A stretch of 64,000 nt of DNA from Actinomadura sp. NBRC 104412 (lineage in GTDB: Bacteria; Actinomycetota; Actinomycetes; Streptosporangiales; Streptosporangiaceae). The stretch lies in assembly GCF_030269515.1 (NCBI RefSeq), contig NZ_BSTM01000024.1, positions 62,001 through 126,000 of the forward strand. Direction: 5' to 3'. Shown here piece by piece: positions 1 through 64,000 of the stretch. The translations under genes were made by a program, and so were the position numbers. The notes under the pieces were generated by a model. The model did no database searches. It was not told where the DNA came from and saw nothing but the letters and a program-made list of their open reading frames with translations. Numbering within the stretch: the stretch's first letter is position 1; every line of letters starts with the position of its first letter.

Positions 1-81
1 GATCCTTTTGTCCCTGCCGGGATTCGTAGCCCGGCCGTCGGCAAGCGGGCAGGGCGGCCTACCCACCAAGGACATGAACGG

Positions 82-519
82 ATGACCACGGCAAGCATGA
101 TCGAAAATCTGGAATGGAGCGCGCTGCCCGTCCGCAGCCTCGCGCAATCGTGGCGCATCCTGCTGACCTCGCGCATGGAGCGCCATCCGGCCATTTCCGG
201 TGAGCTGGCCTACGACATCCTCGTCACCGCATCAGAGCTGATCACCAACGCCGTGGAGCACGCGCCGCCCGACGACCCGATCACCCTGCGAGTACGGCTC
301 GCCGAGAGCTGGGCGTGGCTGGGCCTGTGGGACGCGTCCAACAGGCCGCCCACGCCTAAGCCTTTCCCCCAAGAGGCCGCCGATCTGGACGGCATCGTAG
401 CCGCTCTTCATGAGAACGGCCGCGGGCTACAGATCGTCACGGCCCTCGCATCCGATCAGGGGGTCCAGTTCACTCCGCCCAAAGGAAAATGGGTCTGGTC
501 CAGTTTCCAATTCACGTGA
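82..519 (+). CDS. ATP-binding protein, anti-sigma-factor type (HATPase_c_2)
   Basis: This is a 145-residue stand-alone GHKL ATPase domain of the RsbW/SpoIIAB type that is abundant in actinomycetes. Seen: an N-box around residues 51-61 (SELITNAVEHA, with N56 as the expected Mg/ATP ligand), a D84 in the G1-like position, and a glycine box around 111-119 (ENGRGLQIV). Family knowledge: such proteins bind sigma factors or anti-anti-sigma factors and can phosphorylate the latter. No partner lies beside it, so its target is unknown. The ATG at 82 follows AAGGA by nine bases. It converges on the MFS gene with a 14-bp gap and carries no operator of the catabolic region, so it is probably unrelated to it. 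Confidence 0.85.
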   Translation: MTTASMIENLEWSALPVRSLAQSWRILLTSRMERHPAISGELAYDILVTASELITNAVEHAPPDDPITLRVRLAESWAWLGLWDASNRPPTPKPFPQEAADLDGIVAALHENGRGLQIVTALASDQGVQFTPPKGKWVWSSFQFT

Positions 520-533
520 CCACGTCCTGGCTG

Positions 534-1781
534 TTAAGTGGTTCGGGGCGGGTTTGGGTGGCGGTGGGTGGATGCTAGGGCGAAGGTCAGGTAGGCCGCC
601 AGTAAGGCGATGGCGGCGACCTTGAACATCGTGGCTACTCCGACCCACTCGGCCAGGGCGCCGCCGATGGGTGGGCCCAGGACCTTGCCCAGGTCCAGGC
701 CCATGTGCAAGAAGGCCGAGACCAGGCCGTGGGGCTGGTCGTCGCGGGTGTCCTCGAAGGCCGAGGCGGCACCGGTGACCCGTAGCAGGCCGCGGGACAG
801 TCCGGCCGCGGCGAACACCACGGCCTGAAGCCAGAACGACTCGCGGACGACGGGCACCAGGTACAGGGTGGCGACGCCCAGCAGGAACATCGGCGTGGTC
901 AGGGAACGGCCGCTGACTCGGGCGAAGAGCGGGCCGGACGCGATCCTCGTCACCGACGACGTGAGGGAACGCACACTGGCCAGCAGGCCGATCTGCGTCA
1001 GGGTCAGGCCAGCGGCCAGCGCCAGCACCGGCTGGAAGGTGCTGAGCAGCGCGTTGTGCACGTTGATGAAGAACATGATCAAGGCGCCGCCGAACACCGC
1101 CATCGGCAGCGTTCGGATCGATCGCAACGCCGACAGTGCGTTGTGCTCCTTGCCGTCGTCATCCCTGGCGCGGGTCGCCGCGGCGAGTTGTCCCGGCAGC
1201 GACCGCAGCATGACCGCGGTCGCCAAGGCCGGGAACGCCGCCAGTACCAGGAAGCCGGCCGTGTAGCCCAGCCTGTCGGCCACCAAACCCGCGGTGGCAC
1301 CGCCGACGGCGTTCCCAAGACCCGTGAAGCCGGAGTACCAGCCCATGGCCGACGCGATCGACAGGTGCGACGGGCGGGACGCCACCAGTACGGTCAGCTG
1401 CGTGGTGGTGGCCATCGCCCAGCCGACGCCGTCCATCGCCATCAGCGCCCCGAACAGGACCAGTTCGTCCGTGAGCGGGACGACGGCGAAGGCGCCGGCC
1501 GACAGCAGCCCGCCGACGAGCAGCAGCGGGCGGACCCGGTCGGCCGCGTAGCCGGCGCCGACCGGCAACCGCGTCAGCAGCGAGCTCAGCCCGAAGATCG
1601 CCAGTACGGTGCCGATGGCGCCGGGACCGTGGCCGCGGCCGTCGGAGAGGTAGGGCGGCACCAGGACGTGCAGTGCCGCCTCGCCGGAACTGTAGAGAAA
1701 GACGCAGAGGTACGACGCGGCCAGAGGGTTGCCCCGGCTGAACGGGTTGAGCCGGCGTCGTCGCGCCTCCCCCTCATTCAC
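534..1781 (-). CDS. MFS transporter
   Basis: This 415-residue protein has about twelve hydrophobic segments and the usual MFS arrangement, with basic residues in the loops between TM2 and TM3. It is probably a permease or exporter in the cytoplasmic membrane; the substrate cannot be read from sequence. It is the last gene of a minus-strand run with the ABC ATPase, permease and TPP enzyme, and its GTG start overlaps the ATPase stop by 8 bp, which suggests translational coupling. No strong ribosome-binding site is visible for that GTG, consistent with reinitiation. A later in-frame start cannot be excluded. Confidence 0.85.
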   Translation of the reverse strand: MNEGEARRRRLNPFSRGNPLAASYLCVFLYSSGEAALHVLVPPYLSDGRGHGPGAIGTVLAIFGLSSLLTRLPVGAGYAADRVRPLLLVGGLLSAGAFAVVPLTDELVLFGALMAMDGVGWAMATTTQLTVLVASRPSHLSIASAMGWYSGFTGLGNAVGGATAGLVADRLGYTAGFLVLAAFPALATAVMLRSLPGQLAAATRARDDDGKEHNALSALRSIRTLPMAVFGGALIMFFINVHNALLSTFQPVLALAAGLTLTQIGLLASVRSLTSSVTRIASGPLFARVSGRSLTTPMFLLGVATLYLVPVVRESFWLQAVVFAAAGLSRGLLRVTGAASAFEDTRDDQPHGLVSAFLHMGLDLGKVLGPPIGGALAEWVGVATMFKVAAIALLAAYLTFALASTHRHPNPPRTT

Positions 1782-2898
1782 CGACCGGGATCAACGAGCA
1801 CATCTTCTCCTGGAGGGTGACGGTCACTTCGGTGTCGGGCGGGAACGACAGCGACGGGTGGCACCGGGCGCGCAGTTCCAGCTCGCCGACCCGGATGACG
1901 TGGTCGACGGACTCGCCGAGGAACGCCCGGGTCTGGACGACACCGCTCCATCGGCCGACGACGTCGGACGTGGGGGCCGCGCCCTTCTGCACGTCGACGT
2001 ATTCGGGACGGATCGAGACCGCGACCTTCTCCCCCACCGGAAGGTCGGCGGACGAGCTGCCCCGGATCCTGCCCTGCGGGGTCCCCACGAGGTAGATGTC
2101 GCCGGTCTCGTGGCTCTCGATCGTGCCGTCGATGAAGTTGGACGTGCCAATGAAGTCCGCGACGAACCGCGACGACGGGCGTTCGTAGATCTCCCGCGGC
2201 CGGCCGACCTGTTCGACCCTGCCGTCGCGCATCACCGCGATCCTGTTCGACATCGCCAGCGCCTCGACCTGATCGTGGGTGACGTAGACCGCGGTGATGT
2301 TCAGCTCCCGCTGCAACCGCTTGAGCTCGAAGCGCATCTCCTCGCGCAGCTTGGCGTCCAGGTTGGACAGGGGCTCGTCCAGCAGCAGCAGGGGCGGCTC
2401 CATCACCAGCGCGCGGGCGAGGGCCAGCCGCTGCTGCTGGCCTCCCGACAGGTTGGTCGCGGGACGGTCCGCCATCTTCTCCAGTTGGACGACGGCGAGC
2501 ACCCGCTCCACCCGGGCCCTGATCTCCTTCTTCGGGAGCCGCTTGGACCGCGGCAGCACCTCGAGCGGGAAGGCCACGTTCTTCAGTACGTTCATGTGCG
2601 GCCAGATCGCGTAGGACTGGAACACCATGCCGAGGCCGCGCTCGTTGGCCGCCAGCCGGATCCCGCGCTTGTCGGAGAACAGCGGCCGGTCCCCGACGAC
2701 GATCTCGCCGCGGTCGGGGTGCTCCAGGCCGGCGACACAGCGTAGCGTGGTGGTCTTGCCGCAACCGGACGGGCCGAGCAGCGTGAACATCTGCCCTTCC
2801 TCGACCCTGAGCGACAGGTCGTCGACGGCGACGACACGGGACCTGCGTTCGCTCTTGGTGCCGTCGAAGGTCTTACGGAGGTTGTCGATCTGCAGCAT
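1774..2898 (-). CDS. ABC transporter ATP-binding protein (Fe3+/polyamine class)
   Basis: This is the 374-residue ATPase subunit of an ABC importer. Seen: Walker A GPSGCGKT at 42-49, Q-loop near 94, signature LSGGQQQR at 150-157, Walker B LLLLDEP at 170-176, H-loop YVTHDQ near 205, and a C-terminal TOBE-like extension of about 130 residues. That layout and length match the PotA/FbpC/AfuC class. It follows the two-domain permease by 52 bp on the same strand. It is the only ATPase of this class in the window although four matching solute-binding proteins are present, so it may be energised by several of them. The substrate is unknown; in this setting an organic acid is as likely as iron. Confidence 0.93.
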   Translation of the reverse strand: MLQIDNLRKTFDGTKSERRSRVVAVDDLSLRVEEGQMFTLLGPSGCGKTTTLRCVAGLEHPDRGEIVVGDRPLFSDKRGIRLAANERGLGMVFQSYAIWPHMNVLKNVAFPLEVLPRSKRLPKKEIRARVERVLAVVQLEKMADRPATNLSGGQQQRLALARALVMEPPLLLLDEPLSNLDAKLREEMRFELKRLQRELNITAVYVTHDQVEALAMSNRIAVMRDGRVEQVGRPREIYERPSSRFVADFIGTSNFIDGTIESHETGDIYLVGTPQGRIRGSSSADLPVGEKVAVSIRPEYVDVQKGAAPTSDVVGRWSGVVQTRAFLGESVDHVIRVGELELRARCHPSLSFPPDTEVTVTLQEKMCSLIPVGE

Positions 2899-2950
2899 TT
2901 GCGCTCTGCTCCCTGGGGGGTTGGTCTGCGGGATCGGTGCAGGCGGCCGT

Positions 2951-4732
2951 TCAGTGTTCCCGGACGCCGACCTTCGCTCCGAGCCTGTTGGCGACGGCCA
3001 CGAGGACGACCAGTGCGAGGATCATCAGCACCCCGAGAGAGGCGAGCTCGGTGAACTGCCCGTTCTCCCATTGCTCCCAGATCAGGATGGACAGCACCTC
3101 GTTGCCCGGCGAGTACAGCAGGATGGAGCTGGACAGCTCGCGGATCGACACCATCACGATGTAGATCCAGCCGGCGAGCAGTCCGGGCATCAGCAGCGGC
3201 AGGTTGACCCGCCGGAACGTCTGCCACCAGCTCGCCCCGCTGCTGCGCGCCGACTCCTCCAGCTCACCGGAGATCTGGTACATCGACGATGAGGCGTACC
3301 GCATCCCGTACGGCATGTAGCGGGTGAAGTAGGCGATGAACAGGATCCAGATCGTGCCGTAGATCGGCACCGGGAAGCGCAGGTAGACGAACAGCAGCGC
3401 GACGCCCATCACCAGACCTGGGATGATCAGCGGCAGGAAGGTCAGGTTGTCCACCATCCAGCGGCCGGGGATCCTGGTCCGCACCACCGTCCAGGCGACG
3501 ATCGCCATCAGGAACATCACCGCCGTGGCCGAGCCGATGCCCAGCAGGAAGGAGTTCTTGGCCGCCCCCAGCGCCTGGCTGTTGGTCAGCGTGTAGGCGT
3601 AGTTCTCCAGCGTGAAGGTCTCCAGGCTCTTCGCCGAGGGCATCGCGTAGTACGGCTGGAACGAGGCGTACACGAGGATCAGCGTCGGCATGGCGACGGC
3701 GATCAGGAAGTAGGCGAAGATCAGTGCGGTCGCCGGCCACCGCCACCTGCCGAGGTCCATCGGACGCGGCCGGAACCCCTTGCCGGTCACCGTCTGGTAC
3801 GCCTTGCCCTTCCTCGACATCCGGGACTGCCAGAAGACGCCGACGGTCGTCAGCGCGAGCAGTGAGAGTGCGTACGCCCCGGCCTGGCCGTAGTCGGCGG
3901 GGTACTGGTTCAGCACCCGCCAGATCCGCGAGGTGAAGACCCAGGTGCCGTTCGGGATGCCGAGCAGCGCGGGCACCTCGAACGCCTCCAGCGCGCGCAC
4001 CATCATGATGAGCACGGACGCGGCCAGCGCCGGCTTGGCCAGCGGCAGGCTGATCCGGCGCAGCACGGTGGGCAGCCGGGCGCCGCTCATCTGCGCCGAC
4101 TCCTCGAGCGAGGGGTCCATGCTGCGGAACGCGGCGTACATCAGCAGGAACACCAGAGGGGAGAGGTGCAGCCCCTCGACGAAGATCATCCCCCAGATGC
4201 TGAACACGTTCAGCACGCCGGGCCCGAAGAGCGGCTCCAGCAGCTTGTTGAACAGCCCCACCCGCGGGCTGGCCAGGAAGATCCACGCGATCGTGTGCAG
4301 GATGCCCGGAATGATCAGTGGCACCAGGGACGCGGCGAAGATCAGGCCCTTGAACGGCACGTTGGTGCGCACCGTCAGGTACGCCAGCGTGGTGCCGATG
4401 GTCACCGACAGGAGCGTGGAGCCGATCGCGAAGGCGAAGGAGTTCACGACCATGGACGTCAGGCCGTAAGCCGAGTACGCCTCGGTGAAGAACCTGAAGG
4501 TGACCGACGTGCCGTCATAGAACGTGCCCCACAGCAGGTAGCCGAGCGGCACCAGCGCCAGATAGGCGACGAACGCGACGACGACGGCGATGATCAGCAC
4601 CTGTGGGGTCAGCAACCTCCGCCAGCTCCAGCCGCGCGTCATGTGGTTCAGCCGAACCACCAGCCGAGTCCGCCCGGCTGTCGACATATCGGTCACGACA
4701 ACTCCCTGGTCGTTGGTTCGTCGGTCGGACAT
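2951..4732 (-). CDS. ABC transporter permease, fused two-domain (FbpB/AfuB type)
   Basis: This 593-residue integral membrane protein consists of two homologous permease halves, each with about six membrane segments and an EAA-type cytoplasmic loop (ESAQMSGARLPTVLRRISLP in the first half, EESARSSGASWWQTFRRVNL in the second). This is the FbpB/AfuB architecture. It would form the whole channel with the ATPase encoded 52 bp downstream. The ATG at 4732 has only a weak GGGGG just before it, and a start at 4687 is an alternative giving a shorter cytoplasmic N-terminus. It begins 16 bp after the TPP enzyme stop, so the two are very likely co-transcribed from the operator-bearing promoter at 6.55 kb. 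Confidence 0.92.
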   Translation of the reverse strand: MSDRRTNDQGVVVTDMSTAGRTRLVVRLNHMTRGWSWRRLLTPQVLIIAVVVAFVAYLALVPLGYLLWGTFYDGTSVTFRFFTEAYSAYGLTSMVVNSFAFAIGSTLLSVTIGTTLAYLTVRTNVPFKGLIFAASLVPLIIPGILHTIAWIFLASPRVGLFNKLLEPLFGPGVLNVFSIWGMIFVEGLHLSPLVFLLMYAAFRSMDPSLEESAQMSGARLPTVLRRISLPLAKPALAASVLIMMVRALEAFEVPALLGIPNGTWVFTSRIWRVLNQYPADYGQAGAYALSLLALTTVGVFWQSRMSRKGKAYQTVTGKGFRPRPMDLGRWRWPATALIFAYFLIAVAMPTLILVYASFQPYYAMPSAKSLETFTLENYAYTLTNSQALGAAKNSFLLGIGSATAVMFLMAIVAWTVVRTRIPGRWMVDNLTFLPLIIPGLVMGVALLFVYLRFPVPIYGTIWILFIAYFTRYMPYGMRYASSSMYQISGELEESARSSGASWWQTFRRVNLPLLMPGLLAGWIYIVMVSIRELSSSILLYSPGNEVLSILIWEQWENGQFTELASLGVLMILALVVLVAVANRLGAKVGVREH

Positions 4733-4748
4733 CCCCCGCCGTTTGCGC

Positions 4749-6497
4749 TCATTCGTGCTGGCAGACCACGTCGACCAGCGCCGGCTGCCCGGTCGACATG
4801 ACGATCTCCGCCGCGCGGCGTACCGCGCCCCGCACCTGCTCGGGGTCGTCGATCGGGCCCTCGCCGTACCATCCGAAGGACCGGGCGATGTTCGCGAAGT
4901 CCGGTGCCGGTCCGTCGATCTCCATGCCGAGGTAGGCGTTCTCCACCGGCGTGCCGCGATGCCGCGCGATCCGCTCCTGGTGCTCCCAGTCGTTGTAGTA
5001 GGCGCGGTTGTTGAACATGACCACCAGCATCGGGATCTTGTGGTAGGCCGCGACCCAGAGCGCGCCCGGGTCGAACATCAGATCGCCGTCCGGCTGTAGG
5101 TCGACCACCAGCTTCCCGCTGCCCTTGTGGGCCAGTGCGACGCCCAGGGAGATGGAGATCTGGGTCGCGGTGCCCAGACTCGCACCGGGGTGCCGGTAGG
5201 CCCTGTCGAAGTCCCAGATGCGCGGCGCCCAGCCCGAGGCGGTGCCGGCGGTGAGCACCCAGTCGTGCTCCTTGACCACTTCCCAGACCTCTTCGGCCAG
5301 CCGCGAGGTCGACACCGGGGACAGGTCCCTGTCGGCCTTGGCCTGGCGCCGCCAGCCCTCCCAGACCACCTCGTGACGGCCGGCCAGCACCGACCGCCGC
5401 TCCTCCCGCGCCGGACGACGCCCCGGATCGGCCCGCTCCAGTTCCCTGCACCGGTCGAGCAGCATCGGCAGCGCCACCGCGGAGTCGGCGGTGACCTGGA
5501 GATCGGTCGGGTGCAGCGCGGTGAAGTCGTGGGACCAGGAGGAGATCTCCAGATCGTTGAACCCGAGGTCGACGATCTTCGCGTCCGCGGGGATCCGGGT
5601 CCGGACCGACCGGGCCAGCCGGTCCAGTTCCTGGGTCGGCTTGCCGAAGTCCTTGACGTCGAGGAAGAACACCAGGTCGGCGTCCGAGAGCGCGTCGTCC
5701 GAGCCGGTCACGTTGAGCGGGTGCCGGTTGGGGAAGTTCAGCCTGATGCCCGTGTCGATGACACCCGCGCCGAGCAGCTCGGCCAGCTCGACGAGCTGGT
5801 CGAACGCCTTCGGGTCACGGCCGGCGTACCCGGGGATGATCACCGGTCGCCGCGCGTCGACCAGCATCCGCGCCAGGCGGTCCAGTGCCAGCGGGTCCGG
5901 GCCGATCCGGCTCGGCACCCGGTAACGCGCGGGATCGAGCGGTGGGATCTCCTCGGTGAGCTCGTCCTCCTGGAGCCCGGCGTCCAGGCAGATGTAGACC
6001 GGGCCGCGTGGTTCGCTCATCGCGATCCGGTAGCCGCGGGCGATGGTCTCCGGCACCGACCGCACGGTGGCGGGCTGATCGTCCCACTTGGTGTAGTCGC
6101 GGACCGCGTTGCCCTGCACGTTGGCGGTGTGGATCCAGTCGATGTTCGGCCGGCGCCGCTCCAGGGCCATCGGCCCGGTGCCGCCGAAGATCACCACCGG
6201 TGCCCGGTCCAGATAGGCGTAGTAGATCCCCATCGCGCCGTGCAGGAGGCCCACGACGTTGTGCAGGATCACCCCCATCGCCTCACCGGATGCCTTGGCG
6301 TACCCGTGCGCCAGGCCGACCGCCACCTTCTCGTGCGGGCACTCGATGATCTCCGGGCTGTTGCCGCCGTAGTTGACGATCGAATCGTGCAGGCCGCGGA
6401 AGGACGACCCGGGGTTGAGGCTCACGTAGCGCAGGCCATGCGCCTTCATCGCGTCGACCATCACGTCAGAGCCGTACCGAGCGGCGTCGTAGGCCAT
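4749..6497 (-). CDS. Thiamine-diphosphate-dependent enzyme (benzoylformate decarboxylase/acetolactate synthase fold)
   Basis: This 582-residue enzyme belongs to the three-domain ThDP family. Seen: an N-terminal PYR domain with the activating glutamate E56 in PHEKVAVGLAHGYAKASG, a central domain, and a C-terminal PP domain with DGDLMF followed by the FNNRAYYND region that binds Mg-ThDP. The best functional guess is decarboxylation of a 2-oxo acid, not acetolactate synthesis, because it sits in a catabolic transporter cluster; that is inference. A second copy at 33033-34862 shares the same unusual N-terminal stretch LNPGSSFRGLHDS. The start is supported by AAGGAG six bases upstream. It is the first gene of its operon, directly behind an AATGGT-ATA-ACCATT operator. 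Confidence 0.9.
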   Translation of the reverse strand: MAYDAARYGSDVMVDAMKAHGLRYVSLNPGSSFRGLHDSIVNYGGNSPEIIECPHEKVAVGLAHGYAKASGEAMGVILHNVVGLLHGAMGIYYAYLDRAPVVIFGGTGPMALERRRPNIDWIHTANVQGNAVRDYTKWDDQPATVRSVPETIARGYRIAMSEPRGPVYICLDAGLQEDELTEEIPPLDPARYRVPSRIGPDPLALDRLARMLVDARRPVIIPGYAGRDPKAFDQLVELAELLGAGVIDTGIRLNFPNRHPLNVTGSDDALSDADLVFFLDVKDFGKPTQELDRLARSVRTRIPADAKIVDLGFNDLEISSWSHDFTALHPTDLQVTADSAVALPMLLDRCRELERADPGRRPAREERRSVLAGRHEVVWEGWRRQAKADRDLSPVSTSRLAEEVWEVVKEHDWVLTAGTASGWAPRIWDFDRAYRHPGASLGTATQISISLGVALAHKGSGKLVVDLQPDGDLMFDPGALWVAAYHKIPMLVVMFNNRAYYNDWEHQERIARHRGTPVENAYLGMEIDGPAPDFANIARSFGWYGEGPIDDPEQVRGAVRRAAEIVMSTGQPALVDVVCQHE

Positions 6498-6554
6498 CTA
6501 CGCTCCTTGTTCCCGACCTGTCACCCGATGTGCTGCGGCCCCCGAATTTGAACT

Positions 6555-6569
6555 AATGGTATAACCATT
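6555..6569. promoter_or_regulatory. GntR/FadR-type operator, perfect palindrome, at TPP-operon promoter
   Basis: AATGGT-ATA-ACCATT is a perfect 15-bp inverted repeat 58 bp upstream of the TPP enzyme start. On the minus strand a TTGACA lies at 6583-6578, eight bases before the operator, so the site occupies the spacer and -10 area. This spacing (TGGT-N3-ACCA) is the arrangement recognised by FadR-subfamily GntR proteins, three of which are encoded in the window. It is the best copy of the repeated motif and serves as the reference for the others. Confidence 0.85.
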
Positions 6570-6668
6570 TTTCGGTCTGTCAATAGCTGGTGGCATAGAC
6601 GAATCGGCGCCTGGCACGCGGTCCGCCTCGCCAGGGTCGGCGCCGCGCGGTCCCCCCGGACTCGGCAT

Positions 6669-6683
6669 AACGGTATTACCACC
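6669..6683. promoter_or_regulatory. GntR/FadR-type operator, second site upstream of TPP operon
   Basis: AACGGT-ATT-ACCACC keeps the core GGT-N3-ACC with one change in the left arm and two in the right. It lies 114 bp upstream of the perfect site and just beyond the SDR stop codon. It could be an auxiliary operator for the same promoter. It is weaker than the first site. Confidence 0.55.
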
Positions 6684-6702
6684 CCATTTAGCGATCAATG
6701 CG

Positions 6703-7467
6703 TCAATGCATGGTCGCACCGCCGTCGACGACCAGCGTCTGGCCGGTGACGAAGGCGCCGTCCTCGGACAGGAAGAACACGACCGCGCCGACGACGTCGC
6801 CGGGCACCTGGACCCGGGCGAGCGCCCTGGCACCCACCCGGCGCCGGCGCAGCTCGAGAACCCGCTCGTCGGGCTCCTTCTCGCTGAGCGTGCTGCCCGG
6901 CGCGACGGCGTTCACCGTGATGCCGTACGCGCCGACCTCGCGGGCCAGGCTCCGGGTGAAGCCGAGCACACCGGCCTTCGAGGTGACGTAATGCAGACGG
7001 GACGGCGACCCGCTCAGCGCCGTCCCGGAGGAGATGTTGACGATCCGGCCCGAGCCCTGCCGGCGCATCGCCGGCAGCACGGCCCTGCACGTGAGGAACG
7101 TCCCGCGCAGGTTGACCGCCATCATCCGGTCCCACTCCTCGACGCCCAGCTCCCCGATGCCGACCCGGGACATCGGCACGGTGGCGAAGATCGCGGCGTT
7201 GTTCACCAGGCCGTCGACACGGCCGAACTCCGCCAGCGATCGTTCCACCATCCGTCCGACGCCGTCCTCGTCCGCCACATCGGTCGGCACGGCGAGCGCG
7301 GTCCCGCCCGCGTCGCCGATCTCCTCGCACACGGCCTCCGCGGCGGCGGCGTCGAGCTCGGCGATGGTCACGGCGGCCCCTTCGGCCGCCAGCCGGTGGC
7401 AGTAGGCCCTGCCGATCCCGTGCCCGCCGCCGGTGACGATGACGCAGCGCCCGGTCAAACGACCCAC
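6703..7467 (-). CDS. SDR family oxidoreductase
   Basis: This is a classical short-chain dehydrogenase of 254 residues. Seen: the cofactor glycine motif TGGGHGIG at about 11-18, NNAA near 90, a catalytic Ser in NISSG, and the YVTSK catalytic Tyr/Lys pair. An acidic residue after beta-2 (AELD) suggests NAD+ over NADP+. The GTG at 7467 is chosen because GGGGAGG sits just upstream and the reading frame further upstream encodes a poor, arginine-rich stretch; a longer ATG-initiated frame exists to 7587 but would cover the operator. It is divergent from the beta-hydroxyacid dehydrogenase at 7634, with an operator between them, so the two are probably induced together. Confidence 0.88.
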   Translation of the reverse strand: MGRLTGRCVIVTGGGHGIGRAYCHRLAAEGAAVTIAELDAAAAEAVCEEIGDAGGTALAVPTDVADEDGVGRMVERSLAEFGRVDGLVNNAAIFATVPMSRVGIGELGVEEWDRMMAVNLRGTFLTCRAVLPAMRRQGSGRIVNISSGTALSGSPSRLHYVTSKAGVLGFTRSLAREVGAYGITVNAVAPGSTLSEKEPDERVLELRRRRVGARALARVQVPGDVVGAVVFFLSEDGAFVTGQTLVVDGGATMH

Positions 7468-7587
7468 TTCGCCCTCCCCTCGACAGATGCCAGGCTGGAC
7501 GTTCCGCGGCCGTACGGCCAGACACCGGAACCGAATGCTGAGACGGATCGGGCGGGCACCGCCCGTTCCTTGACACTGAATGGACAT

Positions 7588-7600
7588 ATGGACTAGCCAT
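7588..7600. promoter_or_regulatory. GntR/FadR-type operator in divergent intergenic region
   Basis: ATGG-ACTAG-CCAT is an inverted repeat with the same half-site spacing as the reference operator (ATGG-N5-CCAT). It lies between the divergent SDR and dehydrogenase genes, 33 bp before the plus-strand start. A TTGACA at 7570-7575 lies 12 bases upstream on the plus strand. Confidence 0.7.
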
Positions 7601-7633
7601 TAACTACCCGCACCGATGAGAAGGGGTTCCCGC

Positions 7634-8461
7634 ATGGGCGAGGCAGAGATCCGCACCGTCGAGACCATCGGTCTGATCGGCTGGGGCCGGATGGGCGGGA
7701 TGATGGGCACCTTCGCCGTCCGCGCCGGCTGGCCCGTCGTCGCGTACGACGCGTCCGAGGAGGCGCGGGCCGCCGCCGCGCAGGCGGGCGCCACGGTCGC
7801 CGGCGGGGTCGCCGAGGTGGCGGCGAGCAGCGACCTGGTGCTGCTGGTGGTGGTCGACGACACCCAGGTCAAGGAGGCCATCACCGGGCCGGACGGCATT
7901 CTGGGCAAGGCCCGCCCCGGCACCATCGTGGCGATCTGCCCGTCGGTGCGCCCGGACACCTGCACCGAGATGGCGCGGGTCGCGGCCGGGCACGGCGTCC
8001 ATGTCATCGACGTCGCCCTGGTCGGCGGCGAGCGCGGCGCGGAGGCGGGCGCTCTCAAGCTGATGTGCGGCGGGCCGTCGCACGTGGTCGACGCCTGTCT
8101 CAAGGCGTTCGCCGCGTTCGCCATCAACGTCTGCCACGTCGGCGACGTCGGTGCCGGCCAGGTCGCCAAGACCGCGAACAACCTGCTGCTGTGGAGCTGT
8201 ATCCGCGCCAACTACGAGGCGCTGACACTCGCCAGGAAGCTCGGTGTGGATCCCGGCAAGCTGCGGGCCTTCCTCAGCATCGGCAGCGGCGCCAACCGTC
8301 CGCTGGAGGAATGGGGCGCGCAGCGGCTGCGGTGGCCCAAGAAGGACCTCGAGGTCGCGCTGGCCCTGGCCGAGGACGCGGGCGTCCACCTGCCGATGAT
8401 CGAGGCGCTGCAACCGCTGATCGGCGAGCTGACCGTCGAGGACCTTGCCGACCTTCGCTGA
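7634..8461 (+). CDS. NAD(P)-dependent beta-hydroxyacid dehydrogenase (3-hydroxyisobutyrate dehydrogenase family)
   Basis: This is a 275-residue two-domain enzyme. Seen: the N-terminal Rossmann motif GLIGWGRMGG, the substrate-binding region ALVGGERGAEAG, and the catalytic lysine in GAGQVAKTANNLL. Family members oxidise 3-hydroxyisobutyrate, tartronate semialdehyde and related acids. The first family glycine motif reads GWGRMG where most have GLGxMG. ATG at 7634 is preferred over an upstream ATG at 7616 because AAGGGG precedes it at the right distance. It converges on the SDR at 8531. Its stop codon falls inside a short tandem repeat (8447-8498). Confidence 0.9.
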   Translation: MGEAEIRTVETIGLIGWGRMGGMMGTFAVRAGWPVVAYDASEEARAAAAQAGATVAGGVAEVAASSDLVLLVVVDDTQVKEAITGPDGILGKARPGTIVAICPSVRPDTCTEMARVAAGHGVHVIDVALVGGERGAEAGALKLMCGGPSHVVDACLKAFAAFAINVCHVGDVGAGQVAKTANNLLLWSCIRANYEALTLARKLGVDPGKLRAFLSIGSGANRPLEEWGAQRLRWPKKDLEVALALAEDAGVHLPMIEALQPLIGELTVEDLADLR

Positions 8462-8498
8462 ACGCCCGACCTTCGCTGAACGGCCGACCTGGCTGAAC
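8447..8498. repeat. Tandem 17/18-bp repeat across a stop codon
   Basis: Three imperfect copies of GCCGACCTTCGCTGAAC (17, 18 and 17 bp) lie end to end. The dehydrogenase stop TGA is in the first copy and is repeated in each later copy. It is one of several short tandem duplications at gene ends in this window. Confidence 0.85.
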
Positions 8499-8530
8499 GC
8501 CCGCGCCGGCGCCCCCACGGCGGCGGCGCG

Positions 8531-9286
8531 TCAGCCGGCGGGCGAGGCGTAGAGCGAGCCGCCGTCGACGATCAGGTCGGCGGCGGTGATGAAACCCGCC
8601 TCGGCGGAGCAGAGGAAGGCGACGGCATCGGCGATATCGGCCGGAACGGCGCCGCGGCCGAGCAGGTTCTCCCGCTTGCGGTCGGTGGGCTCCACATCCT
8701 CGCCGACGGGAGAGCCGACCTTGTTCGGCGTGACCGTGTTGACGCGGATCCCGTGCTCGCCGAGCTGCACCGCCAGCGACCGGGTCAGGGTGATGATCGC
8801 GCCCTTGGCCGCCGAGTACGCCGTCGCGTTGCGGCGGCCGCGGTGCCCGGAGGTCGAGCCGATGTTGACGATCACGCCACCGCGGCCCTGGGCGACCAGC
8901 CGCCTGCCGACGTACTTCGCGCACAGGAAGACCGAGTCCAGCGACACCGCCAGGACCCTGCTCCACACCTCCTCCTCCAGATCGAGGACGGTCGTCCCGC
9001 GGTCGGTGATCGCGACGCCGTTCACCAGGATGTCCACGCCGCCGAAGGTGTCGACCACCTCCGCCACCATCCGCTGGACGTCGGCCGCCGACGAGACGTC
9101 GCATCGCACGTAGTGCCCGGCACCCGGCCGGATCGCGCACAGCTCGGCGGCCACCGACGCCCCGCGGCCGGCGTCCATGTCGACGACCGCGACCCGGGCG
9201 CCCTCGCCGGCCAGCCGGTGGCAGATCGCCCGGCCCACGTTGCGTCCGCCGCCGGTGACGATCGCGACCTTGTCCTCGAACCTCAT
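8531..9286 (-). CDS. SDR family oxidoreductase
   Basis: This 251-residue classical SDR has TGGGRNVG at about 11-18, a DMD after beta-2 that favours NAD+, the catalytic Ser in NIGSTSG, and the YSAAK motif. It is a paralogue of the SDR at 6703-7467. It is the last gene of the long minus-strand run that begins at the solute-binding protein near 19.8 kb, 38 bp after hydantoinase B. GAAGGGAA precedes the ATG. The substrate is unknown; a secondary alcohol formed in the same pathway is an inference from context. Confidence 0.88.
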   Translation of the reverse strand: MRFEDKVAIVTGGGRNVGRAICHRLAGEGARVAVVDMDAGRGASVAAELCAIRPGAGHYVRCDVSSAADVQRMVAEVVDTFGGVDILVNGVAITDRGTTVLDLEEEVWSRVLAVSLDSVFLCAKYVGRRLVAQGRGGVIVNIGSTSGHRGRRNATAYSAAKGAIITLTRSLAVQLGEHGIRVNTVTPNKVGSPVGEDVEPTDRKRENLLGRGAVPADIADAVAFLCSAEAGFITAADLIVDGGSLYASPAG

Positions 9287-9324
9287 GCGGTCTGTTCCCT
9301 TCGATGATCAACAGGACGGCGCTG

Positions 9325-11070
9325 TCAGCCGGCGCGCAGGGCGGCGGTGGCCTCGGCGTCGACGTCCCAGGTGTGGCCGGCGCGGACCACCACCACGCCG
9401 TATGCCGAACGCGCGGACTCGGGCGTGACGTAGCCGTTGCGCACGTCGTCCAGCACCCGCTCGACCTCGCGCTCGCGCGGGTCGCCGTAGCCACCGGCCC
9501 CGCTCATCTCCCGCCTCAGCACATCGCCCGCGCGCAGCCGGACGTTCCCGTCCCGCGCCGACACGTGGCGCTCATCGGCACGGCCCGGGTTCACGATGGT
9601 CGCGCCGCCGCCGCCGGGAAGACCCCCCTCGCGCCCGGCCGGAGGCGTCAGCAGATGCCCGCCGCGACCGGAGAACTGGCCGTCACCGAGCATCCGGTAC
9701 TCCCGCACATAGGCCAGGCCGCCGCGGAACCGGCCCGCTCCCCCGGAGTCCGGCACCAGCTCGAACCGCACCAGCTCCACCGGGAACTCCGACTCCAGGA
9801 TCTCCACCGGCGTGATCGTGCCGTTGGCGACATGGGCCTTCGACGCGGACACCCCGTCGGCGTCCGCGCGGGCGCCGACGGCACCCGCCGGCAGTTCGTA
9901 CTGCACACGCGGGTAGGGCTCCCCCGGCAGGAAGTGCGACAGGGTGCCGGACACGCCGCGGCTGCTCTCGCCGATCCTCGCCCGCGGCAGCACCGGGCCG
10001 AGCGCGTCGAAGATCGCCTCGGCCACCACGTTGGCGATCGGCATATAGGTGTTCACCGGCGCGGGCATCACCGGCGACAGCACCGAGCCGTCGCGGGTGA
10101 TCGTCTCCACCGCCAGTGTCAGCCCGTGGTTGGACGGCAGCTCGGGATCGATCAGGCACTTCAGCGCGTAGCTGCACACGGCCCGCACCAGCGGCGGCCT
10201 GATGTTGTACGGCCCGGCCACCTGGTCGTCGGACGCGGAGAAGTCGAACGTCGCCCGGTCCCCGTCGACGGTGACCGTCACCCGGACGGCGACCGGCCTG
10301 CCGCCCTCCAGTCCCTCGCTGTGCAGGGCCGCGTAGCCCTCGTAGGAACCGTCGGGCCAGCTCGCGATCGCCGCCCGCGACCGGCGTTCGGTCAGCAGGT
10401 AGAGCCGCTCGGCGGCGGACGCCACCGTCGACGTGCCGTGCTTCGCGCACAGGTCGCGCACCCGCTCCGCGCCGAGCCGGGTCGCGCCCACCTGGCCCTG
10501 GAGGTCACCGATCACCAGGTCCGGTGTCCGGCTGTTCGCCCGCAGGATCGTCTCCACCTCGCGCACCGGCTCGCCGCGTTGGTGGAAGCGCACCGGCGGC
10601 ACCATCAGGCCCTCGTGGAAGATCTCCCGTGCCTGGCCCGAACTCGAGCCCGGCACCAGGCCACCGATGTCGCTCTTGTGCGCGATGCTCGCGGAGAACC
10701 CGAACAGGCCGCCGTCGATCACGATCGGCGACAGGATCGCCATGTCGGGCGCGTGCGGGCTGCCGCCCCAGTAAGGGTGGTTCACCAGGTACGCGTCGCC
10801 ATCGGACAGCTCGTCGGCCGAGTAGAACGACAGCAGGCCCTCGACGCACGCGGGGAACGCGCCGAGGTGCAGCGGCAGCACCGTGAACTGCGACAGCACC
10901 CTTCCGGCCGGGTCGAGGATCGCGCAACTGGCGTCCCGGGACTCACGGATGATGGTCGAGTACCCCGTACAGAACAGGGAGTTCTGCATCTCCTGGACGA
11001 TGCCGGCCAGGCTCTGGCCGACCACCTCGACGGTGATCGCGTCGACGGCGGGCACGGTGTTCCGGGTCAT
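9325..11070 (-). CDS. hyuB: Hydantoinase B/oxoprolinase family protein
   Basis: This is a 581-residue HyuB-family subunit. Seen: an N-terminal EVVGQSLAGIVQEMQNSL region, the metal-site stretch SQFTVLPLHLGAF, and the glycine-rich C-terminus typical of the family (GGAGRFRGG, SGAGGYGDP). HyuB partners HyuA in ATP-dependent hydrolysis of cyclic amides, or in the related acetone and acetophenone carboxylases. The start codon overlaps the hyuA stop by 4 bp, so the two are translationally coupled. The class alone does not tell whether this pair is a hydrolase or a carboxylase. Nearby biotin-carboxylase parts are a different chemistry and not evidence for either. Confidence 0.92.
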   Translation of the reverse strand: MTRNTVPAVDAITVEVVGQSLAGIVQEMQNSLFCTGYSTIIRESRDASCAILDPAGRVLSQFTVLPLHLGAFPACVEGLLSFYSADELSDGDAYLVNHPYWGGSPHAPDMAILSPIVIDGGLFGFSASIAHKSDIGGLVPGSSSGQAREIFHEGLMVPPVRFHQRGEPVREVETILRANSRTPDLVIGDLQGQVGATRLGAERVRDLCAKHGTSTVASAAERLYLLTERRSRAAIASWPDGSYEGYAALHSEGLEGGRPVAVRVTVTVDGDRATFDFSASDDQVAGPYNIRPPLVRAVCSYALKCLIDPELPSNHGLTLAVETITRDGSVLSPVMPAPVNTYMPIANVVAEAIFDALGPVLPRARIGESSRGVSGTLSHFLPGEPYPRVQYELPAGAVGARADADGVSASKAHVANGTITPVEILESEFPVELVRFELVPDSGGAGRFRGGLAYVREYRMLGDGQFSGRGGHLLTPPAGREGGLPGGGGATIVNPGRADERHVSARDGNVRLRAGDVLRREMSGAGGYGDPREREVERVLDDVRNGYVTPESARSAYGVVVVRAGHTWDVDAEATAALRAG

Positions 11071-13136
11071 TCGGCAAGCTCCACGATGAGGTTTCCGATC
11101 GGGTCGACGGTGACCACCTGCTCGGGGCAGACCACCGTGGTGGCGTCGTACTGGTCGACCAGGGCTGGCCCGGCGAAACGATGCCCGGCGCGCAGCCTGT
11201 GCCTGTCATAGACCGGCACGTCGACCATCCCGCCGGCGCCGGCGAAGTACGCGCGCCGGGTGCCGGCCAGGGCCGCCTCGACCGGGCCGTCCGCCTCGTC
11301 CAGCCGGGCGAGTTCCACCTTCGGCACCACGCCGATCGCCTCCAGCCGGTAGTTCACGACCTCGACCGGCTGCCCGGGCGCGGCATGCCCGTGGCAGGAG
11401 CGGTGGATGTCGTCGAAGCGCGAGCGGTACCGGGCCAGGTCGCCGTCGGCGAGCGGGACGGAGTCCACCGGCACCGGGTTCTCGTATCCCTGGCCGGCGT
11501 AACGCATGTCGAGGAAGTACCGGAACCGCATCTGCTCCGGCGCGAACCCCTCCTCGGCGAGCTGCTCGGCGGCCGGTCCCCGCAACCACTCGAACAGGTC
11601 GGTGACCTCGTCGGCGGACAGCCGCTCGATGTCGGTCAACCGGCTGCGAACGTGGTCGTGCTTCACGTTCGACATCAGCAGCCCGAGCGCGGAGGTGGCA
11701 CCCGGCGCGGGCGGGACCAGCAGCCGCGGCACGCCGAGGTCGACGGCGATCCGGCCGGCATGCAGAGGCCCCGCGCCGCCGAACGGCACCAGGGTGAACT
11801 CGCGCAGGTCGAAGCCCCGCTCGGTGGAGATCGCCTTGATCGCCTCGCCCATCTTCACGTTGACGATCTCGATGATCCCGTCGGCGGCGCGCAGCAGGTC
11901 CAGGCCCAGCGGTTCGGCCACCCTGGTGCGGATCGCGGTCTCGGCCAGGTCGCGGTCCAGGCTCATCGCCCCGCCGAGGATCTCGGTGGGGTTGAGGTAG
12001 CCGAGGACGACGTTCGCGTCGGTGACCGTGGCCTGGTCGCCACCGCGCCCGTAGCAGGCCGGCCCGGGGACCGCGCCGGCGCTGTGCGGCCCGACGTGCA
12101 GCGCGCCGTGGGCGTCGACGGTGGCCACCGTCCCGCCGCCCGCGCTGACGGTGTTGATGTCCAGCATCGGCAGCGCGATGTCGCGTCCGCCGATCTTGTT
12201 GCGGTCGCTGATCAGCGGTTCGCCGTTCTGGATCAACGCGACGTCGCAGCTCGTGCCGCCCATGTCGAAGGTGACGATGTCGTCGATCCCCGCCGCGGCG
12301 GCCAGCGCGCTGCCCGCGGTCACACCCCCGGCCGGTCCGGACAGGATCGTCCCCACCGCACGCGCCGAGGTGCTCTTGAACGGCGCCGAGCCGCCGTTGG
12401 ACTGCATCGTGAACCGGCTCGCCGGGGCCACCTTGAGCTCGTCCAGCCGGTCGCCGAGCTGCTCGACGTACCGGCCGAGAACGGCCGAGACATAGGCGTT
12501 CACCACCACCGTGCTCAGCCGGTAGTACTCGCGGATCTGCGGCAGCAGGTCACTGGAGGTGGAGATCCACCACTCCGGATGTGCCTCGCGGAAGGCCCGC
12601 GCCACCCGCTGTTCGTGGTCGGGGCACATGAACGAGAACAGCAGGCAGATCGCCACCGACTCGACCCGCTCGGCCTCGAGCACCGCGATGGCGTCCCGTA
12701 CGGACTGCTCGTCGAGCTCCACCCGCACCTGGCCCTGGGCCCCGATCCGCTCGGTGATCTCGACCGTGCGCGAGGGCGGCGCCAGCGGTGCGGGCTTGCT
12801 GTAGCCGAGGTCGAACACCGCCGGACCGTACGGCCGGCTCTGCTCGGCGGTCTCGTAGATCCCGCGGAAACCCGCCGTCACCGCGAGCCCCACCCGGGCC
12901 CCGCGCTCCTCCAGCAACGCGTTGGTCGCCACCGTCGTGCCGTGGGAGAAGAATCCGATCTGCTCCGGCCGGACGCCCTGCTCCCGCAGCAGCTCCAGCC
13001 CGTCCAGCACCGCCCGGCCCGGGTCGTCGGGCGTGGACGGCACCTTGAGAATCCGGTACGTGCCGGTCTCCTCGTCGAACACGACGAAGTCCGAGAACGT
13101 ACCGCCCGTGTCGACGGTCACCCGATAGCGCGACAA
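11067..13136 (-). CDS. hyuA: Hydantoinase A/oxoprolinase family protein
   Basis: This 689-residue HyuA subunit has the ASKHA-type ATP-binding fold. Seen: the N-terminal phosphate motif VDTGGTFSD at 8-16, the second phosphate motif TFDMGGTSCD near 290, and PFGGAGPLHAG in the C-terminal half. Length is normal for single-subunit HyuA (about 680-700). The start is TTG at 13136, chosen because GAGGAGG lies six bases upstream and the next residues give the usual family N-terminus. It overlaps hyuB by 4 bp. It follows the solute-binding protein by 70 bp on the same strand. Confidence 0.93.
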   Translation of the reverse strand: MSRYRVTVDTGGTFSDFVVFDEETGTYRILKVPSTPDDPGRAVLDGLELLREQGVRPEQIGFFSHGTTVATNALLEERGARVGLAVTAGFRGIYETAEQSRPYGPAVFDLGYSKPAPLAPPSRTVEITERIGAQGQVRVELDEQSVRDAIAVLEAERVESVAICLLFSFMCPDHEQRVARAFREAHPEWWISTSSDLLPQIREYYRLSTVVVNAYVSAVLGRYVEQLGDRLDELKVAPASRFTMQSNGGSAPFKSTSARAVGTILSGPAGGVTAGSALAAAAGIDDIVTFDMGGTSCDVALIQNGEPLISDRNKIGGRDIALPMLDINTVSAGGGTVATVDAHGALHVGPHSAGAVPGPACYGRGGDQATVTDANVVLGYLNPTEILGGAMSLDRDLAETAIRTRVAEPLGLDLLRAADGIIEIVNVKMGEAIKAISTERGFDLREFTLVPFGGAGPLHAGRIAVDLGVPRLLVPPAPGATSALGLLMSNVKHDHVRSRLTDIERLSADEVTDLFEWLRGPAAEQLAEEGFAPEQMRFRYFLDMRYAGQGYENPVPVDSVPLADGDLARYRSRFDDIHRSCHGHAAPGQPVEVVNYRLEAIGVVPKVELARLDEADGPVEAALAGTRRAYFAGAGGMVDVPVYDRHRLRAGHRFAGPALVDQYDATTVVCPEQVVTVDPIGNLIVELAE

Positions 13137-13206
13137 ACGTCCTCCTCATGGTCCTGGCCATTTCCGCATCCCGCCCGCGGGACGGCCACTGGCGCGCGCC
13201 GCGGGC

Positions 13207-14316
13207 TCACCGGCGACCCGCCACCGTGCCGAGCCGGGTGACCTTCTCGAACGCGTCCTGCCAGCGCTTGGACTCGGCGACGTACCGCTTCAGGTCGATC
13301 ACCTTGACCTTGCTCATGTCGAGCTTCGACATGTCCTTGCGGGCCGGGTCGATGTGGGCGTCGACGAAGATCTGCTGCCCGCCGTCCCTGGCCAGCAGCC
13401 AGTCCATCAGCAGCAGCGCGCCGGCGGGGTTGGGCGCGTTCTTCACCACGCCGGCGCCCTGGGTACGGACGATCGCCGGGCTCACCGTCGGCTTCCAGGC
13501 GAGCGGCAGACCGGCCTCCATCGACTCCTCGGTCATGTACGTCGGCAACGCCGCCACGGCGCCGTACTCACCGACGCCCAGCAGCTCGCGCATCGTCGAA
13601 TGACCGCTGACCATGACCGTGCCCTGGGCGATGTCCCGCCACAGCGTGTCCACCTCTGCCTGCGACTTGCCCTGCTGCAGCCAGTACTCCGACAGGGTCA
13701 TGTACCAGTCGGAGTTGTTGGGCTCCATCGCCAGCCGGCCGTTCCACTTGGGGTCGGCGAGCTCCTCCCAGGTCTTCGGAGGGCTGGTCACCTGCTTGGT
13801 GTTCCAGGCCGGTTCGTAGACCTGGAACCTCGTGCCGGTCCAGGTCGTGAACGGTTTGGCCGCGTCGTGCAGCGCCTGCCGTTCCGGCGAGTCGTAGACC
13901 GCGAGCACGCCCTGATTGCCGAGCTCCACCAGCTCCGTGCCGCCGCTCTCCACCACGTCCGCGCCCGGCTTGCGGGCCATGGCCTCCTGCACCAGCCGCC
14001 GGCTGATCGCCTCGGTCGAGGCCCGGTAGACCGTCAGCTTCAGCCCGTAGCGCTGCTGGAACCGCTTCTGGACCTCGGCGGCCACCTTGTTGGTGAGTGC
14101 GGTGTAGATGCTGACCGTACCGCCGTCGTCCTTGGCGAGCCGCACGAGCTTGTCGGCACGCCGCTCGCCCCGCAGGCCCTTCACCTGGTCGAGCACCGCG
14201 GCGAGCCTCTCATCGGCCGTGCCGCCGCCGGTAGGGCTGGAGGTCGGTGTACCGCCACAGGCCATGAGAACGCCGGCGAGCAGGCAGATACAGAGCAAGG
14301 ACAGGGGCTTTCTCAT
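13207..14316 (-). CDS. ABC transporter solute-binding lipoprotein (Fe3+-type family), copy 1
   Basis: This is a 369-residue periplasm-facing lipoprotein with a signal peptide and a lipobox ending at C20 (LMAC). The mature part opens with a stretch shared by four proteins in this window: KGLRGERRADKLVRLAKDDG, which leads into YTALTNKVAAEVQKRF. It is an extracellular solute-binding protein of the AfuA/FbpA-like class. No permease lies next to it; the only matching permease and ATPase are at 1.8-4.7 kb. GAGGAGAA precedes the ATG. Its 5-prime leader is joined directly to the remnant of a biotin carboxylase gene, which suggests that a deletion placed it here. Confidence 0.9.
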   Translation of the reverse strand: MRKPLSLLCICLLAGVLMACGGTPTSSPTGGGTADERLAAVLDQVKGLRGERRADKLVRLAKDDGGTVSIYTALTNKVAAEVQKRFQQRYGLKLTVYRASTEAISRRLVQEAMARKPGADVVESGGTELVELGNQGVLAVYDSPERQALHDAAKPFTTWTGTRFQVYEPAWNTKQVTSPPKTWEELADPKWNGRLAMEPNNSDWYMTLSEYWLQQGKSQAEVDTLWRDIAQGTVMVSGHSTMRELLGVGEYGAVAALPTYMTEESMEAGLPLAWKPTVSPAIVRTQGAGVVKNAPNPAGALLLMDWLLARDGGQQIFVDAHIDPARKDMSKLDMSKVKVIDLKRYVAESKRWQDAFEKVTRLGTVAGRR

Positions 14317-14344
14317 CGGTTCTCCTCGACAGGGGCCGGCACTG

Positions 14345-14581
14345 GACCGCGTCGCAGCCGGTGCCGATCGCGGTGGCCAGCAGCGCGTTCTGGTTCAGAT
14401 GGCTGTGCGCCGCCCGGGACGGCCCGACGCACACCGCGCGGTCGGCGAGCCGGGCCGGAAGGCCGTCCCTGTCGGCCTCGGAGACCGCGGCCACGGTCTC
14501 GATGCCGAGCTCGCGGCAGGCCCGGATCACCCGGACCGCGATCTCACCGCGGTTCGCGACCAGGAGACGGCGCAGGCTCAC
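14345..14581 (-). pseudogene. Biotin carboxylase remnant (accC-like), truncated after about 79 codons
   Basis: The GTG-initiated frame encodes the unmistakable N-terminus of a biotin carboxylase (LRRLLVANRGEIAVRVIRAC) and keeps family similarity to GTGCDAV at residue 79. An intact subunit is about 450 residues with ATP-grasp motifs; none follow. After residue 79 the frame runs into the leader of the solute-binding gene and ends inside it at 14210. The start overlaps the biotin carrier stop by 4 bp, so it was once a coupled operon member. About 1.1 kb has been lost. The fragment cannot be active, so the carrier protein upstream must use a biotin carboxylase encoded elsewhere, or is idle. Confidence 0.85.
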
Positions 14582-15105
14582 TCGCCCGCCTCCGGCCTGA
14601 TCTCCATCAGCGGCTGGCCGAACTCGACGAACTCCTCGTTGGCGACCAGGATCCGCACCACCTCACCGCGCACTCCGGCCTGGACGCCGTTGAACATCTT
14701 CATGACCTCGATCAGCCCGACCGTGTCCTCCGCCTCGACCCGGCCGCCGACCTCGACGTACGGCGGCGCGCCCGGTTCGGGGGCCGCGAAGAACACCCCG
14801 ACCACGGGGGCCGTCACGACTGCGACCTCGCCCGCGGGCGCGGTCGCCGGACCGGCGGGAGGATCCGGCTCCGGCGCCGCGACCGCAGGCGAGGTGGCCG
14901 AGCCGGCGGGAGGTTCCGGCTCCGCCGCCGCGGCCGATCCGGGCCCGGCGGTCCGTGGCACGGCGGCGGGAGGCGATTGGCCGCCGGTGCCGGTGCGGTC
15001 GGCGACCAGGTGCAGGTCACCGAGGCGCAGCTCGAGGAACTCGATGTCCTCGTGCTCGTCCACCAGGTCCAGGATCAGCCGGACGTCGTCGTGCGTCAGG
15101 TCCAT
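14578..15105 (-). CDS. accB: Biotin carboxyl carrier protein (AccB-like)
   Basis: This 175-residue protein has the standard layout of a bacterial biotin carrier: an N-terminal acidic helix region, a Pro/Ala-rich mobile linker (about 43-97) with an internally repeated PEPPAGSAT/PEPDPPAGPAT unit, and a C-terminal biotinyl domain. The biotinylation site is EVMKMF with K136. It carries activated CO2 between biotin carboxylase and carboxyltransferase. It lies 13 bp after the carboxyltransferase gene and overlaps the truncated biotin carboxylase by 4 bp. Everything points to a three-subunit biotin enzyme dedicated to this cluster that has lost its carboxylase subunit. Confidence 0.92.
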   Translation of the reverse strand: MDLTHDDVRLILDLVDEHEDIEFLELRLGDLHLVADRTGTGGQSPPAAVPRTAGPGSAAAAEPEPPAGSATSPAVAAPEPDPPAGPATAPAGEVAVVTAPVVGVFFAAPEPGAPPYVEVGGRVEAEDTVGLIEVMKMFNGVQAGVRGEVVRILVANEEFVEFGQPLMEIRPEAGE

Positions 15106-15118
15106 CGGCCGGGGCTCC

Positions 15119-16579
15119 TCATCGTCCGGACTTGCGGATCGTCAGTGACATCCCGGGCTTGGCGACCGTCACCAGCCGCGGCCTCGGCCGCGCGGCGAGC
15201 TCGCGGATCAGCCGGATCAGCGGTGTGTCGCCGGCGGTGTCGGGTGGCGCGTCGCGCAGCACGTCGAGCGCGTCATCGCCGACGATCGCCCGCAGGATCA
15301 GGTCCTCGTCGGAGATGCCCCGGCCGTATCTGGCCCGCAGCTCCTTGAGCGTGGGATCGGGCCGCCGCATGCGGGCGATCTCCCGGGCCCGCGGGCGGTC
15401 GAGGATCCTGTCCCGGACGTCCGGCGCCATCGCCCCGATCGCCTCCGCGCCGCCGTGCCACCCCAGCGCGTACTCGATGGCCGCGTCGGTCACCTGGCGG
15501 TAGCGCTCGCCCACGATCACGTTGATGGCCGCCTGGGTGCCGACGAACTGCGACAGCGGGGTGACCATGATCGGGTAGCCGAAGTCGGCCCGGACCCGGC
15601 CCGTCTCCTCCAGCGTCTCCTCCAGCCGGTCGCCGACGCCGGCCTGCTCCAGTTGGTGCCGGAGGTTCGAGATCATGCCGCCGGGCACCTGGTGGGCGTA
15701 AAGGCGCTCGTCGTACTCGTGCGGCACGCCCACGGGAAGACCCTCCCGACGGGCGATCTCGGTGAACAGCGCGGTCACCTCGCGCAGCGGCGCCTCGTCG
15801 ACGAGCGGGTCGTAGCCGAGCGCCCGCAGGTTGGCCGCCACGTTGTGGATCGACGGCTGCGAGCTGCCGTTCGCCAGCGGCGGCACCGCCGTGTGCACGT
15901 ACCCCACTCCGGCCTTGACCGCCTCGATCGCGTTCAGCGGTCCCAGGCCGTTGTTGCAGTGCCCGTGGAACTCCCACTCGATGTCGCCGGTCACCGCCAT
16001 CATCTTCGGCAGCAGTTCCCGGGTGCGCTCCGGGGTGAGCAGGCCGCCGACGTCCTTGAAGCACAGCCGCCACGGCTTGAGGGCCGCCGCCTCCCGGGCC
16101 TTGGTCACGAAGTACTCGTCGGTATGCCGCGGCGAGACCGAGTACATGACGTTGACCACCGAGGTCATCCCGATGTCGTCGAGCCGCTTGACGTCCTGCG
16201 CGACCCTGGTGAAGTCGTTCCAGTTGTCGCCGGTGCGGGTGTAGCGGATGCCGAGCTCGACGGCCTTGGCGAACAGCAGGGTGCCCACCTCGATCGGCAC
16301 CCTGCCGCTCATGGTCGACCCCGAGATGTGCCCGTGCCAGCGCAGCCGGGTATGACGGGCCAGCCGGGCGCCGGTGTGGATCCAGTCCCACGGGTTCTCC
16401 CGCAGGTGCCGGACGAACTTCTTCAGGCGGCTGCCCGGTGCGAGGAACTCCATCTGGTCGAAGCCGGCCTGGTCCAGCAGCGGCATCGCCGGTGCCATGT
16501 GCCGGGTCCGCATGTTCATGGCCCACAGGCTGGCCTGGCCGTCGCGGATCGTGGTGTCGACGAACCTGACCTGCCTCAT
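15119..16579 (-). CDS. Biotin-dependent carboxyltransferase (pyruvate carboxylase B/oxaloacetate decarboxylase alpha type)
   Basis: This 486-residue protein has the HMGL-like TIM-barrel carboxyltransferase domain. Seen: FVDTTIRDGQAS at the N-terminus (metal-binding Asp and substrate Arg), the lysine in LCFKDVGG that is carbamylated in the family, and the HGHCNN metal motif. The C-terminal 150 residues match the conserved regulatory domain region, with no biotinyl domain, which is supplied by the separate carrier downstream. It transfers carboxyl groups to or from a 2-oxo acid; which acid is not known. The start overlaps the CoA-transferase stop by 4 bp (ATGA). Confidence 0.9.
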   Translation of the reverse strand: MRQVRFVDTTIRDGQASLWAMNMRTRHMAPAMPLLDQAGFDQMEFLAPGSRLKKFVRHLRENPWDWIHTGARLARHTRLRWHGHISGSTMSGRVPIEVGTLLFAKAVELGIRYTRTGDNWNDFTRVAQDVKRLDDIGMTSVVNVMYSVSPRHTDEYFVTKAREAAALKPWRLCFKDVGGLLTPERTRELLPKMMAVTGDIEWEFHGHCNNGLGPLNAIEAVKAGVGYVHTAVPPLANGSSQPSIHNVAANLRALGYDPLVDEAPLREVTALFTEIARREGLPVGVPHEYDERLYAHQVPGGMISNLRHQLEQAGVGDRLEETLEETGRVRADFGYPIMVTPLSQFVGTQAAINVIVGERYRQVTDAAIEYALGWHGGAEAIGAMAPDVRDRILDRPRAREIARMRRPDPTLKELRARYGRGISDEDLILRAIVGDDALDVLRDAPPDTAGDTPLIRLIRELAARPRPRLVTVAKPGMSLTIRKSGR

Positions 16580-17739
16580 CGCCCCGCCCCCGGGACCGGC
16601 GAAAAGACCTCGTCGGTGTGCTCACCGAGGTACGGCGCGCGGCGCACCGGCGGGAGCACCGCGCCGTCGAAGGCCACGGGAGGCCGGATCCGCGGCATCG
16701 GCCCGATGCCCGGCTCGTCGACCGTGTCGATGATCCCCAGGTGCCGCAGTTGCTCGTCGGCGAGCGCCTCGCCGATCCCGTTCACGGGCGCGCACGGCAC
16801 CTGATGGTCCCGCAGGATCGCCAGCCAGGTGTCACGGTCCCTGGTCCGGAAGATCGGCGCGAGCTCGGCGTGCAGTTCGTCGTAGCGGGCGCGCCGGTCC
16901 GGCCGGGTGGCGAACCGCGGGTCGGCCGGCAGGTCGGGCCGGCCGACCGCGGCGCACAGTCCTTCCCAGAACTTGGCCGGGGACGACAGGTGGATGAGCA
17001 GGGCGCGGCCGTCCGAGGTCAGGAACGCGTGGCACCCGGACCCGTGCGGCCGGGTGTACGGCCCCTCTTCGCGGCCCTCGACCACCTTCTTGGCGACCGC
17101 CGAGTGCAGGAAGTGGGTGAGCGCGCCGAGCATGCTCACATCCAGGTGCCGGCCCCGCCCGCTGCGGCCGCGCTCGTGCAGCGCGGCCAGTATCGCGAAC
17201 GCCGCGGTGTGCCCGGTGATGGCGTCGGCCAGGGCCGGTCCGCGCATCCGGGGGTCGCCGGGGTCCAGCAGCAGCCCGGCCATCCCGCTGTATCCGAGCG
17301 CGACGCCGTCGTACGCCGGCAGACCGGCGTACGGGCCGTCACCGCCGAAGCCGGTGATGCTGCAGTGGACCAGCCGTGGATTGTGGTCGCGGAGGACATC
17401 GTGTCCGAGCCCGAGGCGCGCCATCACCCCCGGCCGGAAGTTCTCCACCAGGACATCGGCGTCGGCGGCCAGCTCCAGCAGCCCCTCGCGGCCCGCTTCG
17501 GATTTCAGGTCGAGCACCACCGACCGCTTGCCGCGGTTGAAGGCGACGAAGGTGGCGTTCAGCCCGCCGGACTCCCAGGCCCGGAACGGGTCGCCCCTCT
17601 CGGGCGGCTCGACCTTGACCACGTCGGCGCCCATCTCGGCCAGCAGCACCGCCGCGCACGGACCGGAGATGTACTGCCCGAGATCGAGAACGCGGATGTC
17701 GTCCAGCGGCAACGCGGGGGCTTCTCGCGGCTCAGGCAC
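16576..17739 (-). CDS. CaiB/BaiF family (class III) CoA-transferase
   Basis: This 387-residue protein belongs to the class III CoA-transferases. Seen: the N-terminal IRVLDLGQYISGPCAAVLLAE region, RGKRSVVLDLKS, and the catalytic-aspartate region HLDVSML near 190. It moves CoA between an acyl-CoA donor and a carboxylic acid, the usual activation step for an organic acid. It sits between the amidohydrolase (8-bp overlap) and the carboxyltransferase (4-bp overlap). It starts with GTG at 17739, a start supported by the overlap and by homology at the N-terminus. Confidence 0.92.
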   Translation of the reverse strand: MPEPREAPALPLDDIRVLDLGQYISGPCAAVLLAEMGADVVKVEPPERGDPFRAWESGGLNATFVAFNRGKRSVVLDLKSEAGREGLLELAADADVLVENFRPGVMARLGLGHDVLRDHNPRLVHCSITGFGGDGPYAGLPAYDGVALGYSGMAGLLLDPGDPRMRGPALADAITGHTAAFAILAALHERGRSGRGRHLDVSMLGALTHFLHSAVAKKVVEGREEGPYTRPHGSGCHAFLTSDGRALLIHLSSPAKFWEGLCAAVGRPDLPADPRFATRPDRRARYDELHAELAPIFRTRDRDTWLAILRDHQVPCAPVNGIGEALADEQLRHLGIIDTVDEPGIGPMPRIRPPVAFDGAVLPPVRRAPYLGEHTDEVFSPVPGAGR

Positions 17740-18622
17740 CCGCGGGCCTCCCCTGCTCGTCGAGACCGAACACCCGCCGCGCGTTGTCCACCATCACCTT
17801 GCGGCGGACCTCCTCCTTCAGATCCAAGTCGGCGAACTCCTTCAGCCAGCGGTCGACGGGAAGCGACGGAGCGTCCGAGCCGAACAGCGCCTTGTCCTGC
17901 AGCAGGCTGTTGATCTGCTGCACCAGTTCGGCCGGGAAGTACTTCGGCGCCCAGCCGGACAGGTCGATGTAGAAGTTGGCCTTGTGCCGGGCGATCGCCA
18001 GGCTCTCGGCGGTCCACGGCCATGACGGGTGGGCGCTGATGATCTTCAGGTCCGGGAAGTCGGCCGCCACGTCGTCGAGATGCAGCGGCTGGGTGTACTT
18101 GAGCTTCACCCCGCGTCCGCCCGGGCGGCCCGATCCTGCGGCGGCGTAGCCGCTGTGGAACAGCACCGGCAGGCCGAGCTGCTCGGCCTCCTCCCACAGC
18201 GGGTAGAAGCGCCGGTCGTTCGGATAGAAGTGCTGCCGCGCCGGGTTGAACTCGCCGACGCCGTGCAACCCGAGTTCGGCGATCCGGCGGATCTCCCTGC
18301 GGGCCAGCTCACCCTGCCACGGGTCGACGATGCCGAAGCCGAGGAAGACGTCGGGATGCTCGGCGACCGTCTCGGCGACGAAGTCGTTCGGGATCGGCGG
18401 GATGCCCGTGATCGTCTCGTCGGTGCCGTTCATCAGCACCGCCATCATCCGCCGGGCCCGGTACTGCTCGGCCTGCTCGGCGACCGGCAGGCCGGTCGCC
18501 TCCCGCTTGAAGTACCGGGCGCGTTCCTCGAACCGGCGCTGTGCCTCCTCGCCCCGGAGCCTGCGGGCCCGTTCGTCGTGGATGTGGACGTGAACGTCGA
18601 TGCCTTCGAGCCGCCGCCCCAT
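17732..18622 (-). CDS. Amidohydrolase 2 family protein
   Basis: This is a 296-residue metal-dependent hydrolase or decarboxylase of the ACMSD-like amidohydrolase 2 family. Seen: the N-terminal GIDVHVHIHD metal motif, an HSGY motif near the centre, ISAHPSW, and the terminal GSDAPSLP aspartate motif. Family members decarboxylate or hydrate aromatic and lactone acids. ATG at 18622 shares one base with the stop of the preceding solute-binding gene (TGATG), which decides the start over longer in-frame alternatives. It leads into the CoA-transferase by an 8-bp overlap. Confidence 0.88.
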   Translation of the reverse strand: MGRRLEGIDVHVHIHDERARRLRGEEAQRRFEERARYFKREATGLPVAEQAEQYRARRMMAVLMNGTDETITGIPPIPNDFVAETVAEHPDVFLGFGIVDPWQGELARREIRRIAELGLHGVGEFNPARQHFYPNDRRFYPLWEEAEQLGLPVLFHSGYAAAGSGRPGGRGVKLKYTQPLHLDDVAADFPDLKIISAHPSWPWTAESLAIARHKANFYIDLSGWAPKYFPAELVQQINSLLQDKALFGSDAPSLPVDRWLKEFADLDLKEEVRRKVMVDNARRVFGLDEQGRPAGA

Positions 18623-19770
18623 CAGTCGCCCTTGATCGTGGCGTCGCGGGTCACGTCCTCGTACAGCGCCTTCCACTTCTTCTCGTTGTCCAGCAGGTCG
18701 TCGAGGTCGACGTTGATGATCTTGTACTGCGTCGGGATACCGCCCGGCGCGTTCCGGTTCGCCGGGGTGCGATGGAAGCTCGCGATCTGCGCCTGCGCGT
18801 CCTCGACCATGTACTCGACGAACAGCAGGGCGGTGGCGGGCCGGTCGGTGGCGACGTTGATGCCGATGCCGTTCGCGCGCACGATCAGCGGCTGCACCGG
18901 CGCCGGCTTGTCCCAGGCGATCGGCGCGCCCTCGTCGATGCGCTGCAGCGTGTTGTGCAGGTAGAGGGACGGGGCGATCCCGAACTCGCCGCTGGCCAGC
19001 AGCTCGTTCTGCACGGTGTGGCCGTCGACGCCGTACGCGCCCTTGGCGGCCTGACGGATCACGTCGACCGCCGCCTGCTCGGTCATCCCCTTCTGCTTGA
19101 CGAAGTACTCCTGCACCAGGGTGGCGAACCAGTCGAAGTCACCGACCTCGAGCGACAGCTTGCCCTTGAACCTGCTCCCGAGCAGTTCCTCCCACGTCTT
19201 CGGAGGGTCGGTCACCTGCTCGGTGTTCCACCCGCCGATGAAGACGTTGAGGTAGTTCGACACCCAGGTGGGCTGGACGAACGCCAGATCCTTGGCGACC
19301 CCCACCTCGATGGGAGCGAGGACGCCCGCCCGGTCCAGCATCTCGATCTCGGTGCCGTTCATCGACACCACATCGGCCCCGTTCTGGAACCTGGCCCTCG
19401 TCTCCTGGAGGACCCGTTGCACCACCGTCGTGCCGGTCGCGCGGTACAGCTCCTGCTTGATGCCGTACTTCTTCTCGAAGGCGGCGGCGATCGGCCGCGA
19501 GTTGTCGAGGTTCATCGTGGTGTACTGGTTGAACGGCCTGCCGCTGGTCTTGTCCTCGGCCTTGGCCAGCTCGACGAGCTTGGCCCGCCGCTCCGCGCCC
19601 GTCAGCCCCTTGACCTGGGCCAGCACCTTCTCCAAGCCCTCGGACCTGCCGGGCTTGGCCGCGTTCTGGCCGCCGGACTGCGCCGTCGGCGAGCCGCCGC
19701 AGCCCGCCAGGGCGAGCATGACGACGGCGGCCGTGGCGAGACCGACGCGGCTTCGGGATCTGTGCTTCAT
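18622..19770 (-). CDS. ABC transporter solute-binding lipoprotein (Fe3+-type family), copy 2
   Basis: This 382-residue lipoprotein has its lipobox at LAGC24. It shares with the other three copies the opening KGLTGAERRAKLVELAKAED and the later KTWEELLGSRFKGKLSLE region. It is first in the long minus-strand operon that ends at 8.5 kb, preceded by an AATGGT-ATG-ACCTAT operator 64 bp upstream. It probably delivers the substrate of this operon to the permease at 3-4.7 kb, as no other permease of its class is present; that is inference. Confidence 0.9.
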   Translation of the reverse strand: MKHRSRSRVGLATAAVVMLALAGCGGSPTAQSGGQNAAKPGRSEGLEKVLAQVKGLTGAERRAKLVELAKAEDKTSGRPFNQYTTMNLDNSRPIAAAFEKKYGIKQELYRATGTTVVQRVLQETRARFQNGADVVSMNGTEIEMLDRAGVLAPIEVGVAKDLAFVQPTWVSNYLNVFIGGWNTEQVTDPPKTWEELLGSRFKGKLSLEVGDFDWFATLVQEYFVKQKGMTEQAAVDVIRQAAKGAYGVDGHTVQNELLASGEFGIAPSLYLHNTLQRIDEGAPIAWDKPAPVQPLIVRANGIGINVATDRPATALLFVEYMVEDAQAQIASFHRTPANRNAPGGIPTQYKIINVDLDDLLDNEKKWKALYEDVTRDATIKGD

Positions 19771-19833
19771 GGGGGGTCCTTCGGCTGGTTGCGGCTGACT
19801 ACCGTCGGTTCGCGGGCCGGATCTTTAAGGCAG

Positions 19834-19848
19834 AATGGTATGACCTAT
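19834..19848. promoter_or_regulatory. GntR/FadR-type operator at promoter of the 19.8-8.5 kb operon
   Basis: AATGGT-ATG-ACCTAT matches the reference operator, with the right arm altered at its last bases. On the minus strand TTGACC lies at 19861-19856, seven bases before the site, the same geometry as at the TPP-operon promoter. The operator would cover the spacer and -10 region. Confidence 0.75.
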
Positions 19849-19857
19849 TGCCCTTGG

Positions 19858-20520
19858 TCAACCCTTGTGTCTCCCCATGTGAGATGGGCGCGCCCCCTCA
19901 AGCCGGCCGATCAATGCACTGAATCCACGCGCGTCCAGCAAGGTGGCGTACTTGCGTCCGATGTCCCGCAGATTGGCCTCGTGCGCGGCGGCGTCGCGGT
20001 CGGCCACGCAGTCCACCGGGATGGTCACGTCCAGGTCGTAGGAGAACGCGTCGGTCACGGTCGCGCGGACGCATCCGGAGGTCATCATGCCGACCACGAC
20101 CAGCTCGGACACCCGCGCCGACAGTAGCTGGCTGATCAGCGGCGTGCCGAAGAACGCGCTCGGCTTGCTCTTGGTGAGCACGACCTCGCCCGGCCGGGGG
20201 GCCAGGCGCGGCGCGATCTCCATCGCGAGCTCCGCGACCTCCGGCGGATCCCGCTTCCATCCGTTACGCCGCAACCATCCGCCCCGCTCGACGGTGGACA
20301 GCGGGCTCGCCGTGCTCGTGTGCCACCGCTTTCCGCCCCGGGTGAACCAGATCGGCAGCCCGGCCGTCCGGGCCGCGTCGAGCAGCAGGCGGCACCGCTC
20401 CGCGGCCGGCGGCCCGTCCGGCTCATGGCCGGGCACGGTTTCGTCGGCGAGCGCGCGCACCATGTCCACCACGAGGACCCCGAGCCCTCCCCCGCCCTGC
20501 CGGTCAGCGATGTCGGTCAT
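19858..20520 (-). CDS. Isochorismatase-family cysteine hydrolase, copy 1
   Basis: This 220-residue protein has the alpha/beta fold of the isochorismatase/N-carbamoylsarcosine amidase family with an intact triad: Asp in LVVDM, Lys in VVLTKSKPSAFFG, and the nucleophile Cys in MTSGCVRAT. It is closest in the window to the copy at 27055-27771. Family enzymes hydrolyse amides, imides or N-carbamoyl compounds, which fits a cluster that also has hydantoinase subunits. It is the last gene of the minus-strand tct run, 21 bp after a bicupin. GAGGGGCGAGGG precedes the ATG. Confidence 0.9.
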   Translation of the reverse strand: MTDIADRQGGGGLGVLVVDMVRALADETVPGHEPDGPPAAERCRLLLDAARTAGLPIWFTRGGKRWHTSTASPLSTVERGGWLRRNGWKRDPPEVAELAMEIAPRLAPRPGEVVLTKSKPSAFFGTPLISQLLSARVSELVVVGMMTSGCVRATVTDAFSYDLDVTIPVDCVADRDAAAHEANLRDIGRKYATLLDARGFSALIGRLEGARPSHMGRHKG

Positions 20521-20541
20521 GCGCCCTCGCCCCTCCGTGTT

Positions 20542-21513
20542 TCAGTCCGGCCGCCGGTCCTCCGGCCAGTCCGGAATCGTCGCGTCCGGAGCCTTGGCCA
20601 GTTCCTCCGGCGGCTCCTCCAGCAGGACCAGCGGGTCGAGCAACGCCTGCATCGTCGTGAGCATGGTCTCCATCAGGTGCATCCGGACCAGCCGCGCCGG
20701 TCGCTCCGCGTCGTCGTTGAAGTGCTGGTGCCAGAGGAAGTGGTCGACGACCAGCAGGTCACCCGCCTCCCAGGGCTCCTCCCGGCCTCCGGTGGGCTGC
20801 TCGCCGAAGTAACTGTGCCCGCGGCCCTCGACGACATAGAGCAGCGCCTCGCCCGGATGGCGGTGCTTGGCCTGGAACAGCCCCGGCCCGAGCTGGACCA
20901 TGACCATCGTCAGGCCCGAGGTGCGCGAGCCGATCGAGGGGTCCACCAGGAACTTGCTGCGCGTCCCCTTGGGATTGGGACGCAGCTCGATCTCGTCGTA
21001 GTCGGTGTGCAGCCGCCCCCGGCGCCCGCCGGTGGCCTCGGTGGGATCCGGCCGATCCGCGGGCAGCGTCCAGGCCGCGCCCAGCGACTCGAAGACCGGC
21101 CGCGAGCTGCACGACAGCAGCACCGCTCCGCGCGGGTCGTCGGTGCCGTGCCGGAACGCCGCCCAATGCGGCACGTGGACGGCGTCCCACGGCCGCCAGG
21201 ACACCCGGCGGCCGTCGATCTCGGTCCACCCGGTGCCCGACACCACCAGGTAGATGGTGTCCCAGGACTCCCGGCGGGCGGTGCTCACGGCACCCGGTTC
21301 CAGCCGGTACTCCGTGCAGTCGACCAGCCTGGTCGGCCGTCCGGCCGCGGCGCCGATGTACTGACCGGCGGTCACGCCCGGTCCGGCCTGGCGGTGCTCG
21401 ACATCACCGGAGCGGATCACGGTCTGCCGGTGCGCCCGCCAGTCGTCGGCCATGGCCTTGCGCCGGTCCCGTTGCACCTCGTAGTGCGAACGGGTCTCGG
21501 TTCGCGTCCTCAT
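20542..21513 (-). CDS. Bicupin domain protein, copy 1
   Basis: This 323-residue double-cupin protein is a paralogue of 40256-41323. The C-terminal cupin has the metal ligand set (KHRHPGEALLYVVEG, then HFLWHQHFND). The N-terminal cupin lacks the HxH seen in its paralogue: STARRESWDTIYLVV replaces THRHSWDAMVFVV, so one metal site appears lost. Double-cupin proteins of this size include gentisate-type ring-cleaving dioxygenases as well as non-enzymatic proteins, and no assignment is safe. It lies 13 bp after a TctC gene on the minus strand. Confidence 0.8.
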   Translation of the reverse strand: MRTRTETRSHYEVQRDRRKAMADDWRAHRQTVIRSGDVEHRQAGPGVTAGQYIGAAAGRPTRLVDCTEYRLEPGAVSTARRESWDTIYLVVSGTGWTEIDGRRVSWRPWDAVHVPHWAAFRHGTDDPRGAVLLSCSSRPVFESLGAAWTLPADRPDPTEATGGRRGRLHTDYDEIELRPNPKGTRSKFLVDPSIGSRTSGLTMVMVQLGPGLFQAKHRHPGEALLYVVEGRGHSYFGEQPTGGREEPWEAGDLLVVDHFLWHQHFNDDAERPARLVRMHLMETMLTTMQALLDPLVLLEEPPEELAKAPDATIPDWPEDRRPD

Positions 21514-21526
21514 CGTCGGCCCCCGT

Positions 21527-22543
21527 TCACTGTCCCCGGTACGACTCCTCCAGCAGGGCCCGGTACGCCGGCGGAGCGCGTAGCACCGACTCGGCGACCT
21601 TCCTGGCCTGCGCGCCGTCGACGAACTCGATCGGCTGACCGGCCTGCTTCATCGAGCTCAGGAACTCCGGGTCCTTGCTGACCGCGGCGAAGGCCCCCCG
21701 CAACGCCGCGAGCCGGTCCTCCGGTACCCCGGGAGGCGCCAGTACGAGCCGACCCATCTCCTGCATGGTGATGTGCGCCTTGGCCAGCGCCGCGTTCGCC
21801 GGGTCGAGCCTGATCTCGGAGAGGGCCGGAACGCCGGGGAGCTCCGGCACCCGCTTGGCTCCGATCACCAGCACGGCGCGCTGCTCGCCGCTCTTGATCG
21901 GCGGCAGCCTGGTGCTCAGCGTGCCGCTGGTCGCGTCGCAGTCACCGGAGGTCACCGCCAGCTCGGTCTCGGCCGACCCCTTGTAGCCGGTGATGATCCT
22001 GCCGTCGATGCCGAGCACCGGGAACAGCACGGTCGCGTCGATGTGCTCCGACCCACCGGGGCCGGAGCTGGCGAACCGCAACCCGCGCGCGGCGCGCATC
22101 GCGTCGATCGAGGTGTGGGTTCCCTTCGCGCGGACGTTCAGGACACGTGGGTCGGCCGCCACCCGCGCGACGAATCCGAACTTCGGGAGCTCGAAGGTCG
22201 CGCCCTTGGCCTTGCCGAGCACCGCGCCCGCCATGCCCTGGCCGCTGAAGATGCCGATGGTCAGCCCGTCCGGCCTCGCCGAGAAGACCTTGTTCGCGGC
22301 GAGCAGCCCGCCGGCGCCGTCCAGGTTCTCGACCACCACGGTGGCGCCGAGCCGCTTCTCCAGGTGTTTCGACATGGCGCGCGCGATCATGTCGTAGCCG
22401 CCGCCGGTACCGTACGACACCACGAAGTGGAGGGTCTTACCCTTGAAGGCCGCGCCGCCGCCACCGCCGGTCACCTGTCCACCGCCGCAGGCGGCGGTGA
22501 GGCCGACGAGCAGGATGACGGCCGCACGTAGCAGTTTCCTCAT
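21527..22543 (-). CDS. tctC: Tripartite tricarboxylate transporter solute-binding protein (TctC/Bug), copy 1
   Basis: This is a 338-residue extracytoplasmic receptor with a lipobox at TAAC19 and the Bug-family opening LHFVVSYGTGGGYDMIARAM, then NLDGAGGLLAANKVF. Bug/TctC proteins bind carboxylates (tricarballylate, citrate, terephthalate) and hand them to TctAB. The frame runs open upstream to 22831, but that part encodes only the translated repeat element, so ATG at 22543 before the signal peptide is the start. It is separated from the other tct genes by the 300-bp hairpin element at 22614-22842, which may lower its expression relative to them. Confidence 0.92.
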   Translation of the reverse strand: MRKLLRAAVILLVGLTAACGGGQVTGGGGGAAFKGKTLHFVVSYGTGGGYDMIARAMSKHLEKRLGATVVVENLDGAGGLLAANKVFSARPDGLTIGIFSGQGMAGAVLGKAKGATFELPKFGFVARVAADPRVLNVRAKGTHTSIDAMRAARGLRFASSGPGGSEHIDATVLFPVLGIDGRIITGYKGSAETELAVTSGDCDATSGTLSTRLPPIKSGEQRAVLVIGAKRVPELPGVPALSEIRLDPANAALAKAHITMQEMGRLVLAPPGVPEDRLAALRGAFAAVSKDPEFLSSMKQAGQPIEFVDGAQARKVAESVLRAPPAYRALLEESYRGQ

Positions 22544-22613
22544 AAGTGCCTTTCGCTCGAGTGCGTCCGGCCCGGCCCCCTCCGCTCCGGGAACCGTGCC
22601 GGACGGCCCTTCC

Positions 22614-22842
22614 GGGGGGTGTGGGGGGTCGCCCCCCACAATGACTCGCCCCCCACAATGACTCGTGCAAAGGGGCAAAGCCCCAAACGGGGGTGCAGGG
22701 GGCGGAGCCCCCTGCCGGGGGTGTCGGGGGCGGAGCCCCTGACCGGCGAAGGGCGTGGCCCGGAGCGAGCCCTGCGAGCGCAGGGCCACGCCCTTCGCCC
22801 AGCGGGGGGTGTGGGGGGTCGCCCCCCACAATGACTCGCCCC
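22614..22842. repeat. Hairpin-rich intergenic repeat element inside the tct operon
   Basis: The 301-bp gap 22544-22844 holds a mosaic of repeats and no gene. A 39-bp unit occurs identically at 22614-22652 and 22804-22842, with a partial third copy at about 22648-22666. Each full unit contains GTGGGGGG-TCG-CCCCCCAC, a perfect stem-loop. Between them are CAGGGGGC-GGA-GCCCCCTG, GGGGC-AAA-GCCCC, and a perfect 17-bp inverted repeat (GGCGAAGGGCGTGGCCC at 22745-22761 against 22783-22799, 21-nt loop). Several long stems in a row between two cotranscribed genes suggest an attenuator, an RNA-processing site or a small non-autonomous mobile repeat. Confidence 0.9.
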
Positions 22843-22844
22843 GC

Positions 22845-23855
22845 TCACGCCCCTTCGCGGACCAGACGCTGGAACGCCTCGGGCGACGAGAGCACCGCGC
22901 CGACGATCCGCGCCGTCTCGGGGCCGGAGAGGGGCACGATCGACCGCTTCTGGCGGGCGGCGGCCTGGGCGACGCCGGGGTCCTTCAGCGCGCAGTCCAG
23001 CGCCGCCCGCAGCCTGGTCAGCCGGCCGGCGTCCATACCCGGCGGACCGACGACCCCGCGGCCGGTGGCGGCCAGCGCGACGAGCGCGTCGACGATCGGC
23101 TTCTGCGCGGGGTCCGCGGGCGGGTAGTCCGCAGTCGTCGGCGTGTCGCTGACCGGTGCGCCCGCCTTCGGGCCGATGACCAGCAGCGGCCGCACGGAGC
23201 CGGACCGAAGTGCCGCGAGCTGGCTGTCAAGGGGCAGGATGTGCGCGTCCGCCTTCCCCGAGAGGACGGCGGCGCGCGCCTCGCCGGACCCGGCGAAACC
23301 AGTGATCACGGTGCCCGGGAAGCCGTACACCTTGGGCAGGATCACGGAGTTTATGTACTCGTTGCTGCCGGGACCGGTCGCGACGAACCGTATCGGGGTC
23401 CTGCTCTTCCGGATGTCGTCGAAGGTCCGGAACCGGCTGTTGGCGGCCACCACCAGGACGTTCGGCTCGGTCGAGACCCGGCCCAGCCAGCTGAACCGCT
23501 CCAGCCGGTACCGGGCGCCCTCGTCCCGGGCGATCTGGCTGCTGACCGCGCCGACGGTGTTGACGATCTGCAGCCGCAGCTCGGTCGGCTTGGCCACGAA
23601 GGTCTTGCTGGTCGCCACCAGGCCGCCGGCGCCCGGCTCGTTGCGGACCACGACGGTGGCGCCGGTGCACTTCTCCATCGCCGGTGCCAGCAACCGGACG
23701 TAGATGTCGTACCCGCCGCCGGGCTCGTAGGGCACCACGAAGTCGATCTTCTTGCCCTTCAGCCCGTCCTGGCCGCCGCCCGTGGTGGACTGGCCGCCAC
23801 AGCCGCTCAGCAGGATGACGATGGCGGTGAGGGCCGCTGCCCGTTTCATGATCAT
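22845..23855 (-). CDS. tctC: Tripartite tricarboxylate transporter solute-binding protein (TctC/Bug), copy 2
   Basis: This 336-residue lipoprotein has its lipobox at LSGC19 and the family opening IDFVVPYEPGGGYDIYVRLL with RNEPGAGGLVATSKTF. The start at 23855 gives an ATGA overlap with the preceding tctC and has AGGAG just upstream; ATG at 23849 is a possible alternative. A longer open frame to 25118 exists but its first part is antisense-like arginine-rich sequence across the neighbouring gene. It is the middle of three TctC receptors served by one TctAB pair. Confidence 0.92.
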   Translation of the reverse strand: MIMKRAAALTAIVILLSGCGGQSTTGGGQDGLKGKKIDFVVPYEPGGGYDIYVRLLAPAMEKCTGATVVVRNEPGAGGLVATSKTFVAKPTELRLQIVNTVGAVSSQIARDEGARYRLERFSWLGRVSTEPNVLVVAANSRFRTFDDIRKSRTPIRFVATGPGSNEYINSVILPKVYGFPGTVITGFAGSGEARAAVLSGKADAHILPLDSQLAALRSGSVRPLLVIGPKAGAPVSDTPTTADYPPADPAQKPIVDALVALAATGRGVVGPPGMDAGRLTRLRAALDCALKDPGVAQAAARQKRSIVPLSGPETARIVGAVLSSPEAFQRLVREGA

Positions 23856-24892
23856 CTCTCTCCTGCGTAGGCGTTCTTCATGATCGATCGGAACTCCGGC
23901 GGCGCGGAGAGCACCTGCCGCACCAGCCGGTCGACGTCCGCGCCGGACATGAAGTTGATCGGACGCCCGGTCTTGGCCGCCTTGTCGGCGAAGGTCCTGT
24001 CCTGGAGGACGCTCTGCAATGTGGTGCGCAGGCAGCTCAGACGGTCCGCCGGGATCCCCGGCGGACCCACGATGGGCCGGCCGAGCGACAGCAGGTCGAC
24101 CTGCGCCTGTGCCAGTGCGCGCTGCTGTGGGGTCATCCGCAGTTCCATGAGCGCGGGCGTGCCGGGCAGTTGCGGGTCCCGCTCGGGGCCGAGCAGCAGC
24201 AGCGGCCGGTGGTCGCCGTTGCGGATCGCCGGGAGCCGGCTGTCGAAGTCGCCGGTCATCCCGTCGACCTTCCCGGAGGTGACCGCCAGCTCGTTCTCCT
24301 CCGAGCCCTCGAAGCCGGTGACGATGTCCGCCCGGAGCCGGAAGATCGCCTTGAGCATCTGGCCGTTGACGAAGTCGGCGGCTCCGGGACCGGTCGACCC
24401 GTACCGGAAGCGATCGGCGGCGATCACGTCGTCGAAGCTCTTGAAACGGCTCTTCGCCGAGGTGGAGAAGATGTGGTACGAGGCGCCCACCCGGCCGATG
24501 TAGGAGAGTTTGTCCAGACCGAACCGGACGCTCTGCGATTCCGCGACCGCGGCTCCGCCCACGCCGACCGCGTTCATGATCGCCAGGCGTCTGCCGTCCG
24601 GTTTCGCGGTCACCAGCGAGTTGATCGCGAGCAGGCCGCCGGCGCCGTCCCGGTTCTCCACGATCACCTTGGCCTTGAGCCGCGTGGCCAGCTCCGGCGC
24701 GATCATCCGGGCGTAGGAGTCGTAGCCGCCGCCCGGGCTGAACGGCACGACCAGCGAGAGCGTCTCCCCCTCGAATGCCGCGCAGCCTTGTGCGCCACCG
24801 GTCGTGGTCGTCTTTCCGGAGAGATCGCAGGCGCCGAGCAGCGACACGGTCACGGCGGACGCGGCGAGCAGTGTGGGCACGGTGGTCTTCAT
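23852..24892 (-). CDS. tctC: Tripartite tricarboxylate transporter solute-binding protein (TctC/Bug), copy 3
   Basis: This is a 346-residue receptor lipoprotein with a lipobox at LGAC22 and the family opening LSLVVPFSPGGGYDSYARMI with NRDGAGGLLAINSLV. ATG at 24892 shares a base with the tctB stop (TGATG), which fixes the start. Of the three TctC proteins this one is adjacent to tctB and is the most likely original receptor of the system. The ligand is unknown; Bug-family receptors commonly bind di- and tricarboxylates, including aromatic ones. Confidence 0.92.
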   Translation of the reverse strand: MKTTVPTLLAASAVTVSLLGACDLSGKTTTTGGAQGCAAFEGETLSLVVPFSPGGGYDSYARMIAPELATRLKAKVIVENRDGAGGLLAINSLVTAKPDGRRLAIMNAVGVGGAAVAESQSVRFGLDKLSYIGRVGASYHIFSTSAKSRFKSFDDVIAADRFRYGSTGPGAADFVNGQMLKAIFRLRADIVTGFEGSEENELAVTSGKVDGMTGDFDSRLPAIRNGDHRPLLLLGPERDPQLPGTPALMELRMTPQQRALAQAQVDLLSLGRPIVGPPGIPADRLSCLRTTLQSVLQDRTFADKAAKTGRPINFMSGADVDRLVRQVLSAPPEFRSIMKNAYAGER

Positions 24893-25428
24893 CAGAGGAC
24901 TCCAGCCGGCATCGGCACAGCGAGAAGGCGGGTGAAGGCGAGCCACAGCACGCCGCCCGCCACCGCCGCGTACAGCGCGGCGGCGGGCCAGCTCGCCTTA
25001 CCGGCCGTGCGCAGGTAGGCGAGGGCGAAGACGGGAACGATGACATAGATTCCGACCAGCCACAGGCCGACGAAGAACCCGGCCACCCAGGCCACGGCCG
25101 CGGTCCAGGCCCGGGCACCGGCGCTGCCGAAGACGTACTCCAGGCTCTGGTCGTCCTGCTCCTCGTCGTCGGCGTGCACGGGCCGGGCGGCGGGTGGTTC
25201 CACCGGCCCGGACCGAGCGGGACGCCACAGCAGGACGGCGAACTGGATCAGCTTCAGGACCGAGAAGCAGATGCCCGCGACGGACAGCAGCCTCGGGAAG
25301 AACGCCGCCCGGAACGGCCAGTCCCGCGCGAGCAGGAAGGCACCGGAGAAGACGCCGAGCAGGATCACGGTCATCACCACGTCGCCGGCCCGGATCCGGG
25401 CGGGCGCGATGTCGTCTGTCGAAGGCAT
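24892..25428 (-). CDS. tctB: Tripartite tricarboxylate transporter small membrane subunit (TctB)
   Basis: This 178-residue protein has four predicted membrane segments (about residues 18-38, 50-70, 112-135, 150-172), as expected for TctB. A charged, acidic segment follows TM2 (HADDEEQDDQ). Both ends are fixed by one-base overlaps: its ATG shares a base with the tctA stop and its stop shares a base with the tctC start. It forms the membrane complex with TctA. Confidence 0.88.
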   Translation of the reverse strand: MPSTDDIAPARIRAGDVVMTVILLGVFSGAFLLARDWPFRAAFFPRLLSVAGICFSVLKLIQFAVLLWRPARSGPVEPPAARPVHADDEEQDDQSLEYVFGSAGARAWTAAVAWVAGFFVGLWLVGIYVIVPVFALAYLRTAGKASWPAAALYAAVAGGVLWLAFTRLLAVPMPAGVL

Positions 25429-26972
25429 CAGCCACCTCTTACGATGTCTTTCTCGGGGGCGGGCGAGTCGGCGGCCGTGTCCGCGCCGACGCCGCCGCGG
25501 CGCCGGCGCCGGGCACGGATCCGGGGCCACAGCAACACCAGGACCAGGCATCCCCCGATCGCGATGACCGCGGGGTCCTTCAGCCAGGACCAGCCCTCCA
25601 GGGAGTGGGACAGGAACAGGTACCGTTCGGCCAGCCCGCCCAGGACCACGGCGAGCAGGAAGGGCACCCGCGGCCAGCCCCAGTGGATGGCGATCACGCC
25701 GAACACCGCGGCCGCGATCATCACGAGGATGTCGTTGAAGCTGTTGTTGGCGGTGAACGCGCCGATGCCGAGCAGCACGAGCAGGAACGGCACCAGCCAG
25801 GTCCCGGGGATGAACGTCAGCTTGACCAGGTGCCGGAGCAGCAGGAACGAGACGGCGACCGCGATCAGGTTCGACAGCACCAGGATCCAGACCATCGAGA
25901 AGGTCACGTCCACGTGCGTGGTCAGCATCTCCGGCCCGGGGTTCAGCCCGGTGATCAGGAACGCGCCCAGCAGCACGGCGGTCCCGACACCGCCGGGAAG
26001 GCCGAACGCGACGGTCGGGATCAGCGACCCGGCGTCCTTGGCGTTGTTGTTGGCGCCGGCGGCGATCACGCCCTCGATCGCGCCCTTGCCGAACCGCTCG
26101 GGCCTCTTGGACGTCTGCTGGGCGACGCCGTAGGCGATGAACTGGGAGACGGTGCCGCCCATCCCGGGGATGAGCCCGATCCCGACGCCGATCGCGCTGG
26201 ACCGCACCACGACCGACCAGTGACGCAGCGTGTCGCGCACACCGGTGCCGATCCCGGCCAGCCTGCCCGTCGGGCGGCGGTTGGCGATCGAGGTCTTGCT
26301 GAGCATGAGCTGCAGCACCTCGGCGCCGGCGAACAGCCCGACCACCAGTGGCACCAGGTCGATGCCGTCCCACAGGTAGAGCTGGTCGAAGGTGTAGCGC
26401 GGCACGCCGGCCTGCGGGTCGATGCCGACCAGCGCGACCAGCATCCCGAGGGCCGCCATCAGGAAGCCCTTGAGGATGTCACGTCCCGACAGCGTCACGA
26501 CGAACGTCAGCCCGAGCAGGGTCAGCATGAAGAAGTGCGGCGGTCCCAGGGCGAGCACCAGCGGCCGCACGATCGGCACGGAGAGGGCGAGGAAGAAGGC
26601 GCCCAGCAGCGCGCCGATCGCGGAGCTGAACAGCACCGCGCCGAGCGCCCGGCCGGCCTCCCCCCGCTTGGTCAGCGGGTAGCCGTCGAGGACCGCCGCG
26701 GCCGAGGTGGCCTCGCCCGGCACGCCGAGCAGTACCGAGGTGATGTCGCCCGTGGTCGCGGTCACCACCCACATGCCGAGCAGGAACGCGAACGCCTGCA
26801 CCGGTTCCATGTCGTAGATGAACGGCAGCATCAGGGCGAGGGTGACCGCACCGCCCAGGCCAGGCAGGATGCCGACCATGAAGCCGATCGCGATGCCGAG
26901 CAACGCCAGCAGGAACGTCGCCGGTTCGAGCACTTGAAGGAAGCTGGAAAAGAACGCCTCGAGCATCGGCAC
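25428..26972 (-). CDS. tctA: Tripartite tricarboxylate transporter large membrane subunit (TctA)
   Basis: This 514-residue polytopic protein has about eleven or twelve membrane segments. The family motif GILPGLGGAVTLALMLP is present near residue 35 and a second GxxPGMGG-type motif (GLIPGMGGTVSQF) near 270, the conserved pair that forms the transport core. A GTG at 26972 and an ATG at 26966 (MLEAFF) are both possible starts; the purine-rich AAGAAGG is close to both. It heads the TctA-TctB-TctC run, 82 bp after the isochorismatase-family gene. Confidence 0.93.
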   Translation of the reverse strand: MPMLEAFFSSFLQVLEPATFLLALLGIAIGFMVGILPGLGGAVTLALMLPFIYDMEPVQAFAFLLGMWVVTATTGDITSVLLGVPGEATSAAAVLDGYPLTKRGEAGRALGAVLFSSAIGALLGAFFLALSVPIVRPLVLALGPPHFFMLTLLGLTFVVTLSGRDILKGFLMAALGMLVALVGIDPQAGVPRYTFDQLYLWDGIDLVPLVVGLFAGAEVLQLMLSKTSIANRRPTGRLAGIGTGVRDTLRHWSVVVRSSAIGVGIGLIPGMGGTVSQFIAYGVAQQTSKRPERFGKGAIEGVIAAGANNNAKDAGSLIPTVAFGLPGGVGTAVLLGAFLITGLNPGPEMLTTHVDVTFSMVWILVLSNLIAVAVSFLLLRHLVKLTFIPGTWLVPFLLVLLGIGAFTANNSFNDILVMIAAAVFGVIAIHWGWPRVPFLLAVVLGGLAERYLFLSHSLEGWSWLKDPAVIAIGGCLVLVLLWPRIRARRRRRGGVGADTAADSPAPEKDIVRGG

Positions 26973-27054
26973 CTTCTTGTCGGATGGCCTGACACCCCGA
27001 TGTCGGGCGACCGTACGACAGGTTCACGCTCGTCGTAGAGCCACCCGTCTCACT

Positions 27055-27771
27055 TCATGAGCAGCCTTCGGGCCGCGCGCCCACGCCCCTGAGGTACTCG
27101 ACGACCGTGTCGAGATGGGTGACCGCGGCGTACTTGAGGTGCATGTCGAAGAGGTTGACCTTGTGGCAGAGCTCGCTGCGGTCGAAGGTGGCCTCCTCGA
27201 CCACGAGGACCTTGAAGCCGAGCGAGTAGGCGTCGACGACGCTCGCACGCACGCAGCCGCTGGTGCTCTCGCCGGCGACCACCAGCGTGTCGATGTCCAG
27301 TTGCCGCAGCCAGGTGGCCAGGGGCGTCCCGAAGAACGCGCTCGCCCGGCTCTTGATGACCACCGGCTCGGTCGGCAGCGGAGTGAGCGGCTCGACGAAC
27401 TCGTAGCCGGCGGCCTCGTCCTCACCCGGCTGCCGGCGGCGCTGGGTGGTCGCGCCGACCCGGCCCTGCGGCCGGGATTCGCCGGTCGTGTGCAGCACCG
27501 GCACGCCCGCGCCACGGGCGGCGGCGAGCACCGTCTCAAGCGGTCCGAGCGCGTCCCAGGCCGCCGTACCGCAGCTCGCCGGGAACCTGTCGATCGCCTC
27601 GGCGACCGACTGCCGGCGGTCGCCGAACACCTTGCGGTAGCAGTCGATGAGGAGCAGCGCCGGCCTGCCTCCCGGTGTACGGTCGCCGCCGTACCTGCTC
27701 GCGACGAGCCGCTCCTGCGGGCCGATCAGGTCGTCCCAGCAGTGCGTTCGCGGTGCCTCAGGCGGACTCAT
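27055..27771 (-). CDS. Isochorismatase-family cysteine hydrolase, copy 2
   Basis: This 238-residue hydrolase has the complete family triad: Asp in LLLIDCY, Lys in VVIKSRASAFFG, and Cys in STSGCVRAS. It is a clear paralogue of 19858-20520. ATG at 27771 lies 11 bp inside the end of the MFS gene, giving a 14-bp overlap; a GTG seven codons earlier is possible. Amide or N-carbamoyl hydrolysis is the likely chemistry. It lies between an exporter and the TTT transporter genes, and its substrate may be their cargo. Confidence 0.9.
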   Translation of the reverse strand: MSPPEAPRTHCWDDLIGPQERLVASRYGGDRTPGGRPALLLIDCYRKVFGDRRQSVAEAIDRFPASCGTAAWDALGPLETVLAAARGAGVPVLHTTGESRPQGRVGATTQRRRQPGEDEAAGYEFVEPLTPLPTEPVVIKSRASAFFGTPLATWLRQLDIDTLVVAGESTSGCVRASVVDAYSLGFKVLVVEEATFDRSELCHKVNLFDMHLKYAAVTHLDTVVEYLRGVGARPEGCS

Positions 27772-28981
27772 GCGCCGGTACCTGGTAGCCACGCACCAGC
27801 CGGCCCTTCACCGCCACCGCCGCGGCGACCGCGATCGGGACGACGCCGCCGAGGCTGAGCGCGGCCGCGGGCCCCAGCAGGCCGGCGGCGCCGCCGATGT
27901 TCAGGTCGCCGAGCGCCGGGCCGCCCCGGGAGGCGATCTGGTAGGTCGAGGTGACCCGGCCGCGCATCGCGTCCGGTGTCTCGATCTGGACCGCGGCGTG
28001 ACGGATGGTGGTGTGCAGCGCGTCGCACAGGCCGAGGCCGGTCGCGGCGACCAAGGCCAGGGACACCATCGGCGCCTGCCCGAGCCCGATCGCCATCAGC
28101 CCGTACGCGGCGGTCGAGCCGAGGACCACCACGCCCGACCGCACCTTGTCGATCAACGGGAACACCAGCGCCGATCCGATCAGCGCCCCGAGCGCGGGCG
28201 CGGCGGCCAGCAGGCCGAAGCCGGCCGCTCCGACGTGCAGTACGTCGGTCGCCAGCGCCGGCAGCACCGCGCGGTAGGCACCGAACAGCGTGCAGACCAG
28301 GTCGAGCCCGATCAGCTGGAGGATCAGTGAGCGTTGCCGCAGCCATGCGAATCCTTCCCGGATGTTGGTGAGAACACTGACCTGACGGGTCTCGCCTGGG
28401 AGTGGGGGGACCCGGAGGACCTGCATGATGACGATCAGCACCAGGAAGGTGGCGACGTCGGCGAGGTACATCCCGGCGGGCCCGAACCCGGCGATCAGCA
28501 GGCCGGCCAGCGCCGGGCCGACCAGGATCGCGATCTCCCGGGACGGGTTGATCAGCGCGAACGCCTTGACCAGGTCCTTCTCGGGGACCAGCGCCGGGAT
28601 GATCGCCTGGCGGGCCGGCCGGTCGAAGGTCTCGGCGGCGGTGTTCAGCAGCACCGCGACCAGGATCAGCGCCGGCTGGATCGCCCCGGCCAGCGTGAGC
28701 ACCGCCAGGCCGAGGCTGACCAGGAGCGAGAAGCACTGCATGAGCTGCACGATGCGGCGCCGGTCGACCCGGTCCGCCCAGGCACCGCCGAGCGGCGACA
28801 GGACGATCAGCGCGACCGCCTGGAACAGCCCGATCAGGCCGGTCCGCAGGGCCGAGCCGGTCAACTGGTACATGTGAAAGAGATTCGCCATGAACGTGCC
28901 CCGGGTGCCGATCTCGGTCAGCACTACGCCCGTCCAGTACAGGTCGAATCTGCCGCTCCGCAGCGGTGCGGGGATCGCCAT
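27758..28981 (-). CDS. MFS transporter (EntS/MFS_3 type)
   Basis: This 407-residue transporter has about ten to twelve membrane segments. The opening PAPLRSGRFDLYWTGVVLTE, the loop PLGGAWADRVDRRRIV and FDRPARQAIIPALVP are typical of the EntS-like MFS_3 subfamily, whose best known member exports enterobactin. The start at 28981 gives the usual family N-terminus; the longer frame to 29047 only adds basic sequence from the preceding gene's end. It follows the EntB-like hydrolase by eight bases. That pairing echoes the entB/entS association, but no siderophore genes are present. Confidence 0.88.
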   Translation of the reverse strand: MAIPAPLRSGRFDLYWTGVVLTEIGTRGTFMANLFHMYQLTGSALRTGLIGLFQAVALIVLSPLGGAWADRVDRRRIVQLMQCFSLLVSLGLAVLTLAGAIQPALILVAVLLNTAAETFDRPARQAIIPALVPEKDLVKAFALINPSREIAILVGPALAGLLIAGFGPAGMYLADVATFLVLIVIMQVLRVPPLPGETRQVSVLTNIREGFAWLRQRSLILQLIGLDLVCTLFGAYRAVLPALATDVLHVGAAGFGLLAAAPALGALIGSALVFPLIDKVRSGVVVLGSTAAYGLMAIGLGQAPMVSLALVAATGLGLCDALHTTIRHAAVQIETPDAMRGRVTSTYQIASRGGPALGDLNIGGAAGLLGPAAALSLGGVVPIAVAAAVAVKGRLVRGYQVPAHESA

Positions 28982-28989
28982 CGGCGGCC

Positions 28990-29592
28990 TCAGGCGGCGC
29001 CGGCGTCGAGCGCCGCGGCCACCTGGCCGACGGTTCGCACGCGGCACATCCGCGGGAACACGTGCTCGATGAAGAAGCGCCGTTGCCGCTCGTATCCGGT
29101 CAACCCGTCGGAGACCACGATCACCTGGTAGTCGAGGTCACGCGCCGCGAACGCCGTGCTGGCGATGCCCACGTGGGTGGAGCCGCCGACCAGCGCGATG
29201 GTGTCGACACCGCGGCTGCGCAGGCTCAGGTCGAGGTGCGTCTGGTGGAACGCGCTCCACCGATGCTTGGGCACGTCGTAGTCACCGGGCTGTGGCGCGA
29301 ACTCGGCCAGCACCGCCATCGACTCGGGCGGGTGGGCGAACCCGAACCGCTGGCCTTCGGGCCCCCAGGGGATGAAGCCCTCGTCGGTGTCGGTAAGGGT
29401 GCGGTTGGCATCGGCGCCGTCAGGACGGTGGTCGGCACGCGCGTAACAGATGGGCACGCGGTGCCGCCGGCAGTGCCCGATGAGTTCGCGGATCGGTTCC
29501 AGCGCGCCGGCCTGCTCGATCCGTGGCCGGTAGCACTCCAGCATGTCGAACACGACCAGCGCCACCTTGGCCGGGTCGAGACGCTCCGTCAT
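28990..29592 (-). CDS. Isochorismatase-fold hydrolase lacking the cysteine nucleophile, copy 3
   Basis: This 200-residue protein has Asp16 in VVFDMLE and a Lys in DVPKHRWSAF, but the position of the nucleophile reads GSTHVGIAST, so glycine replaces cysteine. In EntB and PhzD, which cleave vinyl ethers (isochorismate and its analogues), the same position is also glycine. The protein is therefore nearer that branch than the amidase branch of copies 1 and 2. AAGGAG precedes the ATG at 29592. It is first in the minus-strand operon behind a TTGACA-17-TATGGT promoter whose -10 is part of an operator. Confidence 0.87.
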   Translation of the reverse strand: MTERLDPAKVALVVFDMLECYRPRIEQAGALEPIRELIGHCRRHRVPICYARADHRPDGADANRTLTDTDEGFIPWGPEGQRFGFAHPPESMAVLAEFAPQPGDYDVPKHRWSAFHQTHLDLSLRSRGVDTIALVGGSTHVGIASTAFAARDLDYQVIVVSDGLTGYERQRRFFIEHVFPRMCRVRTVGQVAAALDAGAA

Positions 29593-29685
29593 CCGTGGCT
29601 CCTTGTCGCCGACGCCGTCGACCGCTCCCTCTGACGGGAACCATGCGGGGGGTGGAGAGGGCATGCTTGCCAAGCTCCACGGCAT

Positions 29686-29700
29686 AATGGTAAGACCATA
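29686..29700. promoter_or_regulatory. GntR/FadR-type operator between hydrolase and IclR gene
   Basis: AATGGT-AAG-ACCATA differs from the perfect palindrome only at the last base. Read on the minus strand it is TATGGT-CTT-ACCATT, and its TATGGT serves as the -10 box of the promoter. The next bases add ATGGTC, giving a third half-site. Confidence 0.82.
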
Positions 29701-29723
29701 TGGTCATAGCCCAAAGGTGTCAA
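29695..29723 (-). promoter_or_regulatory. Sigma-70-type promoter of the tct/isochorismatase operon
   Basis: On the minus strand TTGACA (29723-29718), a 17-bp spacer and TATGGT (29700-29695) form a good housekeeping promoter, about 100 bp before the hydrolase start. The -10 is the left half of the operator, so a bound repressor would block it directly. Confidence 0.7.
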
Positions 29724-29771
29724 TCCGTGCAGCCCGCACAGGAAAGACCCCCGCAAGGAGGCAAGTGGCCC

Positions 29772-30560
29772 ATGGCGACACCCCCGTCAACCACCGTGCT
29801 GAAAGCCTTCGAGCTGCTCGATCTGTTCGCCGAGCGACCCCTGCTGGGAGCCGGCGAGGCCGCCCGCCTGCTGGGGGTTCCGCGGGCCACCACGCACCGG
29901 ATGCTCGTCACCCTGCGCATGGCCGGTGTCCTCGAGTCGAACGAGTACGGCCAGTACCTGCTCGGGCTGCGGCTGTTCGAGCTCGGCTCGTTCGCCCCGC
30001 TGCGCCGGCGCCTGCACGACGTCGCGGCGACACCACTCGAACGGCTCTCCGCCGAGGTCGGGCTGCCGGCGCTCCTGTCGGTCCGCGACGGCGACGACCT
30101 GCTCTGCCTGGAGAAGGTGGACCACCGCCGGTCCAACGTGCCCGGACGGGTCGGCCAGCGCGGCCCACTGCACGCCATCGCCGCCGGCAAGGTCCTGCTC
30201 GCCTACGCGCCGCGCGCCGTCGTCGAGCGGTACACGGCCGGGCCACCGGCCCGGTTCACGCCGCACACACTGGTCGAGCCGGAACGGCTCCTGGCCGAAC
30301 TCGACACGGTGCGCGACCGCGGCCTGGCCTGGGAGCACGACGAGCACTATCTGGGCGTCTCGTCGGTGGCCACCGGAATCTGGAACCGGGCCGGACAGAT
30401 CATCGCGGCGATCTCCGTCTCGGCGGGCACCCTGCCCGACCGGCGACGGTTCCGGTCCGTGGAGCGCCCGCTGCTGGCCACCGCCACCGAGATCCAGCGC
30501 CGGCTGGGGTGGCATCCGGTCGGGAGGGACACCACCGACATGGCCGGACTCAGCGCCTGA
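29772..30560 (+). CDS. IclR family transcriptional regulator
   Basis: This 262-residue regulator has an N-terminal winged helix (TTVLKAFELLDLFAE, then GEAARLLGVPRATTHRMLVTL) and a C-terminal effector-binding domain. IclR proteins commonly control aromatic and glyoxylate catabolism and bind small acids. It is divergent from the tct operon and 61 bp before its own stop-side neighbour. The ATG at 29772 lies 11-12 bases after AAGGAGG, slightly far; no better start is in frame. It probably regulates the adjacent genes as a second layer to the GntR regulators. Confidence 0.9.
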   Translation: MATPPSTTVLKAFELLDLFAERPLLGAGEAARLLGVPRATTHRMLVTLRMAGVLESNEYGQYLLGLRLFELGSFAPLRRRLHDVAATPLERLSAEVGLPALLSVRDGDDLLCLEKVDHRRSNVPGRVGQRGPLHAIAAGKVLLAYAPRAVVERYTAGPPARFTPHTLVEPERLLAELDTVRDRGLAWEHDEHYLGVSSVATGIWNRAGQIIAAISVSAGTLPDRRRFRSVERPLLATATEIQRRLGWHPVGRDTTDMAGLSA

Positions 30561-30565
30561 CACGC

Positions 30566-30616
30566 AGGTCGATCGGAAGCGGAGGTCGAGCGGAAGCCGA
30601 GGTCGAGCGGGGGCGG
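30566..30616. repeat. Tandem 17-bp repeat after the IclR gene
   Basis: Three copies of AGGTCGAGCGGAAGCCG with a few changes lie in exact 17-bp register (30566-30582, 30583-30599, 30600-30616), filling the space between two convergent stop codons. Confidence 0.9.
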
Positions 30617-30620
30617 ACGT

Positions 30621-31730
30621 CTACTTGGCCGATCGCGCACTGCGCAGGATGTCCTCGTAGCGCGCTTCCCACTGCTCGCCTTCGGCGACCAGCTTGCCGA
30701 TGTCGACCGTCACGGTCTCGATCCCGTCGAGCGCGCCCTTCTGCAGGTCCGCCCGCGCCGGGATGCGGTGTTCGCCGATCATCAGCTGCTGGCCGTCGCT
30801 GAGCACCCATTCCATGAAGAGCAGCGCGCTGGCGGGATTCTTGGCGTTGCGCAGCAGGGCCACCCCGTTGGGACGGATGACCAGCGGCTCCACCACCGGC
30901 GTACGGGACAGCGGCGCCCCGGTGTCGATCAACTGGTCGACGAGGTGGTTGTAGACGCTCGTCGAGAGGCCGTGCTCGCCCGAGCCGAGGAACTGGGCGT
31001 GTGTGGTGTTGCCCTCGACGGCGGTCGAGTTGGCGGCGATCCTGCGGAACAGGTCATCGACCTGTGCCTGGGTCTTGCCCTTGCCGATGAAGTACTGGGA
31101 CAACGCCATGTACCACTCGAACGCCCGGCTCTCCATGATCGTGACTCCGGCGAACCGCTTGTCCGCCAGATCCTCGAAGGACTTCGGCGGCTGCTTCACC
31201 ACCCTGGTGTTCCAGGACACCGTGAACATGTTCAGCCGGCTTCCGACCCAGCCCTTCTGCTTGGCGGCGGGGACCAGCCCGTCGTCGGCCGGGCCTTCGT
31301 ACGGACGCAGAAGGCCCTCGGTGTTCGCGGTGGCCAGTTCCTCCGCGTTGCTGTCATAGAGGTCGGCCGACGACCGCCTGGCCTTGGTCTCCTGCAGCAG
31401 GCGTTGCAGGACCTGGTTCGCCTTGGCCCGGTAGACGCTCACCTGGATGCCGTACTTCTCGGTGAACTTCTTGGCCTGGTCCGCGAGGTCGGTGTTGGAG
31501 GTGTAGACGCTGAGCTTGTCCTCCTTACGGGCCAGTTCCAGCAGCTTCTGGGTGCGCGCGTTCCCCTCCAGGCCCTTCAGCCGGCCGAGCACCGCGGCGT
31601 ACGGGTCCCGGTCCCCGCCGGACCCCGCTCCCTTCTGCGTCGGGGAGCCACCACATGCCGCCAGGCAGAGGGCCACCACGAGGGCGACGCCGGTTCGTGC
31701 GGCCGGGGCCTTCGCTGCGAACTGCACCAT
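30621..31730 (-). CDS. ABC transporter solute-binding lipoprotein (Fe3+-type family), copy 3
   Basis: This is a 369-residue lipoprotein with a lipobox at LAAC26 and the shared opening KGLEGNARTQKLLELARKED followed by YTSNTDLADQAKKF. It diverges from copy 4 across a 161-bp intergenic region with a 14-bp palindrome. It is transcribed alone on the minus strand, since the next gene downstream is convergent. The permease and ATPase must be supplied in trans. CAGGAG lies ten bases before the ATG. Confidence 0.9.
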   Translation of the reverse strand: MVQFAAKAPAARTGVALVVALCLAACGGSPTQKGAGSGGDRDPYAAVLGRLKGLEGNARTQKLLELARKEDKLSVYTSNTDLADQAKKFTEKYGIQVSVYRAKANQVLQRLLQETKARRSSADLYDSNAEELATANTEGLLRPYEGPADDGLVPAAKQKGWVGSRLNMFTVSWNTRVVKQPPKSFEDLADKRFAGVTIMESRAFEWYMALSQYFIGKGKTQAQVDDLFRRIAANSTAVEGNTTHAQFLGSGEHGLSTSVYNHLVDQLIDTGAPLSRTPVVEPLVIRPNGVALLRNAKNPASALLFMEWVLSDGQQLMIGEHRIPARADLQKGALDGIETVTVDIGKLVAEGEQWEARYEDILRSARSAK

Positions 31731-31763
31731 CGGATCACGCTCCTGATCGATGTGATCGAGATC

Positions 31764-31777
31764 GCGACCATGGTCGC
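31764..31777. promoter_or_regulatory. Perfect 14-bp palindrome between divergent solute-binding genes
   Basis: GCGACCATGGTCGC is a perfect palindrome 34 bp upstream of copy 3 and 114 bp upstream of copy 4. It contains ACCA and TGGT in the opposite order to the GntR operators, so it is probably a different operator, perhaps for the IclR protein. It could also be chance in GC-rich DNA. Confidence 0.4.
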
Positions 31778-31891
31778 CCCGAACCCGCCGTATCCCGCCG
31801 GAACCAGCCCACTATTCGAGACGCCTCGCTGTGGCCGGGCTTGGCGGCCTCCGTACCGTGGTCAGCCAGCCCTCAGCGAAGGAGCGCCCCG

Positions 31892-33001
31892 ATGCGTGCT
31901 CTGATGATCGCAGCCGTTCTCGTCCTCTGCGCCGCCTGCGGCGGGTCCCCGACAGCCGAGCAGGGATCCGGTGGGCAGGCGGCCTCCGGCGGCGACCGCT
32001 ACGCGCCGATCGCCGCGGCGGTCAAGGGACTGGACGGCCAGGCGCGCCGCGCCGAACTGGTGGAACTAGCGAAGAAGGAGAAGCAGCTCAAGTGGTACAC
32101 CTCGCTCAATGAGGACGTCGCCCGGAAACTGCTCGACGCGTTCACCAAGGCCACCGGCGTCCGCGTCACGCTCTACCGCGCGGGTAGCGAGAACGTCCGC
32201 AACCGCGTCCTGGAAGAGGTCAAGGCGGGCTTCGCGGGTGCCGATGTCGTCGAGACCAACGGACCGGAGATGGTCGCGATGGCCGACGGCAACGCCTTCG
32301 CCCCCTTGAACGCGCCGGTCACCGCGAACCTGGTCGAAGGGTCGAAGCGGCCGACCTGGACCGTCTCCCGGTTCAACATCTTCGCGGTCGCCTGGAACAC
32401 CGACCTGGTCAAGCCCGGCCAGCAGCCCACCACCTACGCCGATCTCGCCGACCCCAAGTGGGACGGCAGGATGGCGATGGAGATCGAGGACTATGACTGG
32501 TACTGGGCGCTGCGCGAGTACCTGACCACCGACGGCGGGATGACGCCCGCCCAGGTCCAGGACTACTTCAACAAGATCGCCGACGGAGCGGCGTTCACCA
32601 ACGGCCACACCACGATGCGCCAGTTGCTGGTCGCCGGCGAGTACGCCCTGGTCACCAGCGACTACAGCTACGGGATCTCCGAGGTCGCGGCCGACGGCGC
32701 GCCGGTGGCCTGGAAGGACCCGAAGCCGGTGCAGCCGCTGTTCGCCCGGCCGAACGGTGTCGGGCTCGTGCGCAACGCGGCCAACCCGGCCGGCGCCCAG
32801 TTGTTCGCCGAGTGGCTGCTGAGCGACGGCCAGCCGGTCCTGCGCGACAGCAACATCGATCCCAGCCGGAAGGACCTGCTGAACACCGGGAGCGCCGACG
32901 TGCGGGTCATGGACATCGAGAAGTATCTGAAAGAGGAGGACGGGGCCATCAAGGAGTACGAGGCGATCGCCCGCAAGGGCAAGAAGGTGGGCGGCAATTG
33001 A
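31892..33001 (+). CDS. ABC transporter solute-binding lipoprotein (Fe3+-type family), copy 4
   Basis: This 369-residue lipoprotein has its lipobox at CAAC16 and the shared opening KGLDGQARRAELVELAKKEK and YTSLNEDVARKLLDAF. ATG at 31892 follows GAAGGAG by nine bases; the open frame upstream to 31655 is shadow sequence. It begins a plus-strand operon with a TPP-dependent enzyme and an aldehyde dehydrogenase, so its ligand may be the 2-oxo acid, or its precursor, that those enzymes process. Confidence 0.92.
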   Translation: MRALMIAAVLVLCAACGGSPTAEQGSGGQAASGGDRYAPIAAAVKGLDGQARRAELVELAKKEKQLKWYTSLNEDVARKLLDAFTKATGVRVTLYRAGSENVRNRVLEEVKAGFAGADVVETNGPEMVAMADGNAFAPLNAPVTANLVEGSKRPTWTVSRFNIFAVAWNTDLVKPGQQPTTYADLADPKWDGRMAMEIEDYDWYWALREYLTTDGGMTPAQVQDYFNKIADGAAFTNGHTTMRQLLVAGEYALVTSDYSYGISEVAADGAPVAWKDPKPVQPLFARPNGVGLVRNAANPAGAQLFAEWLLSDGQPVLRDSNIDPSRKDLLNTGSADVRVMDIEKYLKEEDGAIKEYEAIARKGKKVGGN

Positions 33002-33032
33002 ACCGCGCCGCCGCCACGGCCGGAGGGCTTCG

Positions 33033-34862
33033 ATGAGCGTCACCGAGACCGGCACCGACCGGACCCCCGTCGAGGTGCCGGTCGGGCCGGCCGCGGACCG
33101 GACCGCCGGTTACGTGTCCGACCACCTCGTCGACCTGCTCCGCTCCCTCGGCTGCACGTACCTGCCGCTGAACCCGGGCTCCAGCTTCCGCGGCCTGCAT
33201 GACTCACTGGTGAACCACGGCGGCAACCGCGATCCGCAGTTGCTGCTCTGCCTGCACGAGGAGATAGCCGTCTCGCTGGCGCACGGCTATGCGAAGGCCA
33301 CCGGCGGGGTGGCCGTCGCGGCGGTCCATGACCTGGTCGGCCTGATGCACGCCAGCATGGCCGTGTACGACGCCTGGTGCGACCGGGCACCGCTGCTGCT
33401 GCTCGGCGGCGGTGGCCCGCTGACCACCACCGCGCGCCGCCCGATCGACTGGCTGCATTCGGCGGCGAACCAGGCCCAGTTGGTCCGCGACTACGTGAAG
33501 TGGGACGACGAGCCCGCCGATCCGCAGGCGCTGCTCGACGGGGTGGCCCGCGGGCATCAGCTTGCCGGGACCGCCCCCACCGGGCCGGTGTACGTCACCG
33601 TGGACGCCGATCTGCAGGAGCAGCCGGCGCCGCCGGAGGGTCTCCACCTACCCGACCTCCGCCGGTGCCTGCCGCAGCCCGGCCCGGGCGCGGATCCGGA
33701 CCAGGTGCTGGCCGCGGCCCGGCTGCTGGTCGCGGCCGAGGCGCCACTGATCGTCGCCGGCCGGGTCGGCCTGCGCGCCGAGGCCACCGCACCGCTCGTC
33801 GAGCTCGCCGAGCTGCTCGCCGCCGCGTACCAGGACGCGCCCAACACCGTCTGCTTCCCGACCGCGCACCCGCACAACCTCAGCGGCGACCCGGCCGTGC
33901 TGGACACCGCGGACGCCGTGCTGGCCGTGGACCTCGCCGACCTGCGCGCGGTGAGGCCGGTCGGCTCATCCCGGGAGCCGGGCGCCGCGGGTACTGCGTC
34001 CACCGACCGCGATCTGGTCGCGATCACCCTCGATCCGCTGGCGCCGAGCGGTTGGTCGCACGCCGGGCAGGCGCCGGTGCCGATCGACGTGCCGCTGCTG
34101 GCCGAGCCGCTGACCGGCCTCCGGCAGCTCCGCGACGCCGTGGCCGACCTGGTCTCGGCCGAGCCGCCGGACCGCCGGCGGGTTCGCGAGCGGCGCCGCG
34201 AGAACGTGGCGGCCCGGCACCGCGAACTGCGCGCGCGACAGCGGGCCGCGGTCGAGGGCGTCCGCGGCCAGGCTCCGATCGCCCCGGCGTATCTGGCCGC
34301 CGCGGTGTGGGACGCCGTCCGGGACCGGCCGTGGCTGCTCACCCTGCGGAACACGCGAAGCTGGCCGGAAGGGATCTGGCAGTTCCCCGGCGGCGGCAGC
34401 TTCCTCGGGCACAGCGGCGGCGGCGGTGTCGGCTACGGCCCCGGTGCGATGGTGGGGGGTGCGCTCGCCGCCCGCGACAGTGGCCGGCTGCCGGTGGCGA
34501 TCATCGGCGACGGCGACCTGCTGATGGCGCCCGGCGCGCTGTGGACCGCCGTCCACTACCGCATTCCGCTGCTGATCGTGGTCAACAACAACCGCTCCTT
34601 CCACAACGACGAGGAGCACCAGTACGCGGTCGCCCGGCACCGCGGCCGTCCGGTGGACAACTCCTGGATCGGCATGCGGATCGACGGGCCCGCGGTCGAC
34701 CTGGCCGCCATGGCCAGATCGTACGGGGCTTGGGCGGCCGGGCCTGTGACCGATCCGGCCGCCCTTCCCGCCGCGCTCGGCGACGCGCTCCAGGCCGTCG
34801 ACGAGGGACAGGTGGCGCTGGTCGACGTGCACACCGCGCCGCGACCGAGAACCAGGCGTTGA
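33033..34862 (+). CDS. Thiamine-diphosphate-dependent enzyme, second copy
   Basis: This 609-residue ThDP enzyme is a paralogue of 4749-6497. Seen: LNPGSSFRGLHDS near 46, the activating Glu in CLHEEIAVSLAHGYAKATGG, and the Mg-ThDP motif GDGDLLMAPGALW followed by NNNRSFHND. The aldehyde dehydrogenase that follows suggests a decarboxylase that yields an aldehyde, as in the mandelate pathway (benzoylformate decarboxylase followed by benzaldehyde dehydrogenase); this is inference from gene order. It starts 31 bp after the solute-binding gene with GGAGGG upstream. Confidence 0.9.
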   Translation: MSVTETGTDRTPVEVPVGPAADRTAGYVSDHLVDLLRSLGCTYLPLNPGSSFRGLHDSLVNHGGNRDPQLLLCLHEEIAVSLAHGYAKATGGVAVAAVHDLVGLMHASMAVYDAWCDRAPLLLLGGGGPLTTTARRPIDWLHSAANQAQLVRDYVKWDDEPADPQALLDGVARGHQLAGTAPTGPVYVTVDADLQEQPAPPEGLHLPDLRRCLPQPGPGADPDQVLAAARLLVAAEAPLIVAGRVGLRAEATAPLVELAELLAAAYQDAPNTVCFPTAHPHNLSGDPAVLDTADAVLAVDLADLRAVRPVGSSREPGAAGTASTDRDLVAITLDPLAPSGWSHAGQAPVPIDVPLLAEPLTGLRQLRDAVADLVSAEPPDRRRVRERRRENVAARHRELRARQRAAVEGVRGQAPIAPAYLAAAVWDAVRDRPWLLTLRNTRSWPEGIWQFPGGGSFLGHSGGGGVGYGPGAMVGGALAARDSGRLPVAIIGDGDLLMAPGALWTAVHYRIPLLIVVNNNRSFHNDEEHQYAVARHRGRPVDNSWIGMRIDGPAVDLAAMARSYGAWAAGPVTDPAALPAALGDALQAVDEGQVALVDVHTAPRPRTRR

Positions 34863-34873
34863 CCCTTTCCCGC

Positions 34874-34900
34874 ACGTCCGCAACGTCCGTAACGTCCCAG
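34874..34900. repeat. 9-bp tandem repeat in the TPP/ALDH intergenic region
   Basis: ACGTCCGCA, ACGTCCGTA and ACGTCCCAG lie end to end, a short degenerate tandem triplication just after the TPP enzyme stop. Confidence 0.7.
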
Positions 34901-34915
34901 AAAGGGGGAAGCGGC

Positions 34916-34966
34916 GTGCCCGCTTCGGCGCGAACGGCCGGAGTCCGCACGCCGCGATCTCGATGA
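34916..34966 (+). CDS. Possible 16-residue leader peptide coupled to the aldehyde dehydrogenase
   Basis: GTG at 34916 follows AAAGGGGGAA at good spacing, which is the only strong ribosome-binding site ahead of the aldehyde dehydrogenase. The frame reads 16 residues, rich in Arg and Ala, and ends with a TGA that overlaps the dehydrogenase ATG (ATGA). The simplest reading is a short leader that brings ribosomes to a start with no site of its own. No attenuator structure was recognised. Whether the peptide itself matters is unknown. Confidence 0.4.
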   Translation: MPASARTAGVRTPRSR

Positions 34967-36423
34967 CCGCCGCCACCGAACGCCCGACCCGACCACGGCA
35001 GATGTACATCGGCGGACAGTGGTGCGATGCCGCCGACGGCTCGACGATGGTCAGCCTGGACCCGGCCACGGAGGAGCCCATCGGCACGGTGCCCATCGCC
35101 GCTCAGGCCGACGTGGACCGGGCGGTGGCCGCCGCGGCCGCGGCCGCACCGGAGTGGGGCGACCGTCCCTGGCCGGAACGCGCCGCGGCCCTGCGCGCCC
35201 TCGCCGAGAGGATCGACGCCGCGGCCGAGGAGCTCGCCGCTCTGGACACGGCCGACGCGGGGCTGCCGATCAACGGCAGCCGCGGCGACGTACGCTCCGC
35301 GGCGGACGAGATCCGGTACTTCGCGGGACTCGGTGGCGAGGCCAAAGGGGCGACGTTGCCGTCCACACCGGCGCAGCTCGCGATGAGCCAGCGCGAACCG
35401 TACGGCGTCGTCGGCCGGATCGTGCCGTTCAACCATCCGTTCAAGTTCGCGGCCGGGAAGTGCGCGGCGCCTCTGATGGCCGGCAACGCGGTGGTCCTCA
35501 AACCGGCCGAGCACACCTCGCTGTCCGCCCTCCGGTTCGCCGAGCTGGCCGCCGGGCTGCTCCCGCCCGGAGTGCTCAACGTGGTCACGGGTCCTGGCCG
35601 GGTCGGCGCGGCACTCGTCGAGCACCCGCGGGTCGAGCGGATCGCCTTCACCGGCAGCGTGCCGACCGGCCGGGCCGTCCTGCGCGGCGCGGCCGACCAC
35701 ATCAAGCACGTCACACTGGAGCTCGGCGGCAAGAACCCGATGATCGTCTTTCCGGACGCGGATCCGCGGCGGGCCGCCGCGGGCGCGGTCGCCGGGATGA
35801 ACCTGCGCCGCTCGATGGGCCAGTCCTGCCAGTCCAACTCCCGCATCCTGGTGCACCGGTCCATCCGGGAGACGTTCCTCGCCGAGCTGGTCGAGCAGGT
35901 GAACGCGCTGACGGTCGGGAACCCGCACGACGAGGCCACCGACCTCGGACCGCTGGCGTTCCGCGAGCACTACGAGCGGGTGCTGCGCTACGTCGCGCTC
36001 GGTGTCGAGCAGGGGGCCCGGCTGGTCGCCGGAGGCCGGCGGCCGCTCGGGCTGGACCGCGGCCACTACCTCCAGCCGACGGTGTTCGCCGACGTCACGC
36101 AGGACATGACGATCGCCACCGACGAGATCTTCGGCCCGGTGATGGCCGTTCTGGACTGGCAGGACGAGGACGAGATGGTCGAGCTGGCGAACGCCGTCGA
36201 CTACGGGCTGACCGCCAACATCTGGACCGACGACCTGCATCGGGCGCACCGGACCGCGCGGCGCCTCCAGGCCGGCACCGTCTGGGTCAACGGCACGGGC
36301 CGCAAGCCGCTCGGCACCCCGTTCGGTGGCTACAAGCACAGCGGGCTCGGGACCGAGAGCTCGCTCGACGAGCTGCTCAGCTACACCCGGCTGAAAAGCG
36401 TCGTGGTCAACCTGCGTCAGTGA
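34963..36423 (+). CDS. Aldehyde dehydrogenase family protein
   Basis: This 486-residue NAD(P)-dependent aldehyde dehydrogenase has the expected catalytic residues: N157 in PFNHPF, E253 in LELGGKN, and the nucleophile C289 in MGQSCQSNS. Length is normal. It would oxidise the aldehyde released by the upstream TPP enzyme. The ATG has no ribosome-binding site of its own and overlaps the stop of a short GTG frame with a good one. It ends six bases before the convergent GntR gene. Confidence 0.93.
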   Translation: MTAATERPTRPRQMYIGGQWCDAADGSTMVSLDPATEEPIGTVPIAAQADVDRAVAAAAAAAPEWGDRPWPERAAALRALAERIDAAAEELAALDTADAGLPINGSRGDVRSAADEIRYFAGLGGEAKGATLPSTPAQLAMSQREPYGVVGRIVPFNHPFKFAAGKCAAPLMAGNAVVLKPAEHTSLSALRFAELAAGLLPPGVLNVVTGPGRVGAALVEHPRVERIAFTGSVPTGRAVLRGAADHIKHVTLELGGKNPMIVFPDADPRRAAAGAVAGMNLRRSMGQSCQSNSRILVHRSIRETFLAELVEQVNALTVGNPHDEATDLGPLAFREHYERVLRYVALGVEQGARLVAGGRRPLGLDRGHYLQPTVFADVTQDMTIATDEIFGPVMAVLDWQDEDEMVELANAVDYGLTANIWTDDLHRAHRTARRLQAGTVWVNGTGRKPLGTPFGGYKHSGLGTESSLDELLSYTRLKSVVVNLRQ

Positions 36424-36429
36424 ACGGGC

Positions 36430-37146
36430 TCACGGCTCCGGTATCTCCACCGCCGTACCCCGGGTGAGGTGCCGGCTCATCACCGCCCGGGCCGTCACCC
36501 GATCGCGGCGCGCGATCGCCTCGACCAGCTCCCGGTGGTCCTCGACGGTGCGCTGGTGCGCGTCCGCCGCGGGTTCGCGCGCACGCAGCGCCGCCATGCG
36601 CAGCGGCCCCCGGAACGACCCGGCCATCCGGGCCACCGCGCCGTTGTGGGCCGCCTCGGCCAGCCGTGCGTGGAACTGCTCGGCGGTGCTCCGGTCGTAC
36701 TCGCCGTCGGCGAGCGACCGCTCGGCCCGTTCGCACACCGCCCGCAGCGCCTCGAGGTCCTGCTCGGTCGCCCGTGCCAGCACCAGGTCGAGGATGCCCA
36801 GCTCCATCACCAGGCGGGCTTCGGCCACGTCTTCGGGGTCGATCGGCGCCAGCGTGAGCAGGTCGTTCAGCCGCTCCCCCACCATCTCGTCGGACGGCGC
36901 GGTGACGAACGCGCCGCCGCCGGCCCCCACCTTGACCGACATGAGGCCCTGCGCCTCGAGGATCCGCAGCGCGTCCCGGACGGTGACCCGGCTGACCCCG
37001 AAGTCCTTGGCGAGCTGCCGTTCCGAGGGCAGCCGGTCGTGCGGCGCGAGCCGGCCGGATCGCAGCAGCGCGACGATCTGGTCGACGATCTGCTGGCTCA
37101 CCCGGCCGGAGTTCACCGGGGTGAGGTGGTCGCCGGCGTCAGTCAC
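36430..37146 (-). CDS. GntR family regulator, FadR/FCD subfamily, copy 1
   Basis: This 238-residue regulator has an N-terminal GntR winged helix (LPSERQLAKDFGVSRVTVRDAL) and an all-helical FCD effector domain of about 150 residues with the usual metal-binding Asp/His positions. The GTG at 37146 is chosen because it overlaps the stop of the second GntR gene by 8 bp; an in-frame start at 37179 is less likely. FCD regulators sense carboxylic acids and bind TNGT-N3-ACNA sites. It is one of three such genes and a candidate for binding the repeated operators. Confidence 0.9.
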   Translation of the reverse strand: MTDAGDHLTPVNSGRVSQQIVDQIVALLRSGRLAPHDRLPSERQLAKDFGVSRVTVRDALRILEAQGLMSVKVGAGGGAFVTAPSDEMVGERLNDLLTLAPIDPEDVAEARLVMELGILDLVLARATEQDLEALRAVCERAERSLADGEYDRSTAEQFHARLAEAAHNGAVARMAGSFRGPLRMAALRAREPAADAHQRTVEDHRELVEAIARRDRVTARAVMSRHLTRGTAVEIPEP

Positions 37147-37903
37147 GCCCGACCGCCTCGCCGGAGGTCCGGGCGCCACCGAGCCTGGCCGCCGTCCGGC
37201 CGAGGTGCGCGCTCATCAGCCGGTCGGCGGCCGCGACGTCCTGGCGCCGGATCGCCTCCACCAGGGCACGGTGCTCCCGCACGCCCCTCGCCCCCATCTC
37301 CGGAGCGACGTCCATGGCCCGGCTCAACGACATCAGCAGCGGTTCCTGGAACGAGTTGACGAGCAGTTCGATCGCGTCGTTGTGCGCGCAGGACGCCAGC
37401 CGGATGTGGAACTCGGCGGAGAGCGCGACATCGTGACGGCCCTCCTCGACCGCTGTGACCGACCGGTCGCAGATCTCGTCGAGCGCGGCCAGATCGTCGT
37501 CGGTACGGCGCCGGCAGGCCAGCGGGACGGCACCGCGCTCGATGATCATCCGGGCCTCGGTCACCTCCTCCGGCGACAGGTCCGACAGCAGCATCATGTT
37601 GGTGAAGCCGTCACCGACATGCTCGGGTCCGGGCACCCGGACGAAGGCACCACCGCGGGCTCCGACCCGGATTTCGATCAGCCCGGTGGCCTCCAGGGTG
37701 CGGAGCGCGTCACGGACCGTGACGCGACTGATCCCGAACCGCTGGGTGAGCTCCCGCTCCGACGGCAGGCCATCGCCCGGACGGAGGCGGCCGGCGTGAA
37801 TGGCCTCCTTGATCTGCCTGACCACGTCATGCGAGGCGCGGACGACCTGGAGCGGCTTGAACAGTCCCGCGACGGCCCGTCCGCCGTCGGGTTCCGACGC
37901 CAT
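37139..37903 (-). CDS. GntR family regulator, FadR/FCD subfamily, copy 2
   Basis: This is a 254-residue paralogue of copies 1 and 3 with the winged helix LPSERELTQRFGISRVTVRDAL and an FCD domain. ATG at 37903 follows GGGAG by seven bases; the longer frame to 37939 would run into the operator. It lies upstream of copy 1 in a two-gene unit, divergent from a bicupin gene. Half-sites of the operator lie 16 bp before its start, which suggests autoregulation. Having two coupled FCD regulators allows hetero-oligomers or two effectors. Confidence 0.92.
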   Translation of the reverse strand: MASEPDGGRAVAGLFKPLQVVRASHDVVRQIKEAIHAGRLRPGDGLPSERELTQRFGISRVTVRDALRTLEATGLIEIRVGARGGAFVRVPGPEHVGDGFTNMMLLSDLSPEEVTEARMIIERGAVPLACRRRTDDDLAALDEICDRSVTAVEEGRHDVALSAEFHIRLASCAHNDAIELLVNSFQEPLLMSLSRAMDVAPEMGARGVREHRALVEAIRRQDVAAADRLMSAHLGRTAARLGGARTSGEAVGRD

Positions 37904-37918
37904 CGCACGCTCCCTCAC

Positions 37919-37933
37919 TATGGTCTTATGGTC
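37919..37933. promoter_or_regulatory. GntR/FadR-type operator, direct half-site variant
   Basis: TATGGT-CTT-ATGGTC lies between the GntR pair and the bicupin. The left half matches the operator, but the right half repeats it in direct orientation. A TATATT at 37943-37948 could be the plus-strand -10 for the bicupin. Confidence 0.6.
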
Positions 37934-37988
37934 AGTCATTAGTATATTCTTTCCGTACGACAGTTCTCCAACCTCGGGAGTCTAGATC

Positions 37989-38996
37989 ATGGCGAAGAGC
38001 GGTCGGACCTTTCTGCGCGGCATCACCTCGGAGAAGTACGGACTGTCGGAGTTCCGCGAGGCGCAGCTCAAGGCTCCCCGGGTCCGCAACGACGAGGTGG
38101 TCGTCGACGACGCCAAGGTCGGCCACTCCGGCGACTCGAAGGACTCCCGCACCTGGTGGCGCGTCGGCCCGGGTGACGACCCCTTCCTGACACAGACGCT
38201 GCAGGTGCACTTCGTCGAGATCCCGCCCGGCAAGTCCAACCACGGGCACGGCCACCAGAACGAGGCCGCCTTCTACATCCTGCGCGGCAAGGGCTACGAG
38301 ATCCACGACGGGCAGCGCTACGACTGGGAGAAGGACGACCTGGTCATCGTGCACACCGACTCGGTGCACCGGCACTTCAACGACGGCGACGAGACCGCCA
38401 CGGCGCTGGTCTTCAAGGCCAAGAGCATGTGGATGTACTTCGGCCTCATCCAGCAGGGCCGCAGCGGCCCGGTCAAGGACGAGCACCGGTTCGGGCCGAG
38501 GGAGGACTGGTCGCGGATCTGGACGCCCGGCGTGATGGACCGCAAGAAGGTCGTCAAGCCCGCCGACACCACCTGGGAGACCACCCAGGACGGCATCATC
38601 CGCAGCATCCTGTCACCGGCCCGTGACGACGTCCGGTGCTTCAGCGTCGACATCTACCAGCAGCGCATCCCTGCGGGCAGCCGGTCCGGCAGGGCCTGGC
38701 ACATGGCCGACGAGGTGCTCTACGTGCAGTCCGGCTCGGGCACCAGCTACCACTGGGAGGTCGAGGCGGAGATCGCCGACAGGTACTACGCGCGGATCGC
38801 CAAGGAGCCGACCGTGCACAGGTTCACCGCGGGCGACACGATCTACGTCCCGCAGAACACCATCCACCAGCACGTCGCCGACGACGGAAGCGAGGTCATG
38901 CTGCTCAGCGCCCAGAACCGGCTCTTCCGTTACCTCGGCTACGACACCGTCGCCTACCTGGAGAACGCGCCCGAGTTCGACGCGGCGCGGTCCTGA
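37989..38996 (+). CDS. Bicupin domain protein, copy 2
   Basis: This 335-residue protein has two cupin domains. The first has a full ligand set (NHGHGHQNEAAFYILRG, then HTDSVHRHF). The second (AWHMADEVLYVQSG, then VPQNTIHQHV) has a partial set. It is more distant from the other bicupins of the window than they are from each other. The fold fits a mononuclear metal dioxygenase, isomerase or sensor; no assignment is safe. It is divergent from the GntR pair with operator half-sites between them and is followed by an MFS gene after 34 bp. Confidence 0.82.
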   Translation: MAKSGRTFLRGITSEKYGLSEFREAQLKAPRVRNDEVVVDDAKVGHSGDSKDSRTWWRVGPGDDPFLTQTLQVHFVEIPPGKSNHGHGHQNEAAFYILRGKGYEIHDGQRYDWEKDDLVIVHTDSVHRHFNDGDETATALVFKAKSMWMYFGLIQQGRSGPVKDEHRFGPREDWSRIWTPGVMDRKKVVKPADTTWETTQDGIIRSILSPARDDVRCFSVDIYQQRIPAGSRSGRAWHMADEVLYVQSGSGTSYHWEVEAEIADRYYARIAKEPTVHRFTAGDTIYVPQNTIHQHVADDGSEVMLLSAQNRLFRYLGYDTVAYLENAPEFDAARS

Positions 38997-39030
38997 GCCG
39001 GGCGATGATGGCTGATCGCATGGCGGGGCG

Positions 39031-40188
39031 GTGACCCCGGGGCCTGACGACCGGCGACTGCCCCGGGACTCCGTGCCCACCTGGCTGTGCACGTCGGGTT
39101 TCTCCCTGTCACTGGGGATGGCCTCGGTCGCGATGCCGCTGCTCGCCCTGCGGGCCGGGTACAGCGGCACCGAGATCGGTGTCTACACGGCGCTGTCCGC
39201 GGTGGCGCAACTGTGCACGCGCCTGGTGATGGGCCCGGCGATGCGCCTGCTCCCGGACCGGGACTTCGTCGTCCTCGCGGCCCTGCTGCTGGCCGTCTCC
39301 AGCGGGCTGGCCGCCGTGTCGGCACTGCCGATCTGGTTCGGCCTCGCCCAGTTGCTGCAGGGCATCGCCCGCGCGTTCTTCTGGACCGGCAGCCAGACCC
39401 ACGCGGTCCGGGTGTCGGACTCGTCGGTCCGCGGCCTCACCGCGCTCAACCTCTCCTCGACGGCGGGCCTGCTCGGCGGGCCGGTGCTGGCCGGGTTCCT
39501 CACCGAGGCGTCGCCCGGCCGCGCCCTGCTGTGCGCGGCGCTGATCGCCACGGTGGTCATGTGGCCCGCCCGCCGGCTGACCAGGCTTCCGGTCTTCGAA
39601 CAACTGGAGGACCGGCGGCCGGGCCTGATCTGGACCCGGCCCGGTGTCGACGCCGGCTGCTGGGCGGGCGTCACCGCGGGCGCCTGGCGAGGACTGCTGA
39701 GCTCCTACATCCCGGTGGTGCTCACCCATGCCGGGCAGGGTCCCTCGATGGTCGGCGGGCTGGTGTCGGTGGCCAACGCGGCGTCCCTCGCCGGCACCGG
39801 GCTGGCCGGGAGGGTGCCCGAGCGGTGGATGTCCCGGTCGTTCGGGCTCGGGGTGCTGGCCACCGGTCTGAGCATCGCGGCGTTCGCACCCCTCGCGGCG
39901 ACCGCCCTCGCCGCCGGCGCGGCGCTCGCCGTCTCCGGGATCGGCGCGGGGGTGCTCCAGACCGTCGGGCCGGCGGTGGCGTCCGACGCCGTCCACCCGG
40001 AGGAACGGGGCGACGCGATCGCGGCGGCCGGGACGTTCCGCGCGGCCTCGCTGTTCCTGGTCCCGCTCGGCGTGGCGGGACTGCTCGCCGTCGTGCCGCT
40101 CGTGCCGGCCCTGATGCTGACCGGGGTCCTGGCGGCCACACCGGCCGGCTACACGCCGAGGCTGCGCCGCCACCTGGGCGGTCGGTAG
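39031..40188 (+). CDS. MFS transporter
   Basis: This 385-residue transporter has about twelve membrane segments, with the TM2-3 loop GPAMRLLPDRDFV. It starts with GTG after GGCGGGGCG. It lies in the same transcription unit as bicupin copy 2 and may move the substrate or product of that protein. It ends 33 bp before the next operator. Substrate specificity is not visible. Confidence 0.85.
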   Translation: MTPGPDDRRLPRDSVPTWLCTSGFSLSLGMASVAMPLLALRAGYSGTEIGVYTALSAVAQLCTRLVMGPAMRLLPDRDFVVLAALLLAVSSGLAAVSALPIWFGLAQLLQGIARAFFWTGSQTHAVRVSDSSVRGLTALNLSSTAGLLGGPVLAGFLTEASPGRALLCAALIATVVMWPARRLTRLPVFEQLEDRRPGLIWTRPGVDAGCWAGVTAGAWRGLLSSYIPVVLTHAGQGPSMVGGLVSVANAASLAGTGLAGRVPERWMSRSFGLGVLATGLSIAAFAPLAATALAAGAALAVSGIGAGVLQTVGPAVASDAVHPEERGDAIAAAGTFRAASLFLVPLGVAGLLAVVPLVPALMLTGVLAATPAGYTPRLRRHLGGR

Positions 40189-40221
40189 CGGCGCTTGTGG
40201 GGCGGGCGCCGACCTGACATT

Positions 40222-40236
40222 ATTGGCCTAATGGTC
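40222..40236. promoter_or_regulatory. GntR/FadR-type operator, direct half-site variant
   Basis: ATTGGC-CTA-ATGGTC precedes the bicupin/AAA+ unit by 20 bp. Like the site at 37919 the right half is in direct orientation. CTGACA at 40214-40219 may be a -35. Confidence 0.55.
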
Positions 40237-40255
40237 ATTCCTTTAGGAGGTGCTG

Positions 40256-41323
40256 GTGGCCAGCCGGACAACGACCAAGGTGACCCACTACCACGTGCAG
40301 AAGAAACGGCGCGCGGAGTTCCTGGAGAGCTGGCGGGCGAATCGGCGTACGGTCGTCACGGCCGAGGACGTCACGCTCCACCCCAGCGAGCGCGGCCACC
40401 GGATCGGGGTGTACGTCGGCGTCGACGGCGACCGGCCGACCCGGACGATGGACGCCATGGTGCACGAGTTCGATCCGGGCACCACGACCACGATCCACCG
40501 GCACAGCTGGGACGCGATGGTGTTCGTCGTCGGCGGCTGGGGCTGGACCGAGATCGACGGCGAGCGGATCGAGTGGGGCCCGGGTGACTCGCTGCACCTG
40601 CCGGCCTGGTCCTGGCACCGCTCCGGCAACGAGGGCGAGACCACCGCGAGGTACCTGACCTTCTCCAGCGAGCCGATGCTGGACACGATGGGCATGTCGG
40701 TACTTGAGGACGCCGGCCACACCGACGTCGCCGAGCTGCCCGGGCGTCCGCCGTACACCGAGACGATGGCCGGCGACGACCCGTACGCCCGCCGGGTCCG
40801 CCGGCTCGCCCGCGAGCAGAACGACCGCCGGTCCGGCCGGCTGCACACCAGTTGGGACGACCTCGAACTGCTGCCCACACCGCGGGGCACGCGGACGACG
40901 TTCCTGCTCGACCGGGCGATCGGCTACCGGGCCTCGGGGATCACGATGGCGATGTTCGAGATCGCCCCGGGCCGTGCGCAGTCCATGCACCGCCACCCGG
41001 GTGAGGCATGGCTGTACGTCGTCGAGGGCAACGGGCACAGCTACCTCGGCACCGAGCCCGAGGGCGGCGAGAGGCATCCGTGGAAGAAGGGCGACCTGAT
41101 CATCGTCGACCACTTCCTGTGGCACCAGCACCTGAACGACAATCCCGACCGGACGGCCAAGGTGGTCCGGATCCACATGTTCGACAGCCTGCTGGAGACG
41201 ATGCGGGTGCTCACCGACCCGCTGGTGCTGTTCGAGGAGCCGCCGGACCACATCCGCGACGCCCAGGCCGGCGACCCGACGACGGTCGACTGGCCGGAGG
41301 TCGTCCGGCCGACCTGGCCATGA
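40256..41323 (+). CDS. Bicupin domain protein, copy 3
   Basis: This 355-residue double-cupin protein is a paralogue of 20542-21513, here with both metal sites apparently intact: THRHSWDAMVFVV with HLPAWSWHRSG, and MHRHPGEAWLYVVEG with HFLWHQHLND. The GTG at 40256 is chosen because AGGAGG ends five bases before it; the GTG at 40250 overlaps that site. Its stop overlaps the start of the AAA+ ATPase by 4 bp, so the two are made together and probably act together. A metalloenzyme served by an ATP-dependent activator is the leading hypothesis. Confidence 0.82.
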   Translation: MASRTTTKVTHYHVQKKRRAEFLESWRANRRTVVTAEDVTLHPSERGHRIGVYVGVDGDRPTRTMDAMVHEFDPGTTTTIHRHSWDAMVFVVGGWGWTEIDGERIEWGPGDSLHLPAWSWHRSGNEGETTARYLTFSSEPMLDTMGMSVLEDAGHTDVAELPGRPPYTETMAGDDPYARRVRRLAREQNDRRSGRLHTSWDDLELLPTPRGTRTTFLLDRAIGYRASGITMAMFEIAPGRAQSMHRHPGEAWLYVVEGNGHSYLGTEPEGGERHPWKKGDLIIVDHFLWHQHLNDNPDRTAKVVRIHMFDSLLETMRVLTDPLVLFEEPPDHIRDAQAGDPTTVDWPEVVRPTWP

Positions 41324-42219
41324 GCGCGGTGCGCCTGCCCCCGGGGATCACGGGTGTCCACGCGCTGCCGGCCGACCACCATGACGGGCCGTGGGACTCG
41401 ATCATCACCGCCCCCGCGCTGAAGGAACGGCTGTTGGGCCAGGCGATCCTGCTGTTGCGCCACGGCCGGCGGCTGCAACGGCTGTCCGGCGCGCCGCACG
41501 GCCTGGTGGTGCTCGCCGGGCCGCCGGGCACCGGGAAGACCACGCTGTGCCAGGGGCTCGCCCAGGTGGTGGCGCTGGCCCTGGCCAGGCGTGGCGGGAC
41601 GACGTTCGTCGAGGTCGACCCGCACGCGTTCCCCAGCGAGATGCTCGGGGAGAGCCAGCGGGCCGTGCGGGAGCTGTTCACCGAGACGCTGCCCGAGCTG
41701 GCCCAGCGGCGGCCGCACACGATCGTGCTGATCGATGAGATCGAGTCCCTCGCGGTACGCCGCAGCGCGGCGGCGTTCGAGACCAACCCCGTCGATGTGC
41801 ACCGCGCGACCGACGCCGTGCTGTCCGGCCTCGACGAGCTGCGCGCCTCGTCACCCCACCTGTTGATGCTGGCCACCACCAACTTCATGCCCGCACTGGA
41901 CGAGGCGTTCCTGTCCCGTGCCGACCTGGTGCTGGAGACGGCGCTGCCCGACGAAGAGGTGATCACCGAGATCATCCGCGGATCGCTGACCGAACTCGCC
42001 GTCCAGTGGCCCGGACTGCGGCCACTGGCCGAGGACACCGAGCTGCATCGCAAGCTCGCCGCCCGGTGCGCCGGATTCGACGGGCGCCGGGTGCGCAAGG
42101 CGATCCTGTCGGCCCTGGCGCGGCGCCCGGACCTCGCCGAGGACCCCGAGCGGCTCACCCCCGACGATCTGTCGGCCGCGGTCGGCGCCGCGGCCGATGG
42201 CCCGCTCGCCGGCTCCTGA
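41320..42219 (+). CDS. AAA+ ATPase of the TRIP13/Pch2 family, short form
   Basis: This 299-residue AAA+ protein has Walker A GPPGTGKT at 67-74, Walker B VLIDE at 136-140, sensor-1 N188 and arginine-finger region SRAD near 200. The stretches VLIDEIESLA, LSGLDEL and TTNFMPALDEAFLSRAD align with the TRIP13/Pch2 signature, not with the MoxR or ClpX type, and the C-terminal FDGRRVRKAIL matches its lid. Only about 60 residues precede Walker A, so the usual N-terminal substrate-binding domain is missing. TRIP13 proteins remodel HORMA proteins, and bacterial versions occur in CBASS, but no HORMA or nucleotidyltransferase gene is near. It overlaps bicupin copy 3 by 4 bp. Confidence 0.85.
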   Translation: MSAVRLPPGITGVHALPADHHDGPWDSIITAPALKERLLGQAILLLRHGRRLQRLSGAPHGLVVLAGPPGTGKTTLCQGLAQVVALALARRGGTTFVEVDPHAFPSEMLGESQRAVRELFTETLPELAQRRPHTIVLIDEIESLAVRRSAAAFETNPVDVHRATDAVLSGLDELRASSPHLLMLATTNFMPALDEAFLSRADLVLETALPDEEVITEIIRGSLTELAVQWPGLRPLAEDTELHRKLAARCAGFDGRRVRKAILSALARRPDLAEDPERLTPDDLSAAVGAAADGPLAGS

Positions 42220-42230
42220 GGGAGCCGGCG
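42207..42230 (+). terminator. Perfect 10-bp stem-loop with the AAA+ stop codon in its loop
   Basis: CGCCGGCTCC-TGAG-GGAGCCGGCG is a perfect inverted repeat whose TGAG loop contains the stop codon of the AAA+ gene. It has no T-run, as is common for GC-rich actinomycete terminators. It lies between convergent genes and probably ends the bicupin/AAA+ transcript. Confidence 0.65.
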
Positions 42231-42251
42231 GGGGGCCGCCTCCGGCGAGCG

Positions 42252-42301
42252 GCGCCTTACGCGCCTTGCGCGCCTTACGTGCCTTGCGCGCCTTGCGCGC
42301 C
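42252..42301. repeat. 9-bp tandem repeat carrying the stop codon of the downstream gene
   Basis: Five full copies and part of a sixth of GCGCCTTRC lie in register. On the minus strand they read as repeated Gly-Ala-Gln codons of the 42275-43261 gene. A CAA-to-TAA change in copy three (42275-42277) is its stop; copy one carries the same change. Confidence 0.9.
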
Positions 42302-43261
42302 GGCCGTCCGGCCTCGGCCCACCGGGTACGGGAACACGGTCTCCAGTGGCATCGGCTCGTCGAGGATGTGCTGGCGGACCGCGTGCCCGATCAGCTTGTC
42401 GATCATCGCCCGGTTCGGTTCGACGCCGTACGGCAGCGGATCCGCGCCGGTCGCCTCCAGCACCCTCAGGTGGCGCCGGTCGTCCGGGCCCGGCCGGTCG
42501 AGCGTGCCGGCCCGCAGCCGGTCCACGTACCGGTCCTTGGCCCGTTCGAACGCGTCGAACACCTGCCCGGCGAGCTCCGGCCGGGCTTCGAGCAGCTCGT
42601 CGCGGACCACGACGAGATGGTTGATCGGGTACAGGCCGGAGTCCTGGAACGCCGCGAAGGCGGCGGCGTCGGGGTCAGGGATCAGTGGCGCCACGTCCGG
42701 GTGGTCGACGCTCACCCCGATCGCGGCGGCGAGCTCACCGGTGGCGACCTGTTCCTCCAGGGTGCGTCCGGGCTCCAGCGGTACGACGTTGGCCGGTGGC
42801 CGGTAGTCGGCGACGTGCTCGTCACCGGACAGCACCCAGGTGATCGCGTCCAGGTCGACGCCGTACTCGTCGGCGAGGATGCCGCGCGCCCACACCCCGG
42901 TGGTCACCGTGTAACCGCGGTTCACCCCCACCCGCCGGCCTTCGAGGTCCTTCGGGTGCCGGATGCCCAGCCTGGTGTTGTGCACGATCGCGCCGTGGTG
43001 GAAGCCGCGGACCAGGAACACCGGCAGCGCCGAGAACGGCACGCCGTGCGCCCTGGCGCACAGGTAGGTGGTGAACGCCATCTCGCTGACGTCGAACTCC
43101 AGGTTCCGCACCATCCGGCGGAACGCCTTCACCAGGACGGGGACCTCTTCGAAGTCGAAGACGAATCCCTCCGGTCGCACGGAGCCGTCCTTGAGCGCGG
43201 CGTTGGCGCCCTGGGTCCGGGTCACCGCCTTGAGGGTCGGGAGGCTGTCACCACGAGACAT
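42275..43261 (-). CDS. 4,5-dihydroxyphthalate decarboxylase/NMT1-like substrate-binding family protein
   Basis: This 328-residue protein is a paralogue of 51636-52643. Shared regions: LPTLKAVTRTQGANAALKDG opening, EFDVSEMAFTTYL, the FHHGAIVHN strand, and GYTVTTGVWARGIL. The family joins 4,5-dihydroxyphthalate decarboxylase to periplasmic-binding-like folds; no signal peptide is seen, which favours a cytoplasmic enzyme. ATG at 43261 has no ribosome-binding site, and a TAGAAT box ends 21 bases upstream, so the mRNA may have a very short leader. Its C-terminus is made of the GAQ tandem repeat. It is convergent with the AAA+ gene. Confidence 0.78.
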   Translation of the reverse strand: MSRGDSLPTLKAVTRTQGANAALKDGSVRPEGFVFDFEEVPVLVKAFRRMVRNLEFDVSEMAFTTYLCARAHGVPFSALPVFLVRGFHHGAIVHNTRLGIRHPKDLEGRRVGVNRGYTVTTGVWARGILADEYGVDLDAITWVLSGDEHVADYRPPANVVPLEPGRTLEEQVATGELAAAIGVSVDHPDVAPLIPDPDAAAFAAFQDSGLYPINHLVVVRDELLEARPELAGQVFDAFERAKDRYVDRLRAGTLDRPGPDDRRHLRVLEATGADPLPYGVEPNRAMIDKLIGHAVRQHILDEPMPLETVFPYPVGRGRTAGAQGAQGT

Positions 43262-43378
43262 GAGAGGAAGGTAACACATTCTAAACATAAGACCCTCGGC
43301 CGAGATCAGCGCGACCGCGAGAGCGCCACCGGCGACCGGATCGACGCATCGCGCCACACCCCTCCCAGACTAAGGCAT

Positions 43379-43393
43379 AATGGTCTTACATTT
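43379..43393. promoter_or_regulatory. GntR/FadR-type operator at the Rieske operon promoter
   Basis: AATGGT-CTT-ACATTT has a perfect left half and a degenerate right half. It lies 24 bp before the ferredoxin reductase start, at the head of the 43.4-53.4 kb operon. CATAAT at 43376-43381 may be the -10 and overlaps it. Confidence 0.65.
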
Positions 43394-43416
43394 ATTCCAG
43401 TCGAGCGAGGTACTGC

Positions 43417-44712
43417 ATGTCAGGCGCCACGAAGAAGGGCAGCGGCGGCACTCTGATCGTGGGCGGCAGCCAGGCCGGGCTTCAGCTGGCCGTGTCGCTG
43501 CGGCGGCTCGGGGACACCGCGCCGATCGTCCTCGTCGGGGAGGAACCGCACCCGCCCTATCAGCGGCCGCCCTTGTCCAAGGAGTTCCTCGCCGGAGAGG
43601 CGGGGCTCGACTCGCTTCCCCTCCGCGCGCCCGCGTTCTACACCGACTCCGGGATCGACCTGGTGTGCGGGGAGCGGGTGAGCCGGCTGACGCTGTCGCC
43701 CACCGGCCCGCCGGGCTCGGGGGTCGCGGAGACCGCCACCGGACGCGAACTGCCCTTCGACCGGCTGGCGCTGACCGTGGGCGCGAGCGTCCGGCGGCTG
43801 CCCGTCCCCGGCGCCGGCCTCGACGGGATCTGCTTCCTGCGCGACCGCGACGACGCGGTGAACCTCCAGGCCCGGCTCCGCTCCGCCGCGCGGACCGTCG
43901 TCATCGGCGGCGGGTTCATCGGCCTGGAGGTGGCCGCGGCGGCCCGCCGTCTCGGCGGGTCGGTCACGGTGATCGAGGCCGCGGACCGGCTGATGGCACG
44001 GGCCGTGGGGCCCGTGGTCTCGGAGTTCTACCTGCGGGCGCACCGGCGCCGCGGCATCGACGTGCGGCTGTCGTCGCAGGTGTCGGCGTTCCTTGGCATA
44101 GGGGGCAGGGTGACCGCGGTCGCGCTGGCCGACGGGACGGAGCTGCCCGCCGACCTCGTGCTGATCGCGGTCGGCGTCGTCCCGCGCACCGAGCTCGCCG
44201 AACAGCTGGGGCTGGCGTGCGACGGGGGCATCGTCGTGGACGCGCGGGCCCGCACCAGCGAGCCCTCGGTCGTCGCCGCGGGCGACTGCACCGCGCAGCC
44301 GCACCCGGTGACCGGGCAAGGGCGGGTGCGGCTGGAGTCGGTCCAGAACGCCGTGGCCCAGGCGCAGGTGGCGGCGGCGACCCTGCTGGGCCGGGCGGAG
44401 GGGACCAAGCCGGTGCCCTGGTTCTGGTCCTACCAGGGTGACCTCAGGCTGCAGATCGCCGGCCTGTCGACCGGCTACGACGAGCAGGTGGTGCGGGGCG
44501 AGCCGGACAGCGAACGGTTCTCCGTCCTGTACTACCGCCAGAACCGCCTGCTGGCCGTGGACGCGGTCAACCGGCCCGCCGACTACATGACCGTGCGCAA
44601 GGCCCTCGGTGAGGGCGCGACCATCCCTCCCGGCCGCGCCGCCGACCCCGAGGCGCCGCTGAAGTCGGTCATCGAGACCTCACCTTGTGCCAGGGAGAGA
44701 GGTCTGGTCTAA
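43417..44712 (+). CDS. FAD-dependent ferredoxin reductase
   Basis: This 431-residue oxidoreductase has two dinucleotide-binding motifs: GGSQAGLQLA near 16-25 for FAD and VIGGGFIGLE near 165 for NAD(P)H, with the C-terminal FAD motif VVAAGDC. It corresponds to the reductase of three-component Rieske oxygenases (BphA4, RhuA type). It passes electrons from NADH to the ferredoxin encoded next. The stop TAA shares a base with an ATG (TAATG) of a possible longer form of the ferredoxin. Confidence 0.92.
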   Translation: MSGATKKGSGGTLIVGGSQAGLQLAVSLRRLGDTAPIVLVGEEPHPPYQRPPLSKEFLAGEAGLDSLPLRAPAFYTDSGIDLVCGERVSRLTLSPTGPPGSGVAETATGRELPFDRLALTVGASVRRLPVPGAGLDGICFLRDRDDAVNLQARLRSAARTVVIGGGFIGLEVAAAARRLGGSVTVIEAADRLMARAVGPVVSEFYLRAHRRRGIDVRLSSQVSAFLGIGGRVTAVALADGTELPADLVLIAVGVVPRTELAEQLGLACDGGIVVDARARTSEPSVVAAGDCTAQPHPVTGQGRVRLESVQNAVAQAQVAAATLLGRAEGTKPVPWFWSYQGDLRLQIAGLSTGYDEQVVRGEPDSERFSVLYYRQNRLLAVDAVNRPADYMTVRKALGEGATIPPGRAADPEAPLKSVIETSPCARERGLV

Positions 44713-44725
44713 TGGACATACCAAA
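44711..44725. promoter_or_regulatory. Possible internal GntR/FadR-type operator before the ferredoxin gene
   Basis: AATGGA-CAT-ACCAAA resembles the operator at 53449 (TATGGT-CAT-ACCAAT) and lies at the end of the reductase gene, 59 bp before the ferredoxin TTG. It may mark an internal promoter for the ferredoxin-Rieske segment. Confidence 0.5.
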
Positions 44726-44783
44726 CGTCCGAACCAGGGAACGTCATACGGCCGTAGCGCCACCGCGAGAGGACATCGGCGAC

Positions 44784-45107
44784 TTGTCCAAGGTGACCTA
44801 CATCGACAGCACCGGCCGCGCGCACACCGTCGACGCGACGGTCGGCGACACGGTCATGGCCACCGCCGTCAAGAACGGCATCCCGGGGATCGTCGCCGAG
44901 TGCGGCGGGAACCGCTCGTGCGCGACCTGCCACGTGTGGGTCGCCGAACGGTTCGCCCCGCTCGTGGGCGGCCCAGGCGACATGGAGGAGGACCTGCTCG
45001 ACATGGGCGTCTCGGAGCGGCGCCCCACCAGCCGGCTCTCCTGTCAGATCCGCATCACCGAGGATCTCGACGGCCTGACGGTGGAGATCCCAGCCGACCA
45101 GCCATGA
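44784..45107 (+). CDS. [2Fe-2S] ferredoxin, putidaredoxin type
   Basis: This small electron carrier of 107 residues has the vertebrate/bacterial-type cluster ligands C40, C46, C49 and C87 (CGGNRSCATC, then RLSC). TTG at 44784 is preferred because the protein then starts like other family members (SKVTYID) and GAGAGGA precedes it. A start at ATG 44712, with GAGAGAGG upstream and a TAATG overlap, would add a 24-residue unrelated extension. It delivers electrons to the Rieske oxygenase downstream. Confidence 0.88.
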   Translation: MSKVTYIDSTGRAHTVDATVGDTVMATAVKNGIPGIVAECGGNRSCATCHVWVAERFAPLVGGPGDMEEDLLDMGVSERRPTSRLSCQIRITEDLDGLTVEIPADQP

Positions 45108-45171
45108 TCCGGCCGGCCACGACCTTCCGGCCGACCACGACCCGAGCAGCCACGAAGAAGGGAACAAGGCG

Positions 45172-46458
45172 GTGCTGAGGCGGGACATCAACGACCTCTT
45201 GACCCAGACCGGCCCCGGGACGCCGATGGGCGAGCTGTTCCGGCAGTACTGGATCCCGGCACTGCTCGCCGAGGAGCTTCCAGAGAACGACTGCCCGCCG
45301 GTGCGGGTGAAGCTGCTGTCGGAGCGGATGATCGCCTTCCGCGACAGCGAGGGGCGGTACGGCCTGATCGACGAGTTCTGCGCCCACCGCGGCGCGTCCC
45401 TGTGGTTCGGCCGCAACGAGGAGTCGGGCCTTCGCTGCCCCTACCACGGCTGGAAGTACGACGTCACCGGCCAGTGCGTGGAGGTGCCGTCCGAGGCCGA
45501 CAACAGCAGCTTCTGCGAGAACGTGAAGCTGACCTCCTACCCCCTGGTCAAGGTCGGCGATGTGCTGTGGACGCACATGGGCGACCCGGCCCGGCGGCCG
45601 GGCCTGCCGGAGTTCGAGTTCCTGCACGTCCCCCCGGAGCAGACCTACACCTCCAAGCGGTGGCAGCAGTGCAACTGGCTGCAGGCGTTCGAGGGCGGCA
45701 TCGACTCCAGCCACGTCACGTTCCTGCACTCCGGCGGCCTGAAGAACGATCCGCTGTTCAAGGGCGCCAAGGGCAACGAGTACAACCTGAACGACACCAA
45801 GCCGTTCTTCGAGGTCGCCGACAGCGAGGGCGGCCTGTTCGTCGGGGCCCGCCGCAACGCCGAGGAGGGCAAGTACTACTGGCGCATCACGCCCTGGGTG
45901 ATGCCGGCGTTCACGATGGTGCCGCCCCGCGGCGACCACCCGGTGCACGGCCACTTCTGGGTGCCGATCGACGACGAGAACTGCTGGACCTACTCCTTCG
46001 ACTACCACCCCGTCCGCGCGCTGACCGACGCCGAGCGGCAGGCGATGATCGACGGGCACGGCGTGCACAGCAAGAACATCCCCGGGACCTACCGTCCCGT
46101 CGCCAACATGGACAACGACTACCTGATGGACCGCGAGGCGCAGAAGCGCGGCGAGACCTACTCCGGCGTGGCCGGCATCGCACTGCAGGACGCCTCGGTG
46201 CAGGAGAGCATGGGCCCGATCGTGGACCGCACCAAGGAGCGGCTCGTGCCGGCCGACAGCGGGATCATCAAGGCCCGGCAGAAGCTGCGCAAGGCCGCGA
46301 TCGCGCTGCGGGACGAAGGCGTGACGCCACCCGGCGTGGATCCGGCACACCACCGGGTGCGCTCGGCGGCGGTCGTGCTTCCGCAGGCCGAGTCGTTCCT
46401 GGACGCCTGCCGCGACGCGGTCAAGGCGACGCCCGGCACCCCCCAGGCGTCGGTCTGA
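45172..46458 (+). CDS. Rieske [2Fe-2S] aromatic-ring oxygenase, catalytic subunit
   Basis: This 428-residue oxygenase has the Rieske ligands C70, H72, C89 and H92 (FCAHRG, then CPYHGW) and the mononuclear iron ligands D178, H181 and H186 in GGIDSSHVTFLH. This matches the phthalate 4,5-dioxygenase/vanillate demethylase class, where a single alpha subunit works with a reductase. Here the reductase and ferredoxin are separate genes just upstream. The substrate is probably a phenolic or aromatic acid; hydroxylation, demethylation and dioxygenation are all possible. It starts with GTG after AAGAAGGGAA. Confidence 0.92.
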   Translation: MLRRDINDLLTQTGPGTPMGELFRQYWIPALLAEELPENDCPPVRVKLLSERMIAFRDSEGRYGLIDEFCAHRGASLWFGRNEESGLRCPYHGWKYDVTGQCVEVPSEADNSSFCENVKLTSYPLVKVGDVLWTHMGDPARRPGLPEFEFLHVPPEQTYTSKRWQQCNWLQAFEGGIDSSHVTFLHSGGLKNDPLFKGAKGNEYNLNDTKPFFEVADSEGGLFVGARRNAEEGKYYWRITPWVMPAFTMVPPRGDHPVHGHFWVPIDDENCWTYSFDYHPVRALTDAERQAMIDGHGVHSKNIPGTYRPVANMDNDYLMDREAQKRGETYSGVAGIALQDASVQESMGPIVDRTKERLVPADSGIIKARQKLRKAAIALRDEGVTPPGVDPAHHRVRSAAVVLPQAESFLDACRDAVKATPGTPQASV

Positions 46459-46459
46459 G

Positions 46460-46963
46460 ATGGCGTCGCTGTCGGCCTACTCCAGCGAGTCGGCGTGGGC
46501 GGCCTCCGCCGACGAGGCGCGCTACCGCATCGACGGCGACATCGCCCCCGCCAGGAACGCGCGGATCATCGCTCTGGACCGGCGGGCGGCGTCCGTCGCC
46601 CGCCGTGTCGCCGACGGCCCCTGGGCCAAGGCCAGGTTCTTCACCTGCGGGAACCGCGGGCCGGTCAACGGCGCGGGAGCGGTCGAGCTGCACGAGTTCG
46701 ACGGCACGCCCGCGGCGCTGGCGGACCTGCTGACCGACACCGACGTGGTGGTGGTCCTCGCGACCGACGACACCGGGAGGGCCCATGCGGCGGCGATCGG
46801 CCGCGAGTGCGGCGCCCGCGCCATCATGACCGCGGGCATCGTGCTCGGCGACGGCTTCGAGGCCGATGACGCCGTCGCCGCGCTCCGCCCGCACGCCCGG
46901 GTGCTGCTGCTGTCCGCGGACGAGAGCGACGTGTACGAACTGCTCACCGCGCTTCGGGTCTGA
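46460..46963 (+). CDS. Protein of unknown function upstream of PanB-like gene
   Basis: I do not recognise this 167-residue protein. The C-terminal half (about 85-167) looks like a small alpha/beta nucleotide-binding fold: DVVVVLATDD, then GARAIMTAGIVLGD and ARVLLLSADES. The N-terminal part is rich in basic and small residues. There is no signal peptide or membrane segment. It begins one base after the Rieske stop and ends 26 bp before the PanB-like gene, so it belongs to the operon and may be a partner of one of the two. Confidence 0.75.
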   Translation: MASLSAYSSESAWAASADEARYRIDGDIAPARNARIIALDRRAASVARRVADGPWAKARFFTCGNRGPVNGAGAVELHEFDGTPAALADLLTDTDVVVVLATDDTGRAHAAAIGRECGARAIMTAGIVLGDGFEADDAVAALRPHARVLLLSADESDVYELLTALRV

Positions 46964-46989
46964 GTTTCGGGTCAGAGAGGAGGCCCGCG

Positions 46990-47835
46990 ATGCCGGGCGG
47001 AACCGCGGGAAAGGTGACGCCGCGCGCGCTCCAGGAGATGAAGGACGGCGGCCGGAAGATCGTCGGCGTGGTGGCCTGGGACTACCAGATCGCCCGGATC
47101 GCCGACCGGGCGGGCGTGGACCTGGTCTCGGTCGGCGACACCGTCGGCGTGAACCTGTGGGGCGACCCGAACCCGTTCGAGGTCACCATGGACCAGATGA
47201 TCCTGGTGACACGCGCGGTGCGGCGCGGGGTGAGCCGGGCGCTGCTCAGCGCGGACTTCCCCTTCGGCCCTCTGCAGGAGGGCACGGACAGCGCCGTGCG
47301 GGCGGCCATCCGGTTCGTCAAGGAGGCCGGGGCCGACATGGTGAAGCTCGACGCGGCCCCGGACTTCCTCGACTCCGTCAGGGCGATCACCCGGGCGGGG
47401 ATCCCGGTGTTCGCGCAGTTCGGGATCACGCCGCAGACGGCCCTGCGGTACGGGGTCGAGTACAGCTCCGTCCCGTCCGGGGCGGACCAGGTGCCGGTGG
47501 AGATGAAGGACGCGCTGATCGCCGAGGCCAAGCGGCTGGAGGAGGCGGGCGCCGCGCTGCTCAACTTCACCAACTCCGGGCCGGTGGTGGGGGCGGCGGT
47601 GGCGAAGTCCGTGTCCATCCCCGTCGTCGGTGGCTTCGGCGGCGGCCCGTGGCTGGACGGCCGGATGCGGATGGCGCACGCCGCCATCGGCTACGCCGCG
47701 TCCGCCATCGACGATCCTCCCGACACCTACGCCAACGTCGCGCGGATCACACTGGACGCGCTGAGCTCGTACGCCGAGGACGTGCGGGCCGCCCGCCAGA
47801 TCGCGGGCGGCATCCCCGTCCCGCCCGGAAGCTGA
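46990..47835 (+). CDS. 3-methyl-2-oxobutanoate hydroxymethyltransferase (PanB)-like protein
   Basis: This is a 281-residue TIM-barrel protein of the PanB/phosphoenolpyruvate mutase superfamily. The metal-site region VSVGDTVGVNLWG replaces the usual VGDSLGM of PanB, and DMVKLDAAP is in the place of the KLEGG motif, so the active site differs from biosynthetic PanB. In a catabolic operon an aldol or retro-aldol cleavage of a hydroxylated 2-oxo acid is more likely than pantothenate synthesis; that is inference. GAGAGGAGG precedes the ATG. Confidence 0.82.
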   Translation: MPGGTAGKVTPRALQEMKDGGRKIVGVVAWDYQIARIADRAGVDLVSVGDTVGVNLWGDPNPFEVTMDQMILVTRAVRRGVSRALLSADFPFGPLQEGTDSAVRAAIRFVKEAGADMVKLDAAPDFLDSVRAITRAGIPVFAQFGITPQTALRYGVEYSSVPSGADQVPVEMKDALIAEAKRLEEAGAALLNFTNSGPVVGAAVAKSVSIPVVGGFGGGPWLDGRMRMAHAAIGYAASAIDDPPDTYANVARITLDALSSYAEDVRAARQIAGGIPVPPGS

Positions 47836-47842
47836 CCACCCG

Positions 47843-47874
47843 CCAAGCCGACCGACAGCCAGGCCGACCGACAG
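47843..47874. repeat. Tandem 16-bp duplication before the alpha/beta hydrolase gene
   Basis: CCAAGCCGACCGACAG and CCAGGCCGACCGACAG lie end to end, followed by CCAAGG, which supplies part of the ribosome-binding site AAGGAGAG of the next gene. Confidence 0.85.
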
Positions 47875-47891
47875 CCAAGGAGAGCACGTTC

Positions 47892-48740
47892 ATGCCCATC
47901 GCCCATGCCGACGGGATACCGACCAGGTACGAGGTGATCGGCTCGGGGCCTCCGCTGCTGATGTTCTCCCCCGGCGGGTTCGACGCCCAGCGGGAGAACT
48001 GGCGGACGCTGGGGATCTACCGGCGCCTGCGGCTGCTCGACCATCTCGGCGAGCGGTACACCTGCATCGTCTTCGACCGGCGGGAGGCGGGCGAGTCCGG
48101 CGGGCGGCTGGAGCGGCTGAGCTGGGATCGCTACGCGGCGCAGGGGGCCGGCCTGCTCGATCATCTCGGCATCGAACGGGCGCATCTGATGGGCGGCTGT
48201 GCGGGCTGCTCCACGGTCGCCGCGTTCGCGGTCGCCCGTCCCGAGCGGACCCTGAGCATGGTGCTGTTCTCGCCCGCGGGCGGCGTGAAGTACCGCATGA
48301 AGCAGCACGACCGGTTCGACCGGCATCTGGCCTACGTGGACGAGCACGGGCTGGAGGGAGTGCTGGCCCTGGTCAAGAACTCCGACCAGGGGTTCTCCAA
48401 GGATCCCCGGGTCGGCCCCTGGGCTCCCGCGTTGCGCAACGACGCCGCGTTCGCCGACGAGTACGCCCGGCAGGACGCGGGCCGCTACCGCATCCTGGTC
48501 AAGAGCATCGCGCGGCTGCTGTACGACCGCGACACGGTACCCGGAGCGGAACCCGAGGACCTGCTGCGGCTGGACGTCCCCGCCCTCATCGTCCCGGGAG
48601 AGGACGACTCGCACGCGCCCTCGGCAGCTCGCTACCTCCAGGAATGCCTGCCCCGGGCGGAGTACTGGGACGTCCCGGTGGCCGAGCAGACCGAATCGAC
48701 CGCCCCCGCCCAGGTGCTGCGCTTCCTGGATCGGGCATAG
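47892..48740 (+). CDS. Alpha/beta-fold hydrolase with a cysteine nucleophile
   Basis: This 282-residue alpha/beta hydrolase has the nucleophile elbow G-G-C103-A-G in place of the usual G-x-S-x-G. Oxyanion region FSPGGFDAQ near 26, FDRREAGESG near 61, and the acid residue in VPGEDDSHAP are as expected; the final His is not obvious (PVAEQTES stands where it is usually found). Cysteine nucleophiles occur in dienelactone hydrolases, but this is a different subfamily. An ester or C-C hydrolase is possible. AAGGAGAG precedes the ATG at 47892. Confidence 0.83.
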   Translation: MPIAHADGIPTRYEVIGSGPPLLMFSPGGFDAQRENWRTLGIYRRLRLLDHLGERYTCIVFDRREAGESGGRLERLSWDRYAAQGAGLLDHLGIERAHLMGGCAGCSTVAAFAVARPERTLSMVLFSPAGGVKYRMKQHDRFDRHLAYVDEHGLEGVLALVKNSDQGFSKDPRVGPWAPALRNDAAFADEYARQDAGRYRILVKSIARLLYDRDTVPGAEPEDLLRLDVPALIVPGEDDSHAPSAARYLQECLPRAEYWDVPVAEQTESTAPAQVLRFLDRA

Positions 48741-48799
48741 GCCGGGCCGGCCCAGACCGGACGAGCCCGCACAGGGGCCGCACACAGGAAGGAGAAGGC

Positions 48800-49918
48800 A
48801 TGGCGGAGCAGGTGCTGGCCGCGGTCAGAACCGGGCCGGGCACGACCGAGCTGCGCGAGTTCCCGATGCCCGACATCCCCGACGACGGCGCGCTGCTCAG
48901 GGTCGAGGTGGCCGGGATCTGCGGGACGGACGTCAAGATGTACGCCCGGCCCCCGTTCGCCGATCCGGTGATCATGGGCCATGAGAACGTCGGCGTCATC
49001 GCCAAGGCGGGACGGACGTTCACCGAGCGCAAGGGCCTGGCCGAGGGAGACCGCGTCTTCGTCGAGCACTACGTCGGCTGCTATCGCTGCGAGTGGTGCC
49101 ACGCGGGCGAGTACCGGCACTGCGAGGCGACCGACTGGCGTACCAATGCCGGCGCGCTGCGCTACGGCTACACCTCCGCGAACAATCCCTACCACCTGTG
49201 GGGCGGCTTCTCGCAATACCTCTACCTGCCCTGGAACTCGGTGACGCACCGCGTCCCTGACGGGGTGTCGGCGGAGCTGGCGGGGCTGGTGACGCCGCTG
49301 TCGAACGGCATCGAGTGGGCGCTGTTCACCGCCGGGGTCGGGTACGCCTCGACCGTTCTCGTCCAGGGTCCCGGACAGCAGGGGCTCTCCCAGGTCGTCG
49401 CGTGCAAGCAGGCGGGCGCCTCCCTCATCATCGTCACCGGGACCGCGCGGGACGCGGCGCGGCTCGCGCTGGCCAGGGAGCTGGGCGCCGACCACGTCAT
49501 CGACATCACGCGCGAGGACCCCCTGCGGCGTGTTCTGGAGATCACCGGCGGGCGCGGCGTCGATGTCGTGCTGGACTGCACCTCCGGCGCCGGGACCGCC
49601 CCGATCCTGCTCGGCATCGACGCGCTCAAGCGGCGCGAGGGGACGATCGTCGTGCAGGGCGAGATGGCCGCCTTCCCCGACTTCCCGCTGAAGAAGGTCA
49701 CGGAGAAGTCGATCAGTGTGAAGAGCGCCCGCGGGCACAGCTACCGATCCTGCGAGCTCGCCCTCGACCAGCTCGCGTCCGGCCGGTTCCCCCTGGAGAA
49801 GCTGAGCACGCACGCCTTCGGGCTGCACGACGCCGACCTGGCCATCCGGACGGTGGGCGGCGAGGGCGCCGAAGACGTGATCCACGTTTCGCTGCTGCCC
49901 TGGTCGGACACGGCATGA
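48800..49918 (+). CDS. Zinc-dependent medium-chain alcohol dehydrogenase
   Basis: This 372-residue MDR enzyme has the catalytic zinc ligands C41 and H61-E62 (GICGTD, GHENVG), the structural zinc lobe C94, C97, C100 and C108, and a Rossmann domain around VLVQGPGQQGLSQVV. It oxidises an alcohol, diol or hydroxy acid with NAD(P)+. In a Rieske operon it could dehydrogenate a dihydrodiol or a later alcohol. GGAAGGAGAAGG lies just before the ATG. It overlaps the RraA-family gene by 4 bp. Confidence 0.92.
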   Translation: MAEQVLAAVRTGPGTTELREFPMPDIPDDGALLRVEVAGICGTDVKMYARPPFADPVIMGHENVGVIAKAGRTFTERKGLAEGDRVFVEHYVGCYRCEWCHAGEYRHCEATDWRTNAGALRYGYTSANNPYHLWGGFSQYLYLPWNSVTHRVPDGVSAELAGLVTPLSNGIEWALFTAGVGYASTVLVQGPGQQGLSQVVACKQAGASLIIVTGTARDAARLALARELGADHVIDITREDPLRRVLEITGGRGVDVVLDCTSGAGTAPILLGIDALKRREGTIVVQGEMAAFPDFPLKKVTEKSISVKSARGHSYRSCELALDQLASGRFPLEKLSTHAFGLHDADLAIRTVGGEGAEDVIHVSLLPWSDTA

Positions 49919-50604
49919 GCACCGTCGTGCGCAACCCGCCGCGCGCCGGCAAGGAGGCGGTCGACGAGCTCGGCCGGTACGGCGTGGCCACCATCCATGA
50001 GGCGCAGGGACGTACCGGGCTGCTCTCCCCCGCCCTGCGTCCCGTCTATCCGGGCGCGCACATCGCGGGCACCGCGGTGACGGTGAGCGTGCCGCCGGGC
50101 GACAACTGGATGATCCATGTCGCGGTCGAGCTGTGCCGGGAGGGCGATGTCCTGGTGGTCGCGCCCACGTCCCCCTCGGAGGCCGGCTACTTCGGCGAAC
50201 TGCTGGCCACATCGGTCGCCGCGCGCGGCGTCCGGGGCGCGGTCATCGACGCGGGCTGCCGCGACGTCGCCGAGCTCCAGCGGATGGGGTTCCCGGTGTG
50301 GGCCCGGTACGTCTGCGCGTTCGGAACGGTGAAGGAGACCCTCGGCGACGTCAACCTCGGCCTGGTGTGCGCGGGGCAGCACATCGAGCCCGGAGATGTG
50401 GTCGTCGCCGACGACGACGGCGTCGTGGTCGTGCCGCGCCGCCGGGCCGGGCAGGTCGCCGAGGCCGCCCGGGTGCGGGAAAGGAAGGAGGCGGTGCTGC
50501 GCGAACGCTACGCCCGTGGTGAACTCGGCCTCGACGTCAACGCCATGCGTGAGCGCCTGGAGAGCAAAGGGCTCACCTACGTCGACCGAACGCCGGACGA
50601 GTGA
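49915..50604 (+). CDS. RraA-family aldolase (4-carboxy-4-hydroxy-2-oxoadipate aldolase type)
   Basis: This 229-residue protein has the RraA/HMG-CHA aldolase fold with GYFGELLATSVAARGVRGAVIDAGCRD, the substrate and metal-binding core, where G-x-R-D is replaced by GCRDVAEL and the catalytic Arg and Asp are kept. LigK/GalC members cleave 4-carboxy-4-hydroxy-2-oxoadipate to pyruvate and oxaloacetate. The next gene is a LigJ-type hydratase, which makes that substrate, so the LigK role is well supported by context. Its start overlaps the dehydrogenase stop (ATGA). Confidence 0.88.
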   Translation: MSTVVRNPPRAGKEAVDELGRYGVATIHEAQGRTGLLSPALRPVYPGAHIAGTAVTVSVPPGDNWMIHVAVELCREGDVLVVAPTSPSEAGYFGELLATSVAARGVRGAVIDAGCRDVAELQRMGFPVWARYVCAFGTVKETLGDVNLGLVCAGQHIEPGDVVVADDDGVVVVPRRRAGQVAEAARVRERKEAVLRERYARGELGLDVNAMRERLESKGLTYVDRTPDE

Positions 50605-50616
50605 AGACGAGCACAG

Positions 50617-51639
50617 ATGATCATCGATTGCCACGGCCACTACACCACGAGCCCGGTCGAGCACAGGGCCTTCCGTGAGGCACAGCTCGCGCGCCTGGAG
50701 GACGCCTCCCGCCCCGTTCCCGAGCCGCCCGCCATCGCCGACGACGCGATCCGCGAGAGCCTGGAGACAAACCAGCTCAAGGTCCTGCGCGAGCGTGGCG
50801 GCGATCTGATGATCTTCTCACCGCGGGCGTCGGCGATGGAGCACCACGTGCCCGACCCGGACACGGCGCGGGTGTGGGCGCGCGTGAACAACGACCTCGT
50901 CCACCGGGTGATCGAGCTGTTCCCGCGGCACTTCGCGGGGGTCTGCCAGCTCCCCCAGACCCCCGGCGGATCCCTGGCCGACTCGGTGGCCGAGCTGCGC
51001 CGGTGCGTGGGGGAGCTCGGCTTCGTCGGGTGCAACCTCAACCCCGACCCGTCCGGCGGCCACTGGACGTCGCCGCCCCTCACCGATCCGTACTGGTTCC
51101 CGCTGTACGAGGCGATGGTGGAGCTGGACGTCCCGGCGATGATCCACGTCTCGACGTCCTGCAACCCCGCCTTCCACACCCTCGGCGCGCACTACCTCAA
51201 CGCCGACACCTCGGCGTTCATGCAGCTCGTCCAGGACGATCTGTTCGACCGCTTCCCCACCCTGCGCCTCGTCATCCCGCACGGCGGCGGGGCGGTGCCC
51301 TACCACTGGGGGCGCTACCGGGGCCTCGCCGTCCGGATGGGCCGGCCGGACCCGGCGACGCTGGTGGGGACCAACGTCTTCTTCGACACCTGCGTCTACC
51401 ACCAGCCCGGCATCGACCTGCTGTACCGGGTGGTGGGGGCCGACGGCCTGCTGTTCGCGTCCGAGATGCTGGGCGCGGTACGCGGCGAGAACCCCGAGAC
51501 CGGCAGCGGCTGGGACGACACCAAGCGCTACCTCGACGCGGCCGGCCTCTCCGGCGAGGACCGCCACAAGATCTTCGAGGGCAACGCCCGGCGCGTCTAC
51601 CCCCGCCTGAACACACGGCTGACCAAGGAAGGCAGGTGA
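50617..51639 (+). CDS. ligJ: 4-oxalomesaconate hydratase (LigJ-type amidohydrolase)
   Basis: This 340-residue protein is a member of the amidohydrolase family that matches LigJ throughout: DCHGHYTT at the N-terminus, LMIFSPRAS, INLNPDPSGGHWTSPPLTD-like region (CNLNPDPSGGHWTSPP), MIHVSTSCNPAFHTLGAHYL, and IPHGGGAVPYHWGR. Hydration of 4-oxalomesaconate gives the substrate of the aldolase encoded 12 bp upstream. Together the two catalyse the last two steps of the protocatechuate 4,5-cleavage or gallate pathway. The metal ligands H6 and H8 and the central His are present. Confidence 0.93.
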   Translation: MIIDCHGHYTTSPVEHRAFREAQLARLEDASRPVPEPPAIADDAIRESLETNQLKVLRERGGDLMIFSPRASAMEHHVPDPDTARVWARVNNDLVHRVIELFPRHFAGVCQLPQTPGGSLADSVAELRRCVGELGFVGCNLNPDPSGGHWTSPPLTDPYWFPLYEAMVELDVPAMIHVSTSCNPAFHTLGAHYLNADTSAFMQLVQDDLFDRFPTLRLVIPHGGGAVPYHWGRYRGLAVRMGRPDPATLVGTNVFFDTCVYHQPGIDLLYRVVGADGLLFASEMLGAVRGENPETGSGWDDTKRYLDAAGLSGEDRHKIFEGNARRVYPRLNTRLTKEGR

Positions 51640-52643
51640 CCGTGGCCCCGCTGCATCTCACCTTCGCGTGCGGTGACTACGACCGGACCCGGGCGCTGAG
51701 CGAGGGGACGATCCGTCCCGACGGCATCGACCTCACCTACCTGCGGCTGCCGGTGGAGGAGACCTTCTTCCGCATGATGCGGCACCGGGAGTTCGAGGTG
51801 GCGGAGCTGTCGCTGTCGTCCTATGTGCTCTCGCTGGACAAGGGGGGCCCGGATGGGCCGCCCTTCGTGGCGCTGCCGGTGTTCCCGTCCCGCATGTTCC
51901 GGCACGGGTCGCTCTACTGCCACGCCGACGCGGGCATCACCGCTCCGGAGGACCTTCGCGGCAAGGTGGTCGGCACCCCCGAGTACCAGCTCACGGCCTG
52001 CGTGTGGATGCGCGGCATCCTCGGCGACCGGCACGGCGTGCCGTTCGACTCCGTCGAGTACCGCACGGGCGGGCAGGAGACGCCCGGCCGGATCGAGAAG
52101 GCCGGCGTCGAGCTGCCGGACTCGGTGCGGATCAGCGCCATCCCCGAGGACAGGACGCTCGCGTCCATGCTGGCCGAGGGCGAGATCGACGCCCTGTGCA
52201 CGCCGCGTGTCCCGGGGCCGTTCGTCGCGGGCGATCCGCGCGTGCGGCGGGTGTTCCCCGACGTCGTCGCCGCCGAGAAGGACTACTACGCGGCGACGGG
52301 CATCTTCCCGATCATGCACGTGGTGGTGATCCGGCGGGACGTCTACGAGCGCCATCCGTGGGTCGCCCAGTCGCTCTACAAGGCGCTGCTGGCGGCGAAG
52401 GACGAGGCGTACGGGCGCATCTACGACACCTCCGCGCTGCGGTTCATGCTTCCCTGGCTGATTCCGCAGTTGGAGGAGGCGCGGGAGCTGCTGGGCGCCG
52501 ACTTCTGGTCGTACGGGCTGCAGCGCAACCGCGAGACGCTGTCCACCTTCCTGCGCTACCACCACGAGCAGGGACTGTCCCGACGGCTCTGGACGCCCGA
52601 GGAGCTCTTCGCTCCCGAGTCGCTGGAGTCGGCGGTGATCTGA
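51636..52643 (+). CDS. 4,5-dihydroxyphthalate decarboxylase family protein
   Basis: This 335-residue protein has the features of the Pht5 family: [51 protein letters not shown], and the [13 protein letters not shown] strand. It is closer to the true decarboxylase than the copy at 42275-43261. The reaction would turn 4,5-dihydroxyphthalate to protocatechuate, feeding the LigJ/LigK end of the pathway after ring cleavage. The GTG at 51636 overlaps the LigJ stop (GTGA) and follows AAGGAAGG; a GTG at 51642 is possible. No signal peptide. Confidence 0.88.
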
Positions 52644-53428
52644 TGGCCTCGGACCGGGGACCACTGCTCCTCCTCCGCCACGGCGAGAGCGAATGGAACT
52701 CCAAGAACCTGTTCACCGGGTGGGTCGACGTCGATCTCACGCCGTACGGGGAGGACGAGGCACGCCGCGCCGGCCTGCTGCTCCGTGAGGCGGAGCTGCT
52801 ACCGGACGTGGTCCACACCTCGCTGCTCACGCGCGCGGTGCGCACCGCCACCATCGCTCTGGAGGCTGCGGGACGGGTCTGGATCCCCGTCTCCCGCCAC
52901 TGGCGGCTCAACGAGCGGCACTACGGCGCGCTGCAGGGCAAGGAGAAGACGACGATCCTGCGCGAGTACGGGGAGGTTCGGTTCCGGCACTGGCGCCGTT
53001 CGTACGACGGGCGGCCACCGCCGATCCCACCGGACGACGAGTGGGAGGTCGCGGGCGACCCGCGCTACGCGGGGCTGGCCCGTGGCCTCCTGCCGCGGGC
53101 CGAGTCCCTGGCGGACGTCATCGCCCGGCTCCTGCCCTACTGGTACGACGCGATCGTGCCCGATCTGCGCGCCGGGCACACGGTGCTCGTCGTGGCGCAC
53201 AGCAACTCCCTGCGGGCCCTGGTCGCGCACCTCGACCGCCTGCGCCCGGACGAGGTCATGGCGCTGAACATCCCGACGGGCATCCCGCTGCGCTACGACC
53301 TGGGCACGGACCTGCGACCGGTGCGGCGCGGCGGCCGCTACCTCGACCCGGAGGCCGCCGCCGAGGGCGCGCGGGCGGTGGCCGACCAGGGCCGCGGGCG
53401 GGGGACGGGCAGGGTCGACGACCGTTGA
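52643..53428 (+). CDS. gpmA: Phosphoglycerate mutase family (dPGM type)
   Basis: This is a 261-residue cofactor-dependent phosphoglycerate mutase with the phosphohistidine motif LRHGESEWN (H13), the [11 protein letters not shown] loop, WRRSYD, and the second His in AHSNSLRAL. These are the glycolytic dPGM features, not those of a generic histidine phosphatase. Its ATG shares a base with the decarboxylase stop (TGATG), so it is coupled to an aromatic operon. It may raise flux from pyruvate or PEP towards sugars; an alternative is a phosphatase role. The host probably has another copy elsewhere. Confidence 0.9.
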
Positions 53429-53463
53429 CAGCGCTTGGATAGCGGCATTATGGTCATACCAAT
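53425..53463 (+). promoter_or_regulatory. Promoter with overlapping GntR/FadR-type operator, bicupin/eutA unit
   Basis: TTGACA (53425-53430), an 18-bp spacer and TATGGT (53449-53454) form a promoter 56 bp before the bicupin start. The operator TATGGT-CAT-ACCAAT (53449-53463) begins with the -10 hexamer itself. The same arrangement occurs at 29695-29723. The -35 overlaps the end of the phosphoglycerate mutase gene. Confidence 0.75.
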
Positions 53464-53485
53464 AGTTGGATCAAAAGGGGCGTAT

Positions 53486-54604
53486 ATGGCCGACGGAAAC
53501 GCGCTCGTCAAGGACGAGCTGGCGGCGAAGTTCAGAACCGAGAAGGACTCCCCCTACACCCGCTGGGTGGCGGCGGAGGGGCTGGACATCATCGCCGCCC
53601 ACTACGTCCCGGACCTGCGCACGGTCGAGCTCAAGCCATGGGAGCGGCGCGGCGGGCGCGGCGTGTTCATCAACCACGAGGCGACCCGTACCTCCAACGA
53701 CTGCTACGTCTGCGAGATCCCGGCGGGCGGGAGCCTGGCGCCCCAGCGGCAGCTCTTCGAGGAGATGATCCTGATCCTGGAGGGTCAGGGCTCCACCCGC
53801 GTGTGGAACGACGCCGGTGCCGAGGTCTCCTTCGAATGGCAGGCCGGCTCGCTGTTCGCCATCCCGCTCAACACCCACCACCAGCACTTCAACGGCTCGG
53901 GCCTGAAGGCCGCCCGGTTCGTCGCCTCGACCAACCTGCCGCCCGTACTCAACCTCTACGACGACGTCGACTTCGTGTTCGGCACAGCCCGGGACTTCCC
54001 CGGCCGGTTCGACGGGGAGCCCGACTACTTCTCACCCAAGGGCGAGCAGAAGGGGCTGCTGCTGGACACCAACTTCGTCGCGGACGCGGCCAACCTGGCG
54101 CTGGTGGAGGCGAAGGAACGCGGCGCGGGCGGCGGGCACATCCGCTTCTCGATGGCCAAGGGATCGATGAACAGCCACATCTCCCAGTTCCCCGTGGCCA
54201 CCTACAAGAAGGGCCACCGGCACGGCCCGGGAGCCCACGTCATCATCCTGACGGGCACGGGCTACAGCCTGATGTGGCCCGAGGGCGAGGAACCGCGGCG
54301 CTACGAATGGGGCCCCGGTTCGCTGATCGTCCCGCCGAACATGTGGTTCCACCAGCACTTCAACACCGGTCCCGAGCCCGCCCGCTACCTGGCGTTCAAG
54401 CACGAGGGGGTCGCGATCCGCAACGCCCAGGGCGTGCCGAAGGCGTGGATCAGCAGGCGCATCGGCGGCGACCAGATCGACTACGCCGACGAGTCGCCGT
54501 TCGTGCGGGACACCTTCCGCAAGGCACTCGCCGAGCGCGGGCTCGAGCCGCGGATGGACGAGGCGTACGCCGCCGAGCTCGAAACGCTGCCGCCCAAGCC
54601 GTGA
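53486..54604 (+). CDS. Bicupin protein (type annotated elsewhere as ethanolamine ammonia-lyase-activating protein)
   Basis: This 372-residue protein has two cupin-like halves. The N-terminal half (LFEEMILILEGQG, then PLNTHHQHF) lacks HxH in its first motif. The C-terminal half has a full set (KGHRHGPGAHVIILTG, then NMWFHQHFN). ATG at 53486 follows AAAAGGGG. As far as I recall, proteins of this length and sequence are named as activating proteins for ethanolamine ammonia-lyase in databases, though no mechanism is known to me. The stop overlaps the start of a EutA-type gene by 4 bp, which supports a shared task. Confidence 0.75.
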   Translation: MADGNALVKDELAAKFRTEKDSPYTRWVAAEGLDIIAAHYVPDLRTVELKPWERRGGRGVFINHEATRTSNDCYVCEIPAGGSLAPQRQLFEEMILILEGQGSTRVWNDAGAEVSFEWQAGSLFAIPLNTHHQHFNGSGLKAARFVASTNLPPVLNLYDDVDFVFGTARDFPGRFDGEPDYFSPKGEQKGLLLDTNFVADAANLALVEAKERGAGGGHIRFSMAKGSMNSHISQFPVATYKKGHRHGPGAHVIILTGTGYSLMWPEGEEPRRYEWGPGSLIVPPNMWFHQHFNTGPEPARYLAFKHEGVAIRNAQGVPKAWISRRIGGDQIDYADESPFVRDTFRKALAERGLEPRMDEAYAAELETLPPKP

Positions 54605-56151
54605 CCAAGCCCCCTCCGCACGACCCCGTCGTCCACTCGGCGTACGTCCCGGACCACGATCACGAGCACGACGACGATGCGCTGCACCCGCTCGAGGACA
54701 ACCCGATCTGGCGGCAGGACAACGTCACGCTGCACAGCGTCGGCATCGACATCGGATCGTCGGGCACGCAGGTGCTGTTCTCACGCCTGCGGCTGCGGCG
54801 GATCGGCGAGAGCCTGACCACCCGCTACATCGTCGTCCGCCGGGAGACGCTCTACCGCTCGCCGGTCGCGCTCACCCCGTACGCGAGCGCCGAGCGCATC
54901 GACGCGGAGGAGCTGGGGGCGATCATCGACAGGGCGTACGGCGCCGCGGACGTACGCCCGTCCGACATCGACACCGGGGTGGTGATCCTCACCGGGGAGG
55001 CGCTGCGCCGCCGCAACGCCGAGGCCATCGCGACCATCCTCGCCGAGCGCGGGGGCGAGCTGGTCACCGCGACCGCGGGCCACAACATGGAGGCCATGCT
55101 CGCCGCCTACGGCTCGGGGGCGGCGCGGGTCTCACACGACACCGGGCGGCGCCTCCTGAACATCGACATCGGTGGCGGGACGACCAAGCTGGCGGTGCTG
55201 GAGCACGGCAGGCCCGTGACGACCTCCGCGCTGGCCGTCGGCGGGCGGCTGCTGGTCGTGGACGAGCGGGACCGCGTCGTCCGTCTCGACCCGGCCGGGC
55301 GCCGGCACGCGGCCCGTGCCGGGTATGCGTGGGAGCCCGGTGACCTCGCCCGTCCCGAGGACCTGGAGACGGTGACCGAAACGATGGCGGACGCGCTCGT
55401 CGCGGCCGTCACCGCTCGCCCGCTCCCGGACGACGTGGCCGGGCTGTACCTCACCGAGCCGCTGGAGGAGACGGGGCCGATCGAGGGCGTCATGTTCTCC
55501 GGCGGTGTCGCCGAGTACGTCTACGGCAGGGAGGACCGGGGGTTCGGCGATCTGGGCCGGGGGCTCGGGCGGGCGCTGCGCCGGCGGATCGACTCCGGCG
55601 CCCTGCCCTTCCCGCTGCTGCCGCCGGGCGAGTGCATCCGCGCCACCGCGCTGGGCGCGTCCGAGTACAGCGTTCAGCTCAGCGGGAACACGGGCTGCGT
55701 CACCGCCCCCGACGCGCTCCTGCCACGGCGCAACCTCCAGGTCGTGCGGCCGGACCACCGGCCGGGCGAGACGGTCGACCCGGTGGCGGTGGCGGACGCG
55801 ATCCGCCGCCGCCTCGTCGCCCTGGACGCCGACCTGTCCGGCGCGGACATCGTCCTGGCCATGTCCTGGGACGGGCCGCCGAGCTACGACCGGCTGCTGC
55901 CCTTCGCGACCGGCATCCGGGACGGCCTGGCGGACCGGATCGCGCAAGGCAGGCCGGTCTACGTCATGCTCGACGGGGATGTCGCCATGACGCTCGGCCG
56001 GCTGCTCCGCGAGGAACTGGCCGTCGGCACCGAGCTCCTGGTCATCGACGGCCTCAGCCTGCGGGACTTCGACTACATCGACATCGGCCGCGTCCGGCAC
56101 CCGTCCGGCACGGTACCGGTCACGATCAAGTCGCTGGTCTTCGGCACGTGA
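54601..56151 (+). CDS. eutA: EutA-type ethanolamine ammonia-lyase reactivase
   Basis: This 516-residue protein is a member of the EutA family, ASKHA-type ATPases that replace damaged cobalamin in ethanolamine ammonia-lyase. Seen: phosphate motifs GIDIGSSGTQ at 48-57 and NIDIGGGTTK at 187-196, and VMFSGGVAEYVYG in the C-terminal half. It has a His/Asp-rich N-terminal extension (DHDHEHDDD, 18-26) that could bind metal. The GTG at 54601 overlaps the bicupin stop by 4 bp. No EutB or EutC gene is in the window, so it may act on another metalloprotein, possibly the bicupin. Confidence 0.88.
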   Translation: MTKPPPHDPVVHSAYVPDHDHEHDDDALHPLEDNPIWRQDNVTLHSVGIDIGSSGTQVLFSRLRLRRIGESLTTRYIVVRRETLYRSPVALTPYASAERIDAEELGAIIDRAYGAADVRPSDIDTGVVILTGEALRRRNAEAIATILAERGGELVTATAGHNMEAMLAAYGSGAARVSHDTGRRLLNIDIGGGTTKLAVLEHGRPVTTSALAVGGRLLVVDERDRVVRLDPAGRRHAARAGYAWEPGDLARPEDLETVTETMADALVAAVTARPLPDDVAGLYLTEPLEETGPIEGVMFSGGVAEYVYGREDRGFGDLGRGLGRALRRRIDSGALPFPLLPPGECIRATALGASEYSVQLSGNTGCVTAPDALLPRRNLQVVRPDHRPGETVDPVAVADAIRRRLVALDADLSGADIVLAMSWDGPPSYDRLLPFATGIRDGLADRIAQGRPVYVMLDGDVAMTLGRLLREELAVGTELLVIDGLSLRDFDYIDIGRVRHPSGTVPVTIKSLVFGT

Positions 56152-56158
56152 GCCGGCC

Positions 56159-56947
56159 CTAGGCGGAGCCCTCCGGCGGGGCCGCGTCCGACCCCTCCGC
56201 GTTCGCTCTCTCCGCGAGCCGGTCGGCGGTCCGCTGCAGGTGGCGGGTCATGATGGCACGGGCCCGTTCGAGGTCGCGCTGCTCGATCGCCGCGACCAGC
56301 TCGTAGTGCTCATGCGCGCCGCGCGCGCCCATCAGCGGAGCGGCGACCTGCGCCTGCTGAAGCGACATCAGCAAGGGTCCGTGGAAGCTCTGCACCAGCA
56401 TCTCGATGGCCGGGTTGTGGGTGGACGAGGCGACCCGCACGTGGAACGCCGCGGACATGTCCATGGTGTACGAGCCGTCCTCCAGCGCGTCCATGCCCTG
56501 CTCGACGAGCGACCGGAGGTCCGCGATGTCCTCCTCGGTGGCGCGCTCCACCACCAGCGGCAGGATGCCCAGCTCGAAGACCATGCGGGCCTCGGTGACG
56601 TCGCTCCCGGTCATCGGCGCCAGCGCCAGGAGCTCGGCGAGCCCTTCCCCCACCCGCTCGCTGGACGGACTGGTGACGAAGGCGCCGCCGCGGGCGCCGA
56701 CGCGGATCTCCACCAGCCCGCTGGCCTCCAGGACGCGCAGCGCCTCGCGGACGGTGACACGGCTCACCCCGAACCGCTCGCACAGGCTGCGCTCGCTGGG
56801 CAGCCGGTCACCGGGGACGAGCTTGCCCTCCCTGATCAGCATCCGCATCTGCTCGACGATGACCTCGGAGATCCGGCCGACGCTGACCGGGCTGAACAGG
56901 TCCTCGGTGCTCTTGCCGCCAGACGCCTCCGGCGGTCCTGGTGCCAT
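56159..56947 (-). CDS. GntR family regulator, FadR/FCD subfamily, copy 3
   Basis: This 262-residue regulator has the winged helix LPSERSLCERFGVSRVTVREAL, the linker EIRVGARGGAFV shared with copy 2, and an FCD domain with the usual Asp/His positions. ATG at 56947 follows GGAGG by eight bases; the frame upstream to 57766 is antisense to rpiB and is not coding. It is convergent with eutA, seven bases apart. An operator 45 bp before its start suggests that it represses its own gene and others of the set. Confidence 0.92.
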   Translation of the reverse strand: MAPGPPEASGGKSTEDLFSPVSVGRISEVIVEQMRMLIREGKLVPGDRLPSERSLCERFGVSRVTVREALRVLEASGLVEIRVGARGGAFVTSPSSERVGEGLAELLALAPMTGSDVTEARMVFELGILPLVVERATEEDIADLRSLVEQGMDALEDGSYTMDMSAAFHVRVASSTHNPAIEMLVQSFHGPLLMSLQQAQVAAPLMGARGAHEHYELVAAIEQRDLERARAIMTRHLQRTADRLAERANAEGSDAAPPEGSA

Positions 56948-56991
56948 ACCGGCATCCTCCACGATTCGGGTCCGGTGTCCGGACTCCCCAT

Positions 56992-57006
56992 AATGGTCTG
57001 ACCAAT
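56992..57006. promoter_or_regulatory. GntR/FadR-type operator upstream of GntR copy 3
   Basis: AATGGT-CTG-ACCAAT is a near-perfect inverted repeat, with one mismatch between arms. It lies 45 bp before the GntR start, suggesting autoregulation. Confidence 0.8.
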
Positions 57007-57106
57007 GTGACGGTACTGCAACCGAAGCGCGACCGGGCCCGTCTACCAGAATCGTAATGCGGCCAGCGCCATGACCCGGCACGGAACCGCCTGCGACACC
57101 GATCAC

Positions 57107-57121
57107 ATTGGTCTGATGGTT
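57107..57121. promoter_or_regulatory. GntR/FadR-type operator, direct half-site variant, before rpiB
   Basis: ATTGGT-CTG-ATGGTT shows the left half and N3 core of the site at 56992, but the right half is direct. It lies 27 bp before the rpiB start. Confidence 0.5.
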
Positions 57122-57148
57122 TGCTATTGTTCCAATATGGGGCAGACC

Positions 57149-57607
57149 ATGCGGATCGCCATCGCCGCGGATCACAACGGGCTCGCCTTGAAGGCCCACC
57201 TGATCTCCCTGCTCACCGGCCAGGGCCACGCCGTCGACGACCGCGGGGCGCACGACGGCGACGGGGAGGTGGTCGACTACCCGCCGCTCTGCGCGGACGT
57301 CTGCGCGCGGGTCACCGACGGCCGCGCCGACCGCGGGATCGTGCTGGGCGGCAGCGGCATGGGCGAGGTGATCGCCTGCAACAAGATCCCCGGCATTCGA
57401 GCCGGGCTGTGCCATGACCGGTTCACCACGGAGATCTCCCGCGGCAACAACGACGCCAACGTGATCGTGATGGGCGCCAAGGTGCTCGACCACGAAACGG
57501 CCGCGCGGCTTCTCGACCTCTGGCTGACCACCCCGTTCAAGGGCGGCCGCCACCAACACCGCCTCGCCCAGATCACCGCCCTCGAACGAGGCGAACCACT
57601 CCCCTGA
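57149..57607 (+). CDS. rpiB: RpiB/LacA/LacB family sugar-phosphate isomerase
   Basis: This 152-residue isomerase has the RpiB opening IAIAADHNG, the loop LGGSGMGEVIACNKIPGIRA, and the phosphate-binding RGNNDANV. Glutamate follows GGSGMG, as in mycobacterial RpiB where Glu takes the place of the catalytic Cys. The reaction would be ribose 5-phosphate to ribulose 5-phosphate or a related aldose-ketose pair. ATG at 57149 has GGGG upstream; ATG at 57137 is possible and would give four more residues. An operator variant just upstream links it to the GntR set. Confidence 0.9.
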   Translation: MRIAIAADHNGLALKAHLISLLTGQGHAVDDRGAHDGDGEVVDYPPLCADVCARVTDGRADRGIVLGGSGMGEVIACNKIPGIRAGLCHDRFTTEISRGNNDANVIVMGAKVLDHETAARLLDLWLTTPFKGGRHQHRLAQITALERGEPLP

Positions 57608-58019
57608 CCCACTCCACGGCCAGCCGCGAGCCTCCCGGTGCCCATCCCAAGGCCGACGTGGGGCGATCACTGCACCCGCACGGGGCTGACACGAATGGCC
57701 CTGCGCGGAATCGTCGCGGACCGGAGGGCCCGGCTGTGCAGACGGGGCCGTCCGTTCCGCAGGCACGATCCGGACTACGCGCGGAATAATCTTGACTGCA
57801 TCACCGCAGGTCAGCCCCCGATAACGAGAAGAATCGGCGGGCGCCGCCGACTCCGGGTCTCACGACAGGGCGCGACGCGATGTCGGATCGGGGCTCGTCC
57901 CGTTCGTCTGAGAAGTGAAGGGCCATCCCACGATCGACATCGCCGGGCACACCGGCGTACACGGCACTGCCCCGTGTCGGGACCGGCCGCCGCCCGATCA
58001 GCCAGGAAGGGAAGGCAGC
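57608..58019 (+). promoter_or_regulatory. Gene-free stretch with a candidate ECF-type promoter
   Basis: No gene is supported in these 412 bp. TGTCGG (57881-57886) and CGTC (57905-57908), 18 bp apart, resemble an ECF promoter of the TGTCGA/CGTC class described for ECF42 sigma factors, and they lie about 110 bp before the DGPF gene. The remainder shows no clear repeat or structure. Confidence 0.4.
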
Positions 58020-58358
58020 ATGAAGTACGTGCTGATGTTCGTCGAGACCGAGGAGTTCGCGCGCGAGCTGGAGGCGATGAGCGAGGCGCAGCGGCAGGAG
58101 GCGTTCGAGGCCGTCGGCCGCTGGTTCACCGACCACGCCGCCCAGATCACCCACCACGCCCACCTGCGGCCTGCCGAGACCGCCACTACGGTGCGGCTGA
58201 CCGGCGGGGACGCCATCGTCACCGACGGGCCGTTCGTGGAGGGCAAGGAGGTCGTGTCCGGCTATGCCGAGATCGAGGTCGCCGATCTGGACGAGGCGAT
58301 CGCGATCGCCCGGTCCTGGCCGGCCTGCCCGATCGTCGAGATCCGCCCGATCACCTGA
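58020..58358 (+). CDS. YCII-related DGPF domain protein
   Basis: This 112-residue protein has the DGPF motif (VTDGPF, 67-72) and the usual MKYVLMFVETEEF opening and PIVEIRPI ending of the family. Such proteins are encoded beside ECF42 sigma factors in actinobacteria and other phyla. Function is unknown; a role as target or partner of the sigma factor has been proposed from genome context. AAGGAAGGGAAGG precedes the ATG at 58020. The sigma gene follows eight bases after its stop. Confidence 0.92.
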   Translation: MKYVLMFVETEEFARELEAMSEAQRQEAFEAVGRWFTDHAAQITHHAHLRPAETATTVRLTGGDAIVTDGPFVEGKEVVSGYAEIEVADLDEAIAIARSWPACPIVEIRPIT

Positions 58359-58366
58359 CCGAGCCG

Positions 58367-59608
58367 ATGACCCCGCCGCACGATCGCCTGCGCGAGCAGG
58401 TGGACGCCGAGCTGGCCCGCGTGGTGCGCGAGCACGCGGGCCGGCTGACGGCGTGCCTGGTTCGGGTGCTGGGCGACTTCGCCGCCGCCGAGGACCTCGT
58501 CCAAGACGCCATCGAGACCGCCCTGCGCCGCTGGCCCATCGACGGAATCCCCGAGCACCCCGACGCCTGGCTGCTGACGACCGCCCGCCGCCGCGGTATC
58601 GACCTGCTCCGCCGCCAGGCCACCTACCGCGACAAGCTCGCCCAGCTCACCGGCCCGGTACCGGCCGAACCCGATGACTGGCTGAGACTCATCTTCACCT
58701 GCTGCCATCCGGCGCTGCCGCGCACCGCGCAGATCGCGCTGACCCTGCGGACCGTGTGCGGGCTGACCACCGCCCAGATCGCCGCGGCGTTCCTGGTGCC
58801 CGAGGCCACCGTGAGCCAGCGCATCACCCGCGCCAAACGCAAGATCACCGACGCGGGCATCCCGTACCGCATCCCGGCCGACGCCGACCTGCCCGACCGG
58901 CTCGGCCAGGTTCTCACGGTCATCTACCTGCTGTTCAACGAGGGCTACCTGACCAGCACCGGCGACCGTTCGCACGCCCCCGACCTCGCCGGGGACGCCG
59001 AATGGCTGGCCGCCCAACTGGCCTGGCTGATGCCCAAGCAGCCCGAGGCGCTCGGCCTGCTCGCCCTCATCCGCCTGCACCAGGCCCGCACCACCGCTCG
59101 CTTCGACCCGGCCGGCAACCTGGTCCCGCTGCCCGACCAGGACCGCGCCCGCTGGGACCACGCGGCCATCGCCGAGGCGACCCGCCTCCTCGAACGCGCC
59201 GCCGCCCACCGCCGCCCCGGCCCCTACCAACTCCAGGCCGCCATCGTCGCCTGCCACGCCGAAGCCCCCACATGGGCCGACACCGACTGGCCCCAGATCG
59301 TCGTCCTGTACGACATGCTGCTGGCCCTGGCCCCATCCCCGGTGTACCGGCTGCACCGCGCCATCGCCCTGCGCCACCACCCCGGCGAACGCGGCGGCCC
59401 CCGCAACGCCCTGGCCGACCTGGACGACCTTCCACCGGCCGACCGCAAGGTCCTGGAGCGCTACCCCCTCTTCCACGCCACCCGCGCCGAACTGCTCCGC
59501 GCCCTCGACCAGCCCGACACCGCCCGCGCCGCCGACGAGCGCGCCCTGGCCCTAACCACCAACCCCGCCCAGCAGAACCTGCTACACCAGCGCCTCGCCT
59601 GGAACTAG
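58367..59608 (+). CDS. ECF42-type RNA polymerase sigma factor
   Basis: This 413-residue sigma factor has sigma-2 (residues about 20-85, DFAAAEDLVQDAIETALRRW) and sigma-4 (about 120-175, LRTVCGLTTAQIAAAFLVPE) regions and a C-terminal extension of about 230 residues with helical repeats (LLFNEGYLTS, then YQLQAAIVACHAEAP). The extension takes the place of an anti-sigma factor as the control element in ECF42 proteins. No anti-sigma gene is adjacent, as expected. The ATG at 58367 follows the DGPF gene by eight bases and the two surely form an operon. Confidence 0.93.
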   Translation: MTPPHDRLREQVDAELARVVREHAGRLTACLVRVLGDFAAAEDLVQDAIETALRRWPIDGIPEHPDAWLLTTARRRGIDLLRRQATYRDKLAQLTGPVPAEPDDWLRLIFTCCHPALPRTAQIALTLRTVCGLTTAQIAAAFLVPEATVSQRITRAKRKITDAGIPYRIPADADLPDRLGQVLTVIYLLFNEGYLTSTGDRSHAPDLAGDAEWLAAQLAWLMPKQPEALGLLALIRLHQARTTARFDPAGNLVPLPDQDRARWDHAAIAEATRLLERAAAHRRPGPYQLQAAIVACHAEAPTWADTDWPQIVVLYDMLLALAPSPVYRLHRAIALRHHPGERGGPRNALADLDDLPPADRKVLERYPLFHATRAELLRALDQPDTARAADERALALTTNPAQQNLLHQRLAWN

Positions 59609-59815
59609 CCCACCGCGACCACTCGGCCACCAAGATCGCGCGTCCCTCTCGGCACCTACTTGCCCACCGCACCATCGGGCGCCCAGAAATCCAAGACGAG
59701 GAACGCTACGTCCTCAAGCGCCTCGACGAGGACTTCTAAAGTCCAGCGGGCGCGTCCACGCATCAGCTCCCACACCCTGGACAAACCACGTTTGCCCAGG
59801 TCATAGCCTTGATGT

Positions 59816-60025
59816 GTGGGGAGACGGTGGGTCGGTCCCAGGGGGTGGGACGTGGAGCTGATCCGGCTTGACGGGCGGTCGATCCTGCGCGCCCGCCAGC
59901 ACGGCGTCCTCCGCGGCTACTACGCCACCATCGCGGAACTGGAAGTGGTACTGGCGGCGGCCGGGCTGACCATGGCCGACCTGGTGGAGGTCCTTCCCAC
60001 CGCCGCTCGCCGCTCCTCTCATTGA
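59816..60025 (+). CDS. Small hypothetical protein
   Basis: I do not recognise this 69-residue frame. The part from residue 13 (VELIRLDGRSILRARQHGVLRGYYATIAELEVVL) looks like a real small domain with an AGLTMADLVEVLP ending; the first twelve residues look like noise, and a GTG at 59852 with GGGGG upstream would give a 57-residue protein. It begins after a 207-bp stretch with no gene. It is next to degenerate sequence and could be a remnant. Confidence 0.45.
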   Translation: MGRRWVGPRGWDVELIRLDGRSILRARQHGVLRGYYATIAELEVVLAAAGLTMADLVEVLPTAARRSSH

Positions 60026-60540
60026 ACGCCACCTCATTGCGGCGCTGGAAATCGCCACTCAGGTCGGCAACCGGGAAATCGTCCTCACTGATCAAGGCTG
60101 TGGAGTACTCGCTGGGCCTCGAACTGCGAAACGTACGCAGAGGCGACACGATGCGACGATCACGTCGAGCCGAGGTCGAATACACCCGGATGCGGTGGTC
60201 GGCCAAGGGGACGGGGCTACGGGAGGCCGAGGGGTGGGCGCTGGACGGTCTGGGGGTCTGCGCGCGTGCCGCCGGTGACATGGACCGGGCCGGACGGTAT
60301 TCCGCCGAGGCGCTGGGAATCGCCATTCAGGTCGGCAACCGGGAAGGGGGACCCTTTGCGACCTCGGCGGCTGCGCTCGCCACGCCGGTGATCGGGCGCG
60401 CCAGGGACCTCTACCCGCGGCCGCCCACGGCGCGCGGGACGTGGAGGGCTGGGCCGCGGACGGCCTGGGCGTCTGGACGGGAAGATGGCCGCGGCAAACC
60501 TCTATCGGCAGGCTCGGCAACCGGCCCTGCGGCAGTTAAG
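60021..60540 (+). pseudogene. Decayed TPR-repeat gene
   Basis: No single frame is intact, but pieces of tetratricopeptide repeats recur in different frames: ALEIATQVGNRE (about 60037-60075), EAEGWALDGLGV and GDMDRAGRYSAEALGIAIQVGNREG (about 60222-60350), and VEGWAADGLGV (about 60440-60472). The DNA of the first and third pieces is nearly the same for about 35 bp. This is what remains of a longer NB-ARC/TPR-type regulator common in actinomycetes. The open frame 60022-60582 passes through it but mixes frames. Confidence 0.65.
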
Positions 60541-60582
60541 CCACCGGTTGCGAACGCCCTAGGCCGTCAATACAGCCGTTGA

Positions 60583-60789
60583 TCCCATCCGGGTTATCCC
60601 GGCCAAGGGCATCGCCGACATGAAAGACAGACCAGCGGGGGCTCGACCACATCGAGCCAAGAGAGCAGGACCGGACTAAGGGACGCGCCGCCCGTGAGAT
60701 TATCGACGCGTTACCGGAGGTACGTGTCGCCTTGCGGTAAATAGGGGCTTGATGGCCCTCCGCTGCGATCCAATCAGGGGCCCTGGACC
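60583..60789. other. Gene-free stretch before the kinase gene
   Basis: Nothing can be supported here. A short open frame ending with TAA at about 60742 (GRAAREIIDALPEVRVALR) reads like the end of a real protein and may be another remnant, but I cannot identify it. Confidence 0.3.
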
Positions 60790-63759
60790 ATGACCGTTCA
60801 CGAACTCCTTTCCACTGATCCAGCGGAGCTCGGCCGTTACAAGGTGACCGGGCGTGTCGGTAGTGGCGGGCAGGGGACGGTCTATCTGGGGGAGGATCAG
60901 GCCGGACACAGGGTCGCAATCAAGGTCCTCAACGAACCCTATCCGGACATGGAAAACCGGCGGCGGCTGGCGAGGGAAATCCAGGCGTGCCGTTCGGTCC
61001 CCCCGTACTGCACGGCCCAGGTCCTGGACGCCGACGTCACCGGAGACCAGCCCTTCGTCGTCACCGAGTTCATCGACGGGCCGTCCTTGGACCATCGCGT
61101 CCGCACCGACGGCCCGTTGCACGGCGACGAGCTGGTGAACCTGGCGATCGGCACCGCGACGGCACTGATCGGGATCCACGAGGCGGGGATCGTCCACCGC
61201 GACCTCAAGCCCTCGAACGTGCTTCTCGGCGCGGACGGCCCGCGCGTGGTCGACTTCGGGCTCTCCAGCTATGCCGACCTCGAACGCACGACGATGGCCA
61301 ACCAGCCGATCGGCACACCGGTGTATCTCGCGCCTGAACTGCTCAACGGCGAACAGGCGACCCCGGCTTCGGACGTCTACGCGTGGGGGCTCACCGTCGC
61401 CTTCGCCGCGCGGGGCCGCGCGTCCTTCGCCGGCGACAATGTCACCGCGTTGTTCTACCAGATCATGCATACGGAGCCGGATCTGGAAGGCGTGCCAGGG
61501 GACCTGCGCACACTTCTCCGGGAGGCGACCCAGAAAGAGCCGGCCATCCGGCCGACCGCACGCGACCTGCGTCGCCGGCTCCTGGACATGTCCTCCCCCG
61601 GAGTAGCCGAAACGCTGGCCAGCGGATTCCAGGACGACGAGGATCTGCCCGCCCGCTACGCGAGATTGGGTCCGAACGCCCAAGCACTGCTCAGACGCGC
61701 GCCGATGCTCGGGCCGGACGAGCCGCTCACCGCCGAGACCGCCGGCCTGCTGCTGGACGCCGCGCCCGCCCGTGCCGCCGCGGCGCTCACCGAACTGCGG
61801 CTCTCCGGCCTCATCCGGGTCCAGGGCAACGGGTTCGATATCACGGACCCCGTCGTCCACGCCTTCGCCCAGCAGCGGATGGTCGCCGAGGAACCGGGCA
61901 TACAGCAGATCGTCCTCGCCCGTCTGCGCCTGGCGGCCGGAAAGCGTGCCACGGTACGGCCGGATCCGACCGTGAGCCGGGACTTCTGGACGCTGGTCGA
62001 CCGTCTCGGCAAACAGCCCTACGCGGCGTCCATCGCCGCGATCATCCGGTCCCCGACCACGGTTCCCCCGCTGACGATCGGGATCGCCGGTCCGTGGGGC
62101 GCGGGCAAGACCTCCCTGATGCGGATGGTCCGCGAGGACCTCGACCCCGCGGACGACAAGGGCGAGCGATCGAAGATCAGGCTCCGCGGGGGCGGTGCCC
62201 GGCTGAGCAACCGGGACGTCCTCCGCCGTGCCCGCGCCGGTGCTTCGGACCCCTGGCCTGCGGTCGTCCCGGACGCCGATGACGGATGGCGTCCGACCAT
62301 CTGGTTCAACCCCTGGATGTACCAGAGCGGAGAGCAGCTCTGGGCCGGGCTCGCCCAGGAGATCATCAAGCAGGTCACCAGCCGGCTCGGCATCGCCGAC
62401 CGCGAACGGTTCTGGCTGGAGCTCAACCTGCGCCGGGTGGACACCGAGGAGGTGCGCCGACGCGCATATCGCGTGCTCCAGCAGCGCATTCTCCCGCTGG
62501 CGCTGATCTTCGTACTGGTGGGCGCCGTAGCGGCGGGCCTGCTCGCCGCAGGCTGGATCTGGCCGCACGTCGCCGAAGCGCTGCGACGCGCGTCGGCCGC
62601 GGTCTTCTCGGGCGGTGCCGCGGCCCTGGCCGTGGGCGCCGCCGTCCGCTGGTGGCTTTTCCTGCGCAGCGCGGCCGGGGGCACGTTCGAGCGCCTGCTC
62701 AAACAACCCGAATCGACCCTCACCGAACCCCTGTCGGCGGCCCCGCGCGACCCCGGATACGCGGCGCGGACAGGCTTCTTGCATCTCGTTCATGCGGACG
62801 TGCCGCGGGTGCTCGACCTGGTCGCCACCGAGCAGCGGCCCTTGGTGATCTTCGTCGATGACCTCGACCGTTGCACACCAGCGCAGGTCACGAAAGTGGT
62901 CGAGGCCCTCAACCTGTTCATGGCCGGTGAGTTCCCGCATTGTGTGTTCGTCGTGGCGATGGAACCCCAGGTGGTCGCCGCCCACCTGGCGTCCGCCTAC
63001 GCCGACTCGGCGGGACGGCTGCCGGCCGACGAACGCCTCGGCTGGCGCTTCCTCGAAAAGGTCGTCCAACTCCCGGTCTGGCTACCGACCACCTCCGCCG
63101 ACCGGATGCCCGGATACCTGCGGGACCTCCTCGGCGCACAGAACCGTCCCCTTGAGGAGACCCCGGAGGACCCGCTCGCCGAGCCGGTCGAGGACGGTCA
63201 CCTCGTCGACCGGCTGGCGTCCGAGATACGCAAGCGCGGACCGGCGCTGCCGACGCTCCAGGAGGCGGCCCGGCAGGCACAGTTGAACGTCCTGGGGAGC
63301 GCCGAGGAGACCCTGGAACCCGAGACGATGCGCGCGTTCAACCGGGTCTTCGCCGAACTGTACAGCGCGGACGTGGCATATGAGGCGTTGCGAACATCAC
63401 TGCCGCTTCTGGATCGTCCCAACGCCCGCGCGGTGAAGCGCTATGTGAATCTGTTCCGATTCCTGACGTTCGTCGCGCACTACGAACAGACGGCGCGGGG
63501 CGTTCTCGTCCCGTCCGCGGGAAAGCTGGCCAAACTCGCCGCCCTGCACCTGCGCTGGCCACAACACGTACGAGCGCTCGCGGAGATCGACAGCGAGGGC
63601 ACGACGCTCCTCGCACGGCTGGAGAAGGCGGTGCGCATGGGGGTCCCGGACGCGATCTCGATCGAGGCGCCGTTCCTTCCGGAGGACGATGCCGCACGAC
63701 TGCAAGAGTTCCTCGCCCATGGCGAGGAGATCGCCGAAGAGGCCCAGCGCTTCTTGTGA
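60790..63759 (+). CDS. Ser/Thr protein kinase fused to KAP family P-loop NTPase
   Basis: This 989-residue protein joins two signalling domains. N-terminal kinase, about 15-270: glycine loop GSGGQGTVY, K45, HRDLKPSN (D138, N143), DFG 155-157, and GTPVYLAPE. A linker of about 290-390 looks like a winged-helix region. The KAP NTPase, about 400-980, has Walker A GPWGAGKT at 434-441, the KAP motif WFNPW at 505-509, two membrane segments inserted at about 568-590 and 603-625, and Walker B VIFVDDLDRC at 686-695. KAP proteins are membrane-associated and occur in conflict and defence systems. The kinase may regulate the NTPase. Start ATG follows AGGGG; no partner gene is visible. Confidence 0.92.
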   Translation: MTVHELLSTDPAELGRYKVTGRVGSGGQGTVYLGEDQAGHRVAIKVLNEPYPDMENRRRLAREIQACRSVPPYCTAQVLDADVTGDQPFVVTEFIDGPSLDHRVRTDGPLHGDELVNLAIGTATALIGIHEAGIVHRDLKPSNVLLGADGPRVVDFGLSSYADLERTTMANQPIGTPVYLAPELLNGEQATPASDVYAWGLTVAFAARGRASFAGDNVTALFYQIMHTEPDLEGVPGDLRTLLREATQKEPAIRPTARDLRRRLLDMSSPGVAETLASGFQDDEDLPARYARLGPNAQALLRRAPMLGPDEPLTAETAGLLLDAAPARAAAALTELRLSGLIRVQGNGFDITDPVVHAFAQQRMVAEEPGIQQIVLARLRLAAGKRATVRPDPTVSRDFWTLVDRLGKQPYAASIAAIIRSPTTVPPLTIGIAGPWGAGKTSLMRMVREDLDPADDKGERSKIRLRGGGARLSNRDVLRRARAGASDPWPAVVPDADDGWRPTIWFNPWMYQSGEQLWAGLAQEIIKQVTSRLGIADRERFWLELNLRRVDTEEVRRRAYRVLQQRILPLALIFVLVGAVAAGLLAAGWIWPHVAEALRRASAAVFSGGAAALAVGAAVRWWLFLRSAAGGTFERLLKQPESTLTEPLSAAPRDPGYAARTGFLHLVHADVPRVLDLVATEQRPLVIFVDDLDRCTPAQVTKVVEALNLFMAGEFPHCVFVVAMEPQVVAAHLASAYADSAGRLPADERLGWRFLEKVVQLPVWLPTTSADRMPGYLRDLLGAQNRPLEETPEDPLAEPVEDGHLVDRLASEIRKRGPALPTLQEAARQAQLNVLGSAEETLEPETMRAFNRVFAELYSADVAYEALRTSLPLLDRPNARAVKRYVNLFRFLTFVAHYEQTARGVLVPSAGKLAKLAALHLRWPQHVRALAEIDSEGTTLLARLEKAVRMGVPDAISIEAPFLPEDDAARLQEFLAHGEEIAEEAQRFL

Positions 63760-64000
63760 CCCTCCCCGAACATCCGCCACGCGGGGCCTGCCCGGTGCCG
63801 CCTTTCCGCAGCCTTGTACAGTGCGGATGGTGCCTGGACGCGGACGCCGGTGATGTCGGGGTCGGCGCCTCGGCCATCGGCCGGCGAATGCCATTTCGGA
63901 ACGAGGCGGCTCGCACCTACCCGCAGTGGGGATCGGATGAAGCCTGGATGCCCCCGCCGATAACGACCGTCCACCACTCGGCGCCGCCGTACCCGGCCTG
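63760..64000. other. No gene supported at the window end
   Basis: The last 241 bp contain only short frames antisense to, or continuing from, the kinase gene. No start with a ribosome-binding site, repeat or terminator stood out. A gene beginning beyond the window cannot be excluded. Confidence 0.4.

Follow-up and report, generated by a model that had tools for sequence, protein, structure and literature searches.

Within the window, the whole 64,000-nucleotide stretch of DNA that was analysed, a gene for a protein with two cupin domains (the bicupin) is directly followed by a gene for a small AAA+ ATPase. Judged from its gene content, the surrounding cluster is one for nutrient breakdown (catabolism). 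The features used here, in order of position, are the following.

20542-21513, reverse strand: paralogue of the bicupin, in which the first metal site is degenerate (R/E/F in place of H81/H83/H121) and the second intact (profile match and alignment)
34963-36423, forward strand: aldehyde dehydrogenase-like gene (translation read, no profile; a 59% relative lies in the cluster of genome G119, locus L022)
37989-38996, forward strand: bicupin 1, a second cupin protein, upstream, 335 aa (Pfam Cupin_2, 2.1e-20)
39031-40188, forward strand: MFS transporter (Pfam MFS_1, 1.5e-24)
40245-40250, forward strand: AGGAGG, probably the ribosome-binding site that serves the bicupin, whose start is at 40256 (read by eye)
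40256-41323, forward strand: bicupin, 355 aa (Pfam Cupin_2, 3.5e-27, two stretches matched)
41320-41323, forward strand: ATGA overlap of the bicupin stop and the ATPase start (sequence)
41320-42219, forward strand: TRIP13/Pch2-clade AAA+ ATPase, 299 aa (PADLOC, VIA-align, tree)
41629-41661, forward strand: pore-loop-1 stretch FPSEMLGESQR, ATPase residues 104-114 (conservation, cupin-linked versus CBASS rows)
43417-44712, forward strand: ferredoxin reductase (Pfam Pyr_redox_2, 1.9e-62, and Reductase_C)
44685-45107, forward strand: 2Fe-2S ferredoxin, start provisional (Pfam Fer2, 4e-07)
45172-46458, forward strand: Rieske oxygenase with a LigXa_C domain (Pfam LigXa_C, 1.7e-30; Rieske, 8.9e-19)
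46990-47835, forward strand: PanB-like enzyme of the ketopantoate hydroxymethyltransferase family (Pfam, 4.7e-62)
53435-54604, forward strand: another cupin-family protein of the cluster, 389 aa (Pfam Cupin_2, 7.7e-09)
54601-56151, forward strand: EutA-like ASKHA ATPase with a His-rich N-terminus, DHDHEHDDD (Pfam EutA, 6e-113)

A GTG at 40250 is a possible alternative start for the bicupin, and the placement of the AGGAGG favours 40256. The ATG of the ATPase (41320-41322) lies on the TGA of the bicupin (41321-41323), confirming the 4-bp overlap reported in the first-pass annotation, and this arrangement makes translational coupling of the two genes likely. The other neighbour of the ATPase is an opposite-strand gene without a Pfam match. 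A relative of bicupin 1 with 67% identity is present in the G119 cluster. Rfam and tRNA scans returned nothing. In a study of Rhodococcus TFB (PMC3937715), salicylate is reported to induce a cupin and a PanB-like protein; this lead was dropped, the proteins there being different from those in the window.

The ATPase belongs to the TRIP13/Pch2 clade. The PADLOC TRIP13 model (PDLC00915) matched residues 4-292 of 299 with 318 bits (1.3e-95), against 55 bits for the best non-TRIP13 PADLOC model, and the Pch2 signatures IDEIESLA, SRAD and GRRVRK, on which the first-pass assignment had relied, are all present. Its closest solved fold is the E. coli CBASS Trip13 (6p8v_A, VIA-align Z 25.6), followed by eukaryotic TRIP13/Pch2 at Z 24.3 (6f0x) and 22.9 (4xgu), the last of these tied with other AAA+ families because those run from Z 22.5 down; every one of Foldseek rows 1-17 is TRIP13/PCH-2. 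The structural comparison proposed alongside the first-pass annotation therefore leaves the clade placement standing, by profile and by structure alike. Conservation reaches at least 90%, in the cupin-linked and CBASS sets alike, at G67, P69-T74 (Walker A), D139/E140, N188, R200, R256 and R259; the Walker A and B motifs, sensor 1, the arginine finger and sensor 2 are intact.

TRIP13 is known for remodelling HORMA proteins, both in CBASS and in the eukaryotic processes of meiosis and spindle-checkpoint control. The HORMA domain 2 profile (bacHORMA_2, PF18173) found no match in the window genome (G000) or in any of 26 cupin-linked genomes and matched all four controls; this search covered PF18173, with the bacHORMA_1 and HORMA3-type models outside it and L058 left out. 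The SMODS CD-NTase profile (PF18144) was likewise absent from the whole window genome, and was found in one of 22 cupin-linked genomes and in 3/3 controls. The earlier statement that no HORMA or CD-NTase gene is near thus extends, for these two profiles, to the entire genome. The window pair fails both tests of CBASS type III membership, a CD-NTase in the operon and a HORMA gene beside TRIP13. A CBASS remnant was also rejected, as the genome is without HORMA domain 2 or SMODS CD-NTase and the ATPase stands on its own branch. The absence of HORMA domain 2 reflects a different partner, not a loss of TRIP13 clade membership.

The first-pass annotation had also pointed to a missing N-terminal domain, the one that holds HORMA adaptors, as a reason to suspect remodelling of the bicupin. 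The domain is indeed absent, but this is not unusual: the 14 CBASS TRIP13s compared are without it too and are equally short (291-304 aa by their chosen starts), and the solved E. coli chain in 6p8v, 299 aa long, aligned over residues 5-295 of the ATPase model. A short N-terminus was accordingly discarded as a special mark of this ATPase, and the argument built on it falls.

What does distinguish the cupin-linked ATPases is pore loop 1. P105 and L109 of this loop are present in 75/75 cupin-linked TRIP13 rows, as is F153, whereas among CBASS rows P105 occurs in 0/14 and L109 in 1/14. All 14 rows labelled CBASS, including L114 and L118, have HORMA and CD-NTase genes nearby. The 75 cupin-linked TRIP13s form one clade with support of 96/85; with the two divergent rows L026 and L027 added, the resulting set of 77 separates from the rest with support of 30/96, in a tree that has several long branches and an unsettled basal order of TRIP13 branches. 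Rows L061, L110 and L120 were dropped from the tree as repeats of L022 and L101.

Conservation of the pairing was measured on relatives of the bicupin in 84,980 species genomes, using an alignment built from loci already known to have TRIP13. Among the best 80 of 154 relatives, the ATPase adjoins the bicupin in 66, so the adjacency that the first-pass annotation had proposed to check across genomes is kept. The pair lies on the same strand in 65 of these 66, and 61 of the 65 are no more than 25 nt apart and 32 overlap, although intergenic gaps, like protein lengths, depend on the chosen start codons. Paired loci span at least three phyla (Actinomycetota, Acidobacteriota and Pseudomonadota). 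When seven companion genes were tested together, the ATPase was the most constant, present in 68 of 83 loci, with the others at 38, 37, 26, 22, 19 and 9. Twelve genomes were reached through bicupins with no ATPase in view. As in the other genome searches, scoring there was confined to the leading candidates from an initial screen; eight of the twelve encode TRIP13, six with the ATPase beside another bicupin (72-74% identity) and one with it next to a bicupin whose end lies at the edge of a contig. TRIP13 was not found in the remaining 4/12, so some bicupins work without the ATPase or these assemblies miss it. The first-pass annotation knew of no described bicupin/TRIP13 pair, and no description was found in the open-access literature (subscription papers fell outside the search); the one TRIP13 paper that came up in connection with cupins is on kinetochores.

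Searches of mobile-element records gave little. Plasmid records returned a single place for the bicupin (80% of the query covered, 24.6% identity), a viral-contig scan gave three weak loci, and phage records gave seven weak matches.

The bicupin carries putative metal-site histidines in both domains, H81/H83/H121 in the first and H245/H247/H290 in the second. Both sites are intact in 85/85 aligned homologues, 73 of them ATPase-adjacent and 12 lone, after L110, L061 and L022 were dropped before counting; the 73 bicupins, like the 77 ATPases, include at least one repeat, because L130 and L074, both derived from a single MAG, are identical. The top Foldseek matches are salicylate and gentisate 1,2-dioxygenases (3bu7, 2phd, 4fag) at 15-20% identity and a TM of about 0.5, with oxalate decarboxylases and MncA ranking close behind. 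The protein falls far below the NCBIfam equivalog cut-offs for gentisate 1,2-dioxygenase (63.2 of 442 bits) and 5-aminosalicylate dioxygenase (66.9 of 650 bits). It is only a distant relative of the gentisate/salicylate 1,2-dioxygenases and a putative metal binder. In the predicted structure confidence is low over residues 1-10 (mean pLDDT 58), which precede a helix at 11-28; L093 and L096 were left out of the alignment used for folding. The N-terminal motif THY-VQK-RR was considered as a candidate handle for the ATPase. It is also kept in G181, a genome where a search at E<=1e-15 gave no TRIP13, so its presence is not linked exclusively to the ATPase.

Additional hints point to metal handling, namely His-rich ATPase tails, NicO genes and a His-rich EutA-like reactivase. 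His-rich C-terminal tails occur in 11 of 77 cupin-linked TRIP13s versus 0 of 14 CBASS TRIP13s; they are confined to one clade, and the window ATPase is without one. A NicO-type nickel/cobalt-transporter gene lies upstream in 5/14 loci of the betaproteobacterial/acidobacterial type, four of the five being confirmed by Pfam. The ATPase is visible in three of these five (L080, L095 and L099, with no His tail in L080), and the contigs end in the other two. Beside the window pair no NicO-type motif was noted.

The EutA-like gene of the window overlaps the preceding cupin gene by 4 nt, and this type of cupin adjoins a EutA-like gene in eight of the nine loci where it was found; in the ninth (L048) a EutA-like start lies at the locus end. 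The product of the EutA-like gene exceeds the Pfam EutA cut-off by far (378.7 bits against 27) and falls short of the NCBIfam EutA equivalog cut-offs (best 292 of 598 bits). A His-rich N-terminus was seen in 7/12 of the other EutA-like genes, whereas the remaining ones have few histidines there or none. A role in serving ethanolamine ammonia-lyase (EutBC) was rejected, as EutB (PF06751) was found in none of 22 genomes, G000 included, of which 20 carry a EutA-like gene and many are unfinished drafts.

In total, an ATPase on its own TRIP13 branch is encoded beside one bicupin family, often overlapping it, where the tested HORMA domain was not found. This recurrent pairing in unrelated bacteria suggests a motor that was given a new job, keeping a bicupin enzyme working. 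That the ATPase remodels or activates the bicupin is the best-supported guess. At a probability of roughly 50%, we infer that the ATPase is a TRIP13 repurposed to mature or reactivate a cupin metalloenzyme, with the bicupin as its dedicated client; both the interaction and the metal are part of that proposal. Points that count against it are the limited distribution of the His-rich tails, NicO genes and His-rich EutA-like N-termini, the bicupin genomes in which no TRIP13 was found, the retention of the N-terminal motif in G181, and the lack of any known ATPase requirement in gentisate-type dioxygenases. The ATPase ring, through its changed pore loop, would take hold of the bicupin at one end, for which the conserved N-terminal tail is the simplest candidate, and would use ATP to open the bicupin partially, as TRIP13 opens HORMA proteins. 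Such opening could give access for loading the cupin metal centres, or for exchanging a metal that is inactive or an inhibitor that is bound, making the ATPase a maturase or reactivase of a dioxygenase of the ring-cleaving type. Tentatively, the system may be wider: a TRIP13-clade metallo-maturase would open the bicupin for insertion or exchange of Ni, Co or Fe carried by the His-rich tails, and a EutA-derived ASKHA reactivase would serve another cupin of the pathway, together giving two-motor maintenance of cupin dioxygenases.

Several other explanations were weighed against repurposing for enzyme maintenance. It is unlikely that the bicupin is instead an adaptor which replaces HORMA/p31comet and presents a third protein, such as another cupin or the Rieske system, to the ATPase. 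TRIP13s elsewhere act on or through HORMA proteins (PMC10419184), a single-domain cupin occupies the place beside the ATPase in G002 (L026), and the window paralogue has one degenerate metal site; however, both sites are kept in 73/73 ATPase-adjacent bicupins, a better fit to an enzyme, and the six other genes tested are all less constant in these loci. Also improbable, and ranked just after it, is that the ATPase switches the bicupin off, by disassembling its oligomer or unfolding spent enzyme for degradation. Coupled genes would give matched amounts of the two proteins, and the same review has CBASS TRIP13 taking apart active HORMA-CD-NTase complexes (PMC10419184), but His-rich tails and NicO genes are unexpected under pure disassembly and, as a weak point, no protease was recognised among the 32 commonest neighbour families, of which only a part carries an annotation.

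We doubt still more that the association is mere operon packaging, with the ATPase acting on a different client. Catabolic genes do cluster for co-regulation, and in G573 (L133) the ATPase adjoins ABC transporter genes with no bicupin beside it, yet the pair stays constant across at least three phyla while the rest of the cluster varies, and the pore loop is branch-specific. A cryptic anti-phage system, with a cupin as effector or sensor of TRIP13, is very improbable: the best ATPase profile is a defence-system model, but the neighbourhood is catabolic, the genome is without HORMA domain 2 and SMODS CD-NTase, and the bicupin has no PADLOC match.

If enzyme maintenance by a repurposed TRIP13 is correct, the TRIP13 motor is able to take a client unrelated to HORMA, and its two natural branches make pore-loop specificity testable by comparison. 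Cupin dioxygenases would also gain AAA+ and ASKHA reactivases, and to our knowledge no such helper is known for them. Profile-based defence annotation can label these catabolic ATPase genes as TRIP13 parts.

Finally, the pair can be set beside known systems. CBASS TRIP13 (Cap6; E. coli MS115-1 Trip13, 6p8v) shares clade, length and ATPase motifs with the window ATPase, the plasmid examples viewed being 41-48% identical to it, and both are without the eukaryotic N-terminal domain; CBASS TRIP13 differs in pore loop 1 and has HORMA and CD-NTase as partners, whereas the window ATPase adjoins a bicupin in a catabolic setting. Eukaryotic Pch2/TRIP13 (4xgu, 6f0x, 5wc2) has the fold and motifs in common, but the window genome has no HORMA domain 2, and the window ATPase is without the eukaryotic N-terminal domain because the alignment begins near residues 107-127 of those chains. 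Gentisate/salicylate 1,2-dioxygenases share the bicupin fold and three-histidine pattern at 15-20% identity, but the window bicupin is ATPase-coupled, and we know of no ATPase requirement among gentisate-type dioxygenases characterised so far. EutA, the reactivase of ethanolamine ammonia-lyase, resembles the product of 54601-56151 (379 bits), which in contrast is His-rich at its N-terminus, cupin-coupled and encoded in a genome without EutB. The Rubisco activase CbbX and the MoxR/NorQ class belong to different AAA+ clades (on the CbbX profile, whose cut-off is 459 bits, the window ATPase scores 18.5), but as small AAA+ proteins co-encoded with one enzyme they offer a functional parallel to it.

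The ATPase and the bicupin that precedes it lie in a genome of 7.85 Mb that is 99% complete, and their genes overlap by ATGA within a catabolic cluster. The pair and its surroundings are as follows.

40256-41323, plus strand: bicupin, 355 aa
41320-42219, plus strand: TRIP13/Pch2-clade AAA+ ATPase, 299 aa
37989-38996: second bicupin, in the cluster with the pair
In the cluster: two GntR regulators, from a reading of the sequence
In the cluster: MFS transporter, ferredoxin reductase, ferredoxin, Rieske oxygenase and PanB-like enzyme
Farther from the pair: TPP enzyme, isochorismatase-fold hydrolases, amidohydrolase and solute-binding proteins

The window also contains genes for ABC ATPase and permease components and, separately, several for solute-binding proteins (1774-4732, 13207-14316, 18622-19770 and 30621-31730). 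The members of this group that were tested were distantly like 2-aminoethylphosphonate transporters, and one solute-binding gene of the window has relatives in 38 of 83 bicupin loci.

The ATPase is a member of the TRIP13/Pch2 clade, and structural comparison confirmed this assignment by the first-pass annotation. Searches with the predicted model (mean pLDDT 89.4, 39 sequences) returned PCH-2, human TRIP13 and E. coli Trip13 in Foldseek rows 1-17, and the best VIA-align match was E. coli Trip13 (Z 25.6, rmsd 2.9, 270 residues). The PADLOC TRIP13 model scored 318 bits over residues 4-292, against 55 for the best non-TRIP13 model. The same annotation had drawn attention to a missing N-terminal domain of the kind that holds adaptors; the domain is indeed missing, but this does not set the protein apart, because 14 comparison TRIP13s from CBASS loci, with HORMA and CD-NTase genes near, are equally short (291-304 aa) and the cupin-linked TRIP13s have a median length of 298 aa.

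The coupling to the bicupin, first noted from the window only, proved to be conserved across genomes. An alignment of four bicupins was scanned against 84,980 species genomes, and among the best 80 of 154 relatives, which were kept, the ATPase adjoins the bicupin in 66. In 65 of these pairs the two genes share a strand; 61 of the 65 lie no more than 25 nt apart, and 32 overlap. In the remaining pair, at locus L101, they are on opposite strands. According to their records, these best 80 relatives include Streptomyces, Pseudonocardia, Mycobacterium, Actinomadura, Kibdelosporangium and Micromonospora among the actinobacteria, as well as MAGs of Acidobacteria, Betaproteobacteria and Acidiferrobacteraceae. 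Fourteen of the 80 have no adjacent ATPase, and in three of them (L085, L103 and L108) the contig stops at the bicupin match or no more than 85 nt past it. TRIP13 was sought in 12 genomes, 11 with ATPase-lacking bicupin loci plus genome G181, whose bicupin likewise has no such neighbor, and eight were found to encode one, 50-63% identical to that of the window. Six of the eight adjoin another bicupin (72-74% identity). One (L126) has beside it, at the edge of its contig, the last part of a bicupin that may be the L103 gene divided over two contigs, and the one in genome G573 sits beside transporter genes; the search found none in G181, G574, G575 and G576. The catabolic neighbors of the pair vary between loci. 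The ATPase occurs in 68 of 83 loci; next come two transporter genes (38 and 37 loci), a permease (26), a TPP enzyme (22), EutA (19) and another cupin (nine). At L026:4388-5866, the bicupin's place before a same-order TRIP13 is taken by a single-domain cupin, and a bicupin lies some 3 kb away.

Searches starting from the ATPase yielded two kinds of neighborhood, cupin-linked or HORMA-linked. At order level, TRIP13 was present in eight of 150 genomes, four cupin-linked (the window's own G000, G119, G002 and G004) and four HORMA-linked (G041, G050, G086 and G133). The phylum-level search gave three of 396 genomes (cupin-linked in G000 again and G332, with HORMA and CD-NTase in G519), and the phylum of G564 gave five of 297 (bicupin-linked in G563 and in G564, the center of that search, with HORMA and CD-NTase in three). 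Thus, at the thresholds used, all 15 distinct genomes with TRIP13 have a cupin or HORMA gene beside or near it. On plasmids, 13 places cover at least 80% of the query and eleven were inspected: in each of the eight bacterial ones that have gene tables, an annotated CBASS cyclase follows; two without gene tables are likewise followed by one according to tblastn, and one is haloarchaeal with unnamed neighbors. A twelfth, shorter plasmid match, in Enterobacter hormaechei (L117:3797-8422), encodes an AAA+ ATPase that shares 31.5% identity with that of the window; nearby are an S8 peptidase and a small gene of unknown kind, with an IS element separating them. At L028:6924-10389, a GTPase-like gene and a bacHORMA_2 gene flank a divergent TRIP13, and the 18 kb of that locus gave no relative of two CD-NTase queries. 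The HORMA model used, bacHORMA_2, matched none of 26 genomes whose TRIP13 is cupin-linked and all four HORMA-linked controls; SMODS cyclases were found in one of 22 such genomes and in three of three controls.

A maximum-likelihood tree of 94 ATPase rows unites 75 of the cupin-linked ATPases in one clade (support 96/85); when the divergent L026 and L027 are added, the group still occupies one side of a branch, with weak support (30/96). P105 and L109, in pore loop 1, are found in all 75 cupin-linked rows and also in L026 and L027, whereas the corresponding stretch of the CBASS rows is S-[A/S/G]-x-[H/M/L]-G-[K/Q], with R replacing S in L025. All 75 cupin-linked rows have F153, where each of the 14 CBASS rows has L or M. 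The catalytic residues are common to both branches. The cupin-linked TRIP13s stand on a branch of their own, on which the pore loop has been retuned.

By sequence and by fold, the nearest solved relatives of the bicupin are gentisate and salicylate 1,2-dioxygenases (TM about 0.5, model pLDDT 86.9), and oxalate decarboxylases and MncA follow closely in fold; the family falls short of the curated cut-off for every named dioxygenase. H81, H83, H121, H245, H247 and H290 are conserved in every homologue compared, 73 of them ATPase-adjacent and 12 lone, and at least 97% of the ATPase-adjacent bicupins share an N-terminal motif around H11, Y12, Q15, R18 and R19. In a paralogue at 20542-21513 the first metal site is lost, with R, E and F for its three histidines, and the second is retained.

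The first-pass annotation had suggested that the ATPase remodels or activates the bicupin. In the most likely mode of action, the ATPase would bind the bicupin and partly open it with ATP, and this opening would let the metal centers be loaded or renewed. Several features hint at a role in metal handling. C-terminal tails such as HDHDHGHALHDHAHPHPPTHTHQH are carried by ATPases of the betaproteobacterial/acidobacterial branch; at least five histidines occur in the tail in 11 of 77 cupin-linked rows versus none of 14 CBASS rows, and all 11 belong to one clade of 13. HypB and CooJ are examples of metal chaperones with histidine-rich tails. In five of 14 bicupin loci of betaproteobacterial/acidobacterial type (L080, L085, L095, L099 and L103), a NicO-type gene on the opposite strand lies 1.0-1.4 kb upstream; four of these genes are confirmed by Pfam NicO, and that of L080 is identified by motif and clustering. 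The ATPase is visible in three of these, with a histidine tail in L095 and L099 and without one in L080; the contigs of L085 and L103 end before any ATPase. Since the window's own ATPase has no such tail, the metal link in this organism rests on relatives and on an EutA-like partner.

53435-54604: cupin protein, its gene overlapping the next by GTGA (4 nt)
54601-56151: EutA-family ATPase (Pfam 379 bits), with DHDHEHDDD in its N-terminus

Of 12 further loci compared, seven (L060, L063, L071, L038, L084, L095 and L103) have similarly histidine-rich EutA-like N-termini, and L048, L050, L052, L066 and L083 have few or no such histidines. That the EutA-like ATPase serves ethanolamine ammonia-lyase, as its family would imply, is unlikely because EutB was absent from all 22 genomes searched, 20 of them with an EutA-like gene (the E. 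coli control was positive). This cupin and EutA-family reactivase pair (53435-56151) may merit separate study.

Finally, no bicupin-TRIP13 pair was found in the open-licence PMC literature searched, where a single paper mentions both TRIP13 and cupin, and two papers describe TRIP13 as working with HORMA proteins in CBASS and in conflict systems (PMC10419184, PMC7159879).
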